Assembly: GCA_021324975.1 (NCBI GenBank)
Contig: JAJPIA010000119.1
Coordinates: forward strand, 1-36,684
Origin: Bacillota bacterium
GTDB taxonomy: Bacteria > Sysuimicrobiota > Sysuimicrobiia > Sysuimicrobiales > Segetimicrobiaceae
Direction: 5' to 3'
Length of the DNA: 36,684 nucleotides
Part shown: positions 1-36,684 of the stretch, piece after piece
Layout: each line of letters opens with the position of its first letter
Position numbering within the stretch: the first letter of the stretch is position 1
Position numbers and translations under genes: made by a program
The notes under the pieces: generated by a model
The model's database searches: none
Told to the model about the DNA's origin: nothing
Seen by the model: only the letters and a program-made list of their open reading frames with translations

Positions 1-54
1 CAGTTCGATTCGTCGGATGGGAATCCTATCGTTTTGTCGCGCGCGCAGCGAAGA

Positions 55-76
55 AACCCAGATTTTATGCCGGGTT
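55..76 (-). terminator. Possible weak terminator after rfbF
   Basis: Read on the minus strand, AACCCGG and CTGGGTT can pair (7 bp including one G-U) around an 8-nt AT-rich loop, followed by a short T-rich stretch. It lies about 24 nt past the rfbF stop. The stem is short and the U-tract is interrupted, so it may be chance. No complete gene can be named in bases 1-99; a minus-strand frame stays open to the edge from an ATG at 93 but resembles nothing I recognise. Confidence 0.25.
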
Positions 77-99
77 GCGCCATCATTTTTCATGGCGAA

Positions 100-870
100 C
101 TAGTCTAACCAGGTCTTCCAGGGCGCCTCGGTCGCCCACAGGCGTTCCAGGAGGCGGACGTCGCGCAGGGTATCCATGCACTGCCAAAACGTCTCGTGCG
201 GATACGCCGACAGATGGCCGTCGCGCGCCAGACGCTCCAGCGGGGCCTGCTCAAACACCGTGTCGTCTCCGTCGATGTAGTCCAGGACCTCAGGTTCGAG
301 GACGAAAAAGCCGCCGTTGATCCACCCTTCGCCCACCTGCGGCTTCTCGCGAAAGTTCCGCACGAGCCCGCCGTCGAAGCGGAGCTCTCCAAAGCGCGCC
401 GGGGGACGCACCGCGGTCACGGTGGCCAGCTTGCCGTGCGCCTCGTGAAAGGCGACCAGTTTGCGGATGTCCAGATCGGCAACCCCGTCGCCGTACGTCA
501 TCATGAACCGGCGGCGGCCGAGCACGCCCGCGAGCCGCTTGAGCCGCCCGCCGGTCTGCGTGTGCAGGCCGGTGTCAACGAGGTGCACGGTCCAGTCTTC
601 CCGATTCCCGTCGTGCACGTCGACGCGCCCGTTCGCGAGGCGCAGCGTGATGTCGTTGCGCAGGTAGTAATAGTTGAGGAAGTAGCTCTTGATGACGTCA
701 CTCTTGTAGCCGAGCGCGATGACGAACTCGTTGTAGCCCGCCGCCGCGTACATTTTCATGATGTGCCAGAGCATCGGATGGCCGCCGACCTCGACCATCG
801 GCTTTGGCCGGACGTCCGTCTCCTCCGCGAGGCGCGTGCCGAAACCACCGGCGAGGATCACGACCTTCAC
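100..870 (-). CDS. rfbF: Glucose-1-phosphate cytidylyltransferase
   Basis: Makes CDP-glucose from CTP and glucose-1-phosphate in the cytoplasm, the first step towards CDP-linked 3,6-dideoxyhexoses and related branched sugars. The protein has 256 residues, the normal family length. The nucleotide-binding signature LAGGFGTRLAEETDVRPKPM is at residues 6-25, the metal-binding Asp lies in YGDG (126-129), EKP is at 175-177, and the RfbF-typical WINGGFFV (183-190) and FWQCMDTLRD (228-237) are present. The start is GTG at 870, preceded by a G-rich stretch. It is the last complete gene of the left-hand minus-strand group. The usual partner, CDP-glucose 4,6-dehydratase, is not in the window, and the first 99 bases do not look like its start. 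Family assignment is firm; the downstream sugar is unknown. Confidence 0.95.
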   Translation of the reverse strand: MKVVILAGGFGTRLAEETDVRPKPMVEVGGHPMLWHIMKMYAAAGYNEFVIALGYKSDVIKSYFLNYYYLRNDITLRLANGRVDVHDGNREDWTVHLVDTGLHTQTGGRLKRLAGVLGRRRFMMTYGDGVADLDIRKLVAFHEAHGKLATVTAVRPPARFGELRFDGGLVRNFREKPQVGEGWINGGFFVLEPEVLDYIDGDDTVFEQAPLERLARDGHLSAYPHETFWQCMDTLRDVRLLERLWATEAPWKTWLD

Positions 871-915
871 GGCGCGGCCCGTCCCGCCCGGCGCGTGCCC
901 ATCGACCAGGACGCT

Positions 916-1602
916 CTAGCGGTGCGCGAGACGGCTGACACGCCCCAATACCTTCCGCGCGGCTCGTGTGGGTTGAAACGCCCAGCGAAGCCTGCGCGGC
1001 ACCGCGGCGCGCGGGACATCCTCCACGAACATGGTTTCGCCCGTCATGAGGACGCCGCTTCGCGGGCTGTCCCACCAATTGTAGCCGGGCTCCGGCGCGA
1101 CGTACGCGTCGCCGTACTGCGCGCGGCAGTAGTCGTGCGCCCGTTTGAGCACATTGCACTCCACCCCGCCGATAACCACGCGTTCCACGCCGGCTTCGAA
1201 AATGGCCTTCGGATAGAGGAGAAATTTGACCTCGTTGCGATCGTCGTTAAAGAGCGTCCCTGCCACCTGCCCCTCGTGGTGAAACAGGATATAAATGTCT
1301 GTCTTTGTTTCCAGCGCGACCACGGTCTGGGTCACCCAGCGCTCACGAATCCCAAGATACCGTATCACGGGAAGCTCTCGAGCGAGCCGGCGCAGGTCAA
1401 ACTCGGGGTCGTAGATGCCGATATCCAGATCACCCGGAAGAGGCCGTCCATTCCGGATGAAGCCAAGACACGAGCCGCCGCCGAGAGCCCAGGCCGGAGT
1501 CAGCCGGTCCAGCACGGGGGCCACGATCCGGAGCGTGGACTTGAGTCCGGCATGTTGTAAGAGCCGATCCAGGGTGCGGCCTATTCCCTGGCCAGTCCGC
1601 AT
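916..1602 (-). CDS. LicD/fukutin-like nucleotidyltransferase-fold protein
   Basis: Predicted cytoplasmic protein of 228 residues. GGGSCLGFIRNG (41-52) followed by GDLDIGIYD (57-65) resembles the LicD/fukutin pattern of a glycine-rich turn, then Asp-x-Asp, in a nucleotidyltransferase fold. LicD proteins transfer phosphocholine or similar phosphodiesters onto glycans, so decoration of the polysaccharide is a reasonable inference, but the substrate is unknown. I chose ATG at 1602 rather than ATG at 1611 because an AGGG element lies 9 nt before it. The C-terminal third (LMTGETMFVEDV, then a basic tail) is not recognised. It lies between the WecA-like gene and rfbF. A general minimal-nucleotidyltransferase protein is the alternative. 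Confidence 0.6.
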   Translation of the reverse strand: MRTGQGIGRTLDRLLQHAGLKSTLRIVAPVLDRLTPAWALGGGSCLGFIRNGRPLPGDLDIGIYDPEFDLRRLARELPVIRYLGIRERWVTQTVVALETKTDIYILFHHEGQVAGTLFNDDRNEVKFLLYPKAIFEAGVERVVIGGVECNVLKRAHDYCRAQYGDAYVAPEPGYNWWDSPRSGVLMTGETMFVEDVPRAAVPRRLRWAFQPTRAARKVLGRVSRLAHR

Positions 1603-1705
1603 GATACCCATCCCTCATCATGGTTGATCGCTTGGCGACCCCGCAACAGCAACCCCGCCACAGCCGAACCCCGGCCGGCTTCGCGCGCGAACCGCGCCGC
1701 CGCGT

Positions 1706-2737
1706 TCACAGCTGCTCCGGGTTCTCCAGGCTATCGAGGCGCCTGGCCGGCCGGCCGCCGAACCACGACGACGAGATCAATCCAGTGACCACGAGCGGCG
1801 CCGCCAGGAGCGCCGCGCCGATCGGGCCCCACAGCGCGAGCGTAACGCCGATCAGCCCTGTGACGGCGGAGAGGACGTAGACCCGCACGGCGGCCTCGCG
1901 CTTCGAGAGGCCTCCCTGGAGGAGTCGGTGAGGCAGGTGGTCTTTGCCCGTGGACGTCACGAGCTTGAGCGGGTTCCGGACGCCCTGCTGGTACCGCCTC
2001 ACGTGGACGAAGAGAAAATCGAGGACGGGAATGCCCAGAATCAGCAGCGGCGCGGGCCATACGTTGGTCACTTCCGGCGCCGCGAGCGTCGCGCTCAGCG
2101 ACGCGAGCAAAAATCCCATCATCAGGCTGCCGGCGTCGCCGAGGAAGATCCTGGCAGGCGGGAAGTTGTACCGGAGGAATCCGAGGGCCGCCCCGGCGAC
2201 GGCGGCTGCGGCGACCGCCACACCCCACCGGTCGAGCGCGATCGCGAGCCCCGTCAACGCAAGCCCTCCGACGACCGTTACGCCGGGGGCGATTCCGTCC
2301 GAGCAATCCAGGCAGTTTACCGCGTTCGCCACGCCGAGGATCCAGAGGATGGCCAGGATGGCCCCGCTCCCCGGCCACGGTAGATTGATCTGAAAGCCCC
2401 CGAGCCAAACGATGGCCGTCACCACGGCCGCCTCGGCGACCAGCTTCCACGCTCCCGCGTCCCAGAGGTCGTCGAGCAGACCCAGGAACCCGAACGCCGC
2501 GGCGCCAACGAGGAGCAGGGTCATTTGGCCGGGGACGACCGGGCGCAAGAACAGCGTGGCCGCCGTCGCAAATGCCACGAATGTTGCGAGACCGCCGAGC
2601 AGGGGCGTTGGCTGAGCGTGCAGCTTGCGCGGCGCCGGGAAGTCCAAGACACCCCACCGGCGTGCGAGCACGCCGCAGACCGGCGTGAGCACCAATGCCA
2701 AGCAACAGGCGACTACGAAGGAGTAGAGAGGGTTGAT
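1706..2737 (-). CDS. WecA/TagO-family sugar-1-phosphate transferase (likely AUC start)
   Basis: Polytopic membrane enzyme that moves a HexNAc-1-phosphate or similar group from a UDP-sugar to undecaprenyl phosphate, starting lipid-linked glycan synthesis. Family motifs: DDLWD (89-93), NAVNCLDCSDGIA (138-150), FLGDAGSLMMGF (198-209) and a late HLPHR. About ten hydrophobic segments are visible. The usual DGLDG reads DCSDG here; the Asp residues remain. No ATG, GTG or TTG lies in frame upstream of TTG 2701, and starting there cuts the first membrane helix. Twelve codons upstream, ATC at 2737-2735 has AGGAGG 10 nt before it and gives MNPLYSFVVACC, a normal family N-terminus (343 aa). The gene then overlaps the aminotransferase by 25 nt. 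Family is firm; start is inference. Confidence 0.9.
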   Translation of the reverse strand: MNPLYSFVVACCLALVLTPVCGVLARRWGVLDFPAPRKLHAQPTPLLGGLATFVAFATAATLFLRPVVPGQMTLLLVGAAAFGFLGLLDDLWDAGAWKLVAEAAVVTAIVWLGGFQINLPWPGSGAILAILWILGVANAVNCLDCSDGIAPGVTVVGGLALTGLAIALDRWGVAVAAAAVAGAALGFLRYNFPPARIFLGDAGSLMMGFLLASLSATLAAPEVTNVWPAPLLILGIPVLDFLFVHVRRYQQGVRNPLKLVTSTGKDHLPHRLLQGGLSKREAAVRVYVLSAVTGLIGVTLALWGPIGAALLAAPLVVTGLISSSWFGGRPARRLDSLENPEQL

Positions 2738-3792
2738 GGGAGTCCGTCCTCCTGTTCGGCGAGTGTAGCCTCAAGCGTTCGCACGACGGTGTCGCATTCG
2801 TCGTCCGAAAGCAACGGGTAGAGAGGAAGCGACAACGCCGTGCGCGTCGCGGTGTCCGTATGCTGGAATCCATCCGCGCCAAAGTATTCGTGAAGCGGAC
2901 GGCCCACCGGTGACTTGCATTCCACCCCACGTGCCACCAGCCGGTCGGCATATTCGGCCGCGTTTCGAACGCACACTACATACCGGTAGAAGATGTGCGT
3001 CCGGTCCGAAGGCTGCACGGGGAGCCGGACGGGCAGGCCGCGGAGGGCAGCCCCGTAGCGCGCGGCCAGCGCCTCGCGGCGCGCGAGAAACTGGGGCAGG
3101 CGTCCGAGCTGGTTCACGCCGAGCGCGGCCTGGAAATCGGTCGTTTTGTAGTTGTACCGCAGCGCCGCGTCCGGACGGCCGTCGTAGTCGCGCAGATCGC
3201 GCGCGCGCCGCACGAGGGTGTCCGAGTCCGACAGGAGCATGCCGCCTTCGCCCGTCGTAAGTAGCTTGGTGGCATAGAATGAACAGACGCTGACAGTGCC
3301 GAGCCCGCCGACCCGCCGGCCGCGGTAGGTCGCTCCCAGCGTCTGCGCGCAGTCTTCGATCACGGGGATACCCCATTCGATAAGCGGGTCCATGTCCGCC
3401 GGCAACCCAAACATGTGCGGCACGATCACGGCCCGGGTGGCGGTCGTGAGGCGACGGCGCGCGTCGTCTGGATCGAGATTGTACGTGTGGGGATCGATGT
3501 CCGCGAGCCTCGGTCTGGCGCCGACGTAGCGCACGGCGTTTGTGACCGCCACGCACGTGTAGGACGGCATCAGCACCTCGTCGCCCGGCCCCACGCCGAG
3601 CGCGAGCAGGGCCAGGTGAAGCGCGCTGGTCCCGGAGTTCGTGGCGACGGCACCGCGGCGGCCCATGTACGCCGCCATAGCGTCCTCGAATTGCCGCACG
3701 TGTTCCCCCTGCGCGATCTGTCCCGTCTCGAGGACCGCGCCCACCGCGGCGATGTCTTCCGCCGAGATCGTCGGCCGAGAATGCCTGATCAC
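2713..3792 (-). CDS. DegT/DnrJ/EryC1/StrS-family sugar aminotransferase
   Basis: PLP-dependent enzyme that converts a keto-sugar nucleotide to an amino-sugar nucleotide. The protein has 359 residues from GTG 3792. NSGTSAL (52-58) contacts PLP phosphate, EDCAQ (146-150) supplies the Asp that binds the pyridine nitrogen, and SFYATK gives the Schiff-base Lys176, followed by TTGEGG. The start overlaps the deacetylase stop as GTGA and gives VIRHSRPT, matching family N-termini; a GTG at 3810 would add six residues. A keto-sugar substrate requires a 4,6-dehydratase or 3-oxidase, and neither is clearly encoded in the window. The amino sugar made is unknown. Confidence 0.93.
   Translation of the reverse strand: MIRHSRPTISAEDIAAVGAVLETGQIAQGEHVRQFEDAMAAYMGRRGAVATNSGTSALHLALLALGVGPGDEVLMPSYTCVAVTNAVRYVGARPRLADIDPHTYNLDPDDARRRLTTATRAVIVPHMFGLPADMDPLIEWGIPVIEDCAQTLGATYRGRRVGGLGTVSVCSFYATKLLTTGEGGMLLSDSDTLVRRARDLRDYDGRPDAALRYNYKTTDFQAALGVNQLGRLPQFLARREALAARYGAALRGLPVRLPVQPSDRTHIFYRYVVCVRNAAEYADRLVARGVECKSPVGRPLHEYFGADGFQHTDTATRTALSLPLYPLLSDDECDTVVRTLEATLAEQEDGLPSTLSTPS
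2748..2753 (-). promoter_or_regulatory. Shine-Dalgarno AGGAGG for the WecA-like gene
   Basis: A perfect AGGAGG on the minus strand, inside the end of the upstream aminotransferase gene and 10 nt before ATC 2737. No standard start codon follows at a usable distance in the WecA frame, so the site supports initiation at AUC. Confidence 0.55.
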
Positions 3793-4496
3793 AGCACGAT
3801 CCGGTGGCACTCGAACGCCTCCGCGGCCTCAACGCCGATCTCCGCGCCGCGCAGGCGCGCCAGCCGTTCGGCGTTGTCGAGGCTCCCGAAATCGGGGTTC
3901 GGGCGCAGTTGGGAACGGTGGCAGCGAAGCGCTCGAAGCTTGATGTCGAGATACTCGCTGATGTCCACGTAAAGGTCAGGATGGAACGGCGCCTCGCGCC
4001 AGCCGAGCTGCACGGCGTCGCACGAGAGCACGTGGTCGACAAACGCTTTCTGAGTGCGGCTGTGCGGACGGCACGCTGCAAATCCTGCTCGAAACAGCGC
4101 CGTGTGGTCCTGGTTGAACGACGAGGCGGGCAGGACGACCGCCGTCGGCCGGATCTTGTCGATCGCGTATGTTGCATCCCGCTCGAGTAAGCTGATGAGG
4201 TCCCGCTGGGGAATCGCGTCCAGCCGGAGATGTCGTTCCGACTCCGTGAACAAGATCTCGTAGCCGTCCACGCCGAGCACCGCCATGGATGCGCGCAGCT
4301 CTTCCGCGCGCGTCTCACCGGCCACCGTCTGATGTTCTTCGTTATAGTGCTGGAGGGTTCCGACGGATCCTACGATGACGAAGACCTCGCCACCCATGCT
4401 CTTGATCTTGGCGATCGTCCCCGCACATCCATACGCCTCATCGTCGGCATGAGGCGCCACGACCAGCAGACGCTGGCCGGCCCAGAATTTCGTCAC
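3789..4496 (-). CDS. LmbE/PIG-L family deacetylase
   Basis: Zinc-dependent de-N-acetylase family acting on GlcNAc-type sugars or related small molecules. PHADDE (15-20) carries the metal ligands His and Asp, and FNQDHTALF (127-135) supplies the later His. The protein has 235 residues. GTG 4496 is preferred because AAGGTGG sits 7 nt upstream; a TTG at 4559 would add an unlikely N-terminus. It is first in the left-hand minus-strand group and overlaps the aminotransferase by GTGA. The pair suggests amino-sugar modification, perhaps removing an acetyl group from a sugar nucleotide or lipid-linked sugar. The exact substrate cannot be read from sequence. Confidence 0.88.
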   Translation of the reverse strand: MTKFWAGQRLLVVAPHADDEAYGCAGTIAKIKSMGGEVFVIVGSVGTLQHYNEEHQTVAGETRAEELRASMAVLGVDGYEILFTESERHLRLDAIPQRDLISLLERDATYAIDKIRPTAVVLPASSFNQDHTALFRAGFAACRPHSRTQKAFVDHVLSCDAVQLGWREAPFHPDLYVDISEYLDIKLRALRCHRSQLRPNPDFGSLDNAERLARLRGAEIGVEAAEAFECHRIVL

Positions 4497-4740
4497 AGGA
4501 TATCCACCTTGAGCCCCAGTGTTCACAGTATATGGAGGACGCCTCATACCCGCGGTCAACCAATTGAACGAAACCCTTCTTGTCCTTTGGACACCTGGAT
4601 CGTTTGGAGGAAGTTATGAGAAAAATGCCCGTATTCCTGTTGAAATTCGATCATACGTTCGCCACTATAGGCCGTTCAGAGTCTGGGACCGAGTAGCCGT
4701 GGTGGGGATCGTATGACATCGAGGGCTCAGGAGCCGCGTT
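4497..4740. other. Divergent intergenic region with a possible minus-strand promoter
   Basis: This 244-bp gap separates the minus-strand deacetylase from the plus-strand PAP2 gene and is more AT-rich than its surroundings. On the minus strand TATACT (4532-4527) is a good -10 about 30 nt before GTG 4496, but the nearest TTGACC is 21 nt further up, too far for a standard -35. On the plus strand TTGAAA (4640-4645) precedes TATAGG (4666-4671) with a 20-nt spacer, also poor. Two divergent promoters are plausible from gene layout; neither is proven by sequence. Confidence 0.4.
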
Positions 4741-5748
4741 GTGCGGGAGGGAGCGTTTCGGCTCCGCGGAAGTCACCGAGTACCAGACCGCCGATGCGTG
4801 ACGACGCTATCGCGAGAGCATCACAATGATTCAATCGGCATTCTCTCGACCGTGACACGCGTCGGTCGCGGACTTCGTGTGACCGGCGGGCAACGGAGCG
4901 TTGCGACGCAGCAGCATCGCGAACCATCTCCTCGTCTGGTTGCCGCCGGGGCGACCTTCGTCCTCACCGCGGTGGCCTCCACGCTCCGCCCGGCCGTCTT
5001 CCTTGACCAGGCGGTCACGATCGGGCTTCAGCACGCCATGCCCCATGCTCGTACCGCTCATGTGGCGGCAGGAGTGGTCTATCTTGGGAATGCCGGCGTC
5101 ATGATCCCGACCATGACCGTGATCGGGCTCGGCCTGTGGCTGGCCGGCAACACGCGGCGTGGCATCGCGACGCTGATACTGACCGCGGCGATGCTGTGCG
5201 CGAGCCTCAGTGCGGCGTTGCTCGAGCACGTGATTGCCCACCCAGGCCCGCCCGAAGCGCTGAAGCTCCATTTCCCGCGCGAAGCGGACTATCCGTTGAT
5301 ATCGCTCGTGTCCATCGGGCATGTAGCGTGGCTCATTGTAGCGTTGGTCATCGTCCGGTCGGTCGTACTGTTGCTGACCCCGGCTGGGCGGAGCGTAGTG
5401 GCCTGGCTGCCACTGGCGATTGCGATCGGCATTGGCGTTGTCGCGCTCGGCCTGCGGCATGTCGTGACCGGTCTGCCGCCTGCGCTGGCGGAGTGGGTGA
5501 ATGGATATGTAACTTATGGTTACCCCTCCGGGCATGTCGCGCGGACGACCGTACTCGTCAGTGCGGTGCTGCGCCGCGTTCCGCTGCTTGGCGCTCTCGT
5601 CGTCGCCGTCATGATGGTATCCCTCGTCTACCTTGGCGACCATTGGCTCTCCGAGGTGCTCGGGGGCCTTTGCCTTGGGTGGGTTTTCGTGGAGCTCTTA
5701 CGCTACCGTTGGCCACTGCTCGAGCGGTCGAGGCCACGCTCGGCGTGA
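4741..5748 (+). CDS. PAP2-family membrane phosphatase
   Basis: Likely lipid or undecaprenyl-pyrophosphate phosphatase. PSGH (262-265) is core PAP2 motif 2, and LGDHWLSEVLGG (298-309) matches motif 3 with catalytic His301 and Glu305 in place of the common Asp. Motif 1 (KxxxxxxRP) is not clear; AHPGPPEALK near 166-175 occupies that area. About six hydrophobic segments start near residue 66. AGGAG 7 nt before GTG 4741 supports this start, although the first 60 residues are polar and basic and unlike the family. It is the only plus-strand gene in the glycan region and converges with the glycosyltransferase after a 118-bp gap with no clear terminator. Recycling the lipid carrier is the inferred role. 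Confidence 0.85.
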   Translation: MREGAFRLRGSHRVPDRRCVTTLSREHHNDSIGILSTVTRVGRGLRVTGGQRSVATQQHREPSPRLVAAGATFVLTAVASTLRPAVFLDQAVTIGLQHAMPHARTAHVAAGVVYLGNAGVMIPTMTVIGLGLWLAGNTRRGIATLILTAAMLCASLSAALLEHVIAHPGPPEALKLHFPREADYPLISLVSIGHVAWLIVALVIVRSVVLLLTPAGRSVVAWLPLAIAIGIGVVALGLRHVVTGLPPALAEWVNGYVTYGYPSGHVARTTVLVSAVLRRVPLLGALVVAVMMVSLVYLGDHWLSEVLGGLCLGWVFVELLRYRWPLLERSRPRSA

Positions 5749-5866
5749 CGCCCTGGACGCTCACCTATAGGCCGTGCCGGCGTTCTGCGTCCGCACGAGG
5801 AGCGCGGCCCGCGCATCGCTGATTACCGCGCGGCGCACATGTGCCCCAGTCGTCTAATGGTCGTGC

Positions 5867-7081
5867 TTACGCCGTGCGGCGCCACCCATGGTCCCGGTGG
5901 TGCGCAGACCACGCGTGGCGCAGCTTCACCAGTGCGGCGATAAATGGCCCAAGCGGCTGTGCGGCCACAGCTTTGGCCAGAAACCCTGTCGCTTTGCTCC
6001 AGTGTCGCGCTCGAGCGTGAGCGATCGCGAATGCCAGCATGCAGCTGCTCCAGGCCAGGCGTCGTCGACGCCGAATCGCCGGCGGTTGATCGGGGCTGCT
6101 TAGGAACTGGCGGACCAACTGCATCGCCCTCGGCGCAACGGAGTTCAACTGTCCAATTGCCGCTTCGGGGCTCTGATACCCCCAGGGCAGGAGCCCCTCC
6201 AGGAGGCGCAGGTACAGTCCTGGATATGTCAGCACTTGCGGCTGAAGTGAGGCACCCGCACCGAGCAGCGCCAACCCCTCGCGCCAGTTTTGATCCCGAA
6301 AATGCATGATGGCGTTGCCGATGAAGTAGCGACGGTACGCCGCCGTCGTGATATCCTGCCACTTTTTCGCGGGCGGCAAAGATTTGACGGCTCGATCCAA
6401 GACGCGCCGCTCGTAGTGAGTGAGTCGCATCCGATTGTGCGTAATGCTGTAGGCGTGGACTCGCTTTCTAACCAGAACCTCCGGCACGGCGACGAATTCA
6501 TGGCCTGCCTGAGCGATACGCAACGCCATGTCCCAATCCTCGAAGTTCTTGAGCGTCGCGTCCATCAAACCGGCGCGATCGAAGCATTCGCGGCGGACGA
6601 GTGATGTGTCAAAGTAGAAAAAATGGCCGAGCAGAAGCGCTTCGAGGACGGGACCGTCGTGAGCCGAGCGAATGATCTGCGGCAAGGTCTGGCCCCGTTC
6701 GTCCATAAACCCGCACCAACAATAAGCTCCGCCGACCGCAACGCTGTGCCCGAGCGCGTCGAGTTGGCGCTCGAGTTTGTGTGGCAACCACACGTCGTCG
6801 GCGTCGAGGAACGCGAGATATGCTCCCCGCGCCGCTTGGATTCCGGTGTTCCGCGCGGCGGCCGGCCCGCGGTTCGGTTGATAGATATATTGGACACGGG
6901 TTTCGAACGGCGCAAGGCGAGCTTTCGTGTCATCGGTGGATCCGTCGTCAACGACGATCAACTCCGTGTTTGCGTAGGTCTGCGCGCACGCACTTTGTAG
7001 GGCGTCGCCAATGAACCGCCCGTAATTGTGCGTTGGAACGATCACACTGATCAACGGATTACGTTCGCGCGGGTCGCACAT
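5867..7081 (-). CDS. Family 2 glycosyltransferase with helical C-terminal domain
   Basis: Cytoplasmic GT-A enzyme adding a sugar from a nucleotide donor. LISVIVPTHNYGRF opens the fold, DDGSTD is at 45-50 and the metal-binding FLDADD is near 91-96; EDWDMALRIA holds the acidic residue typical of the acceptor site. The protein has 404 residues, with about 170 after the catalytic domain forming a helix-rich region shared with the two GT2 proteins at 22.3-24.8 kb. ATG 7081 has AGGTGA 6 nt upstream. It follows the Tat propeller gene by 13 nt and is the last gene of the central minus-strand run. Donor and linkage are unknown. Confidence 0.92.
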   Translation of the reverse strand: MCDPRERNPLISVIVPTHNYGRFIGDALQSACAQTYANTELIVVDDGSTDDTKARLAPFETRVQYIYQPNRGPAAARNTGIQAARGAYLAFLDADDVWLPHKLERQLDALGHSVAVGGAYCWCGFMDERGQTLPQIIRSAHDGPVLEALLLGHFFYFDTSLVRRECFDRAGLMDATLKNFEDWDMALRIAQAGHEFVAVPEVLVRKRVHAYSITHNRMRLTHYERRVLDRAVKSLPPAKKWQDITTAAYRRYFIGNAIMHFRDQNWREGLALLGAGASLQPQVLTYPGLYLRLLEGLLPWGYQSPEAAIGQLNSVAPRAMQLVRQFLSSPDQPPAIRRRRRLAWSSCMLAFAIAHARARHWSKATGFLAKAVAAQPLGPFIAALVKLRHAWSAHHRDHGWRRTA

Positions 7082-7094
7082 CCACTGTCACCTA

Positions 7095-9224
7095 CTACAA
7101 GCTGCTCACGGCTAGCTGTTCGACGCCCCACAATGCGCAACGGTAGAGATAGCCGTTGGCGGAGCGACACCGAAAGTTTGCGTCGCCGCGGGCTGGATAG
7201 TCTGCGACTAACCGGGGTGCATCGGGATTAGCGAGGCTGTAAATCCTCAGACCCTCAGGCGGGTGATAAGATATGCCGTCGCCGTAGTGGCAGACGACGA
7301 GGTAAGGTCTGCCCGTCGCGGGACTCGTGAATGCCTCGACCCATGTTGGGAAAATCTTGCCGGATCGCGGGTCGTCCGTGAGCACACCTGTCCACTTCAG
7401 CGTCACGGGATTGTAGATTCGAACGCCGCTGCTTCCGCACGCCGCGTAGACGCGACCGGCGGTTACACAAATCCCGCACATGCCGTTTTCGGTGAAGGGC
7501 GTCGGATCTCGCGCGACGATCGACATGGACGAAGGATCGCGAATGTCGATGCAGGTGACACCATCCTTGGGGGAAACCACCCACGCCTGCACTCTGCCGT
7601 TTAGGGCGAGCCGCTCAGCGTACGCCGGTGCGGTGCCGACCTGCGTGACGTTGGTGACGCGGCTGGGGTCAAGACGCCCCGCCGTGAAACCGGTCGTCCC
7701 GCTGCAGACGTACAGGTACGCGGAGCCATCGTACGCCGCATCCGTCACCAGTCCGCCGCTCAGCTTGACCGTGCCGAGCGGCGATAGTTGACCCCCAGTC
7801 ACGGAGTAGGCACGCGGGAACCCGCTTCCTGATATCGGGTCCATGACCAGGATCGCGCCCGGCGTGATCGCGCGCCACCCTTCGAACAGGGAGCCGACCT
7901 CAGTGTAATTTGACACCCGCCCACTGCTCGTCTTGCTCGTTACGACCCATCGTGCGAGGGCCGTCTGATTCCCGGAGGTGTCCACGTAGACATCGCGGCA
8001 CTCCCCGACCGTCGGCACAGTGCTGGCGACGGTCCAGTCGTCGGCACCGCTCCGCTGCCAGATCTGAAGCCCGTAGTAATAGCTCGTCAACGCGATGACC
8101 TTGCCGGATGCATCGACGGCGATCGCGACCGGATAGGCGTAGCCTCGCGTGGGCGGAATGGCGTAGGAGAACCGACCGAGCGGGCGCGGCGAAGCTCCGG
8201 TGACGTCAAACCCATAGAACCCTGATGCGTTTTCGACGCTGTTATTGCCGTCCTGGTTCAAATCGTTGAATATCACGTAGAGACGTGTTCCATTGGCGGT
8301 CACCGCGGGCGCGAACAACGTGGGACGCACAGTGTTACCATTCGCGCGTGCCGCAGGCAGCGAGTACTCACCGACGCGAGACGGAGCGCTGGGCCGGCTC
8401 ATGTCCCAGCACTCCAGTGTATTGCCGCCTCCTCCGAATGATGTCGGCACAACCCATGCGCGCGTTCTCATGACCGCGATGTTGCTCGTGCCACGTCCGA
8501 ATCTCGTGACGTAGGATGGCGACGCCGGCTTCGCCACGTCAAAGACCACCACGCCGAGCGCCGGGTCGGCCACATAGACTAGGCCGCTCTGGTAGACTGT
8601 TGCATATATCTTGCCGAAGGCAGCCCCGGGTGGGAGCCGCGCGGTGCTGCGCGTGGCACCAGTGTTGCCGTCAAGAACGAGCAGTTCCCCCATCCCTTCC
8701 TGGGGAACGAAAACGTTGGTCCCATCGGTCGCCACCGCATGGGTCGTCGCGGGAAGCGACCGCTGCCAGATCCGTGTGAGCGTCGTGGAGCGGTACGCGC
8801 CGATGCCCGGGTTGACGGAGGAAGCGAACAACGCCATGTCGCCAGCGGCAGTCATTCCCCACAGATAAGGGAACGCCGCGGCCTGGGCGAGTATCCGTGG
8901 CGATGCCGGGGATGTCACGTCGATCGCGATCTGGTTCATGTACGCACTTTCGCCGTTCGCCATGACGAGTATTGTTCTGCCGCCCGCCGACACGAACGCG
9001 CAGGGGCCGCCGAATCCCTGCGGAGTATCGAGGATTCCTACGCGGCGCAGCGCGGGCCCGCTTGGTTGGCTCGCCGGAGCGGCCGCCGCACTGCCGAGGA
9101 GCGGCCGTCCTGACCGCTCGAGAAGCAGGGCGCCTGCGGCAATCCCCGGAACGGCTGCGATGAAGGCACGCCGGGACAAGCCGCGGCCGCGCGGGCTGCT
9201 GCCGCCGCGCGATCGTTGGGTCAT
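7095..9224 (-). CDS. Tat-exported LVIVD-type beta-propeller protein
   Basis: Predicted extracytoplasmic protein of 709 residues. LSRRAFIAA (16-24) is a twin-arginine motif followed by the hydrophobic AVPGIAAGALLL. The body repeats the pattern aromatic/aliphatic-D-V/I-x-x-P-x-x-P: IAIDVTSPASP, VVVFDVAKPASP, LECWDMSRPSAP, YGFDVTGASP, CIDIRDPSS and IYSLANPDAP, spread from about residue 98 to near the C-terminus. This resembles LVIVD repeats that build beta-propellers. ATG 9224 is chosen because it begins a normal Tat leader; an upstream TTG at 9305 has no ribosome site. No catalytic motif is seen. Tat export implies folding before export. Its place between WbqC-like and glycosyltransferase genes suggests a role at the cell surface, otherwise unknown. 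Confidence 0.82.
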   Translation of the reverse strand: MTQRSRGGSSPRGRGLSRRAFIAAVPGIAAGALLLERSGRPLLGSAAAAPASQPSGPALRRVGILDTPQGFGGPCAFVSAGGRTILVMANGESAYMNQIAIDVTSPASPRILAQAAAFPYLWGMTAAGDMALFASSVNPGIGAYRSTTLTRIWQRSLPATTHAVATDGTNVFVPQEGMGELLVLDGNTGATRSTARLPPGAAFGKIYATVYQSGLVYVADPALGVVVFDVAKPASPSYVTRFGRGTSNIAVMRTRAWVVPTSFGGGGNTLECWDMSRPSAPSRVGEYSLPAARANGNTVRPTLFAPAVTANGTRLYVIFNDLNQDGNNSVENASGFYGFDVTGASPRPLGRFSYAIPPTRGYAYPVAIAVDASGKVIALTSYYYGLQIWQRSGADDWTVASTVPTVGECRDVYVDTSGNQTALARWVVTSKTSSGRVSNYTEVGSLFEGWRAITPGAILVMDPISGSGFPRAYSVTGGQLSPLGTVKLSGGLVTDAAYDGSAYLYVCSGTTGFTAGRLDPSRVTNVTQVGTAPAYAERLALNGRVQAWVVSPKDGVTCIDIRDPSSMSIVARDPTPFTENGMCGICVTAGRVYAACGSSGVRIYNPVTLKWTGVLTDDPRSGKIFPTWVEAFTSPATGRPYLVVCHYGDGISYHPPEGLRIYSLANPDAPRLVADYPARGDANFRCRSANGYLYRCALWGVEQLAVSSL

Positions 9225-9361
9225 CTGGCCAACACCGCCGGAGCCCGCGTCCTGTCTGGCGAGGCGGTAAGCGGTTCTTCCATGTTCTTCGGGCTCATAC
9301 TCCAATGAAGCAGGACCACAACGCAGTTTTTCGCTCGCCGCTCAACTTAGCCCCGCGCTCG

Positions 9362-10069
9362 TCACGCCGGCGCAGATTCACGCTCACCGGCGCCCAGCAC
9401 GCCCAGGCTCCGATCGCCTTCGTTGAACAGCAGGTCCACGATGGAGAGATCCGCGACGAACGAGGCCGCGGGAAACTGCTGCCGGTAGACGGGACTGTGC
9501 CATCCCTGCGGCCGTACGGCGATGCCGTGCGGCGCAAATGCCTCGACGTCGAGATGGTTCGTCGCGGCGTAGTCTCCCGTCAGATAGATCGTCGCACGGA
9601 GCCGTCGGCAGATGTCGACGACTCTGGCCGTGCCGGTGCCCGCCACTCCCAGCTCGGAGCTCCGCACCAATCGCGTACGGATACCCAGGGCCGGCAGCAG
9701 GAGGGTGAGCAGGTGGATGCTGAGCTCGCACACAGAATCCCACGGGCGCTCGTACACCGGCCGCACCAGAGCCTCGTAGCGGTCGAAGTACGGCGCCCTG
9801 CTGTAGTTCGTCCGGAGCGCCTGCCAGTGCTTGGGGCGCCACCGCTCTTGATTGTTGATCGTCACGTCCTTGATGGCCTTGCCGAACGCGTCGAGCACCG
9901 GCACCGTCAGGTACATCCATCCCTGCGCGTTCTTGATCCTGGTCCGGTTTTGCCAGCCATTCTTCGTGAACTGCACGTCGTCGAAGAGGACGAACACATC
10001 GCTGCGCGCGATCTTCTGGACGTACCGGAGCCACGGCAGGTAGTGCGGCTGGTGAATGGCGACGATCAT
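9362..10069 (-). CDS. WbqC-like family protein
   Basis: Protein of 235 residues with the family N-terminal signature HQPHYLPW (6-13) and DDVQFTKNGWQNR (30-42). WbqC-like proteins occur in O-antigen and capsule loci and are suspected to transfer groups to amino sugars, but I know of no settled reaction. ATG 10069 overlaps the stop of the epimerase as ATGA, so the two are probably made together. A 137-bp gap follows before the propeller gene, with no clear terminator or promoter. Family is well supported; function is only contextual. Confidence 0.88.
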   Translation of the reverse strand: MIVAIHQPHYLPWLRYVQKIARSDVFVLFDDVQFTKNGWQNRTRIKNAQGWMYLTVPVLDAFGKAIKDVTINNQERWRPKHWQALRTNYSRAPYFDRYEALVRPVYERPWDSVCELSIHLLTLLLPALGIRTRLVRSSELGVAGTGTARVVDICRRLRATIYLTGDYAATNHLDVEAFAPHGIAVRPQGWHSPVYRQQFPAASFVADLSIVDLLFNEGDRSLGVLGAGERESAPA

Positions 10070-11070
10070 GGCTCGACGCCGAGACGCGCCTCCGGGGCCC
10101 CCACGAAGCGATGCTGCCGGCACCAGTCGATCGTGCGGGCCAGCCCTTCCTCTAGGCCAATCTCCGGCCGGTATCCGAGGACGCGCTCGGCCTTGCGCAA
10201 GTCCGGCACGCGCCGCGGCGTGTCCTCGAAGCGCTGGCCGTAATAGTCCTGGTACGCTACGAACCGGACCTCGGAGCTGGACCCGGCCAGCCGTTTGATG
10301 AGGAGCGCAAGGTCATGCATCGTGATCTCGACGTCGTTGCCGATGTTGAAGACCTGCCCTTCCGCGGCCTCGACCTCGGAAGCCAGCAGGATCCCCCGCA
10401 CCGTATCCCCGACATGGCAGAAGCATCTCGTCTGGCGTCCGTCCCCGTGCACCGTCAACGGCCGGCCGTTTAGGGCCTGATGAATAAACCGGGCCACAAC
10501 GGTGCCGTACCCATTCTCGTGGATCCGCGGTCCGTACACGTTGAAAAACCTCAGAATCGCGACGGGCAGACCCCGGGCCGCGTACGCGTACGCGAAGTGC
10601 TCGTCGATAGCCTTGGCGGAGGAATACGACCACCGGGAGATCGTGGTGGGGCCCAGCACGCGGTCGTCGTCCTCGCTGAGCGGCGCCTTCGTCGATTTCC
10701 CGTACACTTCCGAGGAGGACGCGATCAGGACCTTGCGCCAGAAGCGAAACGCCGCCCGCAGCACGTTTTCCGTGCCCTCGACGTTCACGCTGATCGCGGC
10801 CAGCGGATTCTCCACGATATGCCAGACGCCGACCGCCGCCGCCAGATGGAACACCAAGTCACAGGATTCCACCAGCCGGTTCACCACATCGGTGTTGAGG
10901 ATGCTGTCCTTTACCAAGGTGAACCGGGGATGGTCGACGTACGGCCGCACGTTCTCGATCCGTCCGGTGGAAAGGTGATCGAGCACGCAAACGTCGTCGC
11001 CGCGTGCGATCAACCGGTCGACCAGATGCGATCCGATGAAGCCGGCGCCCCCCGTCACAAGCACTCGCAT
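10066..11070 (-). CDS. NAD-dependent nucleotide-sugar epimerase/dehydratase
   Basis: Extended short-chain dehydrogenase of 334 residues. GGAGFIGS (7-14) binds NAD, SSSEVYG (118-124) holds the catalytic Ser region, and Tyr149 with Lys153 form the YxxxK pair. FNVYGPR and the later CFCHVGD match UDP-sugar epimerases and UDP-glucuronate decarboxylases. Start ATG 11070 is preceded by GGAGGAA with a 9-nt gap. Its product could be a 4-epimer, or a pentose if it is a decarboxylase acting on uronic acid from the dehydrogenase at 28.7 kb. The 91-bp gap before it has no clear promoter or terminator. Confidence 0.9.
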   Translation of the reverse strand: MRVLVTGGAGFIGSHLVDRLIARGDDVCVLDHLSTGRIENVRPYVDHPRFTLVKDSILNTDVVNRLVESCDLVFHLAAAVGVWHIVENPLAAISVNVEGTENVLRAAFRFWRKVLIASSSEVYGKSTKAPLSEDDDRVLGPTTISRWSYSSAKAIDEHFAYAYAARGLPVAILRFFNVYGPRIHENGYGTVVARFIHQALNGRPLTVHGDGRQTRCFCHVGDTVRGILLASEVEAAEGQVFNIGNDVEITMHDLALLIKRLAGSSSEVRFVAYQDYYGQRFEDTPRRVPDLRKAERVLGYRPEIGLEEGLARTIDWCRQHRFVGAPEARLGVEP

Positions 11071-11161
11071 GGCACGCGCTTCCTCCGTTCTTTGCAGGTC
11101 CGCGATAGGTAGAGTGATCTCCGTTCCCTTCTAACACAGGAGGGGTGCCCGCTGACAGCAC

Positions 11162-12442
11162 TCATCCGAGCGAAATGGATGGTTCGTCCGAGCGCGCGCC
11201 GAGCAGCTCTCGATACAGTCCGTCGATGTCGTCGAGCATGGCCTGGACCCCAAACCGGCTGACGCTGTCCCGTCCCCGCGCTCCAAACGCCGCCCGGAGC
11301 CCGGGATCGCGGAGACAACGGACTATGGCGTCTGCGAGCGCCGCCGGATCCCGTGGCGGGACGAGCAGTCCCGTTTCCTCGTGCGCCACGACGTCCTGGA
11401 TGCCGCTGATGCGCGACGCAACCACGGCGCGGCCGGCCGCGAGCGCCTCCACCGCGGCGCGGCCCATGCCCTCGTTGAGCGAGGGCAGGACGACGACGTC
11501 AAATGCCGGCATGATCTCCGCCACGTCGTCCCGGAGGCCGAGAAACACGGCGCCGCGCTGGAGCCCCCGCGCCGCCGCCTGCGCCGCGAGCGCCGGCCGA
11601 AGCGGCCCGTCACCCACGAACACGACGGTCGCGCCCGGCATCGCCGCGCGCACCGCGGGCATGGCCTCGAGTAGATATTGCACACCTTTCACCGGCACGA
11701 GACGCGCCACACAGCCGACGAGCGGCACGTCGGAGGACAGACCGAGCTTTTGTCGCGCGTGCTCGCCGTCGCCGTGCCCCATGTGAAAACGATCGAGATC
11801 GACGCCGCTGTGGATGATGCAAAACCGCTCCGGCGGGCCGATGCGCAGGCGCAGATGATCATCGCGCTCCGCGTCCGTGAGACAGATGATGCGCGTGGTG
11901 CGCCGCGCCAGCGCACGCTCAACTACGCAAAGGGCGGCGGAGCCCCGCGCGCCGAGATAGTCGTGGAACGCATGCCCGTGCGGCGTGTGTACGATCACGG
12001 GGACGCGCGCCCACGCGGCGGCGATCCGCCCGAGCAGGCCCGCCTTGGTGGTGTGCGTGTGCACGATGTCGAACCGCCCGTGCCGCATCAGCCGGTAGAG
12101 ACGGGCCAGCGCCACCGGATCCTTCGCCGGGTGCGGATCACGCGCCAGTTCCGGCACGCGGACGAACGATAGGGTGTTCGGGATCCGGGGTTCCAAGGTG
12201 CCCTCGGGTCCGGTCGTCGGCCCGCTGGCCAGCGTGACGTCGTAGCGTGCACGATCGAGGCGCGTGACCGTGAGGAGCGTGTTCTCCTGCGCGCCTCCCA
12301 GCACCATGCGGGTAATCACGTGGAGAACCCGGACGCGGCCGCGCCCTCGCGCCGTGCCCGTCGCGGCGTTCGAGATGGATGGGGCCGGCGCGGCGTTCGT
12401 GACGGACGGGCCCGTCGCGGCGTACATCTCGGAACGCGTCAT
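11162..12442 (-). CDS. Family 4 glycosyltransferase with a repeat-derived N-terminus
   Basis: GT-B retaining glycosyltransferase of 426 residues. The catalytic part starts at VRVLHVITRMVLGGAQ; HTHTTKAGLLGR, HTPHGHAFH, VARLVPVKG and NEGMGRAAVEALAAGRAVV (the E-x7-E region) are characteristic of the GT4 group that includes capsule and O-antigen transferases. ATG 12442 overlaps the preceding gene stop as ATGA. The first 27 codons are a threefold 27-bp tandem repeat and encode Ala/Ser/Thr/Pro-rich 9-residue units not expected in this family. Donor and acceptor are unknown. Confidence 0.93.
   Translation of the reverse strand: MTRSEMYAATGPSVTNAAPAPSISNAATGTARGRGRVRVLHVITRMVLGGAQENTLLTVTRLDRARYDVTLASGPTTGPEGTLEPRIPNTLSFVRVPELARDPHPAKDPVALARLYRLMRHGRFDIVHTHTTKAGLLGRIAAAWARVPVIVHTPHGHAFHDYLGARGSAALCVVERALARRTTRIICLTDAERDDHLRLRIGPPERFCIIHSGVDLDRFHMGHGDGEHARQKLGLSSDVPLVGCVARLVPVKGVQYLLEAMPAVRAAMPGATVVFVGDGPLRPALAAQAAARGLQRGAVFLGLRDDVAEIMPAFDVVVLPSLNEGMGRAAVEALAAGRAVVASRISGIQDVVAHEETGLLVPPRDPAALADAIVRCLRDPGLRAAFGARGRDSVSRFGVQAMLDDIDGLYRELLGARSDEPSISLG
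12362..12442 (-). repeat. 27-bp tandem repeat covering a start codon
   Basis: Three adjoining 27-bp units start at 12362, 12389 and 12416 on the plus strand, each beginning CGCGGCGT. Read as protein they give MTRSEMYAA, TGPSVTNAA and PAPSISNAA. The last unit holds the ATGA overlap of two glycosyltransferase genes. The units differ at several positions, so the expansion is old or selection has shaped it. Confidence 0.7.
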
Positions 12443-13653
12443 TTGGCTCGCTCCAGGGGATGTGACGCCCCCCGTCCCGGCGAATCGCCCGCCGCCGTGA
12501 GGCTTGGTGCCGGGCCTGTAGCCGCGGTCCAGATCGCGAGCACCGTGCGCCGCCACGCTGTCTCGAGCGCTTCGGCGCGGCGGCGTCCCTCGGCCCCCAT
12601 CCGGCCGGCCGCATCGCGGTCGCGGAGGAGCCCAATGATCGCGCGGACGATCTCTTCGACGTTCTCAGGGTCGACGAGGATGCCGGTCACCCCGTCCGCT
12701 ACGGCATCGGCAATCCCGCCGCTCTTTCCTCCCACAACAGGCTTGCCGCACGCGCCGGCCTCCAGGAAGACAATGCCAAAGCCTTCAATGCCGTCGCGCT
12801 GTGCCAGTGCACGACTCGGCATCACGAACACATCGCACGCGGCGTAGAGCGCCGGCAGTTCGTCATCGGCGACGTGTCCGGCGAATACGACGTCCTCCGC
12901 GCACCCCGCCCGATGCGCGAGCTCGCGAAGGCGCGGTTCCTCGGGGCCGGCCCCCGCGATGACGTAGCGTACCGCGCCGGTAGCCCGCCGGATCGCGGGC
13001 AGGGCCGCGATGACCATGTCGTGGCCCTTTCGCTCGATGAGGCGGCCCACCGTCAGGATCGTGCGTGCTCCGTTGACCCGATAGCGAGCCCGGGCGGCCT
13101 CCACGCCCGCGTCCGGACGAAAGCGCACGACATCGACGCCGGGTGCCAGCACGTCCGTGGACGGGTGCGCCATACCGAGCGCCGCATAGTGCCGGCGCGT
13201 GAACTCGCTGTTGACGACGATCCGCCCAGCGCCGCGCACCACGGCGTCCGCGAGGCGCCGGATCGGACGCCAGCGCATGTACGGCGCCATTTCCCCGCCG
13301 TGTAGGTAGAGCACGTAAGGGACTCCGAGGACCCGCCGGAGCACGAGCGCGATCGGCCCGAGATACAGGTGGGCGACGTGGACGGCCGTCACCCCCTCGC
13401 GGCGAACAAGGCGCGCGGCGCACAACCCCAGGATCACAAGTTGACACAGCCGCGCGATCGGATGCGGGTGCACGGGCGCGTGCCGCCGGATGATGCGGTA
13501 CGGCTGACGCGCGTCGGAGCCGCGATCGCCGGCCACGTGCGGCGCGAGCACGAGGACAGCCTGTGGCGGCACCGTTGCGCAGATGCGCGCGTACAGCGTC
13601 GCTTCTCCCCCCGGCATGGGGGGGAAGTCGTTTGTGATGAGGAGCGCTCTCAT
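12439..13653 (-). CDS. Family 4 glycosyltransferase
   Basis: GT-B glycosyltransferase of 404 residues. Key stretches: MRALLITNDFPPMPGGEAT at the N-terminus, LYLHGGEMAPY, VNSEFTRRHY, PGVDVVRFRP, TVGRLIERKGHD and IEGFGIVFLEAGACGKPVV with the E-x7-E residues that bind the nucleotide sugar. The arrangement resembles mannosyl/glucosyl transferases of the PimB/WcaC kind, but donor specificity cannot be read. ATG 13653 overlaps the CapK-like stop as ATGA; an upstream in-frame extension inside the previous gene is unlikely. It is translationally coupled on both sides. Confidence 0.94.
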   Translation of the reverse strand: MRALLITNDFPPMPGGEATLYARICATVPPQAVLVLAPHVAGDRGSDARQPYRIIRRHAPVHPHPIARLCQLVILGLCAARLVRREGVTAVHVAHLYLGPIALVLRRVLGVPYVLYLHGGEMAPYMRWRPIRRLADAVVRGAGRIVVNSEFTRRHYAALGMAHPSTDVLAPGVDVVRFRPDAGVEAARARYRVNGARTILTVGRLIERKGHDMVIAALPAIRRATGAVRYVIAGAGPEEPRLRELAHRAGCAEDVVFAGHVADDELPALYAACDVFVMPSRALAQRDGIEGFGIVFLEAGACGKPVVGGKSGGIADAVADGVTGILVDPENVEEIVRAIIGLLRDRDAAGRMGAEGRRRAEALETAWRRTVLAIWTAATGPAPSLTAAGDSPGRGASHPLERAK

Positions 13654-14978
13654 GTGGAGACCTGTGCGCCGAGCGCGAAATAGGGGAGCTTGCCGGAAGG
13701 AAGCCGGTCGAACCGCTTTACGGGTCGTACCTCGATCCGCCACGCGGCGTTGAAGGTCTCCCGCGCCGCTTCGACGAGGCGACCCAGGCGCTCCGCCGCG
13801 TCCGGAGCCGCCTCCACCTCGACGACGAGCACGCCGGCGGCAGGGTGGACGATCCGGACCCGCCCGTGCAGCGCTTCCGGCAGCGCGCCGAGGAACCGCT
13901 CGACGAGCGGCCGCGCCAGGCTGCGCGACCCGGCACGCTCCAGGCGATCACGGTCCCGGCCGAGGACCCTGAGCGTCGGCAGCCCCCGGCCGCAGGCGCA
14001 CGACTCCGCGTCGATGACGCCGATGTCGCCGATCTCGTACCGGAGGAGCGGGGCCAGGCGGTTGCGCAGCTGCGTAGCGAGTACGCGGTCGCCGCCGCTC
14101 TCAGCGGGGACGGTCTCGAGATACACGTTCTCCGCGGTGACGTGGAGCGCGCCGTGCGGGCACTCGAACGCGACCGAGCCGAGCTCGCCGGAGCCGTACT
14201 CCTCCACGACCGGGCAGCCGAACGTCTCCGCGAGCGCCTGGCGCTGAAACACGTAGAGAGGTTCGCCCGTGAGGACCACGACCTTTGGCCGCGCGCGAAG
14301 CCGGAGTCCCTCGGTACGGATCGCCCGCACGAGGCGGTGCACCGCCGACGGATACCCGTAGAGCAGGGCGGGCCGCAACCGCTCCATCGCGCGTATGATC
14401 CCGACGGCACGGTCGTCGAACGCGGGGTCAACCGGGAAACGGTGCCAATTGATCACGCGGTCCTTGGCCCGCGCGAGGAGCGCGTGCACCGGCGAGACCT
14501 GGGAGCGGCCGAGCAGGAGCGCAACGGGATCGCCCGGCTCGACCCCCCACCACTGAAACCCCCGCCACGTCCCCGCAACGTACCATGCGTAGGTCTCGCG
14601 GTCGAGCGGGATCGAGACCGCGGCGCCGCCGCTTCCGCCGGACGTTCGTGTGAGGCCGCCCCGCCGCGCCGCCGCCGTCCGCCGGAGCTGGTCCGCGAGG
14701 TCGCGGCGTGTGAGGGGCGGTATGCGGCGAAACCGCGCCGGATCTAGCGGCGGAGGGCCGCTCTGCGCCATGCGCGTGGCGTAGAATTCGTCCGTATCCC
14801 AGGCGGCGCGCAAAATGTCCTGCAACCATCCCCATTGGCGGGCCCGCAGGATGTCGGCAGCCCACCATTGCGCCTCGGTGTGGAGCGCCTGCGCCTCGTT
14901 GCCCCACCTGCGAAGCAGCAGGCGGAGGCCCGTGTGGCGCAACTGGAGGGTAGCGCCCCTCGCGACCGGCGCGGTCAC
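13650..14978 (-). CDS. PaaK/CapK-like adenylate-forming enzyme
   Basis: Member of the phenylacetate-CoA ligase-like family, which activates carboxylic acids as adenylates; relatives called CapK occur in capsule loci. The AMP-binding loop RTSGGSGGAAVSIP is at 111-124; EYGSGELGSVAFECPHGALH, YEIGDIG and CACGRGLPTLRVLGRDRD follow in the expected order, including the Cys-rich patch. The protein has 442 residues, close to family length. Start GTG 14978 overlaps the preceding glycosyltransferase stop as GTGA. It may activate an acyl or amino acid used to decorate a sugar; no acyl carrier protein is seen nearby. Substrate unknown. Confidence 0.9.
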   Translation of the reverse strand: MTAPVARGATLQLRHTGLRLLLRRWGNEAQALHTEAQWWAADILRARQWGWLQDILRAAWDTDEFYATRMAQSGPPPLDPARFRRIPPLTRRDLADQLRRTAAARRGGLTRTSGGSGGAAVSIPLDRETYAWYVAGTWRGFQWWGVEPGDPVALLLGRSQVSPVHALLARAKDRVINWHRFPVDPAFDDRAVGIIRAMERLRPALLYGYPSAVHRLVRAIRTEGLRLRARPKVVVLTGEPLYVFQRQALAETFGCPVVEEYGSGELGSVAFECPHGALHVTAENVYLETVPAESGGDRVLATQLRNRLAPLLRYEIGDIGVIDAESCACGRGLPTLRVLGRDRDRLERAGSRSLARPLVERFLGALPEALHGRVRIVHPAAGVLVVEVEAAPDAAERLGRLVEAARETFNAAWRIEVRPVKRFDRLPSGKLPYFALGAQVST

Positions 14979-15937
14979 AGCGAATCGTCTCGGAGCCGCC
15001 GGATGCCCCACGCGTACCCGGCGGCGTATGAGGCCAGGGTTGCGAGGTAGATCCACCGCATCGTCACGACGGATGCCAGCACCCGTCCCGCATAGCGGAT
15101 GCCACGCGTGGCGCGGCTGCCGGGCTTCCTCGGCCTCGCCCGGTGGTCCAGCGTCTGATCGATGACGAACTCCGGATAGAACTTGGCCACGTACGCCGCC
15201 CCGACCCCGTTGCGATAGTACTGTCGGAGGATGCCGCGCAGGGACGGCGGCAGGAGATGGTGGATCCACGCATGGGGCGCGACGACCACGCGGTACCCGA
15301 GACGGCGCACTTCCTGCCGCAGGTACGGGTCCAGGCCTCGCGAGATCCATTCGTGCTCGCCGCCGATGCGATAGAAAACGTCCTTGCGGATCGCCAGGCA
15401 CGGATGCTCGGCCATGTCGCTGTCGGTCACCCGATCGACGACGCGGGACGAACGGCGCGGAAGCTCACGCATCGCCCGGCGCACGATCCAGGGCGCATCA
15501 TGGGGCACCACGTTGCTGACGCCAACGATCCCGATCGAGGCATCCCCCGCAAACACGGTCATGATGCGCTCCAGGAGATCGCCGTGCCCAAGCCTCGTGT
15601 CGTCGTCCATGGTGACCAAGACATCGCCACGCGCAATCGCCGCGCCCGTGTTGATCGCCCGTCCCTGCCGGCGGTCGCCCTCCACCACGATGACCTCGAA
15701 TCGCAAGAGCGTCTGCCGGCGAAGCTCCTCGAGGAGCCGGGCGAGGTTGCCGCCGCGCGTGCCGTCGGCCGTGGGGATGATGACGCTGAGGACCGGCGGC
15801 GCGGAGTGGTCCGGGGGCGGCAGCACGCGCACCGTCGGCGCCGGGCCTTCGCGCAGGTAGCGGACGAACGTCCTGCGGATCGCCGCCGCCGACGCCTGCG
15901 TCGTGGCGCCGCTTGGCAGCGCGCTGACAGGTTTCAC
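14975..15937 (-). CDS. Family 2 glycosyltransferase, membrane-associated
   Basis: GT-A transferase of 320 residues. VLSVIIPTADGT starts the fold near residue 49, VIVVEGD replaces the usual DDGS-type motif, and the metal site is VTMDDDT (Asp111-113). HHLLPPSLRGILRQYYRNG is typical of GT2 proteins with a C-terminal membrane hairpin, and the last 40 residues are hydrophobic enough to contact the membrane. GTG 15937 is the first usable in-frame start after the AsnB-like stop. It overlaps the CapK-like gene by GTGA. Donor unknown. Confidence 0.9.
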   Translation of the reverse strand: MKPVSALPSGATTQASAAAIRRTFVRYLREGPAPTVRVLPPPDHSAPPVLSVIIPTADGTRGGNLARLLEELRRQTLLRFEVIVVEGDRRQGRAINTGAAIARGDVLVTMDDDTRLGHGDLLERIMTVFAGDASIGIVGVSNVVPHDAPWIVRRAMRELPRRSSRVVDRVTDSDMAEHPCLAIRKDVFYRIGGEHEWISRGLDPYLRQEVRRLGYRVVVAPHAWIHHLLPPSLRGILRQYYRNGVGAAYVAKFYPEFVIDQTLDHRARPRKPGSRATRGIRYAGRVLASVVTMRWIYLATLASYAAGYAWGIRRLRDDSL

Positions 15938-15978
15938 GGTCCGCTGCCGTCCGCCGCGACCGTCACCGCGAGGCCATC

Positions 15979-17895
15979 CTACACCAGATCCCCGAGCTCG
16001 GCGGGCGGGGCGACCGGCGCCGCGTCCAAGCGCAGTCGCGCCCACACCTCGAACACGAGTAAGCTCCAGAGCCGGCGGCCGAAGTCCTGCCGGCCAGATT
16101 GGTGTTCGTCCAGCATCCACCGCACGAACCGGGGCGTCCACAACCCGCGCCGCTCCGCGATGCCGGCGAGCAGGATCCGGCGCACGTGCGCGCCGGCGGA
16201 GCCGCGCAGCCACCGGCCGATCGGCATGCTGAAGCCGTGCTTGCGCTGGCGCAGCAGCGGCGCCGGCACGAGATCCTGTACCGCGCGCTTGAACAGATAC
16301 TTGGACGTCAGGCCGCGGACCTTGAGGTCGTACGGCAGCGTCGCCGCGTACTCGACCAAGTGGTGATCCAGAAGCGGCGTGCGCGCCTCGAGCGAGTGTG
16401 CCATGCTCATCCGGTCCACCTTGAACAGGATGTCGTCCGGCAGGTAGGCGGATTGATCCGCATGTAGCATGCGCTCGCGGGCATCCTTGACCTCGGCCGT
16501 CGCCAGCAGCTCCCGGAGCGCGGCGGCTCCGTCATGTCCGTTGAGGCGCGCGCGCAGCGCATCACCGTACAGCGATGCGCGAAACGGGGCCGTGACCGTG
16601 GTGCGTCGGAGATACCCGTCTTCCATGGTGCCGGCGATGTCGCTCAGGCCCGTGCGCACACGCCCGGCCCAGCCCCGGGCGGGCACCGGGCGCGTGTCCG
16701 CCGCGACACGGGCAAGCGTGCGCCGGAGCGGCGAGGGCAGCCACGCGGAGGCGCGGCGGAGCTGGTCGCGCGTCGTCCACCCGTAACCGCCGAACAGCTC
16801 GTCGCCGCCATCGCCCGACAGGACGACCTTGACGTGTTGCCGCGCAAGCCGCGACACGGCGAACATCGGCACCGTGGAGTCGTCGGCCATGGGCTCGTCG
16901 AGGTACCAGGCGAGTTGCGGCAGGCGCAGGATCTCCCGATCGTCGAGCACGACCTCATGGTGGTCCGTGCCCCACCGGTCCGCCGCCTGCCGCGCGTACC
17001 CCAGTTCGTTGTACGCCGGGTCGTCGAACCCGATCGAGAAGGTCTTGACGCGCTGGGGCGTCGTGCGGCACATCAGCGCCGTCACCGCCGAGGAGTCGAG
17101 CCCGCCGCTGAGAAAGGCGCCGACCGGGACGTCACTGATCATCCACGCGCGCACGGCGTCCTCGAGTTGCGCTCGTAGGCCGTCGACCGCGTCGGCCTCC
17201 GTGGGCCGCCCGTCGCTCTCGTAGCTGGCGGCCCAGTAGCGATGGAGCCGGCTCCCGCCTCGGGTCCATTCCAGGACGTGGGCGGGCGGGAGTTTGCGGC
17301 ATCCATCCCAGATGGTGCGCGGGGCCGGAACGTAGCCCAGGGTGATGTACTCGTCGAGCGCGTGCAGGTCGAGATCGGGCGCCGACGGGAGTGCGAGGCG
17401 GAGACCGCTGAGTTCCGAGGCAAACGCCAGGCGGCCGCCGCTCTCATGATAGTAGAGCGGTTTGATGCCGAGGCGGTCGCGTGCCAGGATCAGGCGGCCA
17501 CGGGGGCCGTCCCAAATCGCGAGCGCGAACATCCCGCGCAGCGGCGCCGCGCAGTCGAGGCCATACTCCTCGTAGAGGTGCAGAATGACCTCGGTGTCGC
17601 TCGCCGTGGCAAAACGGTGTCCCCGGGCCGCGAGATCGCCGCGGAGCTCGCGATAATTGAAGATCTCGCCGTTCTGGACGACCCACACCGTGCCGTCCTC
17701 GTTGCCGATGGGCTGGTGCCCGCCCGCGAGGTCGATAATGCTGAGCCGGCGGCTGCCGAGCGCGGCGGACGCCCCCACGTACCACCCCTGGTCATCCGGC
17801 CCCCGGTGTACGAGGGCGTCCGTCATACGCCCCAGACACGATCGCTCGTGCTCCGTCAGCGCCCCGTTGGTCACGAGTCCGCAAATCCCGCACAT
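15979..17895 (-). CDS. asnB: Asparagine synthase-like glutamine amidotransferase
   Basis: Two-domain AsnB-family protein of 638 residues. After Met removal Cys2 (MCGICG) is the glutaminase nucleophile; HRGPDDQG (30-37) and NGEIFN (75-80) line the glutamine site. The synthase domain has FLSGGLDSS (261-269), the ATP pyrophosphatase loop, and SGDGGDELFGGY. Glutamine is hydrolysed and ammonia channelled to an adenylated carboxylate. In polysaccharide loci such proteins (WbpS is one known type) amidate uronic acids rather than making asparagine; with a nucleotide-sugar 6-dehydrogenase in the same run, sugar uronamide formation is a reasonable inference. ATG 17895 has GGGAG 7 nt upstream. Plain asparagine synthesis is the alternative. 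Confidence 0.95.
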   Translation of the reverse strand: MCGICGLVTNGALTEHERSCLGRMTDALVHRGPDDQGWYVGASAALGSRRLSIIDLAGGHQPIGNEDGTVWVVQNGEIFNYRELRGDLAARGHRFATASDTEVILHLYEEYGLDCAAPLRGMFALAIWDGPRGRLILARDRLGIKPLYYHESGGRLAFASELSGLRLALPSAPDLDLHALDEYITLGYVPAPRTIWDGCRKLPPAHVLEWTRGGSRLHRYWAASYESDGRPTEADAVDGLRAQLEDAVRAWMISDVPVGAFLSGGLDSSAVTALMCRTTPQRVKTFSIGFDDPAYNELGYARQAADRWGTDHHEVVLDDREILRLPQLAWYLDEPMADDSTVPMFAVSRLARQHVKVVLSGDGGDELFGGYGWTTRDQLRRASAWLPSPLRRTLARVAADTRPVPARGWAGRVRTGLSDIAGTMEDGYLRRTTVTAPFRASLYGDALRARLNGHDGAAALRELLATAEVKDARERMLHADQSAYLPDDILFKVDRMSMAHSLEARTPLLDHHLVEYAATLPYDLKVRGLTSKYLFKRAVQDLVPAPLLRQRKHGFSMPIGRWLRGSAGAHVRRILLAGIAERRGLWTPRFVRWMLDEHQSGRQDFGRRLWSLLVFEVWARLRLDAAPVAPPAELGDLV

Positions 17896-17922
17896 GCCGA
17901 TGCTCCCTCGCCGGTGTCCTCG

Positions 17923-19134
17923 CTATCCGACTTCCGTGAGCGCTCCCGGCGCCCCGCGGCCGTCGGCGAGCGAGGTGTGGAACGTCTCCAACCGGCGCGC
18001 GAGTACCCGCCAGTCGTAGTCACGAACCGCCCGCGCCCGGGCCGCCCGCCCGATCCGCATCCTCCGCCGCGCGTCGCGCAGCAGCGCCGTCGCTTCCTCG
18101 ACGAACTCCTCCGCGCCCCGCGCGATCACGATCTCCTCGCCGGGGACCGCGTCCAGCCCCTCCGCGGCGAGCGGGGACGCCAGGACCGTACGTTGCGCGG
18201 CCATGGCGGTGGCGATGCGCACCTTCGTCCCGGCACCCGCGCGCAACGGGAGTGCCACCGCCGCCGCGCGCGCAAGGTAGGGGCGCACGTCCGACACGCC
18301 TCCGGCGACCCTGACGCCCGGGAGGCCGGCCAGCCGCGCCACCGAGACCGGCGGCTGCGTCCCCACGATGGTGAGCCGCGCGTCTGCCACGCGCCGGCGC
18401 ACGCGGGGCAGGATCTCGCGCGCCAACCGGACCGCGGCGTCGACGTTCGCGGCGTCGAGATGGAACGACCCCAAAAACAGCAGCTCCGTATCGCCCGCGT
18501 CCTCGGCCGGCTGGAAAAACTCGGTGTCGACTCCGTTCGGGACGGTCGTCGTCCGCACGCGCGGTGCCCATGCGCGAATCTGCTCCGCATCGCGTTCGGA
18601 GACCGCGATGCAGGCATCGAACGCACGGATCGCGGCCGGCTCGTACCGGCGGAGCTTGAGCGAGTCGAACGCGTAGTACAGGCGCCGCGGTCCCCAGGGC
18701 ATGAGCCCGAGTTGCCGCGCCCTGGACTCCGTGGCGAGGCAGTGTTCCACCAGCGCGGTGGGCACCCCGTCGGGGACGGCGTCCCGAAGATGCGCGAGAC
18801 CGAGAAACTCGATCTGCGCCACATCGAACCGCCGCCCCCGCACGAGGCGGTGCACGCGCGAGAGCAGCGCATCCGCGGTCAGGCTGACCGACGCCGGCAG
18901 CGGCCCAAGCAGGCGGCGCGCATGCTCGTGCCACGGCCGGGAGGCCGGTGCTGGAAAGCCCTCCACGGCGGCGCAAAAGCTCAGGGCCGCGGACGCCTCG
19001 CGGCCGATCGGTTCGGGGCACAGTAGAACGACCTCGTGCCGGGCCGCCATGTGGCGGAGCAGCTCGTAGATGCGAATCGCTCCGCCGAAGTCGAGCGGAT
19101 AGGGCACAAACGGGGCCGCGACGAGCAGCCTCAC
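17923..19134 (-). CDS. Family 4 glycosyltransferase, altered donor motif
   Basis: GT-B-type protein of 403 residues resembling the TIGR03087/Stp1-like transferases found with exopolysaccharide loci: VRLLVAAPFVPYPLDFGGAI at the N-terminus, VPNGVDTEFFQP, LLFLGSFHLDAANVDA and PLRAGAGTKVRIATAMAAQ. In most relatives the last motif reads K-x-x-E-A-M-A-x-G-x-P; here the Glu is Thr, the Gly Gln and the Pro Thr, so donor binding may be altered. GTG 19134 overlaps the preceding stop as GTGA. Although exosortase-linked loci often carry such a gene, no exosortase is in this window. Confidence 0.88.
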   Translation of the reverse strand: MRLLVAAPFVPYPLDFGGAIRIYELLRHMAARHEVVLLCPEPIGREASAALSFCAAVEGFPAPASRPWHEHARRLLGPLPASVSLTADALLSRVHRLVRGRRFDVAQIEFLGLAHLRDAVPDGVPTALVEHCLATESRARQLGLMPWGPRRLYYAFDSLKLRRYEPAAIRAFDACIAVSERDAEQIRAWAPRVRTTTVPNGVDTEFFQPAEDAGDTELLFLGSFHLDAANVDAAVRLAREILPRVRRRVADARLTIVGTQPPVSVARLAGLPGVRVAGGVSDVRPYLARAAAVALPLRAGAGTKVRIATAMAAQRTVLASPLAAEGLDAVPGEEIVIARGAEEFVEEATALLRDARRRMRIGRAARARAVRDYDWRVLARRLETFHTSLADGRGAPGALTEVG

Positions 19135-20069
19135 GACGGCATCTTCCGTTCCGCGGGCGAGTGGACGCCGACACGGCCGGTCAGGCTCCAGCGGGCGAGC
19201 CGGAGAAACTCCGCGGTCTTGCCCCTGGCCGTTTCGAGGCCGAGCAGCGACGCCGGGCCCCACAGGGCCACCCGCGCGACGCTGTTGCACAGCACCAGCG
19301 TGTGGAACAAGATCAACCCGGCGCGCCCGTGGTGGAGGCGAAAGAGCAGCGCCTGCGACCGCATGTGATCCTCGTACTGTCGATCCGTGGCGTTGCCCCA
19401 CGATCGTCCGCCGAGGTGCACGATCCGGGCGTTGGCGACGGACACGATCTCGTACCCGGCGCGGCGGGCGCGCAGGCCCCAATCGATATCCACGCCGTAG
19501 ACCCAAAAGCGCTCGTCGAGGAGACCAACGGTCGCAAACGCCGCGCGGCGGATCATGAGCGCCGCGGAGCTGATCCAATCCACGGGACGGTCCGTTCGGT
19601 GATCCCACGCCCGGTAATCGTCCCACACCCCGGCGCGGAACAGCCACAGCGTGTTGCCGACCACGGTACGGAGGGGGAAGCGCCAGCACGACCGCTGAAT
19701 CGACCCGTCCGGGTTGAGGAGCGTCGGCCCGACCGCCGCCGCGCTGGTATAGCGGTCCAGGGCCGCGAGCAGCGCCGCCACCGCCCCCGGCCGCACGACG
19801 GTGTCGGCGTTGAGCAGGAATACCGCCTCCCCGGTCGCGGCGCGGATGCCGATGTTGTTGGCGCCGGCGTAGCCGCTCGGAGCGTCCGCGCGGATGAGCG
19901 TGACGTCCGGGAACCCCGCCGCGACGAACTCGGCCGTGCCGTCGGCCGAGGCATCGTCGACGACGATGACCTCGTAGGACACGCCCGCGCTCCGCAGGTC
20001 CGCGAGCAGCGAGTGGAGGCACGGCCCGACGACCGCGCGCGCGTTGGCCGTGGTGATGACCACTGACAC
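19131..20069 (-). CDS. Family 2 glycosyltransferase, rhamnosyltransferase-like
   Basis: GT-A protein of 312 residues. VIVVDDASADGT (about 34-45), GANNIGIRAATGE, and FLLNADT (84-90) match the WbbL/rhamnosyltransferase-like branch of GT2, as does the later ERFWVYGVDIDWGLRARRAG. A rhamnose or similar deoxysugar donor is possible but the genes for dTDP-rhamnose are not here. GTG 20069 follows the nucleotidyltransferase stop by 11 nt. A hydrophobic stretch near 255-275 may contact the membrane. Its stop overlaps the next GT4 gene by GTGA. Confidence 0.92.
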   Translation of the reverse strand: MSVVITTANARAVVGPCLHSLLADLRSAGVSYEVIVVDDASADGTAEFVAAGFPDVTLIRADAPSGYAGANNIGIRAATGEAVFLLNADTVVRPGAVAALLAALDRYTSAAAVGPTLLNPDGSIQRSCWRFPLRTVVGNTLWLFRAGVWDDYRAWDHRTDRPVDWISSAALMIRRAAFATVGLLDERFWVYGVDIDWGLRARRAGYEIVSVANARIVHLGGRSWGNATDRQYEDHMRSQALLFRLHHGRAGLILFHTLVLCNSVARVALWGPASLLGLETARGKTAEFLRLARWSLTGRVGVHSPAERKMPS

Positions 20070-20080
20070 GCGGGGCGGAG

Positions 20081-20863
20081 TCAGCGGAGCACCTCCGCGA
20101 TCTTCGCCTGGGCCTCCAGGATCTCATCGTACGTGCCGATGTCGACGTAGAAGCCCTCGGGGAACGCATGCCCGCGGACGTGGTAACCGCGCGCCAGCGC
20201 CTCGTCGATCGCGTCGCCAAGGACCGGCTCGCGCGCGCGGAGCTCGGCGGGACGGGCGCTCACTTCGTGGATGAGCTCGGTGAACGACGGCTCCCACACG
20301 GCCATGCCCCACATGTGCCGGAGGGCCGTTTCCCGGGGCTTGTCGACGTGCGCGACAATGCGGCCGGCCGCATCCATGTCGACCATGCCGAACTTCCATG
20401 GACGCGCCGTCTCGAACAGCCCGAGCGTGAGATCGGCGCCGCCCTGGCGGTGGGCGTGCAGGAGCCGTTCGAACGCGTCCGGGGGATGCGTGATCGTGTC
20501 CGGCATCCCGAACAGGAGGCGCGCGTCCCGGGTCCAGGGGTACGCGAGGTCGATCGCATGCATCATTCCCAGCGGCTCGTCTTGATAGAGGTATGAGAGG
20601 TGGAGGCCGACGCGATCGCCGCCGGCGTAATAGCGCAGTAGATCGTACTTGTGCTCGCCGACGATCATGAGCACGTGACGAACGCCGGCCTGCGCCATGC
20701 TCTCCAGGACATACTGGCTGACGACTTTGGGACGCCGGTGCACTTCGCCGTTGATCTGATACGGCTGCCAGCCGACCGGGAACAGTTCTTTCGGTCCGGG
20801 ATATGGCGCCAGGCGCGTTCCGCGGCCCCCAGCCGGTACGATCCCCATCATCCGCTCGGTCAT
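20081..20863 (-). CDS. RmlA/GalU-like sugar-1-phosphate nucleotidyltransferase
   Basis: Forms an NDP-sugar from a sugar-1-phosphate. PAGGRGTRLAPYPGPKELFP (10-29) is the nucleotide-binding signature, with the catalytic Lys in PKELFP. FGMPDTITHPPDAF carries the metal-binding Asp where RmlA has GDN. GLFETARPWKFGMV and VDKPRE follow as in the family, and FPEGFYVDIGTYDEIL closes it. The protein has 260 residues, short of GalU or GlmU, and lacks an acyltransferase domain. Nucleotide and sugar choice cannot be assigned. ATG 20863 overlaps the GT4 stop as ATGA. Confidence 0.88.
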   Translation of the reverse strand: MTERMMGIVPAGGRGTRLAPYPGPKELFPVGWQPYQINGEVHRRPKVVSQYVLESMAQAGVRHVLMIVGEHKYDLLRYYAGGDRVGLHLSYLYQDEPLGMMHAIDLAYPWTRDARLLFGMPDTITHPPDAFERLLHAHRQGGADLTLGLFETARPWKFGMVDMDAAGRIVAHVDKPRETALRHMWGMAVWEPSFTELIHEVSARPAELRAREPVLGDAIDEALARGYHVRGHAFPEGFYVDIGTYDEILEAQAKIAEVLR

Positions 20864-22347
20864 GCCGTAGTTTCCTCTCGCGGGCCCGCCGGCGCGCTCC
20901 CCGCGCCGGCCAGCGGCGCGGCGGGGTCGGCTGGCGGGGCGGCCGCCTGACGGCGGCGGTGCACGACATCGTTGTAGGCCGCCAGCACGGTCTCCACGTG
21001 GTCCCCCATGCGGGGCGGGATGCCTACCGCGGAGGACAGCTGTGCGATCAGTTCCGGATGGTCCACCACGCGGAGGATCCGCTCGCGCAGCGCGCCGGCG
21101 TCGCCCGGCGGAAACAGCAAGCCGTTCTGGCCGTCCCGCACGTACTCGGCGATCGCGCCGTGCGCGGCGCCGATGATCGGGATCCCGGCAGCCTGGGCCT
21201 CCAGGCCGACGAGACCCAGGGTCTCGGTCATGATCGAGGGGAACACCGCGACGTCGATGGCGTCGAGGTGCCGGATCAGGTCCTGCCGTGTGTAGCGGCC
21301 CGCGAAGTACAGGCCGGGATGATGGCCGCTCAAGGCCGCGAGGTGGGCGCGGTCTTCCGCCGCGACGACGCCGTAGAACGTGAACCGCGCGCGCTCCGCC
21401 GGCACGGCCCGGGCCGCCTCGGCGAGCAGGTGGGCTCCTTTCCAGGGCGTCACGCGTCCCAGGAAACCGAACCGGATCGGGTACTGCGTGAACGTCCGGA
21501 GGCGTCGCCTCGCCAGCTCCGCGCTCTCGAGCGAGAGCGGCAGGACGTGAATGCGGTCCTCCGGATACCCGTGCAGGACATACATCGCTTTGGCCGATTG
21601 CGAGACCGTGAAGAGCCGGTCGGCCGCGAGCAGCGTTTCGCGCATCCGCATTTCCCGCTTTGCGTACGCCGTAGCGATGCGCGGGTCCGGGACACGATCA
21701 GGCATCGGCGGGTTCACGACGACGAACTGCGAACCGCTTCCGCCGCCCCGCCGCCGGTACAACGCACGCGCCCACCGCACGCCGTCACGCACGCCGCGGG
21801 GGAGCGACTCGTCCGCCCACCGGGCGAAGCGGCGCCCCACGGGAGCGGGCCTCGTCGCGCAATACGTCGCGCAGTTCCGTCCGCCGGCGGATCCGGAGCA
21901 CGGCGTGAGCCCCGGTCTCACGAGGAGAAACTGCCGGCAGAACGGCCAGAAGTCGTGCATGGTGACCACGACCGGGAGCCCGGCCTCCCGGGCCGTTTGG
22001 ACGAGGCTTGCCGGGATCCCTGACAGATCGTGAACGTGGAGCACGGCGGGCCGGACCCGTCGCAGCGCCTCGGCAAGGAGCTCCTCCACTTCCATCCACG
22101 TGACGTCCGCGCGGAGGCGCTCCTCTTCGGTGCGCCCGGCCGCGGGGACGGCCACGACGCCCGTGAGCGTGTGACCCTGCCGGGACCAGCGCAGCCTGGG
22201 CCCCCTCCAGGCCGGATGGGGACTCACGTGCAGGTGTGCGATCTCGTGGCCCGCGCGGCCGAGTGCCGCCGCGAGGTCGCGCACGTAGGTCGCGACGCCG
22301 GTCAGCGCCTTGTGCGGATCTTCTCGCGTCACAAACAGGATGCGCAT
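20860..22347 (-). CDS. Family 4 glycosyltransferase, long form
   Basis: GT-B transferase of 495 residues, about 100 longer than many GT4 enzymes because of an insertion between the two Rossmann halves. MRILFVTREDPHKALTGVAT opens the N-terminal half; HVHDLSGIPASLV and TMHDFWPFCRQF are the acceptor-side motifs typical of this group. The insertion has CSGSAGGRNCATYCATRP, a Cys-rich patch like that in GT4 relatives with a possible metal site. FLGRVTPWKGAHLL and ETLGLVGLEAQAAGIPII (E-x7-E) form the donor half. The C-terminal 25 residues are Ala/Pro-rich. ATG 22347 begins one base after the preceding stop. Specificity unknown. Confidence 0.93.
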   Translation of the reverse strand: MRILFVTREDPHKALTGVATYVRDLAAALGRAGHEIAHLHVSPHPAWRGPRLRWSRQGHTLTGVVAVPAAGRTEEERLRADVTWMEVEELLAEALRRVRPAVLHVHDLSGIPASLVQTAREAGLPVVVTMHDFWPFCRQFLLVRPGLTPCSGSAGGRNCATYCATRPAPVGRRFARWADESLPRGVRDGVRWARALYRRRGGGSGSQFVVVNPPMPDRVPDPRIATAYAKREMRMRETLLAADRLFTVSQSAKAMYVLHGYPEDRIHVLPLSLESAELARRRLRTFTQYPIRFGFLGRVTPWKGAHLLAEAARAVPAERARFTFYGVVAAEDRAHLAALSGHHPGLYFAGRYTRQDLIRHLDAIDVAVFPSIMTETLGLVGLEAQAAGIPIIGAAHGAIAEYVRDGQNGLLFPPGDAGALRERILRVVDHPELIAQLSSAVGIPPRMGDHVETVLAAYNDVVHRRRQAAAPPADPAAPLAGAGSAPAGPREETTA

Positions 22348-22348
22348 G

Positions 22349-23548
22349 CTACTCGGACGGCCGGCTCCATGCCGGACGTGCGCCGGCCCCCTGGGCGGTA
22401 CCCGCGCGCACAAGAGCCGCCGCCGCGGTGGCCGGATGGACCAGCAGCGCGCGCGCCAGGCTCGACATCATGAGCGGGCGCCGCCCCGCGGCGTTCTGCA
22501 GTGCGGCCGCGGCGACCCAGAGCGCGCTCCAGGCACGGCGCCTGCGCCTCGCCACCTCGGGCGGCAGGTTGGGCATCTGCAACAGCTTCGTCAGCACGTC
22601 CGTGAGGAGCGCGATCGCGCGATCGCTTCGTGCGGCCGGGTGCCGCTCGGAGCGGGCGAGCGGCAGGGCACGCTCGGCGAAATCCAGGTAGAAGCTCGGG
22701 CGAACAAGCACGCGCGGTTGGGTCCGGACGCCGTCCAGCAGCAACGCTAGCCCGTCGGACCACTGGCCCGCCTGAACGCACCGGGCCGCGACCGACACCG
22801 ATAATTGCCCGTACGCCCGGGCCCGGACGGCGCTACTCTGAAGTGCCCGCGGGAGACGGGGATCGGCAAACGCCCGGTCGAGGACGATCCGGCCCTCCCG
22901 CACGAGGCGGGTGAAGTTGCGCGTCAGATTGTGCCCGTGGATGCGGTAGCGGACCAGCGCCTCGGGTACGCAGCCGAACCGCTCGCCGGACAGCGCCACA
23001 CGCAGAAAAAGATCCCAGTCGGGGCACGTTCGAAGCGTCGTGTCGAAGATGCCGGCGCGGTCGAAGCAGGCGCGCCGCAGCGCGATCATCGATTGCCCGA
23101 TGAAGAGTCCGCAGAGCAGCGGCTCCAGGACGTCGCCACGCGGTGGAGGCACGAAGGCCTCCCCCAGCGGGGCTCCCGCTTCGTCGATTCCCGCGTATCC
23201 GTGGTAGACGGCGCCGATGGCGCGGTCGTCCTCGAACGCGCGCACCACGCGTTCGAGGCGCCACGGCACCCACACGTCGTCCGCGTCGAGGAATGTCACA
23301 TAAGCGCCCCGCGCGCGACGGATTCCCGCGTTCAGCGCGGCGGCGACGCCGCCGTTGGCCTGGCTGAGGAGCGTGACCCGGGGTGCGAAGCCAAGAACGC
23401 GCTCTCGGGTGTCGTCTGTCGACCCGTCGTCGACGACGATCATCTCGAAGTCCTGGTATGTTTGGGCCACGATGCTGGTGAGCGTCTCCTCCACGAAGCG
23501 CCCCGCATTGTAGGCCGCGGTGATCACGCTGACGGTCGGCGCAATCAT
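22349..23548 (-). CDS. Family 2 glycosyltransferase, paralogue of its neighbour
   Basis: GT-A transferase of 399 residues: VSVITAAYNAGRF, VVDDGSTDDTRERV (38-51), NGGVAAALNAGIRRARG and FLDADDVW (87-94), then CPDWDLFLRVALSG at the acceptor site. Its C-terminal 170 residues (GQWSDGLALL, ALLTDVLTKLL, RRRAWSALWVAAAAL) line up with the next gene upstream and with the GT2 at 5.9 kb. ATG 23548 and the preceding TGA share one base (TGATG), showing strong coupling. Adjacent position and shared extra domain indicate tandem duplication followed by divergence. Donor unknown. Confidence 0.92.
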   Translation of the reverse strand: MIAPTVSVITAAYNAGRFVEETLTSIVAQTYQDFEMIVVDDGSTDDTRERVLGFAPRVTLLSQANGGVAAALNAGIRRARGAYVTFLDADDVWVPWRLERVVRAFEDDRAIGAVYHGYAGIDEAGAPLGEAFVPPPRGDVLEPLLCGLFIGQSMIALRRACFDRAGIFDTTLRTCPDWDLFLRVALSGERFGCVPEALVRYRIHGHNLTRNFTRLVREGRIVLDRAFADPRLPRALQSSAVRARAYGQLSVSVAARCVQAGQWSDGLALLLDGVRTQPRVLVRPSFYLDFAERALPLARSERHPAARSDRAIALLTDVLTKLLQMPNLPPEVARRRRRAWSALWVAAAALQNAAGRRPLMMSSLARALLVHPATAAAALVRAGTAQGAGARPAWSRPSE

Positions 23549-24768
23549 CAGGTGCGCTCCGTGGCCGCGGCGCGGACGGGCCGCCACAAGCACGGGATGG
23601 ACATCCACCGCCCGGTTCCTGCGCGGGCCAGCGCCGCCGCCACGGTCAGCGGATCCGTAACAAACGCCCGCCCCGAGGTCGCGGTAGCCACGGAGTACCG
23701 GCGCGCCAGCGCCTGGACGACCGCGATGGTCATCCACAAGGCGCTCCAGGCCGGCCGCTTTTGCCGCGCCAGTTCCACCGGAAGACCAGACGACCGGAAC
23801 ACGCCGTCGAGCACGTTCGTCAGCAGCGCCGTCGCCTGATCCGCGTGCCGCGCCAGCGCCGGCCACGTCTGGTCCGCCAGCGGCAGGGTCCGTAGCGCCA
23901 GGTCCAGATACGAGCTGGGATGTGACAGCATGCGCGGATCCAGCCGCGCCGCCTCGAGAAACAGCTCGACACCGTCCGGCCAGAGGCCGGCCCGGAGACA
24001 CCGTCCCGCCTGGAAGATGGCATGCGTCTTGTACGCCGCGATGCGGAAGCGCTGAGTCAGGAGGCGCGCGGGCAGCCGAGGATCGGCAAAGGTCCGGTCC
24101 AAAACGATCCGGCCGAACACGGCGGTGCGGGCCAGATCCCGGGTCGTGTTCATGCGATGCGCGCGGCACCGTACGAGAACCTCCGGGACGCGCCGGATCG
24201 GCAGACCCGCCAGCGCGATGCGCAGGAAGAGATCCCAATCCTCCCCGAGCTTGAGATCTGGATCGAATCCGCCGACGCGGTTCAGGCATGCCCGTGGGAT
24301 CATGACCATGGGCGGCCCGAAAAAGCACCCCAGGAGCAGCGGCTGCAGCACGTCGCCGTCGTGCGCGGGGATGACCGGTTGCCCCACGACGGCGCCGGTC
24401 TCTTCCATCGCCACGTACCCGTGGTACGCCGCGCCCGCGTCCGCGCTACGCTCCAACGCCTCGACGAGGCGCGCCACCTTGTTTGGAAGCCAGACGTCGT
24501 CGGCATCGAGAAACGCGAGATACGTGCCGTGGCTGTACCGGATGCCGGTGTTCCTGGCGACGGCGGCGCCGGAGTTCGCTTGGGGGATGAGCGTGACGCG
24601 CCCGCCGAACGCCGCGACGCGCTCGCGCGTGTCGTCGGTCGACCCGTCGTCGACGACGATGACCTCCAGGTTGGAGTAGGTCTGGCCCAGAACGCTCTGC
24701 AGCGCCTCCGTGATGAACGGGCCGGCGTTGTACGCTGGGATCACGACGCTGACGAGCGCCCGGGTCAC
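23548..24768 (-). CDS. Family 2 glycosyltransferase, paralogue of its neighbour
   Basis: GT-A transferase of 406 residues with VSVVIPAYNAGPF, VVDDGSTDDTRERV (38-51), SGAAVARNTGIRYSHG, FLDADDVW (87-94) and GEDWDLFLRIALAG. The C-terminal region has GLWPDGVELFLEAARLDPR, then TALLTNVLDGVF and PAWSALWMTIAVVQAL, matching the two related proteins. GTG 24768 overlaps the Wzt stop as GTGA. The catalytic residues are intact. The C-terminal helices may bind a partner or the membrane; no known domain is recognised there. Confidence 0.93.
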   Translation of the reverse strand: MTRALVSVVIPAYNAGPFITEALQSVLGQTYSNLEVIVVDDGSTDDTRERVAAFGGRVTLIPQANSGAAVARNTGIRYSHGTYLAFLDADDVWLPNKVARLVEALERSADAGAAYHGYVAMEETGAVVGQPVIPAHDGDVLQPLLLGCFFGPPMVMIPRACLNRVGGFDPDLKLGEDWDLFLRIALAGLPIRRVPEVLVRCRAHRMNTTRDLARTAVFGRIVLDRTFADPRLPARLLTQRFRIAAYKTHAIFQAGRCLRAGLWPDGVELFLEAARLDPRMLSHPSSYLDLALRTLPLADQTWPALARHADQATALLTNVLDGVFRSSGLPVELARQKRPAWSALWMTIAVVQALARRYSVATATSGRAFVTDPLTVAAALARAGTGRWMSIPCLWRPVRAAATERT

Positions 24769-26060
24769 GGCGAGTATCCCTCCACCGCGGTGACGACGTC
24801 CGGGTCGCCGGTCGTTGCGACATCCCAGGCATGCGCGACATGGATCACGCCGCTCGTGCGAAGCGCGCTCAGCGGCGCCGGGGTGTCCGCGCCGCCGGGC
24901 CCCTCCATGACGCGAAACGTGCCCACGATCTGCCAGTCCACGAGGTCGCCGTAGGCGTGGTCGCCGACTACGCTGCACCACGTCTGGTACACTCGGGGCA
25001 GCAACGGGAGGTTGTGGATCCGGCACGACACCACGGTCGGCCGGTCGATGACGGGCGGGACGTGCCCGTCCACCGCCATTGAACAAATGATCAGGCTCCC
25101 GGGACGCCCGTCGGTGATCCCGAACGCGAAGGCCGGCTGCACGATGGGCCGCGACGGCCGCACCGCAATGCGGATCTCGATGGTATCGCCGGTCCGGAAC
25201 GCCGCGCATTCCGCTCCCGCCGCGTCGTGGAACGAGACGCGCTCGACCGCGAGCCCCCGTCCACGCGGGGCGCCCGTGGAATTCCATCGCTCCTGCTGGC
25301 GGGCGTCAATCCAATCGACGTACGATTGGAGGACCTCGCGGATCGCGCCGTCGTGCTCGATCTGCCCGTTCAGCAGAAAGATGCCGCGCCGGCAGATCGC
25401 CTCGACGGCGGTGAGGTTGTGCGAGACAAACAGGAGCGTTCGCCCCTCGGCGACGAGGCGCATCATCCGCTCGACGCACTTCGCCTGGAAGCCGGCGTCC
25501 CCAACGGCGAGGGCTTCGTCCACGACGAAGATGTCGGGGTCCAGGTGGCTCGCGATCGAGAACCCCAACCGGAGCTGCATCCCGGAAGAGTACCGCTTCA
25601 CTGTTCGATCGAGCACATCGCCGAGCTCGGCGAACTCAACGATCTCGTCGAACCGGCGGTTGATCTCCTGCCGTGACATGCCCATGATGCGGCCGTACAG
25701 CCAGATGTTCTCGCGCCCGGTCAGCTCGGGGTGGATGCCCGATCCCACTTCGATCAGCGCGCCGATGCGGCCGCGCACACGAATGCGGCCCCGTGTCGGG
25801 AACGAGATCCTGGTCAGGAGCTTGAGCGCGGTGGTCTTGCCTGCACCGTTGGGTCCGACGATGGCGAATGCCTCGCCTTCCTTGACGTCAAAGGAGACGT
25901 CGCGCAGCGCAAACGGGTCTTCGGGATCCCGCTTCCTGCGTGTGAGCCGCGCCGCGACGGAGCGTCCCAAACGACTCAGGTCGCCACGCAGCGACGGGTA
26001 GCCCCAGCCGGCGCCCGGGTATTTTTTGCTGACGTCCTCGAATCGGATGGCCCAGCTCAT
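24765..26060 (-). CDS. wzt: Polysaccharide ABC exporter ATPase, Wzt type
   Basis: ATP-binding subunit that drives export of a lipid-linked polysaccharide across the inner membrane. Walker A GPNGAGKT (69-76), signature YSSGMQLRL (157-165), Walker B DIFVVDEAL (175-183) and the switch His in SHN (213-215) are intact. LIEVGSGIHPELTGREN is typical of the Wzt/TagH/KpsT group. Residues from about 265 to 431 form an extra C-terminal domain, as in Wzt proteins that recognise the modified end of the O-antigen. ATG 26060 follows the permease stop by 3 nt. A glycan-binding C-terminal domain is inferred, not seen. Confidence 0.95.
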   Translation of the reverse strand: MSWAIRFEDVSKKYPGAGWGYPSLRGDLSRLGRSVAARLTRRKRDPEDPFALRDVSFDVKEGEAFAIVGPNGAGKTTALKLLTRISFPTRGRIRVRGRIGALIEVGSGIHPELTGRENIWLYGRIMGMSRQEINRRFDEIVEFAELGDVLDRTVKRYSSGMQLRLGFSIASHLDPDIFVVDEALAVGDAGFQAKCVERMMRLVAEGRTLLFVSHNLTAVEAICRRGIFLLNGQIEHDGAIREVLQSYVDWIDARQQERWNSTGAPRGRGLAVERVSFHDAAGAECAAFRTGDTIEIRIAVRPSRPIVQPAFAFGITDGRPGSLIICSMAVDGHVPPVIDRPTVVSCRIHNLPLLPRVYQTWCSVVGDHAYGDLVDWQIVGTFRVMEGPGGADTPAPLSALRTSGVIHVAHAWDVATTGDPDVVTAVEGYSP

Positions 26061-26063
26061 CGG

Positions 26064-26900
26064 TCACACCACATCCGCGAACCCGGGCTCCATGCGTTTG
26101 AACATCCAGTACCCGAACCACGCCACCAGGCACGACACCGCCGTGCTGAGCGCCAAGAGCCCCAGGTCCGGCAGACGCCCCTCTGCGAGCGCGCGGCGAA
26201 ACCCGTCGAGCACGCCGGCGGCAGGGTTGAGCAGGATGTACGCGCCGCGCCACTCCGCGTGCACGGTGCTCAGCGGGTACGCGACAGGGCTGCCGAACAT
26301 CCACAGTTGCAACACCACCGGGAGGACGAACCGAAAATCCCGGTAGTACACATTCAGCGCCCCGAGGATCAACGAGACCCCGGTCGTGAGCACCGCGAGG
26401 ATCAGCCACAGCGGGACCACCATGAGCAGGTTCCACGACAGATGACCGCCGAGCACCGGTTCCAGTACGAGCAGCAGGACGAAGCCGACGGCGAAGTCGA
26501 GTCCCGCGCTCAGCACCGCGCCGAGCACGGGGGTCTCGCGTGGAAAGTAGACCTTGCGCAGGAGCGCACCGTCCATGAGCAGCGCCTGCGCGCCGAACGT
26601 GACGGCCGTCTGCACGAAAAACCAGGGGACCAGGGCGGCGAGCGCAAACGCGGGGTAGGAGGTGCCTCCGCCCGAGATATTGCCCATGCGGCCGAACACG
26701 ACCATGAAGATGCCGAGAAAGATCAGGGGCTGCAGCACGGCCCACAGGATCCCGAGCACGGCTTGCTTGTACTTGACGCGAATATTGCGCTCCGCGAACG
26801 CGAGGACGACCTCGCGAAACGCCCACAGCTCGCGTGCGCGGTCACGGGGACGCGTGTAGTTGGTCGACTCGATGACGAGCTCGATTGCGGTGGCGGCCAT
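26064..26900 (-). CDS. wzm: Polysaccharide ABC exporter permease, Wzm type
   Basis: ABC-2 type membrane subunit of 278 residues. RNIRVKYKQAVLGILWAVLQ near 39-58 is the conserved entry to the first membrane helix, YFPRETPVLGAVLS lies between helices, and NVYYRDFRFVLPVVLQLWMF with SPVAYP is characteristic of Wzm/TagG permeases. Six membrane segments are visible. ATG 26900 has GGAGGAG 13 nt upstream, a little far. A 142-bp gap precedes it, so an internal promoter is possible; none is convincing. It pairs with the Wzt gene just downstream. Confidence 0.95.
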   Translation of the reverse strand: MAATAIELVIESTNYTRPRDRARELWAFREVVLAFAERNIRVKYKQAVLGILWAVLQPLIFLGIFMVVFGRMGNISGGGTSYPAFALAALVPWFFVQTAVTFGAQALLMDGALLRKVYFPRETPVLGAVLSAGLDFAVGFVLLLVLEPVLGGHLSWNLLMVVPLWLILAVLTTGVSLILGALNVYYRDFRFVLPVVLQLWMFGSPVAYPLSTVHAEWRGAYILLNPAAGVLDGFRRALAEGRLPDLGLLALSTAVSCLVAWFGYWMFKRMEPGFADVV

Positions 26901-27042
26901 GCGTGCGAGATCACTCCTCCCATGCCATCATATCGCGTGCCGCGCGGTCAGGGGCGCGACCTCCCGGGATCGTTGGATCAATTGCCCTTTGTCCGCTCGA
27001 TATGCTTGCCGCAGTCACGCTCCGCGGCACCGGCGGCCGGGA

Positions 27043-28599
27043 TCAGGAACGCGGATCGGACACGGCCGGCGGCAGGCTCGCAGTCCGGCGGTCTCCGATT
27101 GGCGACCACAGCTCTCGCCGCGGCCGGACTGCGGTGCGCCGCGGCGCCGCGGCGTGCCGCTTGACGGCGAGGCGTTTCCACGGGTTGTCGGCGGTCCGCG
27201 CGAGGAGCAGCCGCGCCGTCCGAGCCGGGGCAAGCGCGCGCCCGGGCGCGGGCGCCGCCTGAGCCGCCGGCCCTGGTAGGATGATGCGCGACAGGGAGCC
27301 AACGATCGCCGCCAGCACGAAGAACGGCCCGCCCGTGTGCGTGGCCGAGACCGAAGCGGCGAAGAGGCTATAGACGGCGTACCCAAGGGTCACGAGCAGG
27401 CCCCCCTGGACCAGGCCGGCGGTCCCGGGATCGGTCGTCGCTCGCGCCATGGCCCGCATCACCCCGAACAGCCTGGCGCCGAAGAACAGAAAGATCGCCA
27501 ACCCGATCAGCCCGGTATAGAAGAGCTGGATCACGTACTCGCTGTCGATGAAGCCGAGCGGTACGCTCCCCATCCCAAGGCCCAGGAGCGGCGAGGCTCC
27601 GAGCGCCCACATCGTGTAGTAGAGCGGCGCCTGGGCCCGGTAAAAAATCGACGTCGGCGCCGTCGACGTCTGGTTGAGCGTGCTCAGGTCGGGCGAGAAC
27701 ACGTTGCCGAGCGTCAGAATCCGGTGGGCCACCCCCTCGGGGTAGACGAGGAACGCCAGGGCCGCGAGCGCCGGCACGGTGAAGAGGATCCACCGCTGTT
27801 CCCGGATGCCGACGTACAGCAGGACGATCAACGTGGCGGCGATGTAGTTTCGGCCAAGCGCGAGCGGCAGCGTCGCCACGGCAAACAACACGATGAGCGT
27901 GAGCGCGAAACGCGCGCGCGGGGTGGCGGCGCTCCGCATCAGCCCAAGCGCGAGCCCGACGGTCACCATCGAGGCCATGCCGGGTTCGTGCACCGGCGCG
28001 CCCTCGGGACCCAGCGCGATCGCCTGGTTGGTGTGAAACTGCCAGGCAGAATACAGACTGAGCGCGACCATGGAGCCGAGGAGCACGTACGTGATCCGGC
28101 TGACATCGGCGAGCGACTCCACGGTGTCCGCGACGATGAGGAAGAGCATGACGAACTCGATCCGCTTGAGGACGTGTAGCGGTGAGCTCTCGTACTTGCT
28201 CACAGCGGTGAGATGCACGGTCCCGAGCGCGGCGCCCCAGATCGTGGCCGCGATGCTGACGAGGACGTAGGCGAGCAGGATGCGGTCGAACGGCGTCGCC
28301 CGGCGGGTCCTGGCGACGCACAGGTGCGCCAGCCATCCGACGGTCAGCGGCACCATCATCAGGTCCTCGATGCGCACCGCGACGCCGTGGAGCGGGAGCT
28401 CCGGCGACAAGATCATGGCCGGCACGATGAGGTACAGCGCGATCTTGGGGTTGAAGAGCGTCACGACCGCCACGCCCGCCGCGACGAGTCCAAGCAGCGC
28501 GCGCGACCCCGGGAGGACGATGCTGCCGAAGGCCACGGCGGCACCAAGCCCCAGGGCGAGCAGCAGCGTCGCCCGCGCGGCCGAAGCGTGTGCCCTCAT
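27043..28599 (-). CDS. O-antigen ligase/polymerase-like membrane protein
   Basis: Polytopic protein of 518 residues with about eleven to twelve hydrophobic segments and a large loop near 300-345, the layout of the O-antigen ligase (WaaL)/Wzy superfamily. GMGSVPLGFIDSEYVIQLFY in the second half resembles the LGxGxG...H/D-N region that follows the periplasmic loop in this group. It could polymerise repeat units or ligate glycan to an acceptor. The last 70 residues are a basic, Arg/Ala/Pro-rich cytoplasmic tail that is not part of the family. ATG 28599 is used; the ribosome site is weak. It lies 61 bp after the dehydrogenase stop. Confidence 0.8.
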   Translation of the reverse strand: MRAHASAARATLLLALGLGAAVAFGSIVLPGSRALLGLVAAGVAVVTLFNPKIALYLIVPAMILSPELPLHGVAVRIEDLMMVPLTVGWLAHLCVARTRRATPFDRILLAYVLVSIAATIWGAALGTVHLTAVSKYESSPLHVLKRIEFVMLFLIVADTVESLADVSRITYVLLGSMVALSLYSAWQFHTNQAIALGPEGAPVHEPGMASMVTVGLALGLMRSAATPRARFALTLIVLFAVATLPLALGRNYIAATLIVLLYVGIREQRWILFTVPALAALAFLVYPEGVAHRILTLGNVFSPDLSTLNQTSTAPTSIFYRAQAPLYYTMWALGASPLLGLGMGSVPLGFIDSEYVIQLFYTGLIGLAIFLFFGARLFGVMRAMARATTDPGTAGLVQGGLLVTLGYAVYSLFAASVSATHTGGPFFVLAAIVGSLSRIILPGPAAQAAPAPGRALAPARTARLLLARTADNPWKRLAVKRHAAAPRRTAVRPRRELWSPIGDRRTASLPPAVSDPRS

Positions 28600-28660
28600 C
28601 GCCGTCTCTGGGCAGGTCCGGCGCGGCCCGGTGATCCCCCGACGTCCCTCTGGGCGATCA

Positions 28661-29989
28661 TCAGAGCCGGACCACGTGCGACGCCCGGTAGTCGTGCAGC
28701 CGGTTGCGCGTGTCGATGATCAGCGGAGCGCGCGCGACGATGCGGTCGTAGTCGATCCCGCTGTGATCCGTCGTGAGGATGACGCAGTCCACGTCCGCGA
28801 GCATCTCGTCCGTGAGCGGCTGCGACCGGATCGTTCCCGGGTTGGCCAGCGTGATCTCCGGCACGTGCGGGTCGTGATAGGATACCGACGCGCCGCGCTT
28901 GTGGAGCAGTCCCAGGACCTTGAGCGCGGGCGACATCCGCACATCCGGGATGTCGCGCTTGTAGGCCACGCCGAGCAGCAGCACCCGTGAGCCCCACAAC
29001 GTCTTGCCCTTGGCCTCCAGCGCCCCCGTCGTCCGCGAGACGACATAGTACGGCATGCTGTCGTTGACCGTGGCGGCGAGCTCGATGAAGCGGGCGTGGA
29101 AGTCGTACTCGCGGGCCTTCGCCGACAGATAGTACGGATCGACGGGAATGCAATGCCCGCCGACGCCGGGCCCGGGATAGAAGGGCATGAACCCGTACGG
29201 CTTCGTCGCCGCGGTCTCGATGATCTCCCAAACGTCGAGCGACATGCGATCGCAGAGCAGCGTCAGCTCGTTCACGAGCGCGATGTTGACGTTGCGGAAC
29301 ACGTTCTCGTACACCTTCACCATTTCGGCGACCGTAGGAGAGGACACGGGCACAACCGTGTTCGCGATCTGCTCGTAAAAGGTCCGCGCGACCTGCGTTG
29401 ACGCCGGCGTGACACCGCCCACCACTTTGGGGATCGAGCGCAGGCTGTACCGCCGGTTGCCGGGATCGATCCGCTCAGGCGAAAATGCCAGTGCGAAATC
29501 CGGTCCGGCCTGGAGCCCGCTCGTCTCCAGAATCGGCTTCACGACCTCCACCGTCGTGCCCGGATACGTGGTGCTCTCCAGGACGACGAGCGTGTCGCGC
29601 CGCATCGCCGGCACGCACGCGTGAGCGGCGGCGATCACGTGGGACAGGTCCGGTTCCTTGCTTTTCGTGAGCGGCGTCGGCACGCAGATGATGATGACGT
29701 CCGCGTCCCGCAGCGCGCCGTAGTCCGTCGTCGCGCGGAGCCGCTCGGCGCCGACGACGCGGTCCAGCGCCTCCTCGGTGACGTCGCCGATGTAGGACCG
29801 GCGGCCGTTGACCATCGCGGCCTTGTCCTCATCGATCTCGATGCCCACGACGGGGAACCCGGCCTCGGCGGTCTCGACCGCGAGGGCAAGGCCGACGTAC
29901 CCGAGGCCGATCACTCCGACGCGCGCCGTGCGCATGCGAATTTTCGAGTCCAGCCCCGTGACGTGCTCCTGCGTTGTTACTGCGTCCAC
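28661..29989 (-). CDS. Nucleotide-sugar 6-dehydrogenase (UDP-HexNAc/UDP-glucose type)
   Basis: NAD-dependent enzyme that oxidises C6 of a UDP-sugar twice to a uronic acid. GLGYVG (28-33) binds NAD; Lys225 and Asn229 sit in AEMVKVYENVFRN, and Cys280 in GGHCIPVDPYYL is the catalytic thiol. The N-terminal LDSKIRMRTARVGVIGLG matches WbpA/WecC-type UDP-N-acetylhexosamine dehydrogenases more than short UDP-glucose dehydrogenases, which supports GTG 29989 (442 aa); ATG 29935 is the alternative. It starts 8 nt after the co-polymerase stop. Its uronic acid product would be the natural substrate for the AsnB-like amidotransferase. Confidence 0.93.
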   Translation of the reverse strand: MDAVTTQEHVTGLDSKIRMRTARVGVIGLGYVGLALAVETAEAGFPVVGIEIDEDKAAMVNGRRSYIGDVTEEALDRVVGAERLRATTDYGALRDADVIIICVPTPLTKSKEPDLSHVIAAAHACVPAMRRDTLVVLESTTYPGTTVEVVKPILETSGLQAGPDFALAFSPERIDPGNRRYSLRSIPKVVGGVTPASTQVARTFYEQIANTVVPVSSPTVAEMVKVYENVFRNVNIALVNELTLLCDRMSLDVWEIIETAATKPYGFMPFYPGPGVGGHCIPVDPYYLSAKAREYDFHARFIELAATVNDSMPYYVVSRTTGALEAKGKTLWGSRVLLLGVAYKRDIPDVRMSPALKVLGLLHKRGASVSYHDPHVPEITLANPGTIRSQPLTDEMLADVDCVILTTDHSGIDYDRIVARAPLIIDTRNRLHDYRASHVVRL

Positions 29990-29997
29990 GAAACGTC

Positions 29998-32160
29998 TTA
30001 CCTCCGCGTGAGATTCACCAGCGACGGTGCGTTGGAAGCCGGCTGCGCCAGCGCCCGGTCCGCGGCCCCGCTCGAGTGGAACCACAACCACAGGCCGACC
30101 GTGAGCCCGCCGGCGGCGACGAGCAGCGCGAGGCTCGTGGTGGCGGCCGCCGGCGCGATCCGGGCCACGGCGCGATTCCTGTAGAAGTACTCCTGGTAGT
30201 AATAGCTGTCGACGAGGTCCGGCCGCACCTTGCTTAGGACCGAACCGATGACCGGCGTGCCGAGCCGGTCGAACTGCAGCTTCACTTGCTCCTCGATGCC
30301 GCGCGGCGCGCGGCTGCCGTCCAGGACGATCAGCGCGCCGGATGCCAGCGGGGCCAGCGCGTACACATCCGCGAACGCGCCCGCGGACGACGTGTCGACG
30401 AGGATGACGTCGGCGCGCTGGCGCAGGTCTGCCAGCACCGACGCCATCGCCGCGGACCCCAGCTGCATGCCCATGTCGGACGTGCGCTCCGCGCCGCTTG
30501 TGACCAGCCACAGGTTCGGCTTCACCGGCATCAGGATCTCCGGGAGTGTGGCGGTTCCGGCCAGGACCTCGGCGACCCCTTTCTCGTTGGCGACGTTGAA
30601 CAGGGCGTGCTGCACCGGCTCGCGCAGCGCGGCGTCGACGACCACCGTGCGTTGTCCCGCTGCAGCGAACGCCTGCGCCAGGTTGGAGACGACCGTCGAC
30701 GTTCCCGAGCGCGGCTGGGGGCTCGTGACCGCGATCACGACGCCGCCGCCGTCCGCCGGCTCGCGCGCCAGGAGATTGACGGTCAGCAGGCGGTAGGCCT
30801 CGTCGAACGGCGGGTTGTGCCGGGGGATGGCGACGAGGGCCGGTACCCCGAGCAGGCGCTCCGCCATCTCCGGCGTCTTGATGCTGGTATCCACATACTC
30901 CAGGAAGAACGCGAGCCCGATCCCGCCGAGCAGCCCGAGCACACCCGCCAGCGTGAGTTTGAACGGCTTCCCGGAGAACGGTGAGGCGAACGCGTGGCTG
31001 GCGTGATCCAGGACCGTCAGGGCCCCGAGGCTCTGCATCTCCTGCTCGCGCACGCGGGCCTGGGCAAGCTGGCCTTCAAGGTTCGCCACCTGGGTCGTCA
31101 GGATCTCCGCGGTGCGGTTTAGCCGCGCCGCGTCGAGTTGAGTCTGCGCGACCGTGGGCAGGTGCTGCGTGGCCTCGGTGATGGCCTGCTGGATCGCCTG
31201 TTTGCGCGCCTCGAGCGCGATCTGATCGGTTTGCGCGGCGATCCGGTTCATCGCCAGCGCCTCGTACATCGGGGTGTGCTGCCCCTGGTTCGTGGCCGCG
31301 ATTTTCTGCAGTTCCGTGTTGAGGCGGCCTTTGACCGCGTCGATCTGCGCCTTCAGGGCGACGACCGCGGGATAGGCGTCCGTGTGCACCGACAGCTGGG
31401 CCGCGAGCTGCACTTCGAGCTGCACGAGCTCGGCGCGAAGTTGCTGCGTGACGGCGTTGTCCTGGAGCTGCGCGGGCGCGCTCCCCGCCGCCTGCATCTG
31501 CGAGGTGTACGACGCGATCTTCGCGTTGGCTTCCTGCAGCGCGAAGTCGTTTTGCTGCGCCTCGGCCTGGAGCGCGCCGATCTGGGCGCTCTGGCCGGAC
31601 GCGAGCGCCACGCCGTTCCTCTGCTGGTACGCGAGCAGGGCGTCCTCCGCCGCGCGAAGGTTGGTCTGCGCGTCGGCGAGCTGCTTCTCGATGAACTCGC
31701 GGCCGAGCGTGGATTCGCGGCGCTGGACATCCTGGCTGAACGCCGCGGCGTTGTCGACGATGGCGTTTGCGAGCATCACGGCCGCGGCCGGCGTTGGTCC
31801 CTTGGCGGTGACTCGAAGCATATCGCCGCTCGGGTCCTGCTGCACGGCGACGCGGGTGGTGAGGTCCTCGGGAGTGAATCCGAGCTGGAGCTGCTGGATG
31901 GCGCGTGTCGCGACGTCCCGGCTCCGCACGAGGTTGATCGCGAGCTGGATAAGTTGATCGGACGTCGGCATGGGGCCGGAGCCCACGTTCGCGATGAAGA
32001 GGAACTGGGACGTGGCCGGTACCGACATCGTCGCGACCGCCGCGTAGTCATCGGTGCCGGGCCGCGCGCCGACGAGCCCCACACCGATCGCCGCGGCCAT
32101 GGCCACCACAATGACCACCCAGCGCTGACGGAGCACCCGGTAGTATCGCCAGAATTCCAT
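29998..32160 (-). CDS. Wzc-like polysaccharide co-polymerase with degenerate BY-kinase domain
   Basis: Inner-membrane protein of 720 residues that would set chain length and couple synthesis to export. Wzz-type N-terminus: membrane helix about 12-32, long coiled coil about 145-385, FSGKPF (395-400), second helix about 402-420. The kinase-like domain follows, but Walker A reads SPQPRSGTST (480-489), without the GxGK lysine; Walker A' reads VVVDAALREP, keeping one of two Asp; Walker B is ILVDTSS. A tyrosine cluster, YYYQEYFY (653-660), remains. A third hydrophobic helix (about 671-694) follows it, which is not normal for the family. ATG 32160 has AGGAGG 9 nt upstream. Probably a pseudokinase. 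Confidence 0.92.
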   Translation of the reverse strand: MEFWRYYRVLRQRWVVIVVAMAAAIGVGLVGARPGTDDYAAVATMSVPATSQFLFIANVGSGPMPTSDQLIQLAINLVRSRDVATRAIQQLQLGFTPEDLTTRVAVQQDPSGDMLRVTAKGPTPAAAVMLANAIVDNAAAFSQDVQRRESTLGREFIEKQLADAQTNLRAAEDALLAYQQRNGVALASGQSAQIGALQAEAQQNDFALQEANAKIASYTSQMQAAGSAPAQLQDNAVTQQLRAELVQLEVQLAAQLSVHTDAYPAVVALKAQIDAVKGRLNTELQKIAATNQGQHTPMYEALAMNRIAAQTDQIALEARKQAIQQAITEATQHLPTVAQTQLDAARLNRTAEILTTQVANLEGQLAQARVREQEMQSLGALTVLDHASHAFASPFSGKPFKLTLAGVLGLLGGIGLAFFLEYVDTSIKTPEMAERLLGVPALVAIPRHNPPFDEAYRLLTVNLLAREPADGGGVVIAVTSPQPRSGTSTVVSNLAQAFAAAGQRTVVVDAALREPVQHALFNVANEKGVAEVLAGTATLPEILMPVKPNLWLVTSGAERTSDMGMQLGSAAMASVLADLRQRADVILVDTSSAGAFADVYALAPLASGALIVLDGSRAPRGIEEQVKLQFDRLGTPVIGSVLSKVRPDLVDSYYYQEYFYRNRAVARIAPAAATTSLALLVAAGGLTVGLWLWFHSSGAADRALAQPASNAPSLVNLTRR

Positions 32161-32232
32161 GCGTCTAACCCTCCTCGATCGTTTCACCGCGGCGCACCGA
32201 CCGCGCCGCGGGTCCTCGACGGTCGGCTCGTC

Positions 32233-33348
32233 TCACTTCACGAACCACACGAGCCAGCCCAGGCCTCCGAGCGTGTTGAGGAACGCGTTCCAGATGGGAT
32301 GCTGTCCCTGCTCCGGCACGTAGACGATGTCCCCCGGCTGCAGCTCGACGTTCTGCGTCATGTCGCCCTTCATGTAGAACTTGGTCAGGTCGACCTGGGT
32401 CACGGTCGGCTTGTTTGGGGCGGCCGCGGTGTTCGCCTGGACGGGGTGCCGGATGATGCCGACGTCTTTGAGCTGTGCGCCCTGCGCCGAACCGCCGGCC
32501 GCGGAGAGCAGGTCCACCAGGCGGTCGCCGGGGTTGATTACGTACGCGCCCGGCCGCGCCACGGCGCCCATGAGCAGCACGCGATCGCGTCCCTGGGGCA
32601 CCATGATGACGTCGCCCGGCTGCACCTGCGTGTTCGCCTGGGTGTTCCCGTCGACGAGCAGGCTCTGGAGGTCGATTGGAATGGTCTGCGACTTCCGCAT
32701 GATGAAGGCGTGCGTCAGTTCCGCGCTTGGAGTCGGACCGCCGGCCGCGGCGACGGCGCCGGCGATCGTGAGGCCGTCCTGCATCTGGTACGCGCCGGGC
32801 CGCCCCACCTGCCCCAGCACGTACACAAACTGCTGGCGCGACGCGGTCTGGGAAATCGTGATCGAGACCTGCGGCTCACGAATGTAGGTCTTGAGCGCCT
32901 GGGTCACGCGGTCCGTGAGCTGCGGCAGGGTGGCGCCGGCCGCGGGGATGCGCCCCACGAGCGGCATCTGGATCGCGCCATCCGGGCTCACGGTGACGGC
33001 GCCGGTGACCTCCGGTTCCCCGACCACCGAGATTTGGAGCACGTCCCCCGGCTGCACCGTGTACGGCTGGCCGGCTTGGCCGGACTGCGGCCCTGGACCG
33101 ACGGGCGCCTGAGTCGCTGCGCCGGGGGAGGACGGCGGCACGGACTGCTCGCCGGACGGAGGCGTCCCCGGTTGCTGTCCGGATGGGGGTGTCGCCGGTT
33201 GCTGTCCGGATGGGGGGGCGCCGACCTGCGGCGGCGGCGGCCCCATATAGACCGGCGCCGAGGCCGCGGGGCCCGCGGCCGCAAGCATCACCACAAGCGC
33301 CAATCCCGGCGCGGCGTGCCTCCGCAACAGTTGTCGTACGTGCTTCAT
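32233..33348 (-). CDS. Wza-like polysaccharide export protein
   Basis: Periplasmic or outer-membrane export component of 371 residues. A Sec signal peptide (1-31) ends in PAASA; there is no lipobox Cys, so it is not a Wza-style lipoprotein. A Pro/Gly-rich spacer with three 9-residue repeats is at 44-72. The polysaccharide export domain starts at YTVQPGDVLQISVVGEPEV (95 onward), and two SLBB domains follow: VLGQVGRPGAYQM and LMGAVARPGAYVI mark their starts. The end, LGGLGWLVWFVK, is hydrophobic and may be the membrane-inserting helix. ATG 33348 has GGAGG 9 nt upstream, inside the end of the preceding small gene. The first classical capsule gene of the run. Confidence 0.92.
   Translation of the reverse strand: MKHVRQLLRRHAAPGLALVVMLAAAGPAASAPVYMGPPPPQVGAPPSGQQPATPPSGQQPGTPPSGEQSVPPSSPGAATQAPVGPGPQSGQAGQPYTVQPGDVLQISVVGEPEVTGAVTVSPDGAIQMPLVGRIPAAGATLPQLTDRVTQALKTYIREPQVSITISQTASRQQFVYVLGQVGRPGAYQMQDGLTIAGAVAAAGGPTPSAELTHAFIMRKSQTIPIDLQSLLVDGNTQANTQVQPGDVIMVPQGRDRVLLMGAVARPGAYVINPGDRLVDLLSAAGGSAQGAQLKDVGIIRHPVQANTAAAPNKPTVTQVDLTKFYMKGDMTQNVELQPGDIVYVPEQGQHPIWNAFLNTLGGLGWLVWFVK
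33141..33221 (-). repeat. 27-bp tandem repeats in the Wza-like gene
   Basis: Two almost identical 27-bp units (33168-33194 and 33195-33221) and a diverged third (33141-33167) encode PPSGQQPAT, PPSGQQPGT and PPSGEQSVP. They make a flexible spacer between the signal peptide and the export domain. Near identity of two copies suggests recent expansion, so length may vary between strains. Confidence 0.8.
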
Positions 33349-33350
33349 GA

Positions 33351-33560
33351 TCACTCGCCTCCACTGTCGAGATCCGAAGCCTCCGGCTTCTGCTCGTCTA
33401 AGATCCACCACAGTTCCCGGCTGCCCGAGGACGTGGGCGCGAGATACAAACCCTGCACGCGCCAGATCGACGACTGATACGCGAACGCCGAACCGATCGG
33501 CCATTGCGGATGCTGTGCCCCGCCGTGCTTCTCGTTCAGCTTGACGTGTCGTTCCGCCAT
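33351..33560 (-). CDS. Small conserved-looking protein of unknown function (69 aa)
   Basis: Not a family I recognise. It starts at ATG 33560 with a strong GGAGGGG 3 nt upstream and ends 2 nt before the Wza-like ATG, whose ribosome site lies in its last codons, so the two are coupled. The protein is soluble and Trp/Tyr-rich: HPQWPIGSAFAYQSSIWRVQ (17-36), then LYLAPTSSGSRELWWILDEQ (39-58), and an acidic end. There is no signal peptide or membrane segment. The paired aromatic stretches suggest a small beta-rich fold. Place and coupling suggest a role in regulation or assembly of export. Real gene likely; function unknown. Confidence 0.72.
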   Translation of the reverse strand: MAERHVKLNEKHGGAQHPQWPIGSAFAYQSSIWRVQGLYLAPTSSGSRELWWILDEQKPEASDLDSGGE

Positions 33561-33629
33561 CGTCCCCTCCGTTCTGCGTGTCGCAGACGCGCCTGGTCGC
33601 GTGCTCTGCCTTACCGGGGATGCGGCCGC

Positions 33630-34304
33630 CTAGGTGATCAGGCGGTTCTTGAGCACGTACACGACCGCTTGCGTGCGGTTTCGGGCGCCGATCTTGCGGA
33701 AGATGGAGCGAATGTGGCTCTTGACCGTGGTGGTGCTGACGAAGATCTTGTTCGCGATCTCGCGATCCGTCGCGCCCTTGCTCATCTCGAGCAGGATTTC
33801 GAACTCGCGGGTCGTGAGGCCGCCGAGATGCGTGCCGTCGGTCTTGGTCTGTTCGCGGGCCAGCGTGCGGAATCGCTCGACGAGCTGGCGGGTCACGTGC
33901 GGGTGGATCAGGGTGCGGCCGTTGCACACGCCCTCCACGGCCCGGGCCAGATTTTCCGGCGTGATGTCCTTAAGCACGTAGCCGGTCGCGCCGGCCTCGA
34001 GCGTCCGGAACGGCTTCTCGTCGTCCGCGCCCTCCGCCAGCACGATGATCTCGGACTTGGGGTGCCGGGCCTTGATGAGCTTGATCGCCTCGATGCTGTC
34101 GAGCCCGGGCATGTCCTGGTCGAGCAGGATCACATCGGGCTGGAGCGTTGCGGCGAGCTCCGTGGCCTCTTCGGCGCTCGAGGCCTCCCCCACGAACTCA
34201 ATGGTGCTGCGTTTTTCCAAAAAGCTCTTGATGCCCTGACGCATCAGGGTCGTATCGTCTACCACGAGCACGCGCACTTTGGATGCCGTCCTGCTGGTCT
34301 CCAC
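33630..34304 (-). CDS. NarL/LuxR-family response regulator
   Basis: Transcription factor of 224 residues. Receiver domain: acidic pair Asp16-Asp17 in VVDDTT, phosphorylated Asp62 in LLDQDMPG, Lys112 in GYVLKD. The Thr/Ser normally at the end of the fourth strand is Ala90 (IIVLAEG), which may weaken the phosphorylation switch. A LuxR-type helix-turn-helix spans about 160-224: LTTREFEILLEMSKGATDRE and STTTVKSHIRSIFRKIGARN. GTG 34304 is preferred because AAAGGA lies 9 nt before it. It is first in the export run, followed after 69 nt by the 69-aa gene, so it may control its own operon. Its kinase is probably the divergent one. Confidence 0.95.
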   Translation of the reverse strand: METSRTASKVRVLVVDDTTLMRQGIKSFLEKRSTIEFVGEASSAEEATELAATLQPDVILLDQDMPGLDSIEAIKLIKARHPKSEIIVLAEGADDEKPFRTLEAGATGYVLKDITPENLARAVEGVCNGRTLIHPHVTRQLVERFRTLAREQTKTDGTHLGGLTTREFEILLEMSKGATDREIANKIFVSTTTVKSHIRSIFRKIGARNRTQAVVYVLKNRLIT

Positions 34305-34864
34305 TGGGAACCGTCCTTTGTCCCATGGTATTGGCTCTGGGAGATTTGCTTCTAATGGAGGAGCCATTGGCGGGCATCTACCGCCGCACCCACGTTCTGT
34401 TGGAGAGTCCTGGTAGGTTTTTTGAAGGAAGCGTCCCACATTTGGATGCGAACATACGTTGCCGTCATTGGGAAAATGGTTCTCTTTTGAACGGGAACAC
34501 CGATGACGGCATCCGCGATCATGAGACGGATTCATTTATTTTGTATTGCTAAACAATCATGCCATGTAGCGGTTTCTCAATCGGCACGTGTCGCTCCGTG
34601 CTATAATGTGTTGAATGTGTCGGCCGAAAGTCGATGTTCACCCGCGGCCGGAGGGAGGACGTCGTACCGGCATCGCCATCATTTGATGACGAATACCACG
34701 TATCGCCTGCGGGATATTCTCTCCTCGCCAATGCCTGCGCGCCATGGCCGAATGGTCATTCTTCTGATGCACAACAGGAACACGCTCGTGCCGGACTGTG
34801 AGCGCTTGTCGCCGGAAAAGCTCACCATCATGGTCACCATGTTCCCCAAAACGGGTATGTCATA
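34305..34864. other. 560-bp divergent regulatory region
   Basis: Lies between the start codons of the minus-strand regulator and the plus-strand kinase and is visibly less GC-rich than the rest, above all around 34525-34560. It holds an extended -10 promoter on the plus strand (34599-34607) and a small candidate gene (34686-34865). I found no convincing minus-strand promoter, although one must drive the regulator and probably the whole export run. No riboswitch or clear terminator was recognised. Confidence 0.6.
34599..34607 (+). promoter_or_regulatory. Extended -10 promoter element
   Basis: TGCTATAAT is a perfect TGnTATAAT extended -10 for a housekeeping sigma factor, in an otherwise GC-rich sequence. 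No good -35 lies 16-18 nt upstream, as is common for extended -10 promoters. Transcription would begin near 34614 and read the small gene, kinase and second regulator. Leader to the kinase start: about 250 nt. Confidence 0.6.
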
Positions 34865-34865
34865 A
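34686..34865 (+). CDS. Candidate small gene overlapping the kinase start (59 aa)
   Basis: Open frame starting MTNTTYRLRDILSSP and ending in VTMFPKTGMS, with its TAA sharing one base with the kinase ATG (TAATG). G or C fills about three quarters of third codon positions by my count, while the surrounding sequence is less GC-rich, which favours coding. Against it, no ribosome site lies at normal distance before ATG 34686; a GGAGG is roughly 30 nt upstream. The protein resembles nothing I know and has no signal or membrane segment. It may be a leader peptide coupling translation to the kinase. Confidence 0.4.
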   Translation: MTNTTYRLRDILSSPMPARHGRMVILLMHNRNTLVPDCERLSPEKLTIMVTMFPKTGMS

Positions 34866-35614
34866 TGGGGCTGATAATGGGACGCAACGGCGCACGATCT
34901 ACCCGCAACCATCGTTCGGACGACCGAGCGGGATCTGACGGCCGGGTCGAAGCCTCATCGAGCACGGAGGAGCGTTTGCTCCGGGTTGCCTTTGAAATCC
35001 ACAACGGTCCGGCCCAGTGCCTGGCAACCGCGCTCGCGCTGCTGCGCGCGCTCGATCGCCGCCTGCCGCCCGAGATGACCGAAGCGCGCGAATCGCTGCG
35101 GGCGACCATCGGCAGCACCGAGACCGCCTTGGAATCGACCCGCCGGGCCATTGGAATGCTCCGTGCCTCACGCCCGGACCGCGCGCGGGCGTCGCTGGCG
35201 TCGCACCTGCAGGACGCGCTCGATGAGGTTCGTCCGCACACGCAGGCGGCGCTGTCACTCGACGTGCCGCCGCTGGATGACGTGCCGAGCGCGATTGTGA
35301 CGGGGCTTGCGGAGGTGGGGCGCGAGGCGCTCGCGAATGCCGCGCGCCATGCCGCGGCGAGGCACATCTCGGTGCGCGTGCAGCGCGCCCGCCACGCCGT
35401 CGTGCTGGAGGTCAAGGACGACGGCAATGGATTCGAGGGCGGCCGTCCCGGCGGGTTTGGGCTCGCGCTCATGCACGACCAGGTGCGCCTGCTGGGCGGC
35501 ACGCTGCACATTCGGAAGGGTCCGGTCGAGGGCACGCTGGTCAGGGCGACCATTCCGCTGCCGGAGCGGCTGGGCGCGCCGGGACGGCGGATGCGGCGCG
35601 CCGCCTCCGCGTGA
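34865..35614 (+). CDS. Soluble NarX/DesK-type sensor histidine kinase
   Basis: HisKA_3 histidine kinase of 249 residues that would phosphorylate the neighbouring NarL-type regulators. The dimerisation region carries the phosphorylated His46 in FEIHNGPAQCLATALALL. The ATP-binding domain has the N-box EVGREALANAARHA (Asn158), DDGNGF (185-190) and GGFGL (196-200), followed by VRLLGGTLHI. No membrane segment or sensor domain is present; the first 34 residues are polar, so the signal must come from a partner or be intracellular. ATG 34865 overlaps the candidate small gene; ATG 34877 is an alternative. The second regulator follows after 28 nt, so the two are co-transcribed. Confidence 0.93.
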   Translation: MGLIMGRNGARSTRNHRSDDRAGSDGRVEASSSTEERLLRVAFEIHNGPAQCLATALALLRALDRRLPPEMTEARESLRATIGSTETALESTRRAIGMLRASRPDRARASLASHLQDALDEVRPHTQAALSLDVPPLDDVPSAIVTGLAEVGREALANAARHAAARHISVRVQRARHAVVLEVKDDGNGFEGGRPGGFGLALMHDQVRLLGGTLHIRKGPVEGTLVRATIPLPERLGAPGRRMRRAASA

Positions 35615-35642
35615 GACCTTCTCCCGAAACGGGGGCCATTTG

Positions 35643-36428
35643 ATGACGATTCGTCTCTTGATCGTCGACGATCAGAGCCTGACCCGCGTGGGCCTGCGGG
35701 TCGTGCTCCAAGAAGCCGCGGATGTCGAAGTGGTGGGCGAAGCGGAGAGCGGTCCGGAGGCAGTCCGGCTCGCGGCGCAGCTCAACCCAAACGTCGTGCT
35801 CATGGATCTCAAGATGCCTGGCGGTGACGGCATCGAGGCGACACGCGCGATCAGACAGGAGTGCCCGGCGACCCAGGTGCTGATCTTGACCGTCTACAGC
35901 GAACCGGGGTTGTTTCGCAAGGCGATCGCCGCGGGCGCGGTAGGGTACGTGCTCAAGGACATCTCGCCGGAGAACATGATCCGCGCGATTCGGGCGGTGC
36001 ATCAGGGCCGCACCATGATCAACACGAATATCGCCCGGCAACTGCTGGAGGACCTGGCGAGCAATGGATTCGGCACCGAGCCGGTCAGGCGGGGCCTCCA
36101 TGGCCTGACCGACCGCGACCTCGAAGTCCTCGTCGAGGTGGCCCGCGGTCTCGCGGACAAAGAGATCGCCGCCAAGCTCTTTCTCTCGGAGTCGACCGTG
36201 AAGAGCCACCTTCGCTCGATCTACCGCCGGTTGGGCCTTAGAAACCGCGCCCATGCAGCGGCGTGGGCCATCGAAAAGAACCTCCTTCAGCCGCAGACTG
36301 CGTGGCCGCGGCCGGACGCCGACGATAACCCGGCCCCTATCGCCGTGCCAAAGGATGCCCCGTCGCAAGGCAACGCCGCCGGGTCGCGCACCGCAAAGCC
36401 GGGCCGCGCGTCTCCTGCGACCGATTAG
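35643..36428 (+). CDS. NarL/LuxR-family response regulator with C-terminal tail
   Basis: Transcription factor of 261 residues. Receiver domain has all key residues: Asp9-Asp10, phosphorylated Asp55 in VVLMDLKMPG, Thr83 in LILTVYS, and Lys105 in GYVLKD. The LuxR helix-turn-helix spans about 150-212 (LTDRDLEVLVEVARGLADKE, ESTVKSHLRSIYRRLGLRNR). The last 45 residues are Pro/Ala-rich, disordered in appearance and absent from typical NarL proteins. ATG 35643 is the natural domain start; upstream in-frame sequence lies inside the kinase gene. It resembles the divergent regulator closely, pointing to duplication with divergence. Targets unknown, likely the polysaccharide locus. Confidence 0.95.
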   Translation: MTIRLLIVDDQSLTRVGLRVVLQEAADVEVVGEAESGPEAVRLAAQLNPNVVLMDLKMPGGDGIEATRAIRQECPATQVLILTVYSEPGLFRKAIAAGAVGYVLKDISPENMIRAIRAVHQGRTMINTNIARQLLEDLASNGFGTEPVRRGLHGLTDRDLEVLVEVARGLADKEIAAKLFLSESTVKSHLRSIYRRLGLRNRAHAAAWAIEKNLLQPQTAWPRPDADDNPAPIAVPKDAPSQGNAAGSRTAKPGRASPATD

Positions 36429-36534
36429 CGACCGGCTCGGGTGTGCCCGGCGGTCACGAATCAGTCGCTCCGCTCGCACTGACCCCGTTGTGTAGGAGGG
36501 CGCAGTCCGTCCGCCCCGGCTTGTGCAGGGCAGT

Positions 36535-36556
36535 GAACGCCGGCTACGCCGGGTTC
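36535..36556 (+). terminator. Hairpin without U-tract after the second regulator
   Basis: GAAC and CCGGC pair with GCCGG and GTTC around a TAC loop, with one bulged G, about 107 nt past the regulator stop and 24 nt before the riboswitch. No T-run follows. It could end the upstream transcript or protect its 3' end. Confidence 0.35.
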
Positions 36557-36579
36557 AACGTGGGCATACGATAGTGTGC

Positions 36580-36678
36580 GGGGCTTCCGAACGGGCAAAC
36601 CCGCCGTGAGGCGGGGACGCAAAGCCGCGGGACTTCCACCGAAGTCGGCCGGGCCGCCGAAGAGCCGGAACCAGCCCC
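36580..36678 (+). ncRNA. GEMM-I (c-di-GMP-I) riboswitch
   Basis: Senses cyclic di-GMP and controls the next gene on the plus strand, which is outside the window. The sequence has the family core in order: GGGCAAACC (36593-36601), a stem CGCC/GGCG closed by the GNRA loop GTGA, GGGACGCAAAGCC (36614-36626), a second hairpin GACTTC/GAAGTC with loop CACC (36631-36646), then GCCGGGCCGCCGA (36648-36660). The outer helix P1 forms between GGGGCTTCCG (36580-36589) and CGGA plus AGCCCC (36666-36678) with a 3-nt bulge. A relative tuned to 3',3'-cGAMP (GEMM-Ib) cannot be fully excluded, but the GGG before CAAACC favours c-di-GMP. Confidence 0.92.
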
Positions 36679-36684
36679 GAATGG

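Follow-up and report, generated by a model that had tools for sequence, protein, structure and literature searches.

The window analyzed here, i.e. the whole stretch of 36,684 nucleotides, encodes a fused Wzc-type polysaccharide co-polymerase (PCP-2a): to judge from its sequence, the protein comprises a Wzz-type N-terminus, two transmembrane (TM) helices around a large periplasmic region and a C-terminal BY-kinase-type domain. On balance we favor the view that this domain is a conserved BY pseudokinase and that the protein is probably a nucleotide-binding, membrane-anchored assembly scaffold, which would operate without a Tyr-phosphorylation cycle. The loss of the Walker A Lys throughout the clade under selection, the predicted third TM helix shared by most members and the finding of no intact BY-kinase in the profile search of the genome together make a phosphorylation-free co-polymerase the likelier reading.

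Domain organization

Residue numbers refer to the 729-aa ORF that opens with GTG (32187-29998, minus strand); subtraction of 9 gives the numbering from the ATG. This ATG (32160), chosen in the initial annotation, is the better start because the alignment of orthologues begins at M10 (MEFWxYYR). The profile search of the protein reported PF02706 (Wzz) with 26.7 bits, above the cut-off of 25.5. The best NCBIfam match of the co-polymerase is the XrtA-type family TIGR03007 (residues 17-457, 124.7 bits, below the cut-off of 278.85), and TIGR01007 matches residues 483-667 with 100.4 bits, below its cut-off of 108.05. Despite the presence of Wzm and Wzt in the cluster, the protein is not a member of the PCP-3 (BexC/CtrB/KpsE) family TIGR01010 (34.3 bits, cut-off 437.5). 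The PDB entries nearest by sequence to the kinase domain are CapB (2.5e-25), Wzc, VpsO, Etk and BceF; the BY-kinase fold is assigned by this homology, as the predicted structure has a mean pLDDT of 37.4, too low to use.

Features of the PCP-2a protein and its gene cluster (positions in the window; residues in the 729-aa numbering)
Feature	Position	Strand	Basis or remark
PCP-2a gene with BY pseudokinase domain (proposed)	29998..32160	-	720 aa from ATG; GTG start at 32187 possible
TM1, residues 23-41	32065..32121	-	Hessa-type hydropathy
Periplasmic region, residues 42-410	30958..32064	-	Wzz match 12-100 and XrtA-type chain-length match 17-457; predicted topology
TM2, residues 411-429	30901..30957	-	hydropathy
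BY-kinase-like domain with Tyr tail, residues 456-670	30178..30822	-	TIGR01007 and PDB matches
EX2RX2R ring-interface motif, residues 463-469	30781..30801	-	here EAYRLLT, third R missing
Walker A without Lys, residues 490-498 (PQPRSGTST)	30694..30720	-	alignment, conservation
Walker A', residues 515-524 (VVVDAALREP)	30616..30645	-	D518 kept, second Asp lost
Walker B, residues 593-601 (DVILVDTSS)	30385..30411	-	D598 kept
Tyr cluster, residues 661-670 (SYYYQEYFYR)	30178..30207	-	sequence
Probable third TM helix, residues 682-701	30085..30144	-	end-weighted hydropathy
OPX (Wza-type) gene, upstream of PCP	32233..33927	-	Poly_export, SLBB; mechanical ORF, true start later
UDP-sugar dehydrogenase	28661..29947	-	start approximate; mechanical ORF runs to 30511
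10-TM protein, Wzy/O-antigen-ligase-like by orthologues	27043..28599	-	hydropathy, orthologue matches
ABC exporter permease (Wzm-like)	26064..26900	-	profile match
ABC exporter ATPase (Wzt-like)	24765..26060	-	profile match
PF00953 initiating transferase	1706-2701	-	profile match

Conservation of the altered, presumed nucleotide-binding site

The initial annotation described a dead-looking kinase, and the motifs that it listed (RSGTST, loss of one Walker A' Asp, DTSS and the Tyr cluster) are all found in the ORF translation. Within 490-PQPRSGTSTV-499 the Walker A Lys is replaced by T496 (RSGTST vs GxGKST), in Walker A' the second Asp is replaced by A520 with D518 retained, and in Walker B the retained D598 belongs to DTSS, with SS in place of PP. 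Five Tyr residues are present in the tail.

The orthologue search, carried out in 41 genomes of the order and then in 43 genomes of the order/phylum (the same 43), yielded 13 complete orthologues (own protein included), which come from nine of the 12 own-family genomes and from four of the seven that belong to family f4. As for the other own-family genomes, G008 has just an N-terminal fragment, located where a contig ends, and neither G003 nor G009 gave an orthologue match at 1e-10; a 97% identical relative is carried by JAJPJL010000007.1. In a tree of 22 rows, a branch supported by 100/99 separates the 13 Lys-less orthologues from the other rows. The position of the Walker A Lys is Thr in 12 of them and Ser in one, G495, S497, T498, D518, D598 and Y662 are invariant in all 13, and the number of Tyr residues in the tail ranges from one to five, the own genus having retained the cluster of five. 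The second Walker A' Asp (position 520) is retained in three orthologues and lost in ten, including the own protein, and positions 600/601 after Walker B are variable, SS being found in the own genus only. Hence, as regards the losses initially listed, that of the Lys is a trait of the clade and that of the second Asp mostly so, and the SS of Walker B is not.

The P-loop residues 495-499 form the second most conserved of the 211 five-residue windows of the domain, and the codons of T496 vary synonymously among the orthologues. Purifying selection acts on the BY-kinase domain in all pairs analyzed; the domain is more constrained than the periplasmic part in the own genus only (L001/L004: kinase domain dN 0.0064, dS 0.234; periplasmic part 0.022, 0.285; L001/L005: 0.062, 0.98; 0.173, 1.106). 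In L012/L013 the two parts are alike (0.070, 0.539 vs 0.054, 0.335), and in L014/L015 the ratio is lower in the periplasmic part (0.046, 0.275 vs 0.019, 0.202). One might suspect recent decay, or an assembly error, confined to this genome, as the window is a draft contig and the genome (96% complete) has 4.75% contamination; however, the 13 orthologues come from separate genomes and concordantly share the change, no orthologue with an intact Lys was found among them, and dN/dS is low. This explanation was ruled out, its probability being practically nil.

Among 29 BY-kinase-like proteins of the order, the P-loop Lys is present in 10 (L017-L023, L026, L027, L032) and absent in 19 (the 13 orthologues, the own second copy L003, and L024, L025, L028, L029 and L031); this ratio is no census, because the proteins were picked as best matches to the query. 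Lys-less P-loops recur in the order, since the stand-alone BY-kinase-like proteins L024, L025, L028 and L031 are also without the Lys (GATTT, GSSTT). Outside the order, the kinase domain matches 442 plasmid records, 13 of which were read for taxonomic spread among the 40 listed: 11 keep the Lys, the one from Nostoc has Arg and the one from Thermomicrobium is degenerate, and a GTST P-loop is found in none of these 13.

Nucleotide binding versus catalysis

The Ser (S497) and the two Asp (D518, D598) are presumably the residues that bind the Mg-nucleotide in BY-kinases. On that reading, the residues lost would be the catalytic ones and those kept would be the binding ones. The Lys loss behind the label "dead-looking" is clade-wide, but the label itself is overstated, as the putative binding residues are invariant and Lys-to-Met mutants of Wzc and CapB bind ADP-Mg: Wzc K540M, a mutation at a site where change abolishes phosphorylation, is described as an octameric ring with bound ADP-Mg (PMC8285477), and the crystals of CapA1B2(K55M), likewise an octameric ring, are reported to contain ADP-Mg though none had been added (PMC3795738). 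According to the latter report, octamers of isolated BY-kinase domains are hard to observe in solution, inactive mutants included. In both mutants the Lys is replaced and the rest of the nucleotide site is kept; a natural Lys-to-Thr replacement of this kind would be expected to leave the domain nucleotide-bound, silent and octamer-competent. The present proteins differ from these mutants in that the change is natural, conserved in 13 orthologues and to Thr instead of Met, and in that the second A' Asp is usually lost too.

An alternative is a nucleotide-free scaffold, as proposed for EcpK, with the fold kept for contacts and the P-loop for structure or as a protein interface. It has precedents in EcpK and HfsB (PMC12004946) and agrees with the loss of the Lys and of the second A' Asp; however, EcpK is reported to have lost all three Walker motifs and the C-terminal Tyr (PMC12004946), and here G495, S497, T498, D518 and D598 are the same in 13/13. 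We regard a nucleotide-free domain as unlikely.

The opposite alternative is an active enzyme independent of the Lys, in which another basic residue substitutes and which still hydrolyzes ATP or phosphorylates the Tyr cluster. Loss of the Lys is no proof of inactivity, given that TadZ is cited as an active ATPase without both lysines, a Lys of a neighboring helix compensating (PMC10482377); BcsQ has the P-loop RGGVGTT, also without the conserved Lys (PMC9178275, Table 1). The Tyr residues are kept in the present proteins, and R641 is Arg in 13/13 orthologues and in 0/7 Lys-bearing relatives of the order. However, this position is also Arg in two Lys-bearing plasmid BY-kinases, so that R641 is no clear replacement of the Lys and was set aside as a compensating base, being only a lead. 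Moreover, the second A' Asp is lost in 10/13, the Tyr number drops to 1-5 per 30 tail residues in the 13 orthologues vs 3-7 in the Lys-bearing relatives with a tail, and the third helix should restrain the tail. Continued catalysis therefore appears quite improbable to us, although the five-Tyr cluster of the own genus and the invariant Y662 speak against the pseudokinase reading. L010, L012 and L013 match the Pfam family CBP_BcsQ below the cut-off.

Other kinases and phosphatases of the genome

TIGR01007 has seven matches in the own genome, of which two are BY-kinase-like (107.9 and 104 bits) and five score 38 bits or less; two of these lesser matches proved on reading to be ParA-like, and the other three score no more than 27.7 bits. 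No intact BY-kinase was found among the matches above 27.7 bits. The second Wzc-like protein (L003, G000:C109:4156-6333) has GEGTAM and VVLAGAP in the respective motifs, i.e. neither the Walker A Lys nor the Walker B Asp. The L003 gene adjoins a Wzx and a Wzy_C gene.

Trans-phosphorylation of the Tyr cluster by some other cellular kinase would agree with the persistence of the cluster in the own genus and with the LMW-PTP genes elsewhere in the genome (three matches, none on this contig). However, the BY-type search of this 96% complete genome offers only one further candidate, and a CpsB/CapC-type phosphatase was found nowhere in the genome by profile search. Because the only other BY-kinase-like protein found in that search is itself Lys-less, trans-phosphorylation by a second BY-kinase was rejected, and we hold modification by any other kinase to be very improbable. 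Of the two halves of the initial suggestion, a phosphorylation-free or trans-phosphorylated type of chain-length control, the first is the likelier as regards a phosphorylation-free co-polymerase, with chain-length control as a putative role; the second is not supported as far as another BY-kinase is concerned.

The third hydrophobic segment

A third hydrophobic helix after the Tyr cluster, also proposed initially, was recovered by our TM score, an end-weighted sum of Hessa-type values (end weighting our own). In the own protein, segment 682-701 scores 0.28, near TM1 (-0.08) and TM2 (-0.03), compared with 4.07 for the most hydrophobic kinase segment. The Kyte-Doolittle scale alone would not decide the matter, as it gives a higher value to kinase segment 604-622 (1.79) than to the C-terminal segment (1.68); the Hessa-type scale separated them. 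A segment scoring 0.28 or less follows the Tyr region in 10/13 orthologues; that of L011 is weak (2.76), and L012 and L013 end without one. Lys/Arg are commoner on the N side in 9 of the 11 proteins having a segment (equal in L010 and L011), which favors an N-in, C-out orientation. The Lys-bearing relatives with a long enough extension score 23.25 (L022) and 11.06 (L027), unlike a helix; L017, L018, L021, L023, L026 and L032 (Lys-bearing) are too short to score. The last 60 residues of the 13 plasmid BY-kinases from other taxa all score 5.5 or higher, with no like segment.

The segment could instead be a buried or surface-lying helix, leaving the topology ordinary. Its modest hydrophobicity in the own protein, the higher Kyte-Doolittle value of the kinase segment and the C-terminal helix of EcpK, which is thought to lie on the membrane (PMC12004946), are consistent with this. 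On the other hand, the hydrophobicity is kept in 10/13 orthologues despite diverged letters, at a level comparable to TM1 and TM2, and the plasmid BY-kinases have nothing like it. We consider a non-membrane helix rather unlikely and a third TM helix probable after the kinase domain in most of the clade (10/13). As the predicted helix starts about 12 residues past the last Tyr, the tail would hardly be able to reach a neighbor's active site as in Wzc.

Two further variations were observed. In L012 and L013 (about residues 230-310) a short segment stands in place of the periplasmic coiled coil, and the pseudokinase part is retained. To us this segment seems reminiscent of GspC/PilP domains, although it has no Pfam match to a domain of that type. 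In L010 the predicted third helix is followed by about 200 further residues, a repetitive C-terminal extension rich in Gly, Ala and Val.

Gene neighborhood

An ABC exporter (Wzm/Wzt) is encoded in the own cluster, and the contig gave no match to a Wzx family. Flanks were fetched for 10 relatives: the PCP gene is followed by the UDP-sugar dehydrogenase in 10/10 and preceded by an OPX match in 8/10 (not in G019 and G022), and the gene of the 10-TM protein lies in the stretch in 9/10, the contig of G028 stopping before it. Wzm and Wzt are present in six of the 10; the contigs of G010 and G028 stop too early to show them, and in G004 and G031 they are absent from the stretch and a Wzx-type flippase is found on the same contig. 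The exporter beside the conserved block thus seems exchangeable. The own 10-TM protein has no relevant Pfam match. Its syntenic orthologues in G001, G004, G006, G019 and G022 match Wzy_C below the cut-off, and that of G031 scored 34.8 bits, above the cut-off, in one run and 30.6, just below it, in another. The pathway may resemble a Wzy system whose exporter can be exchanged, or it may be ABC-dependent and use a ligase.

Two other proteins encoded in the window match XrtA/PEP-CTERM-system families below the cut-off, namely an amidotransferase (15979-17895, minus strand; 627.1 of 816.9 bits) and the OPX protein (167 of 180 bits). The operon is flanked by two LuxR-type response regulators and a histidine-kinase-like ATPase domain (33630-34535, minus strand; 34865-35614 and 35307-36428, plus strand), and regulator matches recur beside the orthologous clusters.

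Comparison with known systems

With Wzc of E. coli the protein shares the single chain with an N-terminal TM helix, periplasmic region, TM2, BY-kinase fold (by sequence), Tyr tail and OPX neighbor; it differs in that the Walker A Lys and usually the second A' Asp are missing, a third TM helix is probable and no linked phosphatase was found. The idea of a BY pseudokinase is already published, both for stand-alone and for fused proteins. EcpK with EpsV and HfsB with HfsA combine a BY pseudokinase with a PCP-2, the former having the fold without the catalytic residues, and scaffolding without phosphorylation has been proposed for them (PMC12004946); those pseudokinases are stand-alone, whereas the present one is fused. 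SMc01795, Mlr8439, BCETI_6000729 and VV1_2305, here compared by description only, are fused PCPs with a non-catalytic BY-kinase domain (PMC12004946), as is PssP2, which is reported to have two TM helices and to lack Walker A, A' and B and the Y-cluster (PMC4182512). BcsQ and TadZ, ATPases of the MinD/ParA type, share the P-loop without the conserved Lys (PMC9178275, PMC10482377), but are not fused to a co-polymerase and belong to different systems. PslE was considered as a Lys-less parallel and dropped: PDB alignments leave its P-loop unsettled, and a search of the PslE paper gave no mention of a kinase. Searches of the open-licence PMC literature brought up no fused PCP in which a GxG[TS]ST P-loop is conserved or a third TM helix is present. 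What appears to be new, with the fused PCPs of the SMc01795 type compared by description only, is the conserved Lys-to-Thr P-loop, the predicted third helix and the cluster with an ABC-type exporter in some relatives and Wzx in others.

Proposed mechanism and implications

Autophosphorylation of Wzc is said to be essential for polymerization (PMC8285477), which implies that the present clade has either dispensed with the cycle or replaced it. In the scaffold that we favor, the Gly and Ser/Thr of the P-loop, together with the first Asp of Walker A' and the Asp of Walker B, would probably hold a Mg-nucleotide as a structural ligand in spite of the missing Lys and, usually, second A' Asp. The kinase ring would be unphosphorylated and octamer-competent, like the Lys-to-Met mutants of Wzc and CapB, and the tail would be tied to the membrane by the predicted third helix in most members. 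The co-polymerase would then link the OPX channel to the inner-membrane exporter and the Wzy-like protein with no need of a Tyr cycle, any turnover presumably being driven by the binding of nucleotide or partners. EX2RX2R is described as the ring-interface motif (PMC3795738), and the lack of its third R in the own protein may weaken the ring.

Wzc leaves wide side portals between its TM pairs (PMC8285477). We speculate, and hold it to be a fairly unlikely elaboration, that the protein could form a permanently assembled envelope conduit, with the nucleotide as a structural ligand, no phosphorylation and eight extra C-terminal helices that anchor the ring and fill portals of the Wzc type, so that glycan would pass from the ABC exporter (Wzx in some relatives) to the OPX without a phosphorylation clock.

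The clade bears on the question of whether Wzc-type proteins must cycle through phosphorylation or need no more than the assembled ring. It resembles natural counterparts of the kinase-dead laboratory mutants, with the presumed binding residues kept, the catalytic ones lost and the tail apparently tied to the membrane. If our interpretation is true, these proteins would offer a ready-made way to test the effect of nucleotide binding by itself in a co-polymerase, and would carry the pseudokinase idea, already published, over to a fused protein whose P-loop is under selection.
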